A DNA stretch of 64,000 nucleotides from Cryomorphaceae bacterium. Its GTDB lineage: Bacteria > Bacteroidota > Bacteroidia > Flavobacteriales > UBA7430. The notes under the pieces were generated by a model, which made no database searches, was not told the origin of the DNA, and saw only the letters and a program-made list of their open reading frames with translations. This document shows, piece by piece, positions 1 through 64,000 of the stretch. The translations under genes and the position numbers were made by a program. Where the stretch lies: assembly GCA_019649675.1 (NCBI GenBank), contig BOWN01000002.1, positions 124,001 through 188,000 on the forward strand, written 5' to 3'. Positions within the stretch are counted from its first letter, which is position 1. Every line of letters begins with the position of its first letter.

Positions 1-3000
1 CAGCAACAATTCTTGGCGTGAAGAATTCTTCCAACATATCTGTAAATGCCATACCTTTTTCTTCACTCATATCAGGGTTAGATAATAATGCTAGACATCC
101 CATAACACCGGCAGGTTGTCCTTGGTATGCTCCAGCCATCATATCATATGTAGCATTATCCCACCATTGCCATGGTGCACCATCCCATTCAGCCATACCA
201 CAAGCTGTTGGTACTGCCGATGGAGTAGGTGTTACTAACGGGAATAAACCTGGCATATCTTCATGACCAGCTGCTGCTGCATTGGCAGCACCATCACCGT
301 TTCCGTAAGTAGCATCTACAAGTGTTGTAGAGAGTCCAGCGAAACAGTCATTATTACCTAAAGCAGTTGCTCTACGAATAATGGAAGTGAACCGTGAGCT
401 TCAATCACAGGATCGTTGTTTACTGGTTCTGTTAATACATCTACATTATAAGGTGCAAATTGGTCATTAGTGTTTTGGAATGATGCAATAGGAGCTTCAC
501 CAGCTTCTATCCATACTGTATCTAACATTGCACCACCAAAGTTAAATGCCATATCAATAGCATCACTGTAACCTGGATGATTAGGAACACATAAAGGAAC
601 TTCAGTTTCTGGTGTTCCATCTCCATCAAGATCCATCATTGTAGCACCGTAGTTTGAACCACCAAGGTTACCTAACATAGATTGAATAATGTAAGGAACA
701 GGTTGTCCATATGTTGCAATTGCATTATCAGAAGAGTCGATAAATTTAGGAAGTAGTACTTCAGAGTCTTTATCAAGTGCAGCAAGTGCTAGTGCCATAT
801 AACCACCAGTACCATCACCACCTACAGCAAATTTATCACCAATACCATATGGGTTACCCATTTCTGCAGCAGTCATTCTAAGGTAACGAACAGCAGTACG
901 AGCATCTTGTTGTGCACGATAGAATGCTTGCGCAAGAGTTGATGTCTTTACTTCAGGATCTGTAGATAGCGATTCCAACCTAAACGTAGTTAGCAGAAAC
1001 AGCTACATAACCTTTCTTAGCAAGTCTAGTACAAAGTTCAACAAGAGTATTATCAGACTTATCACCAGTTGCTTGACCATTTACAATAGCTGGTAAGAAT
1101 GTACCTGTGTGTAATAAAACAATTACTGGTCGATTAGTAACATCATCACCATCAGGTGTATACACATCCATTGTTAAATCTTCTAATACAGGAGCTTGAG
1201 TTATGATACCTATATTAGCACCATAAACAACATTTGTCTCTACATTAACGCTCGTAAAGATCTCATCTACGTATCTCACTCCATCGACCATTGAAGGATA
1301 TTCACATGACCCATCATCAGAAGTTGCATCAGAATTATAATTTTCTGCACCTGGATCAGTACATCCTGTTACATCAATAATATCTCCAGATACGTTAAGA
1401 GCAAAAGTAGGAACAAAACTATTTAATGCTGAATAGTCAGTTCCAAGTACTGTATTTAAAATTGGATTTTCACCATTGTAAGGAATAGGGAAGCTTAAAT
1501 CAGCATCAAGACCAACAGATGCTAAATTAACTGTAACCATTGCAGATAAATCTAATTCATATGATCCTGCGCTTTCTGGTGTACCAGTTAAAGTAACATA
1601 TCCCATGCGTTTGGCCCAAAGTTACATCCTTCAGGATCACAACTGTAAGACATTCCAGCAGGAGTTGAAACTGAAGTGATATTTGCAGAAACAAATCCAA
1701 ATGAACCAACACCTGAATTGATATTTCTTCAGTTGCATAAAACGAAATAGATTCATTATAGTCTGACTCAGTTGAAGCTTCTGGTAACGTTACAACTGAA
1801 CTATCAGTATTGAACACACTTCCTTCAGGTGGATAAAATCCAGCTTCTGGAGAATAAAGGCAACCTGCATCTACACCATTCACACTTAAAGAACTAAATT
1901 CTACATCTCCACTTGAGAATTGGAACTTAACTGTTCTGTCAAAACCAACAGCTGATACTGATATACTGTTAGAACCAAGTGTCAATGCTACTGCATTTCC
2001 GAAAAAGTCACTTCCATTAGCTGTAGTTTTATAAACTCTAACATTAGCTCCACCTTCAGGTAAAGAAGTTACATTCATAGTAAATGTCTGTGCTTCTTGG
2101 CTAGATGCTCCGTCAGCAGCAGTTGTTGCTGTAAGAATATGAGCCCATGCTGAATTATTACCTTCTTCAAAATCTCCACAATCAGTTATCGCAACTGAAG
2201 AATCATCTGTATCTTCAGTAATTATACAACCTGCATCTACACCATTCACACTTAAAGAACTAAATTCTACATCTCCACTTGAGAATTGGAACTTAACTGT
2301 TCTGTCAAAACCAACAGCTGATACTGATATGCTGTTAGAACCAAGTGTCAATGCTACTGCATTTCCGAAAAAGTCACTTCCATTAGCTGTAGTTTTATAA
2401 ACTCTAACATTAGCTCCACCTTCAGGTAAAGAAGTTACATTCATAGTAAATGTCTGTGCTTCTTGGCTAGATGCTCCGTCAGCAGCAGTTGTTGCTGTAA
2501 GAATATGAGCCCATGCTGAATTATTACCTTCTTCAAAATCTCCACAATCAGTTATCGCAACTGAAGAATCATCTGTATCTTCAGTAATTATACAACCTGC
2601 ATCTACACCATTCACACTTAAAGAACTAAATTCTACATCTCCACTTGAGAATTGGAACTTAACTGTTCTGTCAAAACCAACAGCTGATACTGATATACTG
2701 TTAGAACCAAGTGTCAATGCTACTGCATTTCCGAAAAAGTCACTTCCATTAGCTGTAGTTTTATAAACTCTAACATTAGCTCCACCTTCAGGTAAAGAAG
2801 TTACATTCATAGTAAATGTCTGTGCTTCTTGGCTAGATGCTCCTTCAGCAGCAGTTGTTGCTGTAAGAATATGAGCCCATGCTGAATTATTACCTTCTTC
2901 AAAATCTCCACAATCAGTTATCGCAACTGAAGAATCATCTGTATCTTCAGTAATTATACAACCTGCATCTACACCATTCACACTTAAAGAACTAAATTCT

Positions 3001-3673
3001 ACATCTCCACTTGAGAATTGGAACTTAACTGTTCTGTCAAAACCAACAGCTGATACTGATATAGTGTTAGAACCTAAAACTAAGTCTCAATTCTACTTGA
3101 ATTTCCGAAAAAGTCACTTCCATTAGCTGTAGTTTTATAAACTCTAACATTAGCTCCACCTTCAGGTAAAGAAGTTACATTCATAGTAAATGTCTGTACT
3201 TCTTGACTAGATGCTCCGTCAGCAGCAGTTGTTGCTGTAAGAATATGAGCCCATGCTGAATTATTACCTTCTTCAAAATCTCCACAATCAGTTATCGCAA
3301 CTGAAGAAACTTGATTAGGTTCAAAATATTCGACTACTGATATTGTAGCTACCATTCCGTTTGCGGCATGGTTTCCAATAGAGCAATCATATGTAAATGA
3401 ACCTGGAGTACTAAATGTAATGCAACCTAAATCACCACCAGAATTTGGTGGAAGGTATTGATCAACAAGATCCTGAGGATTTCCATAACCTGAAAAATTT
3501 ACATCATGATAACCTCCATCATTGAACCAACATACTTGATCTCCAACATAAACAGTTTCATCGATGTCAGTATAATAATAAGAACCAGCATTAACATTGT
3601 GTACTGATTGAGCGTAAGAAATTAGTGGAAATAAAGCAAAAGCTAGGTAAACCACTAAAAAAATCTTCTTCAT
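1..3673 (-). CDS. Secreted cupredoxin / 122-residue repeat / alpha/beta-hydrolase-like protein (3' end outside window, frameshifted)
   Basis: The start codon at 3673 opens a signal peptide ending LISYAQ. A plastocyanin-like domain follows (nt about 3610-3330) with the ligand pattern H (GGYHDVNF) and C-H-M (YDCSIGNHAANGM). Next come four copies of a 122-residue repeat, then a domain (nt about 1860-1400) that also occurs in the 9102-14103 protein, and one GCTDPGAENYN..DDGSC module near 1360-1300. From about 1290 to the left edge lies an alpha/beta-hydrolase-like domain with an early strand VIVLLHTG and the elbow GGDGTGGY, where the usual nucleophilic serine is glycine. The reading frame shifts near 3090, 1700-1610, 980 and 360, with recognisable sequence continuing each time. 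It is inferred to be a surface protein; the T9SS tail would lie left of the window. Enzymatic activity is doubtful. Confidence 0.75.
1861..3306 (-). repeat. 366-bp in-frame tandem repeat, four copies
   Basis: The same sequence restarts at 1861, 2227, 2593 and 2959, exactly 366 bp (122 codons) apart. The first three units differ by only a few bases. The fourth is equally close except for a disrupted stretch around 3070-3100, where the reading frame is also lost. Each unit encodes a beta-rich segment with ITDCGDFEEGNNSAWAHILT and VRVYKTTANGSDFFGN. Near-identity at the DNA level suggests recent expansion or homogenisation. Confidence 0.95.
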
Positions 3674-3842
3674 CTGAGGATTATTTAAATTAATAATGAG
3701 TCGTAAAACCTGTAAATTTGTATGATTTTAAAAGTTAAAATTATTAAAATATCAATAACTGAACAAATATTCTCATTTGATATTAAAATTAAATGCCATT
3801 AAGAGGAAAATATTTTAATCAAAAATTGTTGACATAAACATA

Positions 3843-4570
3843 TTATATCGGTTTTATTGCTCTACTCATTTCTCTCCTTCCGGGAGGTCCAGGTATACTT
3901 TGCAGATCAAAACCTACACTTTTTAATGTTCTTTTGACAGAACCCTTAGCACAATATGTTACCAAAACACCTCCTGGTTTCAAAGCCATATACATTGAAG
4001 TAAAAATACGTTCGGTCCATAACTCGGATTGAACTCGCGGTGCAAAAGCATCAAAATATATAACATCAAATTCGCTTTCAAATAAAACATTTTGAAGTTT
4101 TATATTCTGTTTTCAAGCATAAAATTGGGACTGAGAATAGAAAAAGATTCCCATAAACACTTGTGAATTTTCTCATAGACAGCAAAATATTTTCCATTAA
4201 AAATTATATCGATGTAGTTAAGCTTACTTAGAAAATTCCATTTCAATGGATAAGCCTCTACAGAGGTATATTTAATATTTTTTTTTGTTTCTTCTGAATG
4301 AATAAAAGTTAAAAGTGTATTTAAACCTGTACCAAAACCAACTTCTAAAACATTTATATCATTTAACTCTGTCTTAAATTTTAATCCGCTTGAAACAAAA
4401 ACATGTAAAGACTCTTGAATTGCCCCATGTCTAGAGTGATATGTTTCATCAAATTCAGGAATGAATATTGTGTTTGAACCGTCTAGTGTTTTAATAATCT
4501 GTTTTTTCAAAATATCGATAATATATTTTTGCTCAAATATACCATGCAAAATTGTATATTTGCGCACCAC
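3843..4570 (-). CDS. mnmD: tRNA (mnm5s2U34) methyltransferase MnmD-like (frameshifted)
   Basis: This is a SAM-dependent methyltransferase of the MnmC N-terminal domain family, which makes the final methyl transfer to the wobble uridine of some tRNAs. The N-terminal half shows the SAM-binding motif LEVGFGTGLNTLLTF. Past a frameshift near 4100 the other half reads DVIYFDAFAPRVQSELWTE, the family signature, and the frame ends REMSRAIKPI. The FAD oxidase half of enterobacterial MnmC is absent, as is usual for stand-alone MnmD. The gene is transcribed divergently from the M42 peptidase. The break looks like a sequencing error because both halves are conserved. Confidence 0.85.
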
Positions 4571-4592
4571 AGGTAATATTTAATAATATAAA

Positions 4593-5671
4593 ATGCATAA
4601 GAAGTTTTTCTCTAAACAATCATTAACTTTCCTTAAGAATTACCTTAACAATCCATCACCAACAGGATTCAGAGTAAGGGACAAAAATTATGGTTAAATT
4701 ACCTTATGCCATACATTGATGACTATATTGTAGACACCTACGGTTCAGTTGTTGGAATTATAAATCCTGAAGCCAAATATAAAGTAGTTATTGAAGCTCA
4801 CGCTGATGAGATTTCTTGGTTTGTTCATTATATTACAAAAGATGGTTTTATATATTTAAGAAGAAATGGAGGATCTGACCATCAAATTGCACCTTCAAAA
4901 CGTGTAAATATTCATACGGAAAAAGGAATGATTAAAGCTGTTTTGGATGGCCAGCTATTCACACTCGGACTGCAAAGGATGAAAAAAAACCACAATTAGA
5001 CAATATTTTTCTTGATTGTGGTGCTAATTCAAAAGAAGAAGTTGAAAAATGGGTATTCATGTTGGTTGCGTTGTAACTTACGAAGATGAATTTATGATTC
5101 TTAATGATCGCTATTTTGTTGGAAGAGCTTTAGACAATCGAATTGGTGGTTTTATCATTGCTGAAGTAGCAAGATTACTGAAAAAATAAGAAAAACTACC
5201 TTTCGGTTTATACATAACAAATTCAGTTCAAGAAGAGGTTGGTTTACATGGTGCCAAAATGATTGTTGAAACAATTCGCCCAGATGTTGCCATTATTACT
5301 GATGTTTGTCATGATACAAATACACCAATGATTAATAAAATTAAACAAGGTGACTTAAAATGTGGAGATGGGCCAGTACTTAGCTATGGACCTTCAGTTC
5401 AAAACAACCTTTTAAAATTAATTATTAAAGTGCAAATAAAAACAAAATACCCTTCCAAAGATTAGCTGCTTCGAGAGTTACAGGAACAGACACAGATGCT
5501 TTTGCTTTTGCTACTGGTGGTGTAGCATCTGCACTTATTTCCCTTCCTTTAAAATACATGCACACTACTGTTGAAAGTGTTAATATTAATGATGTTCAAC
5601 TAGTTATTGAACTAATTTATCACAGCTTATTAAATATTCAAAATCAACACGATTTTAAATACATAACATAA
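4593..5671 (+). CDS. M42 family metallo-aminopeptidase (frameshifted)
   Basis: Pieces in different frames read as one M42 (glutamyl aminopeptidase/deblocking) enzyme of about 355 residues. They include NNPSPTG near the start, VVIEAHADEISW with the first metal-binding histidine, GRALDNRIGG with the bridging aspartate, SVQEEVGLHGAK with the catalytic glutamate, DVCHDTNTP, and GTDTDAFAF near the end. All expected metal ligands and catalytic residues are present, so the enzyme was probably intact in the cell. It hydrolyses N-terminal residues of peptides in the cytoplasm. At least four frame changes occur (about 4680, 4970, 5185, 5440). ATG at 4593 is the first start upstream of the conserved region; the stop is 2 bp before the ilvE start. 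Confidence 0.85.
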
Positions 5672-5673
5672 AT

Positions 5674-6720
5674 ATGAAAATTGAAAAAACAGCTAAAAGT
5701 AGATTGAACAATTTGAATTGGAAAACGCTGGATTTGGTTCAGTATTTTCAGATCATATGTTTATTGTTAATTACAAAGATGGAAAATGGGAAAATCCACA
5801 AATAAAACCATATGGACCGATTAATATTCTTCCTTCCCTACACTCTTTACACTATGGTCAAGCTATATTTGAGGAATGAAAGCCTATAAAGGACCAAATG
5901 ATGAAGCTTTTCTTTTTCGGCCTGAACAAAATGCAAAACGCTTCAACAAGTCCGCAATCAGAATGTGCATGCCTGAGATACCTGAAGAAATTTTCCTTAA
6001 TGGCTTAAATGAATTAATAAAATTAGATGAAAAATGGATTCCAAATGATGGAACATCATCATTATATATCCGTCCATTCATGTTTGGCTCATCAAATTTC
6101 ATTAAAGCAAGGCCTTCTAACGATTACACATTTATAATAATCACATGTCCTGTTCAAACCTATTACAGTGGTGAGGTTCATGTAAAAGTAGAATTAGACT
6201 ATACAAGAGCATCTTCAGGAGGAACAGGTGCAGCAAAAGCTGCAGGTAATTATGGCGCATCTTTTACCCAGCAAAAATGGCTCAACAGGAGGGATTTCAA
6301 CAACTTATCTGGACAGATGGTAACAATCATAAATACATTGAAGAATCTGGCACAATGAACATTTTTTTCAAAAGAAATAATGAATTAATAACACCTCCAT
6401 TAAGTGATTCTATTCTTCCAGGAATTACAAGAGACAGTATTATTAAATTGGCAAAACTTAAAGGAATTGAGTGCTTGGAAGAAAAATTGATTTAAAACAA
6501 ATGATAAGTGGATATGAATCTGGAAGTATTTCTGAGGCATTTGGTGTTGGAACAGCTGCTGCAGTTGCAAATATAACCTCAATAACCCATAAAGATCATA
6601 AGTTGATATTTAAACTGAATAAAAATGGATTAGCTGAAAATTAAAAACCATTTTGCAAAATATACAATTTGGAAGATCAGAAGATCCATTTGGTTGGCGT
6701 ATAAGAGTAATTGATTTTAA
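5674..6720 (+). CDS. ilvE: Branched-chain amino acid aminotransferase (frameshifted)
   Basis: A fold-type IV PLP transaminase that interconverts Val/Leu/Ile and their 2-oxo acids. Seen across frames: GFGSVFSDHMFIVNYKDGKW, YGQAIFEEMKAYKG, LYIRPFMFGSSNFIKA, the PLP lysine region ARASSGGTGAAKAAGNYGAS (K in AKAAGNY), SGTMNIFF, LPGITRDSIIKLAK, and the tail QFGRSEDPFGWRIRVID. Length of about 345 residues matches the family. Frames change near 5735, 6300, 6490 and 6640. The gene starts 3 bases after the peptidase stop, suggesting co-transcription, and is followed at once by a hairpin terminator. Confidence 0.9.
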
Positions 6721-6747
6721 AAAGACTTTCAAATTGAAAGTCTTTTT
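6718..6747 (+). terminator. Hairpin terminator between convergent ilvE and MazG-like gene
   Basis: GACTTTCAA and TTGAAAGTC form a 9-bp stem around a single A, flanked by A and T runs on both sides. It can act on both strands, which suits its place between two convergent genes. Confidence 0.8.
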
Positions 6748-6766
6748 GTTTAATTTCAATGATCAT

Positions 6767-7145
6767 CTAAAATTTTTTAATATTAGGTTTAAAATAATTT
6801 TGACCTTTCAAAATCTTCCCATCTTCTCGAAAAATCGGTCTACCATTAGAATCTAATTTTGACATATTTGAACGTTGAATTTCATCAAACACCTCTTCAA
6901 TTTTGTGTTGTAGACCGTGTTTTAAAATCGTACCACACAAAAATATAAAGCTGATCACCTAAAGCGTCCGCTACCTCAACCAAATCTCCTTGTCTACAAG
7001 CATCTAAATACTCATCATTTTCTTCTCTCATTAAATTATAGCGCAACATATAAACTTCTGATCCTACATCAATTTTTGGGACTTGATTCATTTCCAATTT
7101 GAAAGACATCATGAAACTCTGCAACATGATCAATTTGTTTTTCAT
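6767..7145 (-). CDS. MazG-like / PRA-PH-like nucleotide pyrophosphohydrolase (frameshifted)
   Basis: A small all-alpha NTP pyrophosphatase-like protein of about 125 residues. The helix MREENDEYLDACRQGDLVEVADALGDQLYI carries the metal-binding E..EE..D pattern; the C-terminal half reads KIEEVFDEIQRSNMSKLD and REDGKILKGQNYFKPNI, highly characteristic of this Bacteroidota family. One frameshift near 6900-6950 joins the halves. It is presumed to hydrolyse nucleoside triphosphates or a related metabolite; the physiological substrate cannot be told from sequence. Confidence 0.85.
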
Positions 7146-7209
7146 ATTCTAAAAATTAATAGGAAATATTTAGTTAATTTGGGGAATAAAGTAACAAAAT
7201 ACCAATCGT

Positions 7210-7775
7210 ATGAAAAAGTTGATTTTATTAACATTTGTTAGTATTTTAATTGAATTTAATATTCAAGGTCAAGAAACCTTTAAAATTTCGCCAGAAAAAG
7301 TACAATTGAATGGTTAGGAGAAAAGTAACTGGAGCTCATTCAGGCTATATTAATTTACAAAGTGCTTTCTTTTTTGAAGATGAAAAATTTGTTGGTGGAG
7401 AATTTAATATTGACATGAACAGTATTAAATGTACTGACATTGAAAATCGAACATATGCTTCTAAACTTGAAGAACATTTAAAAGATCCTGACTTCTTCAA
7501 CAGTAGTAAATATCCGACCTCAAATTTTAAAATTTCAAATATCATCTTTGATGGGACTTCATATATGATTACTGGAAATATGACCATTAAAGAAATTACC
7601 CAAGAAATTACCTTTCCTGCTAAATTTGAAAATGATGGTGATATATTTCACGCAAATGCTACTTTAAAATTGATCGCACTAAACATGATATAAAGTATGG
7701 ATCTGGTCCTTCTTTGATGACCTGGGGATCGAATGATTTACGATGAATTTACTTAAAATTCATCTTACAAGGTAG
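7210..7775 (+). CDS. YceI-family periplasmic protein (frameshifted)
   Basis: A signal peptide (MKKLILLTFVSILIEFNIQGQ) precedes a YceI lipocalin-like beta barrel, known from homologues to bind isoprenoid chains. Characteristic stretches are GEKVTGAHSGYINLQ, GGEFNIDMNSIKCTD, HLKDPDFFNSSKYPTSNFKI and GNMTIKEITQEITFPA. The conserved end is recovered past frameshifts (FFDDLG.., MIYDEFTLKIHL). The frame changes near 7310, 7670 and 7730. Its ligand here is unknown. Confidence 0.85.
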
Positions 7776-7852
7776 TAAAGCAAAAGATTAATTTGGAATT
7801 TATCACTCTATAGGTATAATTCAACTGCAATTCATAATTAAATTCAAAAAAT

Positions 7853-9048
7853 ATGTCACATAATCCCGCAGATCGTGATACAAGATTTACAAAATTTTGG
7901 TGAATTTGGAGGCGTCAATCCATCTATTGCAGACTCTTTCTACATTTACTTATCTCAAAGCATCAACAATGCAAGCGTATTCGAAGGAGATCAAGATGGA
8001 TGTCACTTGTATTCTAGACACACCAATCCCAGTACAAGTTATCTTTCCAAGCTCTAGCAGAATGGAAAATACTGAAGCTGCATATGTAGCATCTTCTGGA
8101 ATGGGAGCAATTACCTCTTGTATCCTTCAAATATGTGAAAGCGGTGATGAAATTATAGCGAGTAGGACGATATACGGAGGAACATATGCTTTCCTGAAAA
8201 ACTTTTTACCTAAACTAGGAATAAAAACACACTTTATAGATATTACTAAAATAAATCAAGTAAAAGCATTAGTCAATAGTAAAACTAAAATGGTTTATTG
8301 CGAAACCATTAGTAATCCATTACTAGAAATTGCTGACATCCCTGCACTAGCATCAATTACAAAAAAACATCTATCAAACTTGTTATTGACAATACATTCA
8401 CGCCTATGGTTATCTCGCCAATTGAATTGGGGGCCGATATTGTAATACATTCCTTAACAAAATTTATTAATGGAGCATCAGATGCTGTAGGAGGAGTTGT
8501 TTGTGCCGATGAAGAATTTATTACTGCTATGCTTGATGTAAATAATGGTGCAGGTATGTTGCTAGGTCCAGTTATGGACCCCTATCAGAGCTGCCTAGTA
8601 TACTGAAAAATATGAGAACACTTCATATTAGAATGAAACAACATAGTTTAATGCAAAATTTATTTCTAACACTTTTCAGAAGAAGGGATAAAAGTTTATT
8701 ATCCTGGTATTAAATCTCATCCACAATTCTTCATTAATGAAAATATTTATAATGAAAGAATTTGGTTATGGAGGGATGCTTTTCTTGACCTTAAAATCAA
8801 AGATAAAGCTTATGCTTTTATGGAAGCAATGCAAAATGATAATATTGGCTATTTGGCTGTAAGTCTTAGGTTTTACAAGACCTTATTCTCTGCACCTGGA
8901 TCAAGTACTTCATCTGAAATACCTGAAGAAGAACAAGTTCAAATGGGTTTATCAGAAGGTATGGTTCGTATTTCAATTGGGATTGATAATGACATTAACA
9001 GAACCTTCGAGAAAATGAAAAACCTGTATGAAAAATGTTGGATCTTTA
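7853..9048 (+). CDS. Cys/Met-metabolism PLP enzyme (methionine gamma-lyase / cystathionine gamma-synthase type, frameshifted)
   Basis: A fold-type I PLP enzyme of about 400 residues. The sequence contains SRHTNPSTSYLSK (substrate/PLP-phosphate region), ASSGMGAITSCIL, ASRTIYGGTYAFL, MVYCETISNPLLE, VIDNTFTPM, the Schiff-base lysine in HSLTKFINGASDAVGG, and near the end SSEIPEEEQVQMGLSEGMVRISIGID. This identifies the trans-sulfuration family, but family members catalyse different reactions and sequence reading cannot choose between gamma-lyase, gamma-synthase and sulfhydrylase. There are at least six frame changes. The exact stop is uncertain by some tens of bases. Confidence 0.85.
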
Positions 9049-9101
9049 ATGTTTTTATTTCTGAAAAAATCATCAATGAAGGTCTTTTGTTATTAATAAA
9101 T

Positions 9102-12100
9102 TCATTGATAAGTTTTATATTTTTAACAAAAACATGTGAACCATCATCATAGGTGATTTTTGAATATAAACCTGGTGAATGTATTTAAATGATTATTAGA
9201 AACTTCTCGACCCATTAAGTCAAAATATTGATTTGAAATGACCATTTTGATTATTTTCGATATTCATCTATACCAACTACTGCATTTATATTCAATTTCA
9301 ATCACTTTCAATAACCTCAATCAAACCATTACTTACGAGAGAATAACTTCAAAAAGACCATTACCATATAAGTATAAGTTGGATTAAAGTCATTAGAATA
9401 AGAACCATCACCAAAATTCCATAAAATTGATAATCAGATCCCATTCCAAAACTCTGAATTAAACTCAACAATACCATTTGCAAACATTTCATATGATATT
9501 TGAGCTAGATAATAGAAACAAGATTCATCATTTGTATTAGACTCGGATTATAGTTAAGAGCACCCTTCATCATTACAACCAAAAACAACTTCAGTAAGAC
9601 ACATACTATTATCTTCTTATTATTAATTGGATTAAATTCCAAATAATTTTCATCCATACAACCTATTTCAACTTGTTCACAAAGACCATTATCTGTATTG
9701 GCGGAAGGATCATAATTAAATGCCAAAACATCAGTACATCCATACAATAAGATCTTCACAAGAATTATTTCTACATTAGCAAGTGCATTATATTGTACAT
9801 AATTTTCATCTGTACACCTTCAAGGATAATATAGGTACATGATCCATCATCTGTGTTGGCTATAGGGTCTAAGTTTGAAATTGAAAATAAAAGTGGATCA
9901 TAAGACCAATACTCAAGATAAGTATTATCAGTACATCCCATAACAACAGGAGTTATGCAAGAACCATCATCAACATTCGCATCAATATTATACTCAACAA
10001 AACTAATATCAGTACAGCCTAATGAAATAGGTGTTAAACATAAATTATTATCAATAGTTGCATCTGGATCAAATTCTAAAAATTTGGATCTGTACAACCA
10101 ATAACTGCTAAAGTAACACAAGAACCATCATCGAAATTAGCTTCTGTAGTGTATTCAATATAATTGGGATTGGTACAACCTTCTATATAAGAGTAGACAT
10201 GATCCATTATCAAAATTTGCAGGAGGAAAATATTCCTAAATAAAGACTATTTGTACAACCTGGAATAGCAATTACCAAACAACTTCCATCATCATATTAG
10301 CATTAATATCATATTCAACATAGTTAGAATTTGTACAACCTTCTACATCACAAGAACCATCATCTGAATTTGCTAAATGCATTATAATTCAAAGCATAAT
10401 CAATAGTACATCCATAAATTACAGGAGTAGCACAAGAGCCATCATCAGAATTTGCTAGTGCATTAAACTCAATATAATTAGGATTCATACATCCTTCTGT
10501 AAACGCAACACAGGAACCATCATCAACATTAGCATCAACATCATAATTAATAGAATTAATATCAATACAACCAAATACAGCTTCTGTTTCACAAGAATTA
10601 TCATCTAAGTAGCATCTGGGTCATACTCTGCAAAAAGTCATCAGTACATCCTAAAACATGAGGAATACAGAACCATCATCAAGATTTGCTAAATCATTAA
10701 AATTTTGTGCAGTTACATCAATGCAACCATAAACGGCAGGTATGGAACAAGATCCATCATCAACATTTGCTGATGAATCATATTCATAGAATGCTTCATC
10801 TGTACATCCTTCAACTATTAGATTAAAACAAGTTCCATCATCTAGATTAGCCTGGATATTATATTCTAAATAATCAGGGTTTGTGCAACCATTAATTGCA
10901 ATTATTTCACAGGAGCCATCATCGTAATTGGCTTGAGGATTATATTCGACATAATCATCATCAGTACATCCTAAAATAGCATCATCTGGAAAACCAAACA
11001 AGGCTCTAATACTTAAACCGAATTGTTTTGGAAACGCATTAGGGTATACATTAGGTGAATCTCCAACTATCTCAATAGCAGAAGCAAGACCTTGATCTAA
11101 TTCTGTAGATGACCATAAGTAGCATGAATTACCATTTTGAATATATTCAAATATACCGTCTGAAAATGTTAGCTGACCGGAAATTTGAGCATTAAACTCA
11201 GTTTGTCCATCTAATTGAAGGTCAATACCATTATAATTTAGCAATAAAGTTTCAAATTCTTCAGCAGAAGGTAAATGCCACGAAAATGGGACTGCTTCTT
11301 CAGCTGATTCCCAGGAATAGTATCTACCATTGCCATCCAAATCATAATCATCTATTCCTGTGTAAACAAAACCATTATCAAGCTGTGAAGCAAATCCACC
11401 AGAAGGAATTGAAACTTCTGATGAGCCAGGAATAACATATCTTAAATTCTCTGCCATCCAACATTGCGAACCAATGATCACAGTAGGATATGAATATCCA
11501 TCTCTTTCATCTTTAAAAAACATACCACACATCCAATCTTCTAAATTATATATGCAGGGGTCTTCGATAACATTAAACGTTGCGCTAGGATTATAATTTA
11601 AGGCTTCAGAATTTGTACAATCATCAACTAAAACAGTAATACAATTACCATTATCAAAATCTGCTTCAAAACCTTGCGTATAAAATTCTACGAAACTAGA
11701 ATCTGTACAACCTGGAAAATAATAACATGAGCCATCTTCTTCTTGAGCTAAATCGTTATAATTAATCGCATCCGGATCCATACAGCCATATACGACATAA
11801 GTAGTACAACTAATTTCTGCAGCCCAACCAGGATATGTAACACTTCCATCAGAGGTAAAGGTAATTGTCAAAGCTCCAGATTCATTAGTTTCAGATGCAG
11901 TGAAGGTTTGTGTAGCTAAACTAGTTCCATTTGATCCAGGAACTAAAACTGAAGCGCTGGTAGACTCACCATCATAAATAGTTAAATAATCACAGCATCC
12001 TTCAAACTCAAACTCACTAAAAAATAACGAAACATATTGGCCAGAACTTTCAGGAAAGATTGTGATTTGTTGGTTTTCATTATTGATATATGCTCCATCT

Positions 12101-14103
12101 GGGCCTCCTGAATCGTATAAAATTCCACCACAAGAAGAAATAACATCTTCTTGATCAATATTATATTCTAATGGATCAACAACAATTTCAAAAGAAGATT
12201 CTGCATTACAATCTTCAGAATCTGAAATAGTAACACTGTAAGAACCAGCAGTTAATCCATTTATAGCTTCAGTAGTTTCTCCTGTGGACCATAAAATATT
12301 AAACGGATCATTACCTAGAATAATATCAACAGTTGCAGTTGCATCTGAGGTACCCACTTCAGTTTCATAAGTGGTAATCACATCAACATCAAATCCAAAA
12401 CAAGGACCATAAGTTGTACAACCAATTTCAGCAACCCAACCAGGATATGTTACAGATAAATCTGATGTGAAAGTGATGGTCAATGCCCCAGATTCGTTTG
12501 TTGGAGATGCATAAAAAGTTTGTCCTAATAGACTTGTTCCATTTGAACCTGGAACTAAAATTGGAGATCCAACTGTCTCACCATCATAAATAGTTAAATA
12601 ATCACAACACCCTTCAAATTGAAACTCACTAAAAAATAATGAAACATATTCATCATCATTTTCAGGATAAATTGTTACAGACTGATTTTCACTATTAACA
12701 TACTGACCATCTGAGCCACCAGAATCGACAAAAATCCCACCACATGTTGTTATTTGATTTGATGAAGCGATATTGAACTCACATGACCCATCGTCCTGAG
12801 TTGCCTCAACATTATAATTAGTTGCTTCAGAATTCGTACAACCTAGCTGATTTTCACCTTCTACATTGATGAAAAAAGAAGGTATAGCATTATTTAATAC
12901 AGAATAATTTCCCTCAAGTTGAGCGTCTAATAATACATTGCCACCTGAATAGGGTAATGTCAAATTTATATCATTTGGAATTCCAAGAGGTGCAAAATTT
13001 AAAGATAATACAGATGCTAGTAATATTTCATTAATTCCGCTTTCAGATGGTATACCTGATAATGTAATATATCCAGAAGTATTTGGGCCAAAATAGCAGT
13101 TTTCTAAGCTACAGGAATATGTCATTCCACTTGGCATGTTTACAGTGCTAATTTCTAAAGAATTAATGGGGAAGTCTAGAACTTGACCATTTAGTTCAAT
13201 GGTTAAAAATTCAGGTACATCTATTTCAATAGACTCATTATAATTTTCTCCTAAAGATGCAATTGGTAGTGTAATCTCAGTATTATCTTCATTATATGTG
13301 CTCCCTTCTGGTGCTTGAAATTGTATTATTCCAACTTCAGATTCCTCATCTGTTGAACAATTAAAAATAACATTTGCATTACTACCAACATTAACACCAT
13401 TTGTAACATAAGTTGAACCATTCCCAACAGCCCAAGACGTAATATCTATATCAAATAATTCATCTCCATTAACAAGAAAGTATGAGATTGATTCATTTGG
13501 TGCTGCACCGTCAACAATAGTAGTTACTGCATCATCTCCCCATACTACAACTGAAGCTTGAGTAACCCCAAAGACAGAGACAGAACCAACAACTAAACCT
13601 GAATTATCTGCAACTGCAACAACATAAGCATCCTCTTCTAAATTTGTGGGAAAAGCCCCAACAATTTCTGATGTTAGCATCACAGTCATATTTGAACCAG
13701 TGTTACCTGTATATTGGTCAAGAATAATACAATCTGTAGATATTTCAGTTACCGCAATTTGACCAATCATACCCATGGCAGCATGAGAACCCACTGAACA
13801 ATCGTAGTTATACGATCCGACATCATTAAATGTAATAGAACCCATTTCGCCTGGAAGAGATTGAAATGGAATTGATGCTGAAGCTATTTCTTGTGGGTTT
13901 CCAAAAGATTCTCCAGTTATTGAATTGATATTAAAATTTACATCATGGGAACCACCTTCACTAATCCATGTAACCATATCACCTTGAGAAATTGTCAATT
14001 CTGAAGGAACAAATGTCATTCCTGGACCAACAATAATTGTATGAGAAATTTGAGCAATCATTGAAAATGGAAACAAGAGAAAGATATAGAATAACTTTTT
14101 CAT
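9102..14103 (-). CDS. Giant T9SS-secreted protein: cupredoxin, CUB-like, FISUMP, Cys-module array, PKD (frameshifted 3' third)
   Basis: The first 1150 codons (14103-10651) are open; beyond that the frame breaks often, but modules continue to a T9SS tail. Order: signal peptide to about residue 18; plastocyanin-like domain at 20-118 with ligand pattern H (GGSHDVNF) and C-H-M (DCSVGSHAAMGM); a domain at 260-420 shared with the 1-3673 protein; two CUB-like domains (about 447-564 and 654-764) with CCDYLTIYDGE; cysteine modules; a FISUMP domain (about 850-1040: IIGSQCWMAENLRY, SWHLPSAEEFETLL); 18 tandem cysteine modules; a PKD motif WNFGDGSYSNDFNPTYTY near 9430-9360; then the tail FDLMGREVS..PGLYSKITYDDGSHVFVK. 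It is inferred to be a cell-surface adhesion or binding protein; no catalytic domain is seen. Total length is about 1660 residues. Confidence 0.85.
9585..10975 (-). repeat. Array of about 18 tandem cysteine modules (~26 residues each)
   Basis: On the minus strand a pattern GC(T/M/I)(D/N)xxxxxYNxxAxxDDGSC recurs about every 78-82 bp. I count 18 starts between 10962 and about 9590. Each module has two cysteines about 17 residues apart and acidic D/N-rich loops that could bind calcium (inference). Unlike the 366-bp repeat upstream, these units are diverged in DNA sequence. Frame breaks accumulate inside the array. Confidence 0.85.
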
Positions 14104-14197
14104 AAAATCAACTCACATATTATTAATAAATGGCAATATACAAATACTTACTAAGTTTATTTAGCAATAATTATTCCTAAACAAATATAGTTACAAA

Positions 14198-15044
14198 TTA
14201 TTTACTGCAAGTATGAAAATTAATTAGAGAATGAATTGGAAAACGAATAAATTCTCCAATATCAAGATTATATTCTTCGCATAAAGCCTTAATAATATCT
14301 TGAAAATAAAATGCCACTGAACCAATAAATGAAATTGAATAATTATAACACAATGGATGACTTAAAATATGTGTTTCTAGATAATATTTAAATTCTTTTT
14401 GAACAAGGTCAATAACAAAAGGATGCACTTTATGAGTAACCAAAAAAGGAACATAAGAAGATAAGAACTGATTTGGACGATCTTCTTTGTACACTGATTT
14501 TAAAAACCATTTCTATCGAAATAGAATACTTTTTTGTAAAGGCTGTGTACAAATCATTCGGCAAGTTCTTATACAAATATGATCGTAATAACAATCTTCC
14601 TAATGACGCTCCACTACCCTCATCACCAATAATATATCCCAATGATGGTTTAAGAAAATTAAGAGTTTCTCCATCATAAAAAGCAGTATTTGACCCTGTA
14701 CCAAGGATTGAAACAAATAAGGATTTACCATTATATGCTGCTCTAGCAGCTGCATATAAATCGGTTTTTATAATAACATTTGCATTAACAAAAAAAGATT
14801 TTAATGAAGACTCTAAATTATCGAATGATGAAGCACTAGAACAACCTGGAGTATAAAAGTTAACTTCTGTAATTTTAGTGAATATAGCTTTTAGTTCTCT
14901 GTACGATTTTAATCTAAGCATCATCTGTTCTGAAGTAAGAAAAAGAGGATTCCAACCTTTTGTATTGAAAGAACTCGTAATGCTAACACCATCTAATAAT
15001 ACCCAATCAGCTTTAGTTGAGCCACTTTCTACAATCAAGATCAT
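14198..15044 (-). CDS. BadF/BadG/BcrA/BcrD-type ATPase, N-acetylglucosamine-kinase-like (frameshifted)
   Basis: This is an ASKHA-fold sugar kinase of about 282 residues. The phosphate-1 loop LIVESGSTKADWVLLDG is at the N-terminus, the phosphate-2 region SILGTGSNTAFYDG is in the middle, followed by GYIIGDEGSGASLGR. After a frameshift near 14490 the second half reads SYVPFLVTHKVHPFVIDLV and SISFIGSVAFYFQDIIK. In Flavobacteria this family is usually annotated as a GlcNAc kinase-like ATPase; the sugar is not determined here. It lies just before a YwaF-like membrane protein gene (gap 3 bp), so the pair is probably co-transcribed. Confidence 0.8.
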
Positions 15045-15047
15045 ACT

Positions 15048-15737
15048 CTAGCCCAGTGAAAAAGATTTCTTCAAATAAAATGGTATATATACTAAAAATG
15101 CATGCAATAATGTAGCTAATTCAAGCCCAATTATATAATAAGGCCAATCACCAATTAAGAAGGGATTATTAGCTATAGGTTTTTAGCTAAATACATATAA
15201 TTAGCACCTAAAAGGTGGTCAATAATAGCTACTATAAATACGAAAATTTGAAGATAAAAAAAGGATTTTAACCAGGCATTTTTTCTTGGTCTCATGCCAA
15301 GAACAAAAATACAGTAAATAGGTGCAGCGACTAAGCTTCCATGAACTAAGAAAAAATCTATTAACAAAAATAAATTTGCCCCATGAGTTAGTTCAGGTGT
15401 CATCAAGGAATGAAAACCACCGACCATTCCAATAAATAACAGAAGCTCAAAGGCAATTTGATTGTGAGTCAAAAGTAAAAATGTAGTATTAAACAACATT
15501 AATCGACACAAATGAAAAGGAAGTGAATCTTCAAGTGTCCAAATACCTTCATAAACAAAATAACTTTGAATTAATATGTATTCAAAAACCATCAAAAGAG
15601 CAAAAAATTTAGTAAACTTAGATTTAAATATTTCGGATTGGTTACGTGGAATAAAGACAAGTAATAAAATGAAAAATAATGTCAATATATTCCAAAAACC
15701 ATTCAACTCCAAAAGGAGAAATTACCATATGATTCAT
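15048..15737 (-). CDS. YwaF/TIGR02206-like integral membrane protein (frameshifted)
   Basis: About 230 residues with six or more hydrophobic segments. Family landmarks: SPFGVEWF at the N-terminus, LPFHLCRLMLFN, IGMVGGFHSLMTPEL and, past a frameshift at 15175, NPFLIGDWPYYIIGLELATL. The upstream start at 15737 is chosen because FGVEW is conserved and only reachable from there (a second frame change lies near 15710). Function of the family is unknown. Confidence 0.8.
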
Positions 15738-15959
15738 ACAATACCTTTATTTTATATTGACTAAATATATAAAAATTTCTTCACTACATTTGGTATAATT
15801 AAATATATAATTCGTGAGCAAATAACTTAATAATATTATTACCAACACTGATGTTTTTTTTAATTAAGTTATATTACATTGACATAACAGAATTGCAAAA
15901 GAACTAAGCATTAATTTAGTGAAAATAGATATAATTAATATAAAAAATGGTTACTAAGT

Positions 15960-16647
15960 ATGAAAAAGCAATTCATTCATAGCGCTGGAATACCCATAAT
16001 ATTTGTATTGTTAATCACAATTATTCACCTGTATTCTACATTAAATGATATAAAATTAAGTTATTGGGGTATATACCCAAGAGAAACAAAGGGCTTGAAC
16101 GGAATTATAAGTTCTGTATTAATTCATGGGAGTTGGAAACATCTTTTTAATAACTCTGTTCCGCTTTTAATTTTAGGAACAGCATTATTTTATTTCTACA
16201 AAAAGCTTGCTATTAAAGTTTGTCTTTATTCAATAATATTTACAGGTATATTGGTATGGCTAGGTGGACGTCCCTCTTTTCATATAGGAGCAAGTGGTCT
16301 TGTTTATGCATTAACATCATTTCTTTTTTTAGTGGATTCATCAGAAAACATAACAATTTAATGGCACTTTCTATGATCGTGGTGTTTCTTATGGTGGTAT
16401 GGTTTGGGAATTTTCCCTAGTAAGGATCACATTTCTTGGGAAGGCCATTTGTTCGGAGCTGTTAATGATTATTTGGGCTTTATACTACAAAGATGAAGGC
16501 CCAAAACGTAAAAAATATTCATGGGAACTAGAAGAAGATGTTTTGAAAAGTCTAGATGGCATCGAAGTTTATTATGAAGACGTTCCTATAATTTACACTG
16601 ATAAAAGATCGATTGAATTGAAATACGAGTATAAACAAAAAACTTAG
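15960..16647 (+). CDS. Rhomboid-family intramembrane serine protease (frameshifted)
   Basis: Membrane protein of about 228 residues. SVLIHGSWKHLFNNSVPLL carries the rhomboid HxxxN loop, HIGASGLVYAL the catalytic serine (GASG), and after frame changes near 16350 and 16420 HISWEGHLFGAV the catalytic histidine. A hydrophilic C-terminal tail (WELEEDVLKSLDGIEVYYED) ends at KQKT. Both catalytic residues are present, so it should be active in the inner membrane. Substrates are unknown. Confidence 0.85.
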
Positions 16648-16677
16648 AAAAAAATGGTCATTTATAAAAATCTAGAA

Positions 16678-17033
16678 AAAGAAAAGCTCCATCATAAGCC
16701 GGATTCTGTTTCCCAAAAGGGCCTCTATCATTTATCTTCGGACTTATCACTAAGCACCTTTAGCGGTCTACCCTCAAGATCGAGCGAGCAACTCTTATTC
16801 AAATTGAAACCTTGGTATACTGACCTTTCACCTTATAAGGTTTGCACAGCTATCTTAATCACTTAAGATACTGGTGAGCTCTTACCTCACCTTTTCATCC
16901 TTACCCGAAGGCGGTTTTTTCTGTTGCACTAGCTGTCATTAAAAATGCCTAGCCGTTAGCTAGTATAACGCTCTATGGTGTCCGGACTTTCCTCTTCAGT
17001 TATGAAGCGACAGAGTCAGGAGCTTTTCTTTTT
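16678..17033 (-). ncRNA. rnpB: RNase P RNA, bacterial class A
   Basis: Read on the minus strand the region starts with GCTCCTGACTCTGTCGCTTC, continues with the universal GAGGAAAGTCCGGACACC (near 17000-16980), and ends ACAGAATCCGGCTTATGA near 16700. AAAAGCTCC at the 5' end pairs with GGAGCTTTT at the 3' end to close helix P1. Length of about 350 nt fits. The ends are estimated to within a few bases. Confidence 0.95.
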
Positions 17034-17094
17034 ACAAAGCTACAAAGGATTGATGAATAATAAGAAATGAATTCTAAAAACTAAACACTAAGAT

Positions 17095-17874
17095 CTATTT
17101 AAACCTAATTTCACTGGCACCCATCCCATAAATATTTACATCTGCCGGACCGACTTTAATATCAGGAAATAGACTTAAGTAATTGTATATTTCATTTCGT
17201 AAAACACCTTTTCCAACGCCGTGTATAACAACTAAAAAGGCTCATTATTGACCAATGCTTTATTAAATCTTTTCTAAAACTAGAAAGTTGAATACTTACA
17301 ATATCAAAATTAGACAAACCCTTCCAAGATTCAATAAGGTTCTCTATGTGTAAATCAATCTCGTGATCATGAAAAACTTGATGAAGCTTGATGGGATTTA
17401 GAAACCTTATTAGATCTTTTATTCTCATCAATCTTATTTTGAAGCTTCAATTGTTTGTCATCAACTTCAATATCTCGTAACCAAATTTTTTCAATCTCCA
17501 AACGATTTACAGGGATAGTAAAACCGCTTCAATTTCAATCTCATAATTATTTTCAGGAAGTATTGCAACAACCTTTCCCTTTTGAATTATCTCCCATAAA
17601 GTTCACCAAATCGCCAACCTTGAGTTTTTATAATCACTTGCATTTCTGTATAAATTTGGAAATCCATCAATACTTCGATCAGTTTTTTTAACTGGAAAAA
17701 TATGTTTACCCTCTACTTTTGGAATATGAGTAATACGTATAATTTCACTAACAGAAACACACATTTCAATTCCTTTACACTCAACCAATACTTGAGAAGC
17801 ACTAATACAATCAACAACTACGCCTTTTAAAGACTCATTTAAAAATGCAATTTTATCTCCTTTTTATATAACAT
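17095..17874 (-). CDS. DUF2027 / Smr-domain protein (frameshifted)
   Basis: About 260 residues. The N-terminal part (GDKIAFLNESLKGVVVD, then VEGKHIFPVKK) matches the DUF2027 architecture of Bacteroidota. The C-terminal part is an Smr domain: EIDLHIENLIESWKGLSN, then VVIHGVGKGVLRNEIYNYL with the HGxGxGxLR motif, ending MGASEIRF. Smr domains cut or bind nucleic acids in other proteins, and here the motif is intact. Frame changes occur near 17860, 17600, 17430 and 17245. Confidence 0.8.
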
Positions 17875-17878
17875 TATC

Positions 17879-18898
17879 TTAGTACACCTTTAGCAGACAA
17901 AGCATTTTGAAATCTTTTTGCATTTCTTTTATGATCAGACCAAGATTTAGTGAAATTATGATAACCAGAAAAATCTTCTTTGGACACAATAAAACATAAT
18001 CATGTTTAGTGTGATTAAGAACTGATAGCAAAGATGACATCTCTGGTATACATATAGGATTTGGAGGTAATCCTTTAAAATAATAGGTATTGTATGGAGA
18101 TTTTATTTTTAAATCCTTTTTAAGAACTCGCTTAATAATCAAATCAAAACCTTCTTTTTCTTTCATCGCATAAATTACTGTGGGATCAGATTGCAACTTC
18201 ATTCCTTGTTTTAATCTATTCATATACAAACCTGCTACGATAGGTTGTTCGTCAGTTTTAGCAGTTTCTTTTTTAACAATAGAAGCTAAAACAGACACTT
18301 CATGAGGACTTAAACCAATATCCTTTGCTTTTAATAATCGATCTTGGGACCAAAACCGATTGTATTCTTTTTGCATGCGCTCCAAAACTCTACAGGTGTT
18401 ATAGTCCAGTATACTTCATAGGTGTTAGGAATAAAAGTTTACGAATAGAGGCCTCATTAAAATCATTTTTAGAATAAAATTGTTCATCTCTGAACGCATC
18501 GAGTAAATCAATAGAATCAGCTTCAATTTGGTAAGATAATTTACCTGCCAAATCATAAATTGTAGAAGTATTGTTAAAAATAATATTCAATGGTTTTTGA
18601 GCTCCTAATCTCAACATATTTACTAATGAATTAAGATCCATATGAGAGTTTACCAAATACCTTCCAGGATAAATTGTTTTGTAATTTTTCTTTGAACAAA
18701 ATACATCAAATACAACTTCATTATTTAATAAATTATAAGATCTAAGTGTATCCTTTAATTCACTAAACTCGTTCCGATGGAACAAGTATAATCTGATCTC
18801 TTTTGGTTAAAGATGAAAAATATGATGATAAATATAGACACCTAAACTAAGAGCTAACAAAAGCAAAATAACAAACTCCTATAAACTAATTTCTTCAT
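17879..18898 (-). CDS. mltG: Endolytic murein transglycosylase MltG (frameshifted)
   Basis: A membrane-anchored YceG-like lytic transglycosylase of about 340 residues that cuts nascent glycan strands. The single N-terminal membrane segment ([14 protein letters not shown]..) is followed by a LysM-like region, then the catalytic motif LASIVKKETAKTDEQPIVAGLYMNRL (E in KKET), LQSDPTVIYA and SPYNTYYFKGLPPNPI. The start ATG overlaps the stop of the GNAT gene by 4 bases (ATGA), supporting start and operon. Frame changes occur near 18850, 18790, 18395 and 17980. Confidence 0.9.
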
Positions 18899-19412
18899 TT
18901 TAACTGATTCAAAAATTGAAATTCTATTACATCTAAAAATGTCCGTTCCTAAAACACCAATCTTTTCTAACGCCAATTTGCATAAATCCTGCAGCTTTAA
19001 ACAATTTAATACTCATTTTATTATCTACTGTAACACTACAATACAACTGATGCATGCCCAACCTGTTAAAAGCATATTCTTTCATAATTGAAATTAGCTT
19101 CAGACCCATAACCTTTAGATCTGTATTTTTCATCTATTATTATACCAATTGCTGACCTCCTATCTATTGCACAATAATCAAATAAATCAACACATCCAAT
19201 CGAGTTTCCCTCATTGTCTTCAAGCATGAACCTAAATTGACCTGCTTGCTGAATATCTAGATGTGCTTGAGAAACATATTGTTCTAGAATATATTTTGAA
19301 AGAGGAACTTTAGATAAACTTACCTGATTTATTTCAAGATTATTTTCCCAAAGAAATAAAAGGTTGCATCTTCAGGTTCTAAAGCTCTGTATTTTAATCT
19401 ATACTTAGACAT
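18895..19412 (-). CDS. GNAT acetyltransferase, RimJ/RimL-like (frameshifted)
   Basis: About 172 residues in the GCN5-related fold: [13 protein letters not shown] at the start, [21 protein letters not shown], then the acetyl-CoA loop [45 protein letters not shown], ending [15 protein letters not shown]. Start ATG lies inside the 3' end of dapF and the stop overlaps the mltG start, so dapF-GNAT-mltG form a tightly coupled unit. The acetyl acceptor is unknown. Confidence 0.85.
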
Positions 19413-20177
19413 CAACTTCTCCTTTAAAAACAAATTTAGTAGGACCAATAAGATGAATATTAGAATATTTACTTCCAACTTTAGAAAATAAAACTTCAAG
19501 CTTACCTCCTAAAACATTAACATTAACTCTATCAATATTTAATAAACCCGACTCGTAAGCTGCAATTGCAGATGCAATAGCACCAGTTCCACAAGATAAA
19601 GTCTCGTCCTCAACACCTCTTTCATAAGTCCTAATAAAATTCCATTTTTGATAACTGTACAAAATTTACATTTATTCCGTCTTTAATATAATTTGAAGAA
19701 TTGCGAATGGAAGCTCCTTCATGTTTAACATCAATTTCTGAAACAGTGTCCTTGAAACAAATCAAATGAGGTGAGCCCGTATCAATTTTCCATATATTAT
19801 TTTGCTCCTCAATTAAAGTTACATCAACCATTTCTATTGATACCAAACCATTTTCAAGAATTAGTCCTTTATGCATTCCGTCATAGGCTAAAAATTTACA
19901 TCTTATTCTGAATCAATTCAATTTCTTTTGCAAATGAAACAGCACATCTTGCTCCATTTCCGCACATATTCCTAAAAGCCATCTGCATTATAATATATCA
20001 TCTTAAAATCGGCATCTAAGGTTTTCTCAATAATAATAAGTCCATCAGCACCAATACCATACCTTCGATCACAAATTTTTTCACACTTGATTGACTGAAA
20101 GAATAACTATTATTATAGTTATAAACCATAATAAAATCATTGCCTGTACCATGATATTTACTAAACTTTAACCTCAT
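19405..20177 (-). CDS. dapF: Diaminopimelate epimerase (frameshifted)
   Basis: Converts LL- to meso-diaminopimelate for lysine and peptidoglycan synthesis. The two catalytic cysteines are visible: MCGNGARC near 19965 and ETLSCGTGA near 19595. Other landmarks are [12 protein letters not shown] at the N-terminus, TGSPHLICF and [12 protein letters not shown]. Length of about 257 residues matches DapF. The frame changes near 20100, 20000, 19890 and 19645. The stop overlaps the downstream GNAT start. Confidence 0.92.
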
Positions 20178-20328
20178 AAATATTACTATGAAGACGAAAA
20201 TATAACTAATTGTCCAAAATTCAATATCTAAATGAGTAGAATGAGTAATATGCGTCTATGCTACACTTTTATAATTAAAAATAAACTAATTTAATAGCGA
20301 AAATTTTAACGAGTTTCAAAAATCTAAT

Positions 20329-21758
20329 ATGACTAACTATAAAGAAGAATTAAAAGCAAGAATTTTAGAAGAAAGGGCAGCTATTAATTTAATTAAAATT
20401 ACAAGTGATCTATCATTTGAACGATCAATTGAACTTACAATTTTCAGGAATCAATTAATTGACAAAAGATCTAGTGAAATACTTAACCTTCATGAATATG
20501 CTAGGCTTTTGTAGAAAAACCTATAAACATCAAAGATACTCTAGCAATAGCAAAGGCTATTGCTGAATCAAACATAGCTGCATCGAAAATTGACATAGGA
20601 AACTGACCTTTGAGTGGATAAATGAAAAAGATTCGTTTAAAAATATCAAAGGCTTTATAACTGATAAGTTAAAATTTATAGGTGATGTAAATATTCAAGT
20701 TAAACCTAAAGATGTTATCTTATTTGGATTTGGGCGAATTGGTCGTCTTCTAGCTCGTGAATTAATGTCTCAAAAAGGTAAGGGAGAACAGCTTAGATTA
20801 AGAGTTATAGTTTTACGTAATATTGACGATATTAGTATTAAAAAGAGCTCTTTACTCAGTACAGACTCAGTTCATGGAAATTTCCGGAACAGTTATTACA
20901 GATCTTGAAAATAAAGCATTAATCATAAATGGTCATTCAGTAAAACTTATAAAGGCTTCAAATCCTGAAGAAGTAGACTATACAAAATATGAAATTAATA
21001 ATGCCTTACTTATTGATAATACAGGAGTATATAGAGATAAAAAAGCATTGACAAGACATTTAAAAGCTGCAGGTGTATCAAAAGTACTTCTTACTGCCCG
21101 GAAATGAAATACCGAATATTGTTTTGGAGCGAATCATTTAAAGTATGACATAAATTCATTTGACATCTTCTCGGCAGCATCATGTACTACAAATGCTATT
21201 ACTCCGATTCTTAAAGTCGTGAATGATAAATTAGGAATTGAAAAAGGACACATAGAAACTATTCATGCATATACTAACGATCAAAATCTAGTTGACAATA
21301 TGCATAAAAAAGAAAGAAGAGGTCGAGCTGCAGCATTAAATATGGTAATTACCAATACTGGTGCAGGAAAAGCAGTTGTAAAAGTTATCCCTGAATTAGA
21401 AGGAAAATTAACTGCAAATGCAGTAAGAGTTCCTACTCCCAATGGATCACTAGCAATCCTAAACTTAACTCTTCAAAAACCTACTAATGTAGATGATATA
21501 AACAACATTATGAAGCAAGCTGCATTAGAAGGAGAATTGGTAGAACAAATTAATTACTCATTATCAAACGAACTGGTATCTACAGATATAGTAGGAAACA
21601 ATGCTCCAGCAGTTTATGACAGTCCTGCAACAATATCATCTAAAGATGGCAAAAGTATTGTACTATACGTTTGGTATGATAATGAATATGGCTATTCAAG
21701 ACAAGTAATGCGTTTAGCTAAATATATCTCTAATGTCAGAAGACCAATGAATTACTAA
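20329..21758 (+). CDS. Glyceraldehyde-3-phosphate dehydrogenase, long form (frameshifted)
   Basis: This belongs to the long (about 475-residue) Bacteroidota GAPDH lineage with an extra N-terminal helical region (FRNQLIDKRSSEILNLHEYA). The Rossmann motif [19 protein letters not shown] follows, then the catalytic cysteine in SAASCTTNAITPIL and the C-terminal VWYDNEYGYSRQVMRL. Frame changes occur near 20510, 20600, 20860 and 21110. A separate 334-residue type I GAPDH lies at 27549-28549. Long and short forms often differ in direction or cofactor preference, but this is not readable here. Confidence 0.88.
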
Positions 21759-21768
21759 GCTAAACTAT

Positions 21769-21796
21769 AAGCCTCTTTACTCAAAGGAGGCTTTTT
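21769..21796 (+). terminator. Rho-independent terminator after the long GAPDH gene
   Basis: AGCCTCTTT, a short loop and AAAGGAGGCT pair with one bulge, followed by a run of five T, 11 bases after the stop codon. Confidence 0.75.
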
Positions 21797-21856
21797 AACT
21801 TTAGTATTTTTATGAAGAAATTAACATTAATTAAATAAGATCAAATTAATACTTAA

Positions 21857-22558
21857 ATGAATAAAGAAGAATTAAATCATGTTTTTAAGCATAAAACATG
21901 GAACGAAATAAAAACCAAAGACTCTTGGCAACTATTTAAAATCATGTCTGAATTTGTAAACGGGTTTGAAAAAATGTCAAAAATTGGCCCTTGTGTTACA
22001 ATTTTTGGTTCTGCAAGAACTGATAAGAATAATCAATACTACAAACTTGCAACTAAAATTGGTAAAGAATTATCAACGCATGGTTATGGAGTCATTACTG
22101 GAGGTGGACCAGGAATAATGGAAGCTGGAAATAAAGGGGCTAAAATGGGATCCGCACCCTCAGTTGGACTAAATATTGATTTACCATTTGAAGCGCATAG
22201 TAACAAATTTATCGACAATGACAAAGACATCAATTTTGATTATTTTTTTGTAAGAAAAGTAATGTTTGTAAAATACTCACAAGCTTTTGTAGTAATGCCT
22301 GGCGGTATGGGAACTTTGGATGAATTGTTTGAAGCATTAACTTTAATTCAAACTAAAAAAATTGATAAATTTCCTATTATTTTAGTGGGAAGTAAATTTT
22401 GGTCAGGTCTAATTGAATGGCTAAATAATACTTTGATTAAAGAAGGTACTATAAGTGAAATAGATTTAAAACTAATTTCAATTGTTGATACTGAATCTGA
22501 AGTAATTCAAATAATTGACAAATTTTATGAGAACTATTTACTTAAACCGAATTTCTAA
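21857..22558 (+). CDS. LOG-family (TIGR00730) Rossmann-fold nucleotide phosphoribohydrolase
   Basis: Intact, 233 residues. GPCVTIFGSARTD opens the Rossmann fold, GVITGGGPGIMEAGNKGA follows, and MPGGMGTLDELFEALTLIQT is the LOG signature (PGGxGTxxE) with the catalytic glutamate. Characterised homologues release the base from nucleoside 5'-monophosphates or hydrolyse pyrimidine nucleotides; the bacterial role is often unclear. It is downstream of a terminator, so it probably has its own promoter. Confidence 0.88.
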   Translation: MNKEELNHVFKHKTWNEIKTKDSWQLFKIMSEFVNGFEKMSKIGPCVTIFGSARTDKNNQYYKLATKIGKELSTHGYGVITGGGPGIMEAGNKGAKMGSAPSVGLNIDLPFEAHSNKFIDNDKDINFDYFFVRKVMFVKYSQAFVVMPGGMGTLDELFEALTLIQTKKIDKFPIILVGSKFWSGLIEWLNNTLIKEGTISEIDLKLISIVDTESEVIQIIDKFYENYLLKPNF

Positions 22559-22628
22559 AATTAAAAGGTATTAAAATATAAATTGCTTTTCGTTATTTTC
22601 ATTTAAGTAAAATGATTCATTTTTAGGT

Positions 22629-23840
22629 TTAAGATAAGTTATCGTCATACATTACATAACTCTCTAAATATCTATAACTATTTTTAAGTTTCCCATTCTC
22701 ACATATAGTTGCCCTTTCAATTACATTGTTTAAATCATCACCTATTAAATTTGGCATTACGTATGCTAACAAATTTTGCCCAAAACCTATAGAAGCATCT
22801 TTAGGTAATTCACAAGGCAAATTATCAACTGCCATAACTGTTATGACATCTTGCTTTCTATAATCATCCTCTGTCTCTGTATCAGGATTATAACCATATA
22901 TAGGTTTAGTTATAGAAGAACATCTTATTGTACTTGCAACTGGACCATCAATATCGCATGAAATATCTGCAACTGTTTTAATTTTAAAATCCTTTGATTT
23001 TGCATCATCTCGAGTAAATAAAAAAGGAGAATCTGCTGAATAATAATGTCCTGCAATAAAAAACTCAGCTTGCTTAGCAAACTTCATAAAATCTGATTTA
23101 TATGCTTTTGGATTACTATAAAAATCAGTCTTACTTCCCTTTTTTCCATCAATACGTGAATTATAATCCATTGTATTTAGGTGAACAAAAACTGCCTGAT
23201 CAAAATTCTTATTTAAAAAATCATCTTTTGAAACTTCTTTTATTCCAATTATATTTATGAGTTCTAGAATTCCGTTTCCTACTCTACCAGCACCAGTAAC
23301 AATAATCTTCATCTTTGGTAAATTAATTTTTTTCAATTCTAACTCCATCTCCTTTCTGTCTTTGCACATATAAGCTGGCTTTAAATCATATATTCCAGTG
23401 TGCTTTCCAATAGCTAAAAAACCATTATAACAACCTACAATTCCAGCGTATCTTCCAAAACCAATTATTCTTTTACCATTAATATCAGTTAAAACTTCAT
23501 AATCAACCATTTTAATATTTAATTCTAACATTTTTTTAAGCAACTGTCTATTATAATGTTGCTCTTTAATGGTATGCGAAAAATATAAATACGTTTTTTC
23601 TGGAATCAAATCATTAATTGGTACTTCCTTTACCCCCAACAAAATATCACAATCCGATAAATCTTCTTGCATATTAATACCAATAGAAAGATATTGGTCA
23701 TCACTAAAACAACGAATTGGACTAGGTTGAACTACTAGATCAACATTAGGATATTGTTGTTAAATTGAACATTGATTTGGACTTAACACAACTCGTCTAT
23801 CTGGCGGTACCTTCCCTTCTCTTAATATTCCTATTTTCAT
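22629..23840 (-). CDS. Saccharopine dehydrogenase (LYS1)/alanine dehydrogenase-like NAD(P)-dependent enzyme (one frameshift)
   Basis: About 403 residues. The N-terminus MKIGILREGKVPPDRRVVLSPNQ is the AlaDH/PNT N-terminal domain, joined through one frameshift near 23750 to a long open frame. That frame shows GRYAGIVGCYNGFLAIG, the nucleotide-binding loop IIVTGAGRVGNGILE and ADISCDIDGPVASTIRCSSI, typical of L-lysine-forming saccharopine dehydrogenase homologues. The physiological substrate in Bacteroidota homologues is uncertain. It is convergent with the LOG gene. Confidence 0.75.
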
Positions 23841-23968
23841 TAGATTGTGCTATTTTGAATTTCAAAAATACAAATTTGTCAGCATTGACCAATTCCAAAA
23901 ATCAATCTAATGGAAATTGCATTTAGAAATCTGAAGATGTATCTTTGCTTAAGATCATTGAAATCAAG

Positions 23969-24340
23969 GGGGATGACTGGCTTTGACAGCAAGACGAATA
24001 AGACTGTAAGCATGTCGAGCATGGTGAGATGGCTCGTAAATATACAATTCACATATTTTTACATGGCGAGTCTAACTACGCTTTAGCTGCCTAATCTAGG
24101 ATTAGAACAGCTTTTGCTCAGCGGATAGAAGAATGTTTATCGCTTCAGTCCCACAGAGCATCAGAGAAAGGATGAACTAGCCAATAGGATGCCTATTCCT
24201 AAAGGCGAATTTAATAGGCTAAGGTTTTGTTTTGGGAATGTATTCTTCCCGACTTAACTCGAAAATTAATTGACTACTAAGCATGTAGAAAACTTTCTGA
24301 TTCCTTGTTTGGACCAGGGTTCGATTCCCTGCATCTCCAC
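23969..24340 (+). ncRNA. ssrA: Transfer-messenger RNA (tmRNA)
   Basis: The 5' end GGGGATGACTGGCTTTGACA and the 3' end GGGTTCGATTCCCTGCATCTCC form the tRNA-like domain: GGGGATG pairs with CATCTCC and GGTTCGATTCC is the T-arm. The tag reading frame (24065-24094) encodes GESNYALAA followed by TAA, matching Bacteroidota tags that end in YALAA. CCA is not fully encoded. A terminator follows at once. Confidence 0.97.
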
Positions 24341-24347
24341 TTATATT

Positions 24348-24379
24348 AGGATATTTGCTATTAAGCAGATATCCTTTTT
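24348..24379 (+). terminator. ssrA rho-independent terminator
   Basis: GGATATTTGC and GCAGATATCC pair around a TATTAA loop, followed by five T, 8 bases after the tmRNA 3' end. Confidence 0.85.
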
Positions 24380-24451
24380 ATCTTAAAACATCTTTAAATA
24401 TAAAGTAATTATAATAAATTAAACAAATTCAATATTTGGTCTTTAATTTGA

Positions 24452-24459
24452 TATCTTTG
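24452..24459 (+). promoter_or_regulatory. Bacteroidota-type -7 element (TATCTTTG) before the GH16 gene
   Basis: TATCTTTG fits the TAnnTTTG consensus of Bacteroidota sigma-ABfr promoters and lies 18 bases before the ATG. A TTTG at 24435-24438 is closer than the usual -33 spacing, so only the -7 element is well supported. Confidence 0.4.
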
Positions 24460-24477
24460 TATTTAATAACTCATGCT

Positions 24478-27321
24478 ATGAAGAACCTCTCAATATTTAG
24501 TATTTATTTTAAATTTATTAGTTTTGGCAGCATGCACAAAATTGGGAACTGATTTGGCAAGATGAATTTACTGGCTCTAGCTTAAATGAACAAAAAGTGG
24601 GTCCATGAAATTGGTACTGGATCTCAAAATGGTTTATGGGGATGGGGAAATGGGAACTACAATACTACACACCAGAAAATACTACAGTAAGTAATGGAAC
24701 TTTAAAAATTACTGCTCAAGAAGAGCCAAATGGTATCGTGGACCCATTTCAAACATGGAACACTCTAAATTATTCATCATCAAGAATTAAAACTGATGGA
24801 CTGTTTAGTTTTAAGTATGGTAAAGTTCAAGCAAGAATTAAAACTGTTGATGGACAAGGATTTTGGCCAGCATTTTGGATGTTACCTTCAGGAGGTTCAT
24901 GGCCATGTGATGGAGAAATAGATATTATGGAACAATGGGGAATGATGAAAATACTAATTTGAGTACTGGTGCTGCACATGTTGGCATTTGCCCTTACGAA
25001 CCTGGAGCACATGTTTATAGTAGTTTCCAAGAGCCAATTAACCAAGGATCATATGCAGATCAATTTCATATTTATGAAGTTAGATGGTATGAAAATTTTA
25101 TTCAATGGTATATAGATGATGTTTTAGTTTATGAAGTAACACCAAATTCATATTCATCTCAATTCAATTGGCCATTTAATGATAATGAATGGTACTTAAT
25201 TTTAAATTTTGCAATAACAAGTTCAGGACCAAACTCTAGTACAATTTTGCCTTCTTTTATTGAAGTTGATTGGGTAAGAGTTTACCAAGAAAATGAAATT
25301 TCTGGTTGTACTAATATAAATGCTTCTAATTACAATAATTTAGCAACATTTGATAATGGTAGTTGTACATATGAAGTTACTTTTCAAGTAGATTTATCTT
25401 GTTCTTCAATATCACCAAATTCAGTTAATGTAACTAGTGGAAATGATAATTGGTCCTGTAATGGAGGAATTAGTCTTAATGATACTGATCAAGACGGTAT
25501 TTGGGAAGGAACCTCTTTCATGCAAGAAGGTATTTTCTCATATATATACTGTGGAGATAATTGGAATTATAACGAAGAAATATTTGCTTATGCTCAATCA
25601 TCTTCAGACTGGAGTTGTACGCCTAATACTGACTATACTAATTATGCTAACAGACAAATAAATATAAATGGCCCTTTAACAGTTTATGAGACTTGGGGAA
25701 GTTGTGAACCTTGTTCATCAAATGGAGAAACATTCGGTTGTACCGACCCATCAGCTAATAATTATAATCAAAATGCTACTATTGAAAATGGTTCATGTAC
25801 ATATCCCCCAACAACTGTAGAATTTACTGTAGATATGAATGGTATAAATCAACCAAGTTCTATTACGACAATGTAGTTGTAAATGGTTCATGGAACGGCT
25901 GGAATGGTTGGGGAGTCATTTTATATGATGAAGATGGTGATGGAGTTTATAATGGTTCTTTAGAAATAGATCAAGGAACAAGTTTTGAGTATGTTGTTGC
26001 AGTAACAGGCGTAGCTGATGAATGGTCAGGTTGGGGAATGCAATGGGGTAATGGTTGTAATAATGAAAACGGGAGTGTAACAGTAAATAATGTTGGAAGT
26101 ACAACATATACTTCATTAACTCCAGGATGTGGAGATGTGGTAGGTTGTATGGATATAAATGCATTTAATTACAATGCAGATGCAACAATTCAAGGTTATG
26201 ACCAATATGGAAACTTAGAATGTGTTTATCCAACATGTAATGATATTCCAGAGTATGGATGTATTTATGCTGATGGCTTTGGCGCTTTCACTGAATTCTT
26301 TAATGCAGCAGATTGTTCATCTTATGGTGGAACTCCATGTGAAGAAACTGTTACAGATATTTCTGGTTGTACTGATGAAAATGCATCTAACTTTAATATA
26401 GACGCTACCATTGATGACGGCTCTTGTAATTTGATTGTTTTCCTGAATGGAATGTTATTATTACTGATCAAAACCATTCAATTTTTATTAATGGAACTTA
26501 TTTAAATTCTGATGGTGAGCTATTAATGAAGGATCTTTAATTGGTGTATTTTACTACAACTCCAATGGAGAATATGTATGTGCAGGATACACTACTTTAG
26601 AAAATGATGCAACTCAAATATCTGTTAGGGGTAAACGATGCATCTACAGAAGAAATAGATGGACTTACAAATGGTGACCAATTTGAATACATGATATGGG
26701 ATATACTAACTTGCAGGAATACGCTGCCTCAGCTAACTAAGCTCTGGAATTGATTATTATGTTATCAATGGTATTAGTTTCATTGATAAAAGTGACAGTT
26801 AATAATGAGATTAATTCACAAGAAATAGAACTTGTACAGGGATGGTCTATTTTTTCAACTTATATACAACCGAATGATCCTGATATAATATCAGTTTTTA
26901 ACCCTATTGCTGAAAATGTAATTTATTAAAGATAATTTAGGTTCAGCTTATCTTCCAGATTGGAATTTTAATGGAATCGGAAATCTTACAAATGGACAAG
27001 GCTACCAAATAAAAATGTTAACTCTCGGTCATCTAAATATTGATGGTGAACTATTACTACCGAAATCACAAATATTAATCTTGGAGCTGGATGGAATATG
27101 ATTGCATATTTAAGGACCTCCCAAGTCCTTGCGACTTAGTTTTTAATTCACTTACTAATAACGATCAATTAGTTATTGTAAAAAATTCTAATGGAAATGC
27201 TTACCTACCAGAATGGAACTTCAATGGAAAAGGATTAATGTTATCTGGAAAAGGATATCAAGTAAAAATGTATGTTCCTGCTACTTTTAACTACCTTTCT
27301 AATGATGAAAACTATGAGTAA
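24478..27321 (+). CDS. Secreted multidomain GH16 endo-beta-glucanase, probable laminarinase (frameshifted)
   Basis: A signal peptide ending HAQ leads to a GH16 domain starting NWELIWQDEFTGSSLNEQKW. It contains SSRIKTDGLFSFKYGKVQAR, the catalytic motif GEIDIMEQWG (nt about 24915-24945; nucleophile and acid/base glutamates both present), and DWVRVYQE at the domain end. C-terminal modules follow: GCTN..DNGSC linkers; a module VEFTVDMNG..NVVVNGSWNGWNGWG nearly identical to one in the 28654-32032 protein; a CIYADGFGAF cysteine module; and two GWS/NMI..YLPxWNFNGxG repeats. GH16 enzymes of this kind cut beta-1,3(1,4)-glucans. At least eight frame changes occur. A T9SS tail is not recognisable; the end after 27321 is unclear. 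Confidence 0.85.
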
Positions 27322-27503
27322 ATAAAATTATGTAACTCCATTAGCAATAGTTCTATTTTTACATTTTTCAATTATCAGTGTGTGTTAATCCTGTATCAAT
27401 AGCAGTGAAGCTATAAATATAGAATTCAAAGTTGAAAATCTTATAAAACGAATGAACTTAGATAAAAAAACAACATATCTATATTTTACAGGAAAATCAA
27501 ACT

Positions 27504-27529
27504 AAAAAGGCTCAAATAGAGCCTTTTTT
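27504..27529 (+). terminator. Bidirectional hairpin between GH16 gene and type I GAPDH gene
   Basis: AAAAAGGCTC and GAGCCTTTTT form a 10-bp stem around AAATA. A and T runs on both sides fit termination of both convergent genes. Confidence 0.85.
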
Positions 27530-27548
27530 ATAATCAATTCTTTAAACA

Positions 27549-28549
<1,001 letters not shown>

Positions 28550-28583
28550 ATATTTATTTTAATAGATTTTATAAATTAATTTT

Positions 28584-28616
28584 AAAAAAAAGGACTGCAT
28601 ACAGTCCTTTTTTTTA
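28584..28616 (-). terminator. Hairpin terminator downstream of the large T9SS binder
   Basis: AAAGGACTG and CAGTCCTTT pair around a four-base CATA loop, with A and T runs on each side. It stands between the binder stop (28654) and the gap start (28549). Confidence 0.85.
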
Positions 28617-28653
28617 TTAATACGAATTAGAGTTTATCTAAATTTAAAGTTAA

Positions 28654-31600
28654 TTATTTAACAATTTTCTCAACGGATCCATCAGAATAAATCATAAATA
28701 AGACCCTATTAAGTTCATTGTTTTCATAATTGATAACATCTTGACCTAAAACATTAACAACTCTTTGAAGTACTTTAATTTCTTCTGTTGATAAAACTGA
28801 AGTTACATTAGAAACAAGTTCAATAGAATTTATTTCATATAAATATATACTTTCAACTTCTAAATCAATAAATTTTGAATCTGATAACAACTTAATATTG
28901 AATTGTTCACCAGAAAATAAACCATCTTTATATGAAGTAGTGTAATCATCTCCCCATATTGTTACAACTGACACATTAGGTGTATATTTAGCTGCTCCAA
29001 AAATATGACCATCATCATCCATTACAACTATTTCTGAACCTTCTTTAGGAATATTCGACCATGCTTTATCTTCAATAATTAAAGTCATGTTGTTGTCGGT
29101 TATAGAAATTGAACTTTGTATGGTGGTCGAATTATCTATTACGTCAACAGAAGAAATTCTATAATCAACTTCATTTGCGTTATACTGAAGTACACCAGTA
29201 TTATTAACCTTAATTTGATAACCTTGACCTGGATTTAAATTACCTATACCATTAAAATTCCATTCAGGAAGATAAGCAGCTCCTAAATAATCTTTAGCAA
29301 TAATTAAATTACCAGAGGCATTCATATCAGCCAATACTGCATCGGCTGCAGCCGGAGATATTCTGAGATATCCAATCATATTCCAACCAGCTTGAAGATT
29401 TACAGGATTTTCTTCTGGCAACATATAAGTTCCTGAAATATTTAAACTTATTGATTCAGTTGTTTTAATTTGATAACCTTGACCAACTGTAAGGTCACCC
29501 ACCCCATTAAAGTTCCATTCAGGAAGGAAAGCTGAACCTAAGTAGTCTTTTGCAATTATTACATTTGCCAATATAGGGTTTAGAATGACATTCAGAGCCA
29601 TATCATCCGCTAACATATATGTAGAGAACATAGACCAACCAGATGGTAATTCTATTGTTTGATCTGTAACACTAGGACCTTGAGAATTACAAGGTATACC
29701 ACCGTATACTAAACATAATGAGTCTCCAAATTCTTCGTTAAAAGCACCAAACACACCATCTACTTCATAAATACAGCCTGGCTGTGGGATATCATCACAT
29801 GATGCGTAATTACACTGAAGATACCATATTGATCTAAACCTTGAACTGTCGCATTTGAGTCGTAGTTAGTTGCATTTGAGTCTAAACATCCTAAAACTTC
29901 ACCACATCCTGGTGTTAATGAAGATGAGGTTACAGTTCCTGCATCACCTGCTGTTACAGCAACATTAACGTTATTACATCCGTCACCCCATTGCATTCCC
30001 CAACCAGACCAACTATCAGCTGCTCCTGTTACGGCTACAACATACTCAAAACTAGTACCTGGATTGATTTCTAATGAACCTGTGAATACACCATCACCAT
30101 CTTCATCAGATAATGTTACACCCCAACCATTCCAGCCATTCCATGAACCGTTTACAACAACATTATCATAATCAGCACTTGGTTGATCAACTCCATTCAT
30201 ATCTACAAAGAATTCTACTGTAGCAAATTCAGAATCATCAGGATCATCAGAAGGACATTCAATTCCACAAGTACCATAAACATTTGAAACATTTCCTGAA
30301 CCAACTTCCCACATTCGATTTGCATATGACCAATAATCTGTTACTGTGTACATGACCAATCACCACTAGATGAACCTGACGCTACTAAATCTTCTTGAAC
30401 ACCATCAATGATTAATAAGTATTCCATATTTTCTGTTGGAGCAGGATCAAAAGTAAAGGTCCATGTACCATCACCGTTATCTGTTGCTATAGGACCAGCA
30501 GAAGGATCCCATTCCCAGAATGGACCTGTTAATCTAACTGAATCAGCTTCTTGACAAATAGTGGTCGTAATTAGAAGAGGATTGGCTACTATAATCGAAC
30601 CAACCATACCCATTGCAGCATGAGAGCCAACTGAACAGTCATAGTTATAGACACCAACTTCATTAAATGTAATTGATCCCATTTCACCAGCTCCAGATTG
30701 AACTGGAAGTGAAGCTGACGCAATTTCAGATGGATTTCCAAAGGATTCTCCAGTAATAGAATTTACATCAAAATTAACATCGTGATATCCTCCCTCACTT
30801 ATCCAATTAACAATATCGCCAGGAGATATAGATAATACTGAAGGCGAATATGTCATTCCGGGACCAACTATAACAGTATGAATAGTTGGCGTGTACTCTT
30901 CACACGGAGTTCCACCATATTGTGTACACAAATCAGCAGTAAATTCTTCATTAAATGGACCAAAACCATCTCCATAAATACATCCGTATTCTGGAATATC
31001 ATCACATGAAGCATAAATACACTGTAGGTTTCCGTATTGATCGTAACCTTGTACTGTTGCCTCAGCATCATAATTTGTTGCATTTGAATCCATACAACCT
31101 ACAACACCAACAACTTCTTCTTCACATGCTGTCCCTCCATATTGTGTACATAAATCAGCAGTAAATTCTTCATTAAATGGACCAAAACCATCTCCATAAA
31201 TACATCCGTATTCTGGAATATCATCACATGAAGCATAAACACACTGTAGGTTTCCGTATTGGTCATAACCCTGTACTGTGGCATCTGCATTGTAATTACT
31301 TGCATTTACATCCATACATCCCGCTACTCCATCTATTACTTCTTCACATGGTGTTCCTCCATATTGTGTACATTCTACAGGGCCAAAACCTTGAGCAAAT
31401 GCTCCAAATCCATCTGCATAAATACATCCATATTCTGGAATGTCATCACATGATGCATAAACACATTGTAAGTTTCCATACTGATCAACTGCTTGAACAT
31501 TTGCTTCTGAATTATAGTTAGATGCATTTTCATCCATACAACCATATACATCAAGAACACCAGAGTAATCTGAACTATTCACCACTACATTACTAAGAGT

Positions 31601-32032
31601 AACTGCAACATCTGATACTGTGATATACATTAGAAATGAACTAAATGTATTACCACCTTGAGATGGTATTTCTATAGTATACTCAGATGACTCAGATCCT
31701 AAAGTTACTGATGAAGTAGAAAAGCTTGGCTCAGTGTCAGGGTATGGATTCTTTTCAAATCTGAAGTAAACATCCGCTGAAGCACCATCTGTTGAACCAG
31801 TAAATATAATTGATCCACCTTCTCCAAAAATTAATGGATAAATTGATACATCTTCATTAGCAAATCCTGCCCATGGCTCTGATCCTGAAGGCATAGTATA
31901 AACTCCATCATCTGTAACTACTGTACCACCAAATACTCCTGAGAATACAATATCTGAAGATTGAGCAAATAAAGATGTGATACCTAAAATCACACTAAAA
32001 GTTAATAGTTTTTGTTTTAAATTATAAATCAT
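28654..32032 (-). CDS. Large T9SS surface protein with cupredoxin and glycan-binding-type modules (two frameshifts)
   Basis: About 1125 residues. Signal peptide ends SLFAQ. A jelly-roll-like region lies at about 25-150, then four GCMDxNAsNYN..DQYGNLQCVY / CIYGDGFGPFNEEF cysteine modules to about 375, and a cupredoxin at about 382-480 with ligand pattern H (GGYHDVNF) and C-H-M (DCSVGSHAAMGM). Next are a module SVRLTGPFWEWDPSAGP..ENMEYLLIIDG, a module VEFFVDMNGVDQPSADYDN, two YLPEWNFNG repeats, and a T9SS tail (VVNVLGQDVINYENNELN, ending GSVEKIVK). No catalytic site is seen. It is inferred to be a laminarin-capturing surface protein of the locus; the role of the copper site is unknown. Frame changes occur near 30360 and 29800. 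Confidence 0.85.
30890..31340 (-). repeat. Near-identical 222-bp in-frame repeats within the T9SS binder
   Basis: The stretch encoding CxxYGGTxCEE through the DGFGPFNEEFTADLC module recurs with a period of 222 bp (74 codons): the same bases start at 30930 and 31152. A third, more diverged copy lies up to about 31560. Confidence 0.85.
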
Positions 32033-32068
32033 CTGAAAAAAGGGTTTAGTTATTTATGCTAAAGATAA

Positions 32069-32095
32069 TAAATTGTGTATTAATTACACAATTTA
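32069..32095. promoter_or_regulatory. 11-bp perfect inverted repeat, candidate operator over the binder promoter
   Basis: TAAATTGTGTA - TTAAT - TACACAATTTA is a perfect 11-bp inverted repeat with a 5-bp spacer. On the minus strand a -7-like TATCTTTA follows directly, about 26 bases before the ATG at 32032, so the repeat covers the -10 to -35 zone. It lacks a T run of the kind expected for a terminator. An operator is inferred. Confidence 0.55.
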
Positions 32096-32140
32096 CCCAA
32101 TAATTTTATAGTGGATGATTTAAATTATAGAGTACGATTA

Positions 32141-32950
32141 CTATAATGAAAATACTCTAACCCAATCAATTTGCATTTCTGAAGGAAATAAAGTTTGATT
32201 ATTAGGGGGTAGTTAGGGGTTATGGCTAAATTTAAGATTATATACCATTGGTTATCATTAAAAGGCCAAACATAATTTGAATTATAATCTTCTGGACTTA
32301 CCTGAAAAACCATTTCATCATCAACAAACCAAGATATATAATCAGGGCCCCACTGAATACCATAAATATGAAAATCATTTGCAAATGACTCAGGAGTTGT
32401 TGCAGCATCAGATACATACTGATGCTGACCTGCATCATAAGGACAATTTCCCAAATGAGCTGCACCAGTAGTAACATTTGAGCTGGCACCAGTGTGTCCT
32501 TGTTCCATTATATCTATTTCTCCGTCACATGGCCACTCACCACCTTCTGGAAGAAGCCAAAATGCAGGCCAAAAACCTTGACCATCAACAGTTTTTATTC
32601 GTGCTTCAACTTTTCCATATCGAAAGGAGAATTTATCTTTTGTAGTTATCCTAGACGAAGTGTAATTATAATCTCCAACTGATTCTTCTTTAACAGTTAT
32701 CGTTGCAACTCCATCAGCAAGAGTTGTATTTTCTTGTTTGTAATACTGTAACTCTCCATTACCCCATCCCCATAATCCAAATTGAGAACCATCTCCTAGT
32801 TGATGAGTCCATTTTGAGTTATCAAAGTACTTCCATTAAATTCATCTTCCCATCCCTAATCCAAAATTCATTTGGTGCAGGCTGGATCACATGAAGGAAA
32901 AATAAATGATAAAAAACCACAAAATATAAAACTTAAAAAAATATCTTCAT
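32141..32950 (-). CDS. GH16 endo-beta-1,3-glucanase lipoprotein (frameshifted)
   Basis: About 270 residues. The N-terminus MKIFFLSFIFCGFLSFIFPSC ends in a lipobox-like FPSC, so outer-membrane lipoprotein anchoring is expected. The single GH16 domain shows TSSRITTKDKFSFRYGKVEA, GFWPAFWLLPEGG, the catalytic motif GEIDIMEQG with both glutamates (nt about 32500-32530), HIYGIQWGPDYISWFVDD and DWVRVFSL at the end. No accessory modules are present, unlike the GH16 at 24478. The start overlaps the preceding stop by 4 bases (ATGA). Frame changes occur near 32900, 32840, 32500 and 32200. Confidence 0.88.
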
Positions 32951-34183
32951 AACAAAGTTATAATGAAAATTAGATCACCCCATAAAGATGGGTTTCTGTT
33001 AAAGCCTTCCATCTCAGAAGAATTCCAACGAAACTGAGATTCTCTTTTTAAGACCATCTGAAGAGCTCTTATTAATTGCAAATTCAATGTTATACTTTTT
33101 GAACGCATCAAAACCATCAATTTCAAAGATCTTCAAATGGTATAAGTAATTCTATGTAGTAGTTGTATCATTATTATTATACCTACTTGAATATTATTTA
33201 ACTCGATTTCTCTAGTCCAATCCCATACTTTAAGATCTTGAAGATTTATTCCAAAATGTCGATCAGTAGAACTTAAAAAGATCTTTTGGTTTTGATGGAT
33301 TGGATGAAAAAGCAATCTCTATGGCATCACCATTCCATATGCATCATTTTTATTTGAATTAATAAAATGATCTACTTTAGGCATTTCAATTGAACACAGA
33401 ATTTCTTAGAATCAGCAAGTCCTCTAACAGTATAATCTGCGAAAGTTTTCTTTACATTTTTGCCAAACAGACTCATTTAATTTTCCATCTACAGATATAG
33501 AAAATTTATCAAAAGGACTTCAGTCGCTTTTTAAATCCTCCTTAAAAGGTATAATTTTTAATGGCATTAACGTACAAATCACCGTTGCTTCAAATTGAAC
33601 AATAAATTGCTTTACATTAGAAATATCCATGTAATTGGCGTTTTCCCATTCAAATTCAGATAATGGAAGTGTTACATAAGACCATTCATCATCTTTAATT
33701 CCACTTTTAGGTAATACTTTAGAATGAAATCCAATCCATACTTGATTACCCATAATCCTCAAGACATGCAGCTAGCGGTAATGATTTTAAAATACCATTC
33801 TTTGATTTAACTTTTAATTGAATCGCAGCTTTATCAACAATTGAACTTAAATCTTTTCCTGCCCATCCATCCCATCCAAAACCAATTCCCATCCATCCAC
33901 AATTTGCAGCTTTCTTATCCCACGACCACAACATACTTGAATTGGAAATGTCAAAATTTGAATTAACAGCAGTAACATTCAAACATTGAGTAGTTGGAAT
34001 TTCAGGTGGTTTACTAAACCACTGCTCTCCACTCATGACACCATTAAAAACGTCTAAGCAATAAACGTTTTCAATATGCTCAGGTAATATTTGATCTGAC
34101 GACATATCAAAGATTGCTTGATCCTTAAAAGTCATACAAGAACAAAAAAATTAAAAAATTATGCAAACACTTATTCGTTTCAT
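32947..34183 (-). CDS. Surface lipoprotein with jelly-roll and CBM9-like domains (frameshifted)
   Basis: About 410 residues. The N-terminus (MKRISVCIIF, then FFCSC after a frameshift) looks like a lipoprotein signal. Residues up to about 210 form a CBM11-like or galactose-binding-like jelly roll (MGIGFGWDGWAGKDLSS.., IVQFEATGDLYVNAIKIIPF). The second half starts SISVDGKLNESVWQNV and ends RWNSSEMEGFN..WGDLIF, the typical opening and closing of CBM9-like domains. No catalytic signature is seen. It is inferred to be a surface glycan-binding partner of the adjacent GH16 lipoprotein, whose start overlaps its stop. Many frame changes between 33530 and 33000 make that part less certain. Confidence 0.65.
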
Positions 34184-34187
34184 AATC

Positions 34188-35210
34188 TTAAGGATTTAAT
34201 GGTTTTCCTTCAGTAAAAATCATATAATCCATGTGAGCTTCACTGTAACCATTACCCTGAGGTGCTAGGAAGAGAACTCTAATGTATGAATTAGATGTGG
34301 CTCCATAACATCATTTCCGTCTGCAGCAACTGGTTCACCATTATACAAGGTTTGTAAATCAGAATATTTAATTGATATCAAATGCCAACCTGGATCTAAA
34401 TCTTTAATCTCTATAGAGTACGCATCTTCAGCACCTTCAAAATACTCCATCTTGATTATCATCCTCTCTAAAATCAAATAACATAATAGGCTTGTTTACA
34501 ACTTCTTGGGGATAATTTAACAACACATTAAAATAAACTTCGTTAGGATTATCAGATAAATCAAAGGTTGTAGAGCCATAAGATTCTGCTTCGATTGTGG
34601 CCATACCAATCAACCAATCCCAGCTACAGTTCCCACTCATCTTGTAAAATGAATTTCCTTGAGGTGAATTAGCAGAGCTATTAATCAACATACTCCCACC
34701 TTGGGTGAATAAATCCCAATTTGTATTAGGACCAGTCTCAAAATCTGATAACATCAAACCTTCGTTTACTTTAACCGAAGTAACTACAATCTGACTTGTT
34801 CCAATTAGAGCATCGGTAACAGTAATTGTAGAATCTCCACTTTCCGAGTTATATGAAACATATAATTCAGCCGTACAACTTTCTTGCTTAAACATTGGAA
34901 AAGAGGTTGTAGAACCATCCCATGTTGCATTATTTTCAAATAGAGAAATATCTCTACCTGTTATACTTTTGATAGCTCCCTGACTCTGATCCTGTGACTA
35001 CAACCTTCCAATCAACCTCTTTAGAAAATTCAGCAGTAAAAAGGTAGTTTCACCATTATAAAAATCTACATTTTGATTGCTCACTTCAAATTTTTGAATT
35101 AATTCAAAAGGACCTAACATAGTTTCAAGAGAAGGACCTTCAAATAAAATATCTCTTTCACAGGAAATAAATAAACTAGCTAGACATAATACAATTAAAG
35201 TTCGTTTCAT
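34188..35210 (-). CDS. Putative surface glycan-binding lipoprotein (frameshifted)
   Basis: About 340 residues. The signal MKRTLIVLCLASLFISCERD has a clear lipobox (FISC) followed by acidic residues. The body is beta-rich: an early Ig-like segment (ESGDSTITVTDALIGTSQIV), then a jelly-roll-like domain (LSDFETGPNTNWDLFTQGG, SWDWLIGMATIEAESYGSTT, DLDPGWHLISIKYSDL), ending YMIFTEGKPLNP. It resembles surface glycan-binding proteins of polysaccharide loci in layout, but I cannot assign it to SusE/F by sequence. It lies 17 bp after the barrel gene and 4 bp before the next lipoprotein gene. Frame changes occur near 35010, 34920, 34440 and 34270. Confidence 0.65.
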
Positions 35211-35227
35211 AAGCTTCTGTATTTATT

Positions 35228-36934
35228 TTAAAACTTCATATTAAAAACTAAAGACATACGATCAAAGCTATATTTTGGTTGCTCAATAGTCGTATTATCC
35301 CATGTGTAATCTTGGTAAATTAATTTCAAATTGTTATTCTGGTTAAATGTGTACATTAAACCAAAAGCATATATAGACTCTTTTAAATCTACATCATAAC
35401 GCTCAAAATTAAAAATATCATCATAAACATCTCTTTTTGAAATAAGATCATATCCAATAGATGTAAATTTCTCAAAAGCTGATAAAACTGAAAATTCTTC
35501 AGAAAGTTCAATATTCAAACCACAATTAAATCGATTCGATTCTAAATCCACAGCAGAAAAATCAATAACACTAGAAACTCTTGAAGTTTGATAACTGTAA
35601 TAACCCATTTCTAAAATAAGATCATTAGAAATCCAAACAAGTTAGCAAAATTCATTTTTAAATGGGTTTCTAGTGAATTGTATTTCTTTAAATCTTCTAC
35701 ACCTTGACCTACTACATCAGATAACATGCCATATTTTACTAAAAACTCATAACCATGTTCTTTATCTATTCTTTCAAGAGCAAAATCAAAACCTTTTCTG
35801 TTTGGGGTTGCTATTCCAAAAGGATCTATATTATTATACTCTGGATAATATTCAGAAAGACCTGTTTCAATAGTGCTATTATATAATGAAGCATCATTGT
35901 AGATATCCCATAAACCAATTGGTCTTACAATTTGATCATTGGTATATCTTGAAAATTGCTCTGATTGACTCGTATATCTTAATCTTCTAGACTGAGCTGC
36001 AGTTGATCTAAAATCAGGTCCAACATTCCTATAAGATAGGGATAAACTGGTATTTAAATCAGTGTGAAGAAAATGAGCTCTAGAATAATGAAAAAAGTCT
36101 GTAGTAAGTGGTGCATAGGATCATTTTCAGTTGTTAACTCTGAGCGACCACTTTCACCTTCAACTTTAATTTTAAAATCATCAAAATTATTCTTCAATGC
36201 ATAACTTGCTGTAAACACAGGATTTTTAAAAATTTCATAGAATTAGATGTCCCAGCAACATCTTGAACATTTACATAGTTAACACCAAAACTGAGATATT
36301 CAGATTGAAGCATAGTTATATTTCCACCATAAAATATTCGGTCACTAATGGTCGAAAAAATTTCTTGAATTTAATCTTGAAGTAAACATATTAAACTGAA
36401 TTTCATCAAGATAATCTTTAAACTCAAGAGAGAAATCGACAGCAGCTCCTTGTTGTCTCCATGTATTATCGAAGTAAAAATAGTCGTAATGAATAATATC
36501 AGAATAAGTACGAAGCAAGTCTAGAGAATTTTCATACATCTCCTCATGATTATTATAAAAAGTAAATGGCGTAAGCTTATAAGAAAAATCACCTACTTGA
36601 TAACGGATAGCATTTGCAATTAATCCTTTCATGTACAATTGACGGAGATCAAATGTTACGCCAGAACCCCAAAAACCACCATACTCATTTCTAACCCTTA
36701 GAATGGCATTAATATATGTATCATCATTGGGTTTAATATTTGCTGACAAATCTACCAAAGTATGACCATACTCAACTTTAGATGTTACTAAACTGTCATC
36801 ATCCGTATGGATTTCATCAAGGTTAATTACATTTCTTGCACTCCCAGAAAGCCAATACTTTTTGTTGTTATCTTGGGCAAAAGCTAGACAAGTCCATAGA
36901 CTTATTAATCCGGTTATTAATAGTTTTTAGTCAT
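35228..36934 (-). CDS. Outer-membrane beta-barrel protein, second of tandem pair, unrecognised family (frameshifted)
   Basis: About 570 residues after a signal peptide (LLITGLISLWTCLAFAQ). The chain alternates hydrophobic and polar residues, as in barrel strands (TYINAILRVRNEYGGFWGSG, AAVDFSLEFKDYLDEIQFNMF, KYSFDRMSLVFNMKF), and ends in phenylalanine like many outer-membrane proteins. There is no TonB-box/plug signature of SusC type, and it is about half the length of SusC. Its ATG shares one base with the TAA of the upstream barrel gene (TAATG), so the two are translationally coupled. I do not recognise the family; a role in oligosaccharide passage is only inferred from position. Confidence 0.65.
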
Positions 36935-38847
36935 TAAAATGTGATTTTAAGTTCTAGTGTAGTTTCTGTTCCTTTAAATTGATCTAACTCAAAGCTTGTA
37001 TCTTCAAATTCGAACCATCGGTGCCTTATAAATAAAGCTGTATTTTTGCAATTGTATAATCTAAACCTAATCCATATCCATATCCAAACTGATTTCTAGG
37101 CTTCTATTTTACAGCATCTATTTCAGTATCATAATTTGCTATGGTTCTCTCAATTCCAGAATATGAACAAAAACTAAATCTTCTCTAAGGCAAAGAACAG
37201 TTCAAGTTCATTACTGTATTGTCTAATGTAAGAAAGAGTTGAAAACTCAGGTAGAATAGATTGAAAATTTTGAACAGTTGATGCACGTGATAAGATGAAA
37301 GCATAAAGCTTAGAATTAAATATTCTTGGGTGGTACTTTGCCTGAAACTCTATGTTATTAAAGTATTTTATCTGAATATCATCATATAATTCAACCAGCT
37401 CATAAACATCTCTATAAATGACATTATATCGTTCATAAGGCCCAACATTACTAGGGAAATTCCAGCGCCAAAAACGAGATCTTGTAAGGCTATTGACTGG
37501 ATGACCATAACTAATAAAACTCCCGATAGCTTTAAGTTCTCTTGCACTTCCAATTCCTAATGAGAGTTTTAATCTCTTTAAATTTAATTCTGTATTAATA
37601 TTAAAACCTTCTCTATTATTGGTCATCATTCCTAATGGAACCATAGAACTTGCAAATGGGAATAATGATTGGGTAGAACCAGCTACCCCTGCTGGAAGAT
37701 TATTACTCGATTGTTCAACAATTGCTGAATTTATAAATACCGAATTATTATTAATTACCTTAGGACTGATGCGAAAAACTTGTAACTGAAGATCAAAAAC
37801 ATCTTTAATTTTTGGGGTTCTAATCTTCAACTGCAGTGCTTCACCCCAATCATATGGGCCAGTATTAGAGATATATCTCCCAATTCCAGACTCGAGATGA
37901 ATATTAAATCTTTTAACTTGGAAACCGGTTTCAAATGTAGCTAAATTAAACCCTAATCTAGTATTATTAGTACTGTCTGTGTAGGTTAAATTATTAAATG
38001 TATTTAAGGCAAAATGAGAACCACTTTTCAGCTCTTTTTTAAGTTGACCTCCGTAAGCCAAATTTGGAATAAAACTAAATCCTCCATTTAAATCAGTCTT
38101 TCCAACAAGTATATTAGCACTTAAACCACCTGGCATATTTGAACCTTCAATAACTAAACCTGTAAATGGTTTTTCACCCCAGCGAGAATCCTGAGATATG
38201 TTTCCAAGTTTATAAAAGTCAAAGTACCTTCTTTCGGCAGTGGAAGCTAATGGATCCCATGGTGCACGTTCAAACAAACTAAACCTGTTGTATCCTTTAA
38301 ATGATGCTAATGTTAAGTCACTAATAGATTCCCAGTGAATACCTCCGGCCTTGATTAAGTAAGATCCAAACTTTGTATCAATACTACCATAAAAATTAAT
38401 TCCCAATTGAATGCCTAAACTTCCAGCTAGTCTATTGCCATTAATTGGATCATAAACTGATGGTCTATCAATTTCCAGTACATGAAAACCATAAGTTGGC
38501 ATAACGTTTCCATCTAAAAACTGATATGTGAAAAGGTCAAATCCCCACGAAGTCTTGGGAGACGGTCTACCAGAAAACCTTAAAGTTAAAAGGGGAAGCT
38601 GACTATCATCACCAATAAAAATAGTATTCTCCAAATTATAACCATAAGGTTGATCTAAACCAACATAAGAACCCAAAAATCTGTATTCTCCACTAATCTT
38701 AAAAGTATAGAGTTCGGGACTTTCTTGTTTTGGAAACAAACCTATATTACTCAAAGAATTCGAATCATTATTTTGAGCAAATAAAGAAACATTAACCGCA
38801 AAAATTGTTAATGAACAAAGAACTAGTTTTGAAATGCATTTTAACAT
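36934..38847 (-). CDS. Outer-membrane beta-barrel protein, first of tandem pair, unrecognised family (frameshift near 3' end)
   Basis: About 638 residues; the first 557 are uninterrupted. A signal peptide (LVLCSLTIFAVNVSLFAQ) is followed by many amphipathic strands (YTFKISGEYRFLGSYVGL, PLLTLRFSGRPSPKTSWGFD, GFNINTELNLKRLKLSLGIG). After a frame change near 37180 the sequence continues to GTETTLELKITF with a C-terminal phenylalanine. No plug domain, CarboxypepD-like repeat or SusC signature is visible. It is followed by the second barrel with a 1-base overlap and preceded 11 bp upstream by the clan GH-A hydrolase gene. Possibly a glycan pore; function unproven. Confidence 0.7.
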
Positions 38848-38858
38848 AGACTTATATA

Positions 38859-40205
38859 TTAATCAACAATTTTTAGATTGCGTTTCTTCAACTGTATGGG
38901 CCTAGATTGTTTCATATTTTTATCTCGAGGAAGAACAAAAAATGGAACATTAGCATAGGCTATCTTCTCAACATCATCTTCGACATATACAAATAATCTG
39001 TAAGGACCTTCCTCTAATGGTGCTCTAAACTCTACAACATTATCTTTTTTCTTTTTTATCAAACCAGTCATTGCTGGAGGTGCCTTCTCGAGATCACCCC
39101 CTGACTTGGTATTCATGCTTTCAGGATAAATTTGATAAGTATACTTCATTTTATCATTATCATCGGAAGCATAAACAACTGCCTCATATCTATTATCAGC
39201 TAGTAATTTTACATTTTGGTGTTTGGTTTGACCTTCAATGAAAATACTATCTAACGAAGGCGCTCTATTAGTTGGCCATTTACCTGTCCAAGATTTAGAA
39301 ACATAATCTAAAACCTCAGTTTTTTGCCCTTTGTTGGTAAACAAGCCATACCATGTTGCTGTAGTTTCTTGTTTTTGTCCCCAAAGAAAGACATAAGAAC
39401 CAATACACATTTCCTTATCTGGCAAAATATGATTGTTGTATCTATCGTAATAACTTAATGCCTTTTCATGACTGGTTTGCTCAATTGGAGCAGACCACTT
39501 GGTTTTAGCCACTTCCCAATGGCCATTAGGTCCCCATTCAGAAATAATGTATGGTTTATCCCATCCTGCTTCACGGATTTTATCACGAATGATAGACACC
39601 TCACCATAGGTATTAATACCATAAATATCAATGTCAGGCGCACGATCCATAATCAATTCGACCTCCTTAGCATCAAGACCTGCAGTAACTGTATTTGTTG
39701 GATGATTAGGGTCTACTTCATGAATCATTGCAGCAATCTCCTGCACAACATCCCATACTTTTGTATTTGAATAAAATAAATCTACCTCATTACCAATAGA
39801 CCACATCAAAAGGGCTGGGTGATCTTTGTATTTCTTGACCATTTTAGTGAAATATTCAAGCTGGCCTTGATTGGCTTTTTCGTTATCATAATCATAACCA
39901 TGACGCTCATGCTGAACCCATAAACCCATCATGACTGTTAAACCAAGTTTTTGCGCTTTATCAAGCACTTCTTGAGCATCGTCAACAGACCATGTTCGAA
40001 CAGAATTTCCGCCTGCTTCAACAAGCTCTTCCATAAATCCTTCTCCACCTGCTCCATTTATATAATAGGGCTCTCCACCTCGCATCAATACCCACTGACC
40101 ATCAACTTTTAGAACCTCTACTTTAATAGCTTGTGCATAAGTAGATGAGAAAACAAAGAAAATAGTAGAAATAAAAATGTATTTAGTTATGTATGATAAC
40201 TTCAT
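38859..40205 (-). CDS. Clan GH-A glycoside hydrolase (GH2-like TIM barrel)
   Basis: Intact, 448 residues. Signal peptide ends SSTYAQ. The TIM barrel has the clan GH-A pair: acid/base in LLMWSIGNEVD (E140) and nucleophile in YIISEWGPNG (E223). NGAGGEGFMEELVEAGGNSVRTW near residue 50 is typical of GH2-type TIM barrels, but no GH2 N-terminal sandwich domains are present. A C-terminal beta domain (about 325-435) follows. GH2, GH5 and GH158 (beta-1,3-glucanase) are all possible by fold. In this locus a role on beta-glucan side chains or short oligosaccharides is inferred. Confidence 0.7.
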   Translation of the reverse strand: MKLSYITKYIFISTIFFVFSSTYAQAIKVEVLKVDGQWVLMRGGEPYYINGAGGEGFMEELVEAGGNSVRTWSVDDAQEVLDKAQKLGLTVMMGLWVQHERHGYDYDNEKANQGQLEYFTKMVKKYKDHPALLMWSIGNEVDLFYSNTKVWDVVQEIAAMIHEVDPNHPTNTVTAGLDAKEVELIMDRAPDIDIYGINTYGEVSIIRDKIREAGWDKPYIISEWGPNGHWEVAKTKWSAPIEQTSHEKALSYYDRYNNHILPDKEMCIGSYVFLWGQKQETTATWYGLFTNKGQKTEVLDYVSKSWTGKWPTNRAPSLDSIFIEGQTKHQNVKLLADNRYEAVVYASDDNDKMKYTYQIYPESMNTKSGGDLEKAPPAMTGLIKKKKDNVVEFRAPLEEGPYRLFVYVEDDVEKIAYANVPFFVLPRDKNMKQSRPIQLKKRNLKIVD

Positions 40206-40221
40206 AAAATAAAAATAAATA

Positions 40222-40246
40222 GGGCATTGATTTTTGTCAATGCCCC
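40222..40246 (-). terminator. Hairpin between T9SS binder and GH-A hydrolase genes
   Basis: GGGCATTGA and TCAATGCCC form a 9-bp GC-containing stem around a T-rich loop. On the minus strand it is followed by a T-rich tract (TATTTATTTTTATTTT). It lies 9 bases after the upstream stop, and may attenuate rather than end transcription of the downstream genes. Confidence 0.7.
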
Positions 40247-40255
40247 ATAGTTAAA

Positions 40256-41879
40256 TTACTTCTTTAATATTTTAATAATTGAATTTTGTGAATTTTCATC
40301 AACTAATTGAATCATGTAAACACCATCACTTAGCGAGCTAATATCAATTTCATCTGCAGGATTATTTACTGACTTAACCTGTTTTCCATAGATGTCATAA
40401 ATAAAAAGGCTTGATACATTAGTGTTCAATCTAAATTTATCAGCAACAGGATTAGGGTATACAAGTGACTGATTTATAGATTCATCTAAATTAAAATCAT
40501 TACCGCAGCCTATACATGACCCATAGTAAACACCTGTAACATCTGAGTAAGTAAGAACTCCACCTTGGATAACACCAGAACCGACTTCCCACAAACGATT
40601 AGCGTATGAAAAGTAATCAGATACTGGCGTACATGACCAATCACCCGACTCAGATCCAGCCGCAACCATATCTTCCATCACACCATCAACAACTAATAAA
40701 TATTCCATATTCTCTGATGGTGCAGGATCAAAAGTAAATGACCATGTTCCATCAGAATTCTTTGAAGCTTCTGGACCCTCTAAAATATTCCAACCCCAAA
40801 ATGGACCGGTTAAACGAACAGAGTCAACATCCATACATGGATTAACTGTAATTTTCAAAGATGATACGTTGTAATAACACTGTCCATCATCAACTGAGGC
40901 ATCAGGATTATAATTGATTGCCTGACTATCTGTACAACCTGATATAGGACCAGTTGCAAATTGGATATCATCAAAGTAATAAGTTGACATAGCTGAACCA
41001 TCACCAACTACTCCCATATTAAAAATTACAACCACCCTATCGTATAAATCAGATGGCTGAGAACCAAAATCATAAGATAAAACTTCCCACGCATTTGCAA
41101 CTGTAGTATTCATAGTTAATTCTGTATTTACCCCTGTAGATGATTGTTCTATTTTAAGCAAAACAGGAATATCAGCAGATGGAGCATATACTTTCATATT
41201 AATAACTGAGCCATTTGAAAAATCAATTGGTTCTACAGATATATAAGTACCTGCCCAAAACTGACCTCCATTTCGGACGTGTTCAACAACATTACTTGAT
41301 GAATTAATATCAGAAGAATAAGGATTTGGAACAACAGTTGAATTTCCACCGTCAAAATCTGTAAATTCAACAGAACTAGACTCAAACGTTAATGGAAGCA
41401 TTGTTGGTATTATACAAGAACCGTCATCTTGAGTAGCTAAAGGATTATAATTAGCTGCAGCTTCATTCATACAACCATATATAACAAGTGTACTACAATC
41501 TTCACAGGTACCATAATAAATACCAGAAACATCACCAGAACCAACAGCCCATTCACGGTTAGCGTAAGTTTCATAATCAGTTACAGGTGTGCAATCCCAA
41601 TTTTGACTTGCAAGATTTGAACCAACAAGATTTTCCATGATACCATCTACGACAAGCAAATATTCCATGTCTTCTGTAGGGGCAGGATTAAAATTGAATG
41701 TCCAGGAACCATCTCCATTATCGGTAGCCTCTGGACCAGCAGTTAAGTTCCATTGCCACCAAGGCCCTGTCATTCGAACTGAAGATGCATCACTACAAAC
41801 GTAGTTGTAATAGATAAATTTTGGGACATAACAATATTTGATCCCATTACTAAAAATAAAAAAGTAGTTTTTTTGTCAT
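40256..41879 (-). CDS. T9SS-secreted glycan-binding-type protein (frameshifted near 5' end)
   Basis: About 540 residues. Signal MTKKTTFLFLVMGSNIVMSQ. Two copies of a module with (S)VRLTGPFWxW..DGxWxFxFxPAP..MEYLLVVDG lie at the two ends, each followed by DWxCTPVxDYxxYANRxWEVGSG. Between them is a jelly-roll-like domain (LTFESSSVEFTDFDGGNST.., STYYFDDIQFA) flanked by GC..NYNP..DDGSC linkers. The T9SS type A tail (LVYPNPVADKFRL, VYMIQLVDENSQNSIIKILK) is complete. There is no catalytic motif. It is inferred to capture glucan at the surface and lies between the phosphorylase and the hydrolase genes. One frameshift near 41800. Confidence 0.8.
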
Positions 41880-41979
41880 GATATATTTTTAATGGTTAAA
41901 TTAATTTAATTCGACATAAATTTCATTGATATGGTATTTACTGAATAAGTTAAAATTATTAATGATTAATGATTTTTCA

Positions 41980-44640
41980 TTAGAAATCAATATCTACATC
42001 AACATCATTAACTATGAGAGCTGTTATCCGATAATCATCATAAGATAACTTATTTAAGTTCTGATAAACCACCTTTATCTTATAGGTGGAAAATATAGTA
42101 GATATAACAGATTGGTTATTTTTATCAAAATAATTAGAACTGAGCTTGGGTTCTAGCTTTAACATTCCCATTTCTCCTTTAACACCATATATTTCAGTAA
42201 TTAAAGTCATTAAAAACCATGATGATGAACCAGTCAAGTAGGCATATGCTCCTTTATTTTGATGGTTAAAGTAAGAGGGTATACCAGGAAATATTTGAGC
42301 TTTTTCGGTATTATTTGCAATCTCATATACCTCCTGCATTATTTCATTTCCTTGTGTAACCAAACCTTGTTTATACAAACCGTAAGCCAACATAATATTT
42401 TGTTGAACCCACTTAGATCCGTGTTCTTTATGACCATAAACAAAACCAGTAATACGCCCTACATTCATGTCTATCTCTTTAAATTCTGAGGTCAATCGTA
42501 TACCAGGACTACCCTCATCTTTAAGAACTTTCTTTATGGCCTCATATACTTCAGCAGACATTATTTTGTTAGAGACATTAGAAATAATTGGTATTACTTG
42601 AGATGTTAAATCCATCATTATAGAACCATTTTTTTCGCCACCAATCTTATTCTCTAAATTATCATAGTGTCCATTAAAAAACGAAGTCCTTATTTGTGGT
42701 AAGAATCTCATTTTCCAATATATGAGATGATATATGCTCTGATTTTACTTTTAAATCTCTAATCAATTCATCAATAACAACATCCTCTTTTCTTCCACTT
42801 ACCGAATGTTCCACAGACTTAAAATAATTCTCTAAAACAATACGCTTGGCTCTGGATCTTGATAATTGACCTTGGCTGAACCAGGTGTATGATCTAATAA
42901 TTGATCAATTCTGATAATAATGGTATAGTTGTATTGCCATTAGCCTTTAATTGATTTAAAAATCAATTAATAAGATAAAGTTATGAGCATAAAAGCTATA
43001 AAAACAAACAGAGCCTCCACGATCACGAGCCATGTCATATGTATCATTCCAATCTGCCCCTTCTAGTAATAATACATTTTTATCATTTACATTAAAAAAT
43101 GAGGTTAATTGTTGAATGAGAACATGCTCAAATATAGAAGCTGAATAAACGTTACCATCTGTATCCTTCTGTTTGTAACCATAAGAATCAGTCCAACGTT
43201 CATCAATTTTTTACAACGGTTTTTAAATTGATCCTTCCAATAAGGAACTTCTTTAAAAAGCGTGTTAAAGTCGCCAGACTGATTAACATAGAAATTAAGA
43301 ACAAAAACCGGCCATGCACCATGATCGCTCCATGTTCTAGGTATATTATTTCTATCTGCTTTAAACTCGCCAGACTGCTCTCCAATAATCGTAGCATTAG
43401 AGCCGTCAACACGGATACCTTTAAAACAATTGATAATTTCTCTTTTGCACTTATTGGATCCACTAAAAATATAGACAATAAATCTTGCCAAAGATCTCTC
43501 CAACCTCTTCCACCTCTTCCATAAGAATAATCAGGCAAGTATGAGTTTCCAAAAATTTGTCTACATTTTACTTGATACTCAATCCATTTAACCCAATTAT
43601 CGAAATTATGATTTCCGGTACTGACATTAACACTGTTAAGCTTTTCTTTCCAATAATTTATTGTGAAATCAATTTTTTGATTTACATAATCAATATTTGC
43701 ATATTCACTGACCATCTTGAAATATCATCTAAAGAATCTGTAATACCATGTATAACAACATATTCAACAGATTCACCAGGTAATAAATTCTTTCTCTTTA
43801 AACTTAACTGCAGCAATTGCTTCTGTACCATGAAGTTCTGAGTCAGTTAATTTTGGTGGTGTTAAATCCTTATATATGGCTTCAGGATTATCTAAAGTAC
43901 CTGAGTGCCCGATGAAATCTTTTAATCTTGCCCATATTTTTTCTGGCTTGGTTCCATTTTCATCAAATGCCAAAACTGCATAATTAGTATGGTTAACCGA
44001 ATGGCATGATTCATCGTGCTTAATTCTTGGTTTAATCCTTACTCCAAAATCTTCAATATAATTCTCTTGAAACATATGTTGTTACCTGTCTATGGTCTCT
44101 AAAATTATCTGCAGACCTTCCATAAAGAGGTAAAGCATAGTAAGGGTTAATTTTTCTTGATTGAGTACTTGGTATTTAAAACACGTATTTTAAGTAATTC
44201 GACAAAATCATCGACTTCGGGAACTACAGTTGTAATTTCAACTTCAATTCCTGAAAGCTCTTGTTTTCTTTTGGTTGTAAAGAACCTATTTTAGCAGCAA
44301 CAGAATAGCCATCTATTGCACCATTCCAATGACTGGCCTTTTGAAATACACTCTGACCAGTAGCAGACCAAGGCTTTAAATCATCGACCTTAAGCCAAAA
44401 ATTTCTACTAGAAAGTGTTCTATGAATTTCCTCAGTTACTGTTGGAGTTGTTAAATAATGATTAAAATCTTTACAAACATCACCCTTTAAAACTGGAGTA
44501 ACAAAGGATTTCATACCTTTTGAATTCATCAAAGGAAAGTATAAAACTGGAAGATGATTAGCATCCTCTACAAAGAACGAACCATCATTCTGATCCGAAA
44601 ACTGCCAACTAATTCCAGAAGATTTTTTCGTTAAAGACAT
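41980..44640 (-). CDS. Glycoside phosphorylase, GH94/GH149-like, putative beta-1,3-oligoglucan phosphorylase (frameshifted)
   Basis: About 885 residues. Fragments in order: GISWQFSDQNDGSFFVEDAN (N-terminal beta domain), YGRGGRGWRDLWQDLLSIFL, TWSDHGAWPVFVLNFYV, LEGADWNDTYDMARDRGG with the probable general-acid aspartate (near 43050), then TGFVYGHKEHGSKWVQQN and AYAYLTGSSSWFLMTLITEI. These are landmarks of inverting phosphorylases of clan GH-Q and relatives. No signal peptide, so it is cytoplasmic. Its gene starts 1 base after the sugar transporter stop. With laminarinases in the same run, phosphorolysis of laminari-oligosaccharides to glucose-1-P is inferred. Cellobiose-type specificity is not excluded. 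At least seven frame changes. Confidence 0.75.
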
Positions 44641-44641
44641 C

Positions 44642-46183
44642 CTAATTAACTAAAATATTTTCTAATTCTTCAAGAGACTTACCTTTTGTCTCAGGAACTT
44701 TAGATATAATAAATATTAAACCAAAAAGAGCGAAAACGCCATAAATCAAAAATGTTGTACTCGAGCCTAGATTACTTAACTCCCATGGAAAGATTAGTTG
44801 AACAACTGAGCTAATAAAAGAATTTACAAAAGCAATTGATCCTATTGCTAAACCTCTATATTTTAAAGGAAATAACTCAGACAATAACACCCACATAACA
44901 GGACCTAAAGAAAAAGCAAAACAAGCAATAAAACCAAGGATCCCAATTAAGATTAAAGTAGAGTTCATTTTACTTGCAGCTTCTAAAATAGCCCCATCAT
45001 TTTTACCATACACATTAGACCCTAAAATGGTTTTAATCTCATTTTTAAAATCGACATCATTTGTATAGACTTTATCTGCAACAGAAATTAATTTTTCTGA
45101 ATTTAAAAACTCAAACTGATTAATATCTTTCTCATTTAATCGATAAGTAGCTTGATTAAAACCATAAGCACATATCAACAAACTAACAGCAATACCCGCA
45201 GTTCCAATTAATAACAAAGGCCTTCTTCCCATTCTATCTATTAAATAGATGGCCACAAAAGTGAATATTACAGAAATTGTACTTAATAAAACTCCTGATG
45301 AAAAAGCGGCGTCAGTTCCGATACCTGTTTGTTTAAAAATAGAAGTTGCATAGAAATAAACTGCATTAATACCTGTGATTTGCTGCAAAATCCCAACAAT
45401 TAAACCAACGAATAAAATAAATCGCAAGCTGGGTTTTAATAGGTCTTTAATTTTTAATTTGATTTTATTTTTAACTGCAGAACTATTTTCTTCAATTGAC
45501 TTAATTTCTAATTCACCTCTTTCGTGACCATAAATGTTAACCAATACTTCTTTAGCTTTTGATACTTGATCATTTAAATACAACCACCTTGGACTTTTGG
45601 GTACAAAAAATAATAATGAAAAATATAACAGTGCAGGAATTAATTCAATACCTAACATCCATCTCCAAACATTTTCATCAGTCAAAAAATTACTATCAAT
45701 AGTATTATACTTGTTAAAAAGATAGTTGCTTAAAAAAGCTGCGAAAAAACCAAATACTATATTGAGTTGCTGAAGGGAAACTAATTTACCTCTATTTTCT
45801 GCTGTAGATATTTCTGCAATATACATTGGAGCTATAACTAGTGCTGCTCCGAATGCTAAGCCACCAATAATTCTGGCAATGTAGAGTATTTCATAAGAAG
45901 TTGCTAAAGCTGATAATATGGCAGAAACAGCATATAGAAGCGCAATGAAGACTAATAATTTCCTTCTTCCCCATATATCGCTTATTCTACCGGAAATAAG
46001 CATAGAAAACATTGCAGCAAAAGAAGGTGAACTAACAACCCAACCAACTTGAATTTCTGTCAAATCAAATTCAGGTCCGGCATATGTCATAACACCAGAT
46101 ATAATTCCTGCATCAAAGCCAAAAAGGAAACCTCCTAAAGCTACAATAAGAGATATAAATACAATCTGTAATTTAGTTCTCAA
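44642..46183 (-). CDS. Sugar porter family MFS transporter
   Basis: Intact, 513 residues, twelve hydrophobic segments. Sugar-porter signatures: FGFDAGIISGVMTY in TM1, GRISDIWGRRKLL in the first loop, PKSPRWLY before the central loop, QQITGINAVYFYATSIF in TM7, DRMGRRPLLLIG, and PETKGKSLEELE at the end. A periplasmic insertion (about residues 345-410) is longer than in XylE-like proteins. The frame opens with TTG; a misread ATG is possible because the 5' leader (AAACCCTTTTTT) matches that before the 32032 gene. Import of glucose or short glucosides by proton symport is inferred. Confidence 0.88.
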   Translation of the reverse strand: MRTKLQIVFISLIVALGGFLFGFDAGIISGVMTYAGPEFDLTEIQVGWVVSSPSFAAMFSMLISGRISDIWGRRKLLVFIALLYAVSAILSALATSYEILYIARIIGGLAFGAALVIAPMYIAEISTAENRGKLVSLQQLNIVFGFFAAFLSNYLFNKYNTIDSNFLTDENVWRWMLGIELIPALLYFSLLFFVPKSPRWLYLNDQVSKAKEVLVNIYGHERGELEIKSIEENSSAVKNKIKLKIKDLLKPSLRFILFVGLIVGILQQITGINAVYFYATSIFKQTGIGTDAAFSSGVLLSTISVIFTFVAIYLIDRMGRRPLLLIGTAGIAVSLLICAYGFNQATYRLNEKDINQFEFLNSEKLISVADKVYTNDVDFKNEIKTILGSNVYGKNDGAILEAASKMNSTLILIGILGFIACFAFSLGPVMWVLLSELFPLKYRGLAIGSIAFVNSFISSVVQLIFPWELSNLGSSTTFLIYGVFALFGLIFIISKVPETKGKSLEELENILVN

Positions 46184-46453
46184 AAAAAGGGTTTAAATAA
46201 TCACTATAATTAAATGCGAATATAATCTTTTTTTTTATTGTAATTTATACACATAATTATCGATTTCACACAATTTTAAAATTTATTTTCAATAGCACTT
46301 AATCAAAAATATTATGAATATAGATCGTAATTAAAGAAGAAATCAATTAAATTTGCGTTACATGAACACTTAATAATTTGATTGAGTTTTGTACAAAATA
46401 TTATAAATTTCACTCAAACAAATCTCAAAATTTACTTGAAAACAAATTTTTAA
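46184..46453. promoter_or_regulatory. Divergent control region between transporter/phosphorylase run and zwf operon
   Basis: A 270-bp AT-rich non-coding region. It holds TACACATAATTA (46248-46259) and CACACAATTTTA (46267-46278), both resembling the right arm of the inverted repeat at 32069-32095. It also holds a 12-bp palindrome TTTTGTACAAAA (46387-46398). Promoters of both directions must lie here, but no clear TAnnTTTG element was found. Confidence 0.5.
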
Positions 46454-47911
46454 ATGATAAAGACAAACAAATTAGAAAATTTATTCTTATCAGATATTGT
46501 CATATTTGGAGGACTTGGAGATTTATCTATTAGAAAAATTTTACCTGCCATATATTTCAGACTTCAAGCCAAACAACTTGCAGACAATTGCAGAGTTATC
46601 TTAATTTCTCGTAAAGACTTTAATAAAAAGGAATTTGAAGATATATTAAGAAGTAAAATTGAAAATGGTATTGAAGATGTCTCAAAAAAAGATTTAAACC
46701 ACTTAATTTCAATTTGTGAATATTACAAAGCAGATCTAAACCAAAAGGGTTGTCTCAACAATTTAAAATCATTTTTAAGATCAGAAGATAATGTAGTTCG
46801 TCTATTTTATTTTTCTGTTTCCTCCACCCTATTTGGATCTATCACTAAAAACTTAAAAGAAGCTCAATTAATCACTCCTAAATCTAGAGTAGTACTTGAA
46901 AAACCTTTGGGACACAATGCTGAATCGTCTAGAGAAATAAATAATGAAATTGCAGGTTACTTTAATGAGTCACAAATATTCAGAATAGACCATTATTTGG
47001 GTAAAGAGACAGTTCAAAACCTAATGGTACTTAGATTCACAAATAACCTTTACGAGAACGCATGGAATGCACAAAACATAGATAATATACAAATTACTGT
47101 ATCTGAAAACCTAGGTGTAGGAAGTAGAGGTGGCTTTTATGACAAATATGGTGCGTTATTAGACATGGTTCAAAATCATTTACTACAATTAATGTGTCTG
47201 GTAGCAATTGAACCACCTAACATCCTGGATGCAAATACTGTTCGTGATGAAAAACTTAAAGTACTTAAATCCCTCAGACCAATTGATATAGATTCGTGTA
47301 AAACACATACAGTTAAAGGGCAATATACGAGAGGTAAATTAGACGGTAAATCAGTAAAGTCATATCTAGAAGACATCGAAAAATTTAACTCAGATACAGA
47401 AACATTTGTTGCAATACGAGCTTACATAGATAACTGGAGATGGGCAGGAGTTCCATTCTATTTGAGAACTGGAAAAAGACTCAGTAGAAAACATTCTCAA
47501 ATTACGATCAATTTCAAAAATATACCTCATAACATATTCCCAGATGGAAAAAGTATTGTTAACAATAAACTAATCATTAATCTTCAACCTGAAGAGAGTA
47601 TTGAATTAGTTCAGACTGTTAAAACACCTGGTCCGGGTGGATATCGTTATGAACCAATATCATTAGTTTTGGATTATGGCTCATCATTTAAGGAACGTTT
47701 TCCAGATGCATATGAGAGATTGCTAATAGATGTAATTAGAGGAAATCAAACATTATTTATGAGAAAAGATGAAGTGGAAGCTTCTTGGAAATGGATTGAC
47801 TCAATAAATCAAAGTTGGGCTAAAGCCAAAATTAAAAATCACTTATATTCATCTGGAAGTAATGGACCTGGTGATCATATTCTATTAGATAAACATGAAT
47901 GGAATAATTAA
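46454..47911 (+). CDS. zwf: Glucose-6-phosphate 1-dehydrogenase
   Basis: Intact, 485 residues. IFGGLGDLSIRKILPAIY is the nucleotide-binding loop, RIDHYLGKETVQNLM the substrate-binding signature with the catalytic histidine region, and VPFYLRTGKRL is also conserved. It oxidises glucose-6-phosphate to 6-phosphogluconolactone. It is the first gene of a four-gene Entner-Doudoroff operon and starts a shared divergent region with the sugar transporter. The first glycine-rich motif reads GGLGDL rather than the commoner GASGDL. Confidence 0.95.
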   Translation: MIKTNKLENLFLSDIVIFGGLGDLSIRKILPAIYFRLQAKQLADNCRVILISRKDFNKKEFEDILRSKIENGIEDVSKKDLNHLISICEYYKADLNQKGCLNNLKSFLRSEDNVVRLFYFSVSSTLFGSITKNLKEAQLITPKSRVVLEKPLGHNAESSREINNEIAGYFNESQIFRIDHYLGKETVQNLMVLRFTNNLYENAWNAQNIDNIQITVSENLGVGSRGGFYDKYGALLDMVQNHLLQLMCLVAIEPPNILDANTVRDEKLKVLKSLRPIDIDSCKTHTVKGQYTRGKLDGKSVKSYLEDIEKFNSDTETFVAIRAYIDNWRWAGVPFYLRTGKRLSRKHSQITINFKNIPHNIFPDGKSIVNNKLIINLQPEESIELVQTVKTPGPGGYRYEPISLVLDYGSSFKERFPDAYERLLIDVIRGNQTLFMRKDEVEASWKWIDSINQSWAKAKIKNHLYSSGSNGPGDHILLDKHEWNN

Positions 47912-47914
47912 TTT

Positions 47915-48609
47915 ATGGAAAATTTAAGAGAAAATATATTTACCGACAAATCTGAATTAGAACTAAAACTAGCTTTAGAAATTAGTCAAATACTTAATCA
48001 AGAGATAAAAAATAAAGGTGAAGCAACTTTGCTTGTCTCTGGTGGAAGCACTCCTAAAAAATTATTCGAAATTCTATCGAATAAAGAAATTGACTGGAAG
48101 AAGGTTAGTATAGGGTTAATAGATGAAAGATTTGTTGCCACCGAAACAGACGAAAGTAATGAATTATTAATCAAAAATACTCTTAAAAAATAATGCCGCT
48201 GATGCTAAATTTATTGGGCTGGTGTTTAACCTAGATGACTATAAAGAAAACTTAAACATCGCAATTTCAAAAATAATGCTATAACAAATCTATTACCTGT
48301 AGTGTTTAGGAATGGGATTAGATGGTCATACTGCATCTCTTTTTCCTAATTCTGAAGAAATATACACAGACGATAGTATATTTGGAGATAAAATCATCAT
48401 TAACACCAAGGCTTCTTCAGAGCCTAGTAAAAGAATTAGTTACACAAAATCGAAAATACTTAGCTCAAAGCATTTGTTTTTGTATTTTAACGGCAAAGAA
48501 AAACTAGATGTATTTAATTCTGCAAAAAGTCTAACAATCCATCTCTTAAACCTATTTCTGCATTCATTCATCAAAATAAAAAACATTAAACGTTTTTTGC
48601 TCAATTTAA
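47915..48609 (+). CDS. pgl: 6-phosphogluconolactonase (frameshifted)
   Basis: About 232 residues of the DevB/SOL type. TLLVSGGSTPKKLFEILSN and VSIGLIDERFV lie in the first half; GMGLDGHTASLFPNSEEI with the catalytic histidine region and KPISAFIHQNKK lie in the second. Frame changes near 48190, 48290 and 48590. Starts 3 bases after the zwf stop. Hydrolyses the lactone to 6-phosphogluconate. Confidence 0.9.
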
Positions 48610-48618
48610 AACTGAAAT

Positions 48619-50418
48619 ATGAATAATAAAATTATACATATTACAAAACGTATTGTTAATCGCAGCAAAGAAACAAGAGAAAGCTATGTTAAGTTAATGA
48701 AATCTCTTTCCAAAAAGGTGTTTCTAGATCTGGACTTTCTTGTGGTAATCTTGCTCATGCAATTGCAGCATGTTCTGAATCAGATAAGATTAACTTAATG
48801 GCTGAGCAAAAGCTAATATAGGTATCATTTCATCATATAATGATATGCTATCAGCTCATAAACCTTATGAAAAATATCCTGAGCAGATTAAAACATATGC
48901 TAAAGAATTTAATGCTATAGCTCAAGTTGCTGGTGCTGTCCTGCTATGTGTGACGGAGTCACACAAGGAGAAGCTGGAATGGACTTATCTTTATTTTCTA
49001 GAGATGTTATTGCCTTATCAACAGCTATAGGTCTATCACATAACATGTTTGACTCAGCTCTGTGTTTAGGTATTTGTGACAAAATTGTGCCAGGCGAACT
49101 TATAGGTGCATTAAAATTTGGCCACTTACCTATAATATTTGTCCAGGTGGACCTATGAAAACCGGTATTAGTAAGAAGAAAAAGCACAAGTCCGACGTGC
49201 ATTTGCTTCAGGTGAAATAGACAGAAAAGCACTTTTAAAATCTGAATCTAAAGCATACCATTCCTCTGGAACCTGTACTTTCTATGGAACTGCTAATAGC
49301 AATCAAATGCTGATGGAAATTATGGGAATTCAACTTCCTGGTTCTTCATTTGTAAATCCAGATACCGAACATAGGTCTGCACTAAACAAAGAAGCAGTTA
49401 GATTAGCTGTAGAATCAACAATAGATGGAAAGAATTACAGACCTCTTTACGATATTATTAATGAAAAAGCAATAGTAAATGCTATTATTGGGCTTCTTGC
49501 ATCTGGTGGTTCTACAAATCATACACTCCATCTCATTGCAATTGCTAGAGCAGCTGGTATCATTATCAATTGGGAAGATTTCTCTGATCTATCAGAAGTT
49601 ATACCTTCTTTAGTAAAAATGTATCCAAATGGATCAGCAGATGTTAATTACTTTCATGCTTGTGGGGTATGCCTTTATTAATAAAAACACTATTAAATGA
49701 AGGCCTTTTACATAGAGATGTTAATACAATACTTGGATACGGATTAGAAAAATTTACTAAAGAATCATATCTTAAAAATGGTATATTGACCTGGCGAGAT
49801 TGCCCAAATGAATCTGCAGACCAATCCGTATTATGTTCAATTGATAATGCATTTGACAAAAGTGGAGGTTTTAAAAAAATTCTTAAAGGGAATCTTGGTG
49901 TTTCAGTTATTAAGACATCTGCCGTTAAATTAAAGCACTGGCATGTAGAAGCGCCAGCACTAGTATTTGAAGATCAAAATGAAATTATTGAAGCCTTCAA
50001 CAAACAAAAATTGTTCAAAGATTTTATTGCTGTACTTAGATATCAAGGTCCCAAAGCTAAAGGAATGCCAGAATTACATAAACTAACTCCTATTTTAAGT
50101 ATACTCCAAAATAATGGTCATAAAGTTGCATTAGTAACTGATGGTAGAATGTCAGGAGCCTCAGGTAAAGTTCCTGCTGCAATACATTTATCTCCAGAAG
50201 CATTAGATGGGGGAATCTTATCAAAACTAAAAGACGGTGATCCTTTAATACTAAATGCTCTAACTGGTGAATTAAACTGCTTAAATGAAAAAGAAGTTCT
50301 AAATCGAGCTGAAGCAGAACCTCCTTTTATCAACCAAAAAGGGCTCGGAAGAGAATTATTTAGCAACCTCAGAAACTTAGCCTCTAGTAGTGATAATGGG
50401 GCTTCTATACTTTTTTAA
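48619..50418 (+). CDS. edd: Phosphogluconate dehydratase (frameshifted)
   Basis: About 600 residues, IlvD/Edd family. The Fe-S cluster cysteines are recognisable in [31 protein letters not shown] and [16 protein letters not shown]. The C-terminal half contains [18 protein letters not shown] and [19 protein letters not shown]. It dehydrates 6-phosphogluconate to KDPG, the defining step of the Entner-Doudoroff pathway. Frame changes near 48715, 48810, 48940, 49150 and 49660. Edd rather than IlvD is preferred because eda follows 2 bases later. Confidence 0.93.
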
Positions 50419-50420
50419 AT

Positions 50421-50979
50421 ATGGCGCAAAATAACATTAGAGAATTACTTTTAAACCACCCTATTGTTCCAGTTGTAAAATTGAATCTTTATCAGAAGTT
50501 ATACCTTGCATTAATGATCTTATATCCAAAAATATTCATTGTATTGAAATAACACTTCGTACAAAATGCGCTATTGATGCAATAAAAAGGCAAAAAAACA
50601 CTTTGGTAATCAATTTGCAGTTGGAGTGGGTACAGTAATAAATAAAACACAAATTAGTGCTGTCATTGATGCAAATGTCGATTTTATTGTCTTACCTGGT
50701 GTATTTCCAGAATTAAAAGAACCGTTAGAAAAATCTAATATCCCCTTCCTTCCGGGAGTCATGACAGCAAGTGAAATTATGCAAGGAGCAAGTTATGGTT
50801 GGAACACATTTAAATTATTCCCAGCAAATCTTGTTGGAGGAATTAATGGTATAAAAACATTTGCAAAGGTATTTCCTGAAATAAAATTCTGTCCTACTGG
50901 TGGAGTAAATAAACAAAACCATCTTGAATTCTTAGCTGAAGAATCTGTTATTTCTGTAGGAGGCTCATGGCTTATTTGA
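50421..50979 (+). CDS. eda: KDPG aldolase (frameshifted, short C-terminus)
   Basis: HPIVPVVKIESLSEVIP, HCIEITLRT (conserved glutamate), FAVGVGTVINKTQ, FLPGVMTASEIMQ, FKLFPANLVGG (Schiff-base lysine in TFKLFPA), FCPTGGVNKQN and VGGSWLI identify Eda. It cleaves KDPG to pyruvate and glyceraldehyde-3-phosphate. The frame ends at GGSWLI, some 20 residues earlier than usual, probably from a frameshift. Frame changes also occur near 50480 and 50600. Last gene of the zwf operon. Confidence 0.92.
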
Positions 50980-51013
50980 AAGATAAATTATTATTTCTAA
51001 AACACCTAATTTA

Positions 51014-51758
51014 CTATTTAACTGTTTCTTTTATTGTATCGTTAAATTGATAAAATGTAGCTGGCTTACCTTTTTTGCCAGTATTTGTAGTATGTTTTGT
51101 CTTAACTATAGAACCTTCTTTTAAAATTTGCTTTCTAAAATTACGCTTATCAATCTTCTTTCCAAGAATATCTTCATACAATTTCTGTAATTGAGGTAAA
51201 GTAAAATTTTTAGGAAGTAATATTGAACTTAACTCATGATTCAATTCTTTTTTTAAATATTTTAAAGCTTCTAAAACTATAATATTGTGATCAAATGCAA
51301 GATCTGGGATATCAGTTACTTTAGCCCAAATTTTCTCATAATACCCCTCACGAGTCAGCTCTCCAATAATTTCATCTTTAAAATATGTAGCATCTGTGTT
51401 AAAGTCTTCAATATTAACCAAAGCTATATACCCAACAGTAATTACACGCTCCTCTGGATGAGCTCTAAACTTTCTAAGCCATTTTTGATCTTTTGGATGC
51501 TTAACCCTGTTTGGGTCGCTAAATATCGAAAACTGTTTTAAATAAATATCGCTTATACCAGTAAGACTCTCTAGAATTCTACTTGCAGCAGGAGACAATT
51601 CTTCATCATACTTAATGAGATCACCAGGTAAAGAATTATGATCTTTGTAAGCTGCTAGTGTTAGGGTCATATTTGCGCTGTATCAATAACACCTTTAAAT
51701 CTAAATCAGAATCGTACCCGAACAAAACACAATCAATAGAAATATTTATTTGAGACAT
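51014..51758 (-). CDS. Nudix-derived transcriptional regulator, NrtR/AraR-like (one frameshift)
   Basis: About 247 residues. N-terminus MSQINISIDCVLFGYDSDLDLKVLLIQRK is a Nudix domain opening. The Nudix box region reads LPGDLIKYDEELSPAASRIL then ESLTGI, so the catalytic REUxEE core is RILESL and lacks the two adjacent glutamates. A C-terminal winged-helix-like region follows (LPQLQKLYEDILGKKIDKRNFRKQIL, GKKGKPATFYQF). This layout is known for NrtR-type regulators, including AraR of Bacteroides. Convergent with eda. It is inferred to sense a sugar-phosphate or nucleotide sugar and control this locus. Frameshift near 51660. Confidence 0.75.
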
Positions 51759-51841
51759 AATTTTTATTTTACAACGAAAATTTAAACAAAAGTACCGATC
51801 AAATTGAATTAAAAACTAAACTACTAACTTTTTTTTTAATA

Positions 51842-52906
51842 TTATTCACCTTCTTTTTGAATACGTTGTTTAGTGTAATTTCTCCATCTATCTATAACAG
51901 TAGATAAATCTGATGGAAGATCAGAATCAAACTGTATCCATTCATCATTATTAGGATGATAAAAACCTAATGACTTTGCATGTAGAGCATGACGAGGCAT
52001 TATTTTAAAACAGTTTTCTACAAACTGTTTATATTTTGAAAAAGTTGTACCTCTTAAAACTTTATCACCACCATAAGTTTCATCATTAAAAAGTGGATGA
52101 CCAATATGTTTAAAATGAGCTCTAATTTGATGTGTCCTTCCTGTCTCCAACCTACATTCAATCAATGTAACATAACCAAAACGCTCTAAAACAGTATAAT
52201 GTGTTACCGCATGACGTCCATATTCATCGCCTTCAGGAAAAACGTCCATCACTTTCCTGTTTCTCAAACTTCTACCAATATTTCCAGTTATCGTCCCCTC
52301 ATCTTGATCAAAATCACCCCAAACTAAAGCTCGGTATCTTCTTGAAGTAACTCTGTCATAAAATTGCTTTTGTAAGTGAACTAATGCTTGAGGTGTTTTT
52401 GCAATAACAATAATTCCGGAGGTGTTTTTATCAATTCTATGAACAAGTCCAGGGCGGGTTTGATCTTCACACTCTGCCAACTTATCGACATGAAACTTTA
52501 AAGCATTTAATAAGGTACCTGTATAATGACCATAGCTCGGATGAACTACCATTCCAGGCTCCTTATTTACTATAACCAAATGATCATCTTCATAGACAAT
52601 CGAAATAGGTATATCTTGGGGGATAAGCCTATTATCTCGTTTGGGGAAATTTTTTAAAATTTTTATGACATCCTTTGGTTTAATCTTATAACTAGACTTT
52701 ACAGGTATATCATTTACATAAACAAAACCTTGATCGGCGAGTTTTTGTATTTTATTTCGAGTCATGTTTGCAATTTGATTCACAATGAATTTATCAATAC
52801 GCATTGAAATCTGATTATCATCAACAATTTGTTTATGATGCTCGTACACTTTTTCACCACCAATATGAATTATTTTTTCCTCTTCTTTCTCCTTCATCTT
52901 AATCAT
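51842..52906 (-). CDS. RluD-type 23S rRNA pseudouridine synthase
   Basis: Intact, 354 residues. S4 RNA-binding domain (about 30-90: RIDKFIVNQIANMTRNKIQK), then the RluA-family catalytic motif LVHRIDKNTSGIIVIAK with the catalytic aspartate, and LETGRTHQIRAHFKHIGHPL. This family isomerises uridines in the 23S rRNA (positions 1911/1915/1917 in the RluD type). It overlaps the upstream PASTA gene by 8 bases. Confidence 0.92.
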   Translation of the reverse strand: MIKMKEKEEEKIIHIGGEKVYEHHKQIVDDNQISMRIDKFIVNQIANMTRNKIQKLADQGFVYVNDIPVKSSYKIKPKDVIKILKNFPKRDNRLIPQDIPISIVYEDDHLVIVNKEPGMVVHPSYGHYTGTLLNALKFHVDKLAECEDQTRPGLVHRIDKNTSGIIVIAKTPQALVHLQKQFYDRVTSRRYRALVWGDFDQDEGTITGNIGRSLRNRKVMDVFPEGDEYGRHAVTHYTVLERFGYVTLIECRLETGRTHQIRAHFKHIGHPLFNDETYGGDKVLRGTTFSKYKQFVENCFKIMPRHALHAKSLGFYHPNNDEWIQFDSDLPSDLSTVIDRWRNYTKQRIQKEGE

Positions 52907-53714
52907 TTAAGATACTATCTAATCTTGCTTTCAAACTGTCTTGTCTCATTAACTCAATCATATCTTCTAGAAGTTTAGAACTATCCTCTGTAAACCATAA
53001 ATCGACAAAAACACCTAAATCAATATTTTCAGTTCCTTCAACAGGACTTTGTTTGTAGACAAATGCATTCATAGTATCAACCACAGAAGCATCGTAATAA
53101 AAATCTCCTTTATTTAATGCAAGATTTTCTAATCTTGACGATAAGTATTTTTTAGGAATACGAATTAGATTAGGCATCTCTATTTGCATCCCTCTTCCAT
53201 TACCAAGAACTAAATCAAGTTTAGAAGATTTCTCTAAATTATCATTAATTTTAACGATTTCTCCTTGATATCTTACACCTAAAACAACATTTGCATGTTC
53301 ATCATTTTTATATATAAATTTTCCAATTCTAAAGCCTTTTGCTTTTAATTCAGAAATATACTGTCTTGAAGACCTATCTGTATAATTTGGCAAAGAAATT
53401 AAACTGATATTTTTAGGATTAACAGTTAAGTATAATTCTCTATCTTCTTTAACTCTTGAATTATAATTTGGTAAATGATCAATAACCGAACCCCTAGGAT
53501 AATCAGCATTATAAGCCCCTGAATCAACAACAGAAAAACGCAATTTTAAAGTTTTTAATGTATCCTCAACTTCAGATATTGAAAAACTTCTAAGATCAGG
53601 AACAAGAATACTCTCACCATGCATTGTAATTTCACTTATACTATGAAGTGCTAAATAAACAAAACTAAATAGCATAATAAAACCTAAAAAAACATGAAGC
53701 AATAATCGTTTCAT
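52899..53714 (-). CDS. PASTA-domain membrane protein
   Basis: Intact, 271 residues. One N-terminal membrane segment (HVFLGFIMLFSFVYLALHS) and then three PASTA-like repeats: LVPDLRSFSISEVEDTLKTL.., LISLPNYTDRSSRQYISELKAKGF.. and MPNLIRIPKKYLSSRLENLALN... PASTA domains in other bacteria bind cell-wall fragments; there is no kinase domain here. It always-adjacent to RluD-type genes in many Bacteroidota, consistent with the overlap seen. Confidence 0.85.
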   Translation of the reverse strand: MKRLLLHVFLGFIMLFSFVYLALHSISEITMHGESILVPDLRSFSISEVEDTLKTLKLRFSVVDSGAYNADYPRGSVIDHLPNYNSRVKEDRELYLTVNPKNISLISLPNYTDRSSRQYISELKAKGFRIGKFIYKNDEHANVVLGVRYQGEIVKINDNLEKSSKLDLVLGNGRGMQIEMPNLIRIPKKYLSSRLENLALNKGDFYYDASVVDTMNAFVYKQSPVEGTENIDLGVFVDLWFTEDSSKLLEDMIELMRQDSLKARLDSILND

Positions 53715-53858
53715 AGATCAATTTTAATTATTTGTAAATATAGGAAACTGTTTTAAGTGACCAATACGCTATTTAGATGTGATAATAATCCAGAGAAGAT
53801 TGTAAATATTTTGGACTTTCATATATTAGTATCTGAAATAAATAACTCAATAAATTAC

Positions 53859-54236
53859 GTGAAAAATATTATAAAAACCACCAATTCTCCAGCGCCAATT
53901 GGACCATATTCTCAAGCAGTAAAAATAGGGAACACACTATATACATCAGGACAAATTGCAATAAATCCAAAACAGGAAATTGAAATGGATTCCATTGAAA
54001 TAGAAACGCACCAAGTAATGAAGAATATGGAGGCTGTATTGAATGATGCCAACATGACTTTCGATAATGTAGTAAAAACTTCTATTTTCATATTAAACAT
54101 GGATAACTTTAGTCAAATAAATGAGATATACGGACAATATTTTACAAGCAATTTCCCTGCAAGAGAGACAGTAGAAGTAGCGCGCTTACCAAAAGATGTA
54201 AATCTAGAAATTTCTATGATTGCTATTAAAGATTAA
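53859..54236 (+). CDS. RidA-family imine/enamine deaminase
   Basis: About 125 residues from a GTG start at 53859, chosen because homology begins at NIIKTTNSPAPIGPYSQAVK and upstream residues do not match the family. YTSGQIAINPKQEIE, VLNDANMTFDNVVKTSIFI and FPARETVEVARLPKD with the conserved arginine and glutamate identify RidA. It hydrolyses reactive 2-aminoacrylate and similar imines. A longer in-frame opening from 53757 exists. Confidence 0.9.
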   Translation: MKNIIKTTNSPAPIGPYSQAVKIGNTLYTSGQIAINPKQEIEMDSIEIETHQVMKNMEAVLNDANMTFDNVVKTSIFILNMDNFSQINEIYGQYFTSNFPARETVEVARLPKDVNLEISMIAIKD

Positions 54237-54246
54237 AACTAAATAT

Positions 54247-55945
54247 CTAACCATTTATCAAATAATATTTTACTGCGTCAGATCTTTTTCCAATCGAGAA
54301 AACTAAATTTAGGATAGTGATATCTATTTTGAAAACCAATTCTAAATCAATGGTCTCAAAACGTCTTTTCACTTTCAACACTAGACTTTCCTTAACCATT
54401 AAAGATTCTAAGAGCTTCTTAGTTAGTGGCTTTGAATTGATTGCTAATATTTTATCTCCAACTGCGATACACAAATCATCCGAAACCGAATTTAACTCTA
54501 CCTGTTTTACATGAAAAACAGAATCTTCTATGAACCCTTTTAAACCCAATCGAGAAGCAAAAAAATCTGTATTTTCAGATTCTTCTAACTTAAACCAACT
54601 ATAGAAAGTGACGTATCTAATGCATTGCGAAAATCTTTTGTGCCATAGATATAACTTTCGACAATCTGTAATATATCTCCGCCTCCATATTGAATAAGTT
54701 CATGAATATAAACTTCTTCAGTTATTGATTTTCCTTTGATGGCATATTCATCATATAGCTTTTTCATTAAATCACGTAAAGAATAATTACCATTCGAATA
54801 GTCCAATATATGAATATCAAGCATGAGAGCACATAAAGCACCTTCAGTGTATATAGAAACTTTACGATTAGGCACTCCTTCAACGTAGCCATCCAACCAG
54901 GTATCAAAACTTGAATCGGCTACAGACATATTATGACGCCCACCATTGTGAAAATGTTTTAAAAGATTTTCTTCTTGAGTTTTATAAAAATCTTCCTCAG
55001 AAAAACTTTAGAACGCATCAAATATAAGTCTCCCATGTATGTAGTTACCCCTTCATATAAATAACCCATACGAGAATAATTCTCTTTTGAATAATCATAA
55101 GGCATCAATTCTTCAGGACGAATTTGTTTTACATTCCATGTATGATATAATTCGTGAGAGACACTCCCAAAAAGAGATTCATAAAGCTTATCACTCATCA
55201 AATCTGATCCAGGACCTAATGAAATTACAGTAGACGATGTATGCTCAACACCATGGTATGCTTTATAAGGTAATATCTGATTTATAAAATGATATTCTGA
55301 AACTGGAAAAGCTTTAAAGTCATTTATTTGATGACTTGTAAATGCTTTAAAATCTTTTAAAATTCGATTCCAATCAAGTTTACATTTGCCTTGAAACCAT
55401 ATATGAAAATTAATACCTTTAACACTATATTTATTGTGTTGTAATGAATTAGAAGCAATCCAAGGACTTTCTACAAGCTCATCAAAATTCTTAGCCTTAA
55501 GTTGATTATTATCTTGTACTAATGAACAAGCAACTTTATATGAAGACGGAACCTCTAAATTAACAATGCATGTTTCATCCATTCTATCAGGAATATATAA
55601 ACAACAATTGATAGGATTAACATACAACTGAATTTCATCAAGATAAGTAGAACCAGCATTCAATTCATTAGCATAATAATTATACTGAATAACAATTTCT
55701 GAACAGTTGACCGTCGATATCTTCCATGTATCTTTAGTAATCTTATGAAATTTCAAAGGAAGCCCCTGAGCATCAAACACTTTAAAATATTGGATATTCT
55801 TTGCAAAATTACCAAGCTCATATCTTCCTGGACGCCATGCTGGTAATTGCACTATTAACTCAGGAGATGAATGCTCAAATATTCGCATTTCAATATCAAT
55901 AAAATGTCGATGTGGCTTTGTATATGAGAATGTATATTGAATCAT
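54247..55945 (-). CDS. M61 family glycyl-aminopeptidase-like protein with PDZ domain (frameshifted)
   Basis: About 565 residues. N-terminal beta domain (MIQYTFSYTKPHRHFIDIEM, QLPAWRPGRYELGNFAKNI), then the gluzincin zinc site SVSHELYHTWNVKQIRPEEL (HExxH) and YLYEGVTTYMGDL with the third ligand glutamate. C-terminal part after frame changes near 54960 and 54590 includes YIHELIQYGGGDIL and a PDZ-like end (AVGDKILAINSKPLTKKLLE). No signal peptide is visible. Confidence 0.88.
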
Positions 55946-55969
55946 TCTTTAAACTAAAAAATGTATTAA

Positions 55970-56812
55970 TTAGAATTTGTCTTCAAACTGAAAAGATTTA
56001 TCTAGACGAATCCCTTTATCCGTTTCTTTTAATGTACAACAAGATTGATAATAGTCATGCTCCAAAAATAAAGTAAATCCTTTTTTAGCAACAGTTTCTA
56101 AAAAAACTTTCTTCTCTTTTAAAGTGGTTAATGGGCGAGTGTCGTAACCCATAACATAAGGTAAAGGTATATGACCTACAGATGGCAATAAATCAGCAGC
56201 AAAAACTATAGTATTCCCTTTATACTTAATATGAGGAATCATTTGAGATTCAGTATGACCATGTGCAAAAAGCACATCAAAACCAGGTAAAAATATTCCA
56301 TCATTTTTAATAAAATCAAGCTGACCCGAAGCTTTCATTGGTACCAAATTTTCTTTTAAAAATGATGCACGCTCTCTATCATTAGGATTCATAGCCAAAT
56401 TCCAATGCAATTCATTTGACCAATAAGTTGCATTTTTAAATACAGTTACCAATTCACCTTTTTCATTGTACTTAACACCGCCACCACAATGATCAAAATG
56501 TAAATGGGTTAAGAATACATCAGTGATATCGTCAGGATGATAACCATTTAATGCTAAAGAACTGATAAGAGAAGTATCTCCGTGTAAATGATAATGACTA
56601 AAAAATTTATCACTCTGTTTATCTCCAATACCGTTATCTATTAAAACTTTTCTTTCACCATAATCGACCAACATACTTCGCATAGCCCAAGAACATAAAT
56701 TTTGATCATTTGCAGGATTAGTTCTTTCCCATAAGCTTTTTGGAACAACGCCAAACATTGCACCTCCATCTAACTTAAAATTACCTGTTTCTATAGATAT
56801 TATTTTCATCAT
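55970..56812 (-). CDS. MBL-fold metallohydrolase
   Basis: Intact, 280 residues. DVFLTHLHFDHCGG is the HxHxDH zinc motif (about residues 104-112), VLFAHGHTESQ and VFAADLLPS hold further ligands, and FLEHDY ends the site. The domain belongs to the lactonase/quorum-quenching-like or alkyl-sulfatase-like MBL subgroup, and the substrate cannot be assigned. Confidence 0.88.
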   Translation of the reverse strand: MMKIISIETGNFKLDGGAMFGVVPKSLWERTNPANDQNLCSWAMRSMLVDYGERKVLIDNGIGDKQSDKFFSHYHLHGDTSLISSLALNGYHPDDITDVFLTHLHFDHCGGGVKYNEKGELVTVFKNATYWSNELHWNLAMNPNDRERASFLKENLVPMKASGQLDFIKNDGIFLPGFDVLFAHGHTESQMIPHIKYKGNTIVFAADLLPSVGHIPLPYVMGYDTRPLTTLKEKKVFLETVAKKGFTLFLEHDYYQSCCTLKETDKGIRLDKSFQFEDKF

Positions 56813-56979
56813 CGAAATATTTTGCTAAATATACATAGATGCGAAATGAATTAATAATAATTTAGAAATTGATCCACAATAAATCAAATTTATAGAAGTA
56901 TTATTCAATGTCATTTATATGTAATACTAATCTGATTATTTTCATTTTTAATGAAAATATAACAGCTGAATAAAATTCT

Positions 56980-56987
56980 TACATTTG
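56980..56987 (+). promoter_or_regulatory. -7 element (TACATTTG) before the M28 peptidase gene
   Basis: TACATTTG fits TAnnTTTG and lies 16 bases before ATG at 57004. No TTTG is seen at the -33 distance. Confidence 0.4.
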
Positions 56988-57003
56988 ATAAAATTTAAAA
57001 TGC

Positions 57004-58374
57004 ATGAGACACCTCATATTTTTTTTGATAAGCTTTTTATCAATTAATGCTCAAGCACAAGATGCAAAAACTATACGTACTATATATGACCTTGCTTTAA
57101 CACAAAGTGAAGCATATGAAAACCTACGTGTATTATGTAAAGATATTGGACATCGTTTAAGTGGATCTAAAGGTGCAGACTCAGCTGTTGTATGGGGTCA
57201 AAGGGTACTTGGAAAATTAGAATTAGATACTATTTTCTTACAAGAAATAACAGTACCACATTGGGAAAGAGGTCGAAAAGAGAAAGCTTATTTTTATAAT
57301 GAAAAAGGTAAAAACATGTTAGATGTTTGTGCATTAGGAGGTTCCATATCCACTGGAATGAATCAATTTATCAAAGGAGATGTACTAGAGGTAAAATCCT
57401 TAGATGAAGTAAATAACTTACCAGACAGTTTAGTTAAGGGGAAAATTATTTTCTATAACAGACCTATGGATCCTAAAAAAATAAGCACCTTTTCTGCTTA
57501 CGGATCTTGTGTTGATCAACGCTATTCAGGAGCAATAGAAGCTGCAAAAAAAGGTGCTATTGCTGTAATTGTAAGATCCATGAACGTACGTCAAGATGAT
57601 TTCCCTCATACAGGAAGTATGGCTTACGAAGAGGGAGTAGACTCTATTCCTGCATTTGCCATTTCGACAAATGGAGCAAACTATTTAAGTGAAAACGTTA
57701 CAAAATATGATAATTTAGAACTTAATTTAAAATCATTTTGCAAAAGCTATCCAGACAAAATATCTCATAATGTAATTGGTGAAATCAAGGGTTCCGAATT
57801 TCCAGATGAATACATTACTGTTGGGGGACACCTAGATTCTTGGGATATGGGTGAAGGTGCTCATGATGATGGTGCTGGAGTTGTTCAATCTATTGAAGTA
57901 TTACACCTTCTAAACCTTATGAATATTAAACCAAAACACAGCATTCGTGTTGTTTTATTTATGAATGAAGAAAATGGAAACCGAGGCGGAAAACACTATG
58001 CTGAAAGAGCAGCTGCTAAAAATGAAAAACACTTAATGGCACTAGAGAGTGACCGAGGAGGTTTCTCTCCAAGAGGGTTTTCTGTAAATGGTACAGAAAA
58101 ACAATTGAATGGAATAAAAAAATGGGGCGATCTATTTGAACCATTCGGTATTCACGAATTTAAAATGGGCTTCGCTGGTGTTGACATTAACCCTCTAGAA
58201 GATGGTAAAATATGCTTAATAGGTTTATCTCCTGATTCTCAAAGGTATTTTGATCATCACCATTCAGACAATGATGTTTTTGAAGAAGTAAACAAAAGGG
58301 AATTAGTTCTCGGAGCTGCTAGTATGACTTCTTTAATATATTTAATCGACAAATATTGGACGATTGATAATTAA
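57004..58374 (+). CDS. Secreted M28 family zinc aminopeptidase
   Basis: Intact, 456 residues, signal peptide ending NAQAQ. A PA-like insert (about 115-235) precedes the catalytic domain. Zinc ligands: H in VGGHLDSWDMG, D in AHDDGAGVV, E-E in FMNEENGNRGG, D in LESDRGGFS, H in FDHHHSDND. All are present, so an active periplasmic or secreted peptidase is expected. It is probably followed in the same transcript by the permease gene 28 bp downstream. Confidence 0.92.
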   Translation: MRHLIFFLISFLSINAQAQDAKTIRTIYDLALTQSEAYENLRVLCKDIGHRLSGSKGADSAVVWGQRVLGKLELDTIFLQEITVPHWERGRKEKAYFYNEKGKNMLDVCALGGSISTGMNQFIKGDVLEVKSLDEVNNLPDSLVKGKIIFYNRPMDPKKISTFSAYGSCVDQRYSGAIEAAKKGAIAVIVRSMNVRQDDFPHTGSMAYEEGVDSIPAFAISTNGANYLSENVTKYDNLELNLKSFCKSYPDKISHNVIGEIKGSEFPDEYITVGGHLDSWDMGEGAHDDGAGVVQSIEVLHLLNLMNIKPKHSIRVVLFMNEENGNRGGKHYAERAAAKNEKHLMALESDRGGFSPRGFSVNGTEKQLNGIKKWGDLFEPFGIHEFKMGFAGVDINPLEDGKICLIGLSPDSQRYFDHHHSDNDVFEEVNKRELVLGAASMTSLIYLIDKYWTIDN

Positions 58375-58402
58375 TTATTGAACGGATCGAACTTATTGGA
58401 TT

Positions 58403-60644
58403 ATGTCTAATACTCTATTAAAACAAAAAGCAAATTTTGGAACTGCTCCAGTCTTTATGACAGCAATCTCCACTATTTTAGGAGCCATATTGTATCTGCG
58501 TTTTGGATATGCTGTTGCGCATACAGGTTTTATGGGAGCCATCGCGATTATCATCATTGGTCATTTGGTTACAATTCCAACTGCAATGGCTGTTGCTGAA
58601 ATAGCAACAAACAGAAAAGTTCAAGGAGGTGGAGCCTACTATATTATTTCAAGATCTTTTGGATTAAATATTGGTGCTGCCATTGGAATAGCTCTATTTC
58701 TTTCTCAAGCCATTTCTGTAGCCTTTTATGTCATTGCATTTGCAGAGGCTTTTATGCCTTTTTCAGAATTTCTAATAGAAACCTATCCATTCCTAGAAGA
58801 TTACAGTGTTTATTTACTTGACAAGAGACTCATCGGAATTATAATGATGGTCCTTCTTAGTATTATAATGCTTACCAAAGGAGCTAATATTGGGATGAAC
58901 CTACTCTACTATGTGGTGGCCATTCTTTTTGGATCGCTAATCATGTTTTTTATGGGAAAACCAATTGAAGGACATAATTTAGCTGATGTAGATTTAATTT
59001 CTTCTGTATCAAACCCGGATTCATTCTTTTATGTCTTTACAATCATATTCCCAGCCTTTACTGTATTGCAGCTGGACTAGGCTTGTCAGGCGACTTAAAA
59101 GACCCTAAAAATCTATTCCCAAAAAGGAACATTATTGGCAACAGCTGTAGGGATAATTATATACGTAGCTGTGGCATTAAAGCTGGTACTATCAGCTTCA
59201 TTAGAAGATCTAGCAGCAGACCAGCTCATTATGAGTCGTATTGCTATTTGGGGTCCTATTATACCTATTGGTTTGGCTTGCGCCGCAATTTCTTCAGCAT
59301 TAGGATCTGTTATGGTCGCTCCAAGAACACTACAAGCATTGGGTGTTGATGAAATTTTCCCAATACTAACTTTAAACAATTGGCTTTCTAAAAATAAACC
59401 TAATACAATTGAACCAATAAATGCATCAATAATTTCATGTATTATCGCATTCTTCTTTGTCATAATTGAGATATAAATTTGGTAGCCGAGGTCATCGCCA
59501 TGTTCTTTATGGTAACATATGGAGCAATATGCTTAATATCACTTTTAGAACATTTTTCTGCAGATCCTTCTTATAGACCTACATTCCGATCGAGATGGTA
59601 CATCTCTCTTCTTGGTGCCGTATTATCATTTTGGTTGATGTTTAAAATGAATACCACTTATGCTTTAATCTCATTAAGCTTTATGGTACTCATTTACATC
59701 TACATTAGTAAATACAATACTTCTAGGGAGGAATCATCAAATTATTTAAGGGAGTGTTATTCCAATTAAGTCGACAACTTCAAATTTTGTTCGTAAAAAG
59801 AATACAACAGTGCCGATGACCATTGGCGTCCCTTTGCAATTTGTATTTCTGACGTAACACTTCAAAAAAGAGATGCTTTTGACTTTATGAGATGGGTTTC
59901 ACAGAAATATGGTTTTGGAACGCATATGCATTTTATTGAAGGCTACTTAAATAAAGAATCTCATCACAAATCTATTCAAACATTATCCAAATTACACAGT
60001 CTTGCAGAAGGATCAAAATCTAAAGTTTATCTTGACACAATAATTAGTCCTTCATTTACTTCAGCTATTGCACAAGTGATTCAACTCGCTAGTATTTCAG
60101 GAAAAGGTCATAATCTGATTGTTTTAGAGTTTGAAAGAAAAAATAAAGAGAAACTCGAACAAATCATTAGTAATCATCATCTATTAACCGCTACCGATTT
60201 AGATGTATGTATCCTTAACAGCACATACAGATCATTTGGATATTATAAAGAAATCCATATTTGGGATCTCTACAGATGATTATCAAGATTCGAATCTACA
60301 AATCCTCTTAGCATACATTTTACTTGGACACAAAAATTGGAAAGATGCAAGTATTAAAATATACGCTATATATGCTGAGGGCACTATTGAAAAAGAAAAA
60401 GAACGTTATTTAATCTTATACAAGAAGGAGAATTCCTATATCGCCATCTAATATAATCTCATCAAAAAAGATCAATATCATGATATTAAATCAATTATTA
60501 ACGAACATTCGTCAACAGCTGATTTTACTTTGATTGGATTTGATGAAAAATTCTAGAGAAGGAAGGAACAGCCTATTTTGAAGGTTATGATAATTTAGGA
60601 AACATTCTTTTTGTAAACTCTATGAAGAAAAAGAAATTAAGTAA
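58403..60644 (+). CDS. Amino acid permease / cation-chloride-cotransporter-like membrane protein (frameshifted)
   Basis: About 745 residues. N-terminal half has twelve hydrophobic segments of the APC fold: FMTAISTILGAILYLRFGYAV, VQGGGAYYIISRSFG (conserved in CCC transporters), IFPAFT..GLGLSGDLKDPK, ALGSVMVAPRTLQALG. The C-terminal half is a cytosolic domain (TVPDDHWRPFAICISDVTLQ, MHFIEGYLNKESHH). Length and GAYYxISRSLG motif fit SLC12-like bacterial proteins; the transported ions or amino acids are unknown. Frame changes near 59080, 59130, 59480, 59740, 60260, 60450 and 60560. Confidence 0.8.
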
Positions 60645-60667
60645 GTATTTTTGTACAAAATTTTAAT

Positions 60668-61386
60668 TTGAAAGACTCAGTAAAACCATACAAAACTCAA
60701 ATTTATCTAAGAAAGAACAAGTTGCCAAAATGTTTGACAACATTGCTGGAAACTACGATTTTTAAACCATTTCCTTTCTTTGGGTATTGATATTTATTGG
60801 CGTAAGAAATTAGTCGAAAAATTATCAAAACAATCCCCTAAAAATATTTTAGATGTTGCTACAGGTACTGAGATCTTGCTATTGAGATGTTAAAAGTAAC
60901 ACCAGATAAAATTACAGGTGTTGATATTTCAAATGGAATGCTTGAAATAGGACGTAAAAAATTAAAGAAAAAGACTAGAAGATAAAATTTCACTTCAAGA
61001 AGCTGATTCTGAAAATTTACCTTTGAAGATAATTACTTTGATGCTGTCTGTGTAAGTTTTGGGCACGGAACTTCGAGAACCTAGAAAAGGATTGTCGGAT
61101 ATGTGTAGAGTATTAAAACCTGGAGGTAAACTATATATCTTGGAATTCTCTCAACCAAATATTTTCCATTTAAACAATTATACCAATTCTATTTTAAATA
61201 TGTTTTACCTCTTTTAGGAAAATTTATTTCCAAGGATAATGCAGCTTACAACTATCTTCCAGAATCTGTTAGTGCTTTTCCATATGGGAAAAGTTAAACA
61301 AGATCATAGAAAAATGTGGTTACAATAAGGCTAAAGATCATTCGTTAACATTAGGTATTGCCTCCATTTATATCGCTGAAAAATGA
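60668..61386 (+). CDS. ubiE: Demethylmenaquinone methyltransferase UbiE/MenG (frameshifted)
   Basis: [20 protein letters not shown] is the family opening; ILDVATGT is the SAM loop, [16 protein letters not shown] follows, then FGHGTSRT.. near [24 protein letters not shown], ending IASIYIAEK. It makes the last step of menaquinone synthesis. Start TTG at 60668 is tentative. Frame changes near 60765, 60870, 60970, 61030 and 61290. Its stop overlaps the porT start (ATGA). Confidence 0.9.
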
Positions 61387-62077
61387 AAAGATCAGGACTG
61401 TTATTTTTACTTATCATCATAAGTTTCTCTGCTTCTGCTCAGAAACAAAAATTATTGCCCAAAGTAATTACGATTATAAAAATTTCATTTTGGAATGTCT
61501 TTAGACTTTTGGTTTTTTAATTTAGTAAATGACTATACAATATATTTTCAAAAATCACCCAGACGTTCTTAGTATTGAAACTGACGGAGATAGGACTTGG
61601 TGTTTCTTTTATTCTTCCTGATCTTCGATTAAATAATCGTTTAAAATTTTTAGACATATTCCCCTGTCAAAACAGTGCAACGAAATATAAGATACCGATT
61701 TAACCCAGAATATGATGGGCCAACAGAAGTTACAAAATGTAGAATCATGGTTTGTAGAGTCAGGTTTTCATTTAAAATATCGGGCTGACAGAATAAACAA
61801 TTCAAGAGTATATATCTTTTTTGGACCTAATATTGGTGTGGATATGGCCTCTGAAAAAGATGTTGAGGACGAAACTATTTTTAAACTTAATCGCTCTAAC
61901 TTTGCTTTAGAAATTGGAGCCGGTTGCGACTTCTATTTTGAATATTTTAAATTCGCACCACAAATAAAATATTCATATGGTTTAAAAAATCTTATTGTTG
62001 AGGATGGAACCATATATACCAGTCCTCTTGAAGGTTTTTACACAAGAGGTTTTCAAATATCATTAACTTTTGAATAG
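61383..62077 (+). CDS. porT: PorT-like outer-membrane protein, type IX secretion (frameshifted)
   Basis: About 230 residues. Signal peptide [20 protein letters not shown]. Barrel strands include FHLKYRADRINNSRVYIFFG, NFALEIGAGCDFYFEYFKFA and RGFQISLTF with a terminal aromatic region. Assignment rests on the PorT-type barrel pattern and on the conserved ubiE-porT neighbourhood of Bacteroidota. It is required for T9SS export in characterised species. The first third is badly frameshifted (61450-61700). Confidence 0.75.
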
Positions 62078-63610
62078 ATGCAAACGGAGATTACCATAAG
62101 TGTATCACCAAAAGCAGCTACTGAAAAAGAATCAATAAAGTTATGTTCAGCTAGAAAACTAAATATTGATGTAAACAGCATAAGTGATATTAAAGATTCA
62201 TAAAACGATCTATTGACGCTCGTTCCGCAACATAAAGATCCACTTAAAAGTACTGTTTTCCCAAAGGTGAGGTAGCAATTCCAAAAATTATCAAAAAGTA
62301 TATAAAAATGTTGCATCAGCAACACCGATTATCATTGTAGGGTCAGGACCTGCAGGACTATTTGCCGCCCTTCATGAATTGAACTTGGACTAAAACCCAT
62401 TGTTTTAGAACGCGGAAAAATGTCATAGAACGACGTAAAGACCTTGCTAAAATTCACAAACACGAAGTAAACCCAGACTCCAACTATTGTTTTGGAGAAG
62501 GTGGTGCAGGACATATTCCGATGGAAAGCTATATACCCGATCTAAAAAAGAGGATCTGTTGAAAGAATATAAAATTCTTGTGGGACATGGTGCTGTGAAA
62601 GATATCATGATCGATGCACACCCACATATTGGAACAAATAAGCTACCCAAAATCATCGCTAAAATGCGTGAAAACATTCTTGCATGTGGTGGAGAAATGC
62701 ATTTTAATTGTCGCGTAGAAGACCTCATTATTAAAGGCATCAAAATAGAAGGTGTTATCGATCAAAATAAAAACAAAATTTTTGGGCAGTCCGTAATCTT
62801 AGAACAGGACACTCTGCAAGAGATATTTTCCATTTATTAAATCGTCATAAAATACATATAGAAGCCAAGTCATTTGCTTTAGGTGTTCGCATAGAACATC
62901 CACAACCCATTATTGATCGGGCGCAATACCATTGTAATATTCGCAGTAAATACTTACCAGCAGCTTCCTACAAATTTGTACAACAAGTAAATGGTAAAGG
63001 CGTCTTCCTTTTGCATGTGTCCTGGAGGACATATTGTACCATCTGCTACAGAACCAGGAGAAGTAGTTGTTAATGGAATGTCGGCTTCAACGCGAAGTTC
63101 GCGTTATGCTAATTCGGGTATGGTAGTAGCGATTGAAACGGAAGATCTTCAAGCTTACACACATCATGGAGCTTTAGCCGGCGATATTCCAACAGAAATG
63201 GAAAAGATGGCTGGAAGCCGGTGGTAAAACACAAGCAGCTCCAGCTCAACGCATGGTGGATTTTACCAATGGAAAATTATCAAAACGCTTAACGACTGTT
63301 CCTACATACCGGGAATCAATTCTGCACCTCTTCAGAGCTATTACCTTCAATAATATGTAGCAGACTTCAAGAGGCTTTAAAACATTTGGACGAAAATGAA
63401 AGGGTACTTCACCAACGAGGCCAACATACTTGGTGTAGAATCTAGAACTTCTTCACCTATTCGAATACCACGGGATAAAGTTTTATTAAACCATCCTCAA
63501 ATTCACAACCTATATCCATGTGGAGAAGGAGCTGGATATGCAGGTGGAATGTTTCTGCAGCTATTGATGGTGAAAGATGTGCTGAAGCAGTTCATAAATC
63601 ACTCGCTTAA
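62078..63610 (+). CDS. FAD-dependent dehydrogenase, COG2509-like (frameshifted)
   Basis: About 515 residues. The dinucleotide loop PIIIVGSGPAGLFAALHEL is recovered across a frameshift near 62330-62380; then LKPIVLERGK, NYCFGEGGAG, YSDGKLYTRSKK, FALGVRIEHPQP, CMCPGGHIVPSATEPGEVVVNGMS, and the C-terminal LYPCGEGAGYAGGMF. These are landmarks of a conserved FAD-binding family of unknown reaction. The start is 0 bases after the porT stop. At least nine frame changes. Confidence 0.85.
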
Positions 63611-64000
63611 ATAAACTTTTCTTACCATTAACAATGATATACCAGTGGTCGATAATCATTGACCCCATATGCTCTACCTAAAAGATCATATATATATGAT
63701 GATTTGTTAGTAAAATAAGGAATTCCTAATTCTTCAAGACTAAGAGACTGCCTTACATCAAATACAATAGTTCCAGGAGAGATTCCAGTTGTAAAAGTAG
63801 ATTCTAAATTATAGTTTTCATCATAAATATGAATATTACCATATGAAACATAATCAGTTGAACTAGCATAAAACTTACTATTTATTTTATCTTCGGCAAG
63901 CTCATAAAAATTATCAAATAATCCTACTTCTGAAGAATTATCTTCACCCTCTACCATTGGATCCCACTGAAAAAGCAATGAATCTTGTAGATAATTGATA
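63607..64000 (-). CDS. C-terminal part of a T9SS surface protein (5' end outside window)
   Basis: The visible part has beta-rich sequence (GNIHIYDENYNLESTFTTGI) resembling surface-exposed propeller-like domains of Flavobacteria, and a T9SS type A tail: SSYIYDLLGRAYGV, then after one frame change near 63640 an ending IYIIVNGKK. It is convergent with the FAD-protein gene; the stops overlap by a few bases. Domain content further upstream is unseen. Confidence 0.65.

Follow-up and report, generated by a model that had tools for sequence, protein, structure and literature searches.

The plastocyanin-like domain inside the probable beta-glucan binder of this Cryomorphaceae genome is a ligand-complete cupredoxin, and it is in all likelihood a mobile, generic module, attached to many different secreted proteins. 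The window, by which the whole stretch of 64,000 nucleotides analysed is meant, carries three copies of it. From the perspective of function, it appears reasonably possible that the domain is an autonomous copper or redox module of the cell surface, protective in role and shuffled among secreted proteins that include the glucan binder. Copper capture is the closest rival to this protective redox reading.

A sequence-only reading had placed a plastocyanin-like domain at 30590-30885, with a His followed by Cys, His and Met as copper ligands. Both parts were borne out, the domain having the slightly larger extent given in Table 1. In Pfam, it matches PF00127 (Copper-bind, the plastocyanin/azurin family) with 43 bits (E 6.4e-11), above the curated cut-off of 21.2 bits, and its top sequence matches in the PDB are plastocyanins (E 4e-7, far beyond chance), followed by pseudoazurins, amicyanins and others. 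The structure prediction that the same reading had proposed as a check returned a confident cupredoxin fold: the AlphaFold2 model, based on a 52-sequence alignment, has a mean pLDDT of 92.4 and a pTM of 0.83, and Foldseek ranks plastocyanins first among its structural matches (E 3e-8), which confirms a Greek-key beta-sandwich. When aligned with HMMER to the plastocyanin 1pcs, residues H39 (codon 30782-30784), C88 (30635-30637), H93 (30620-30622) and M98 (30605-30607) all fall on the copper ligands, so that the four type-1 positions are present, and the spacing between Cys and His is two residues longer than in 1pcs, giving a C-x4-H-x4-M loop. Copper binding is very probable, and we infer that the domain is actually loaded with copper.

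Table 1. Positions of the binder and its parts, of the neighbouring glucan genes and of the other cupredoxin copies in the window.
Feature	Position	Strand	Remarks
Cupredoxin (plastocyanin-like) domain of the binder	30584-30898	-	Within ORF 30341-32032; 105 residues
First binder ORF	30341-32032	-	Signal-peptide-like start, D1, three Cys-rich GCMD..A.NYN repeats, cupredoxin, most of D2
D1, beta-rich N-terminal domain	31559-31957	-	From sequence; carbohydrate-binding by resemblance only
D2 module (VRLTGPFWEWD...), CBM48-like	30249-30562	-	Crossed by the frameshift near 30345
D3 module (NGSWNGWNGWG...), CBM48-like by its relatives	29898-30224	-	
Binder C-terminal part, third frame	28657-29865	-	Sorting-signal-like tail VVNVLGQ...MIYSDGSVEKIVK, unrecognised
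GH16 gene piece	32128-32835	-	Immediately precedes the binder, whose frame is 75 bp away
Second GH16 gene, frameshift-split	24609-25873	+	D2/D3-type modules behind
Sister protein	40256-41773	-	Two D2 modules (40496-40843, 41480-41803), no cupredoxin
Second cupredoxin copy, N-terminal	13747-14049	-	In ORF 10651-14103 with CUB and Fib_succ_major (FISUMP); PF00127 E 7.9e-11
Third cupredoxin copy, N-terminal	3332-3607	-	PF00127 E 1.6e-5; full ligands

The binder spans about 28654-32032 on the reverse strand. That the cupredoxin is embedded within it, as first read, still stands, but the binder is not a single open frame: it is spread over three ORFs (30341-32032, 29760-30359 and 28657-29865) through apparent indels, and the first frame break, near 30345 and within D2, reads like the loss of one base. 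Frameshift-split genes are common in the window (24609-25876, 28654-32032 and 41980-44640, covering GH16, GH94-type and binder genes) and elsewhere in the genome. Because many genes are fragmented and the genome is scored as only 71% complete, the frame breaks are likely to be assembly errors, and genes should be counted in this genome with caution. Read through the breaks, the parts of the binder follow one another as a signal-peptide-like start, D1, three Cys-rich repeats, the cupredoxin, D2 and D3, then one more GCMD..A.NYN-type repeat, the C-terminal part and a short tail.

By sequence, D1 has no relative in Pfam or the PDB, D2 and D3 retrieved no convincing solved relatives, and the D2 copies of the window match no CBM profile in Pfam. 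D2/D3 proteins of related genomes match CBM_48, AMPK1_CBM or CBM_20, and the fold matches of a low-confidence D2 model (pLDDT 65.6) are all AMPK/CBM48, at a non-significant E of 0.14. Together, these relatives and this fold pointer make glucan binding by the protein plausible, presumably at the cell surface, and the neighbouring genes indicate that its specificity is probably for beta-glucan. The assignment of the binder to the T9SS can be kept only as far as its sorting-signal-like C-terminus goes, as neither Pfam nor NCBIfam recognises a C-terminal sorting domain on it. A tail of the form IIDVLGRE...YIYDDGSVEKKI, likewise unrecognised by Pfam and NCBIfam in the ORFs tested, ends 30 ORFs (28657-28780 on the reverse strand of the window and 29 in the fetched loci), and a control with random truncation gave 0 ORFs; it is possibly an undescribed T9SS-type sorting signal.

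Besides the GH16 genes, the neighbourhood of the binder contains GH94-type fragments and a sugar transporter, and the sister protein at 40256-41773 has a recognised T9SS tail (Por_Secre_tail, E 1.4e-11). Behind the glucan locus, the region 41980-50418 carries GH94-type phosphorylase fragments, the sugar transporter, a glucose-6-phosphate dehydrogenase and, named by eye, a phosphogluconate-dehydratase-like gene, a set that could plausibly form a route from glucan to the Entner-Doudoroff pathway.

The cupredoxin of the binder is not alone. The genome holds six copies, one of them without ligands, and the two further N-terminal, fully liganded copies of the window that had been read at 13760-14046 and 3330-3610 were recovered at nearly the same positions. 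The second copy shares 78% identity with that of the binder, in both protein and DNA. When the two were compared by BLASTN with 300 bp of flanking sequence, a single match of 283 bp (78%) was obtained, ending at the domain edges; this confinement of DNA similarity to the domain indicates that it moves as a cassette. Both are mutual nearest neighbours in a tree built from a short alignment, in which many forks are unresolved. The third copy opens a long, fragmented protein (358-3673 in the window; C2:121000-124500 in the genome, locus L160) that extends outside the window and comprises repeats, repeated alpha/beta-hydrolase (esterase-like) domains and, beyond the window, a recognised T9SS tail; a similar hydrolase lies behind a cupredoxin and two D2 modules in locus L043. 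Of the copies outside the window, one belongs to a small secreted protein ending in a T9SS tail, one is followed by two fasciclin-like repeats and one, the ligand-less copy (L037:9638-10159, C1:290718), has similar repeats behind it, these repeats being named by eye.

The domain was present in 27 of 60 related genomes, the one studied here included, and a motif-guided scan of species genomes gave 259 relatives. Of these, 80 loci were retained, and almost all of them lie in assemblies whose titles name Flavobacteriales or other Bacteroidetes. No homologues were retrieved from phage records by DNA search or from plasmids by protein search. Among 87 scanned carriers, Pfam recognised a T9SS type A tail on 27, Fasciclin, one of the most frequent carrier families, on 15 and a Lamin tail on 10 (in L088, L129, L137, L141 and similar loci, the cupredoxin lies inside Lamin-tail proteins of about 1350 residues). 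NCBIfam models of ExeM-type nucleases match nine of the 87, which places a copper domain on likely extracellular nucleases. Other carriers have esterase-like or CUB parts or are nearly stand-alone proteins. CBM48-like D2/D3 modules occur in only 8 of 103 domain-bearing ORFs, spread over several separate tree branches. The special tie between copper site and glucan that had been drawn from the binder is thus not upheld, since carriers are mostly non-glycan, and a module so common on many carriers is by itself no evidence for copper chemistry on glucan.

In the mechanism that we propose, the domain would be an extracellular type-1 (blue-type) copper module that folds independently and binds one Cu through His, Cys, His and Met. 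As a cassette, it would have been copied between secreted proteins of marine Flavobacteriales, and in the window one copy lies behind the Cys-rich spacer repeats and ahead of the CBM48-like modules in the probable beta-glucan binder. It may ride on any carrier, the glucan binder being one among many, and work autonomously at the cell surface in a one-electron or copper-holding capacity, with which it would protect the surface from oxidative or photo-oxidative stress or buffer copper. This protective redox or copper role, taken on its own, is proposed as possible, with some reserve.

The genes found beside other copies suggest a link to oxidative or light stress. In eight loci (L085, L089, L094, L100, L114, L117, L122 and L134), clustering, reading and Pfam showed a conserved gene pair, in which a stand-alone cupredoxin of 168-180 aa follows a SelR/MsrB gene on the same strand after 0-34 bp; the upstream SelR/MsrB gene has a signal-peptide-like start. 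All eight belong to related genomes, and a single ancient event may account for them. A glutathione-peroxidase gene lies 67-78 bp from the domain gene, with a SOUL gene next, in four loci of one family, and MerR/B12-type regulators are divergently encoded within 300 bp in six loci; cupredoxin, glutathione peroxidase, SOUL and MerR/B12-regulator genes form a conserved cluster in L046, L066, L071 and L072. In the genome studied here, the copy at C1:264624 (L036) has a photolyase 4.8 kb away and a MerR/B12 regulator 6.2 kb away, and the region around it (C1:255000-274900) also contains PAS and flavoprotein-like genes. A SulP-like transporter gene is found within about 1.7 kb on the same strand in ten loci (L086, L087, L102, L104, L105, L115, L119, L139, L054 and L058). 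Several recurrent neighbour clusters whose representatives were long frames of antisense appearance, taken from G+C-rich genomes, were left out of these comparisons. All these stress contexts belong to other copies, mostly in other genomes: no stress-type gene stands beside the binder of the window, and the sole SelR gene of the genome is located on another contig. A more ambitious version, in which the shuffled type-1 cassette builds a surface redox or antioxidant layer with functional links to MsrB and glutathione peroxidase as secreted enzymes, is considered unlikely; if true, adhesins, nucleases and glucan binders would all equip the cell surface with a redox centre of their own.

Copper capture or buffering, in which surface copper would be collected for uptake or kept harmless, is regarded as rather unlikely. 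Most copies are ligand-complete, with several per genome, they sit on many unrelated carriers as well as on nearly stand-alone secreted proteins, and 27 of the 87 carriers weakly match the model of the copper-resistance cuproprotein CopI, far below its cut-off. Against it, no copper transporter, chaperone or regulator was found by eye among the recurrent neighbours, and the site is most like those of electron-transfer proteins such as plastocyanin and rusticyanin.

The domain could also be a structural or adhesion module, a beta-sandwich that serves as spacer or binder and that copper, if bound, merely stabilises. Its combination with adhesion-type modules would fit this, as would the persistence of a subfamily with lost ligands (HCNM, HSDM; L037, L051, L052, L053 and L073), one member of which belongs to this genome and which implies that the fold may be of use even where no copper is bound. 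The pattern of conservation makes such a role improbable. In a set of 45 domains assembled without motif selection, 37 keep His, Cys, His and Met, despite an identity to the window copy that often falls to 40-60%; ligand loss in most homologues, named beforehand as grounds for abandoning the copper site, therefore does not apply. The other eight comprise one domain cut by a frameshift, two with Gln in place of the axial Met (CSVGYHAANGQ; L054:9494-11299 and L058:2109-4322), a natural change like that in stellacyanin-type sites, and the five of the ligand-less subfamily. The first His and the Met, neither of them part of the search motif, are moreover kept in 59 of 59 motif-selected domains.

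Delivery of electrons to an oxidative enzyme was one of the roles originally suggested for the domain; acting on the bound glucan, such an enzyme would be an LPMO, a multicopper oxidase or a PQQ sugar dehydrogenase. The idea is not absurd, given that a real redox enzyme, the nitrite reductase 2dv6, has a fused C-x4-H-x4-M cupredoxin, and the combination of the domain with glucan-binding-like modules in several tree branches speaks for it. So does the neighbourhood, in part: the survey near glycan loci that had been proposed found a GH16 gene within 12 kb of 5 of 44 copies (0.58 expected, Poisson P 0.0003), a modest enrichment, although three of the five lie in this one genome, and fragmented assemblies and a distance chosen afterwards limit what the comparison can show. 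Besides the window, two D2/D3 carrier loci (L067 and L125) have a GH16 gene about 8 kb away, in a cluster that, by eye, also includes a transporter-like gene and a GH3-looking gene. GH16 enzymes, however, are hydrolases without an electron requirement. The candidate partners were rejected in turn. No LPMO_10 was found in this genome (71% complete) or in any domain-bearing relative, and no Cu-oxidase_3 in this genome at the same completeness. A PQQ-type sugar dehydrogenase (GSDH) gene is present, and its relative L158 ends in a binder-type tail, but such genes are equally frequent whether a genome carries the domain (13 of 27) or lacks it (16 of 33), a distribution unrelated to it. Both class-I c-type cytochrome matches of the genome lie in the same stretch as iron-sulfur, NrfD-like and other respiratory-type genes, and hence provide no surface partner. 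Since none of these families supplies a supported partner for oxidative attack on glucan, and most carriers are unrelated to glycans, electron delivery is very improbable.

Cupredoxins are mostly known either as electron carriers that stand alone or as components of redox enzymes. In marine flavobacteria, a cupredoxin that has all its ligands and is appended quite generally to secreted surface proteins, with several copies per genome, raises the question of why bacteria of the surface ocean keep redox-active copper outside; the MsrB-cupredoxin pair of relatives offers a concrete starting point. In the open-access literature, nothing directly relevant connected a cupredoxin or a plastocyanin to T9SS, to laminarin or to fasciclin; since many journals are outside its coverage, this silence supports novelty only weakly.

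Compared with known systems, the domain is closest to plastocyanin (PF00127; TIGR02656; PDB 1pcs and 4r0o), with which it has in common the fold, the four-ligand set and the best matches in sequence and structure. It differs in its loop, C-x4-H-x4-M instead of C-x2-H-x4-M, and in being anchored within large proteins that heterotrophs secrete; the second protein of the window reaches 35.5 bits against TIGR02656, for a cut-off of 87.85, and is therefore not a plastocyanin proper. Rusticyanins match the C-terminal ligand loop without gaps and auracyanin matches the binder cupredoxin in fold, although the domain is shorter here, the respiratory context was not found, and the second protein scores 15.7 bits against the rusticyanin model TIGR03095, below its cut-off of 146.7. 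The N-terminal cupredoxin of nitrite reductase 2dv6 is likewise a fused module with equal loop spacing (CSIAGHRQAGM), but its partner is a redox enzyme, whereas no partner domain known as such occurs here. As with T9SS-exported multi-domain surface proteins, a type A tail is borne by many carriers and a recognised T9SS tail by the D2 sister protein, in contrast with the short, unrecognised tail of the binder itself. Finally, the laminarin loci described in marine Bacteroidetes (PMC6246565), in a text that does not mention copper, likewise combine GH16 and phosphorylase-type genes, an MFS transporter and binding proteins, and to this arrangement the locus of the window adds a cupredoxin-bearing binder.
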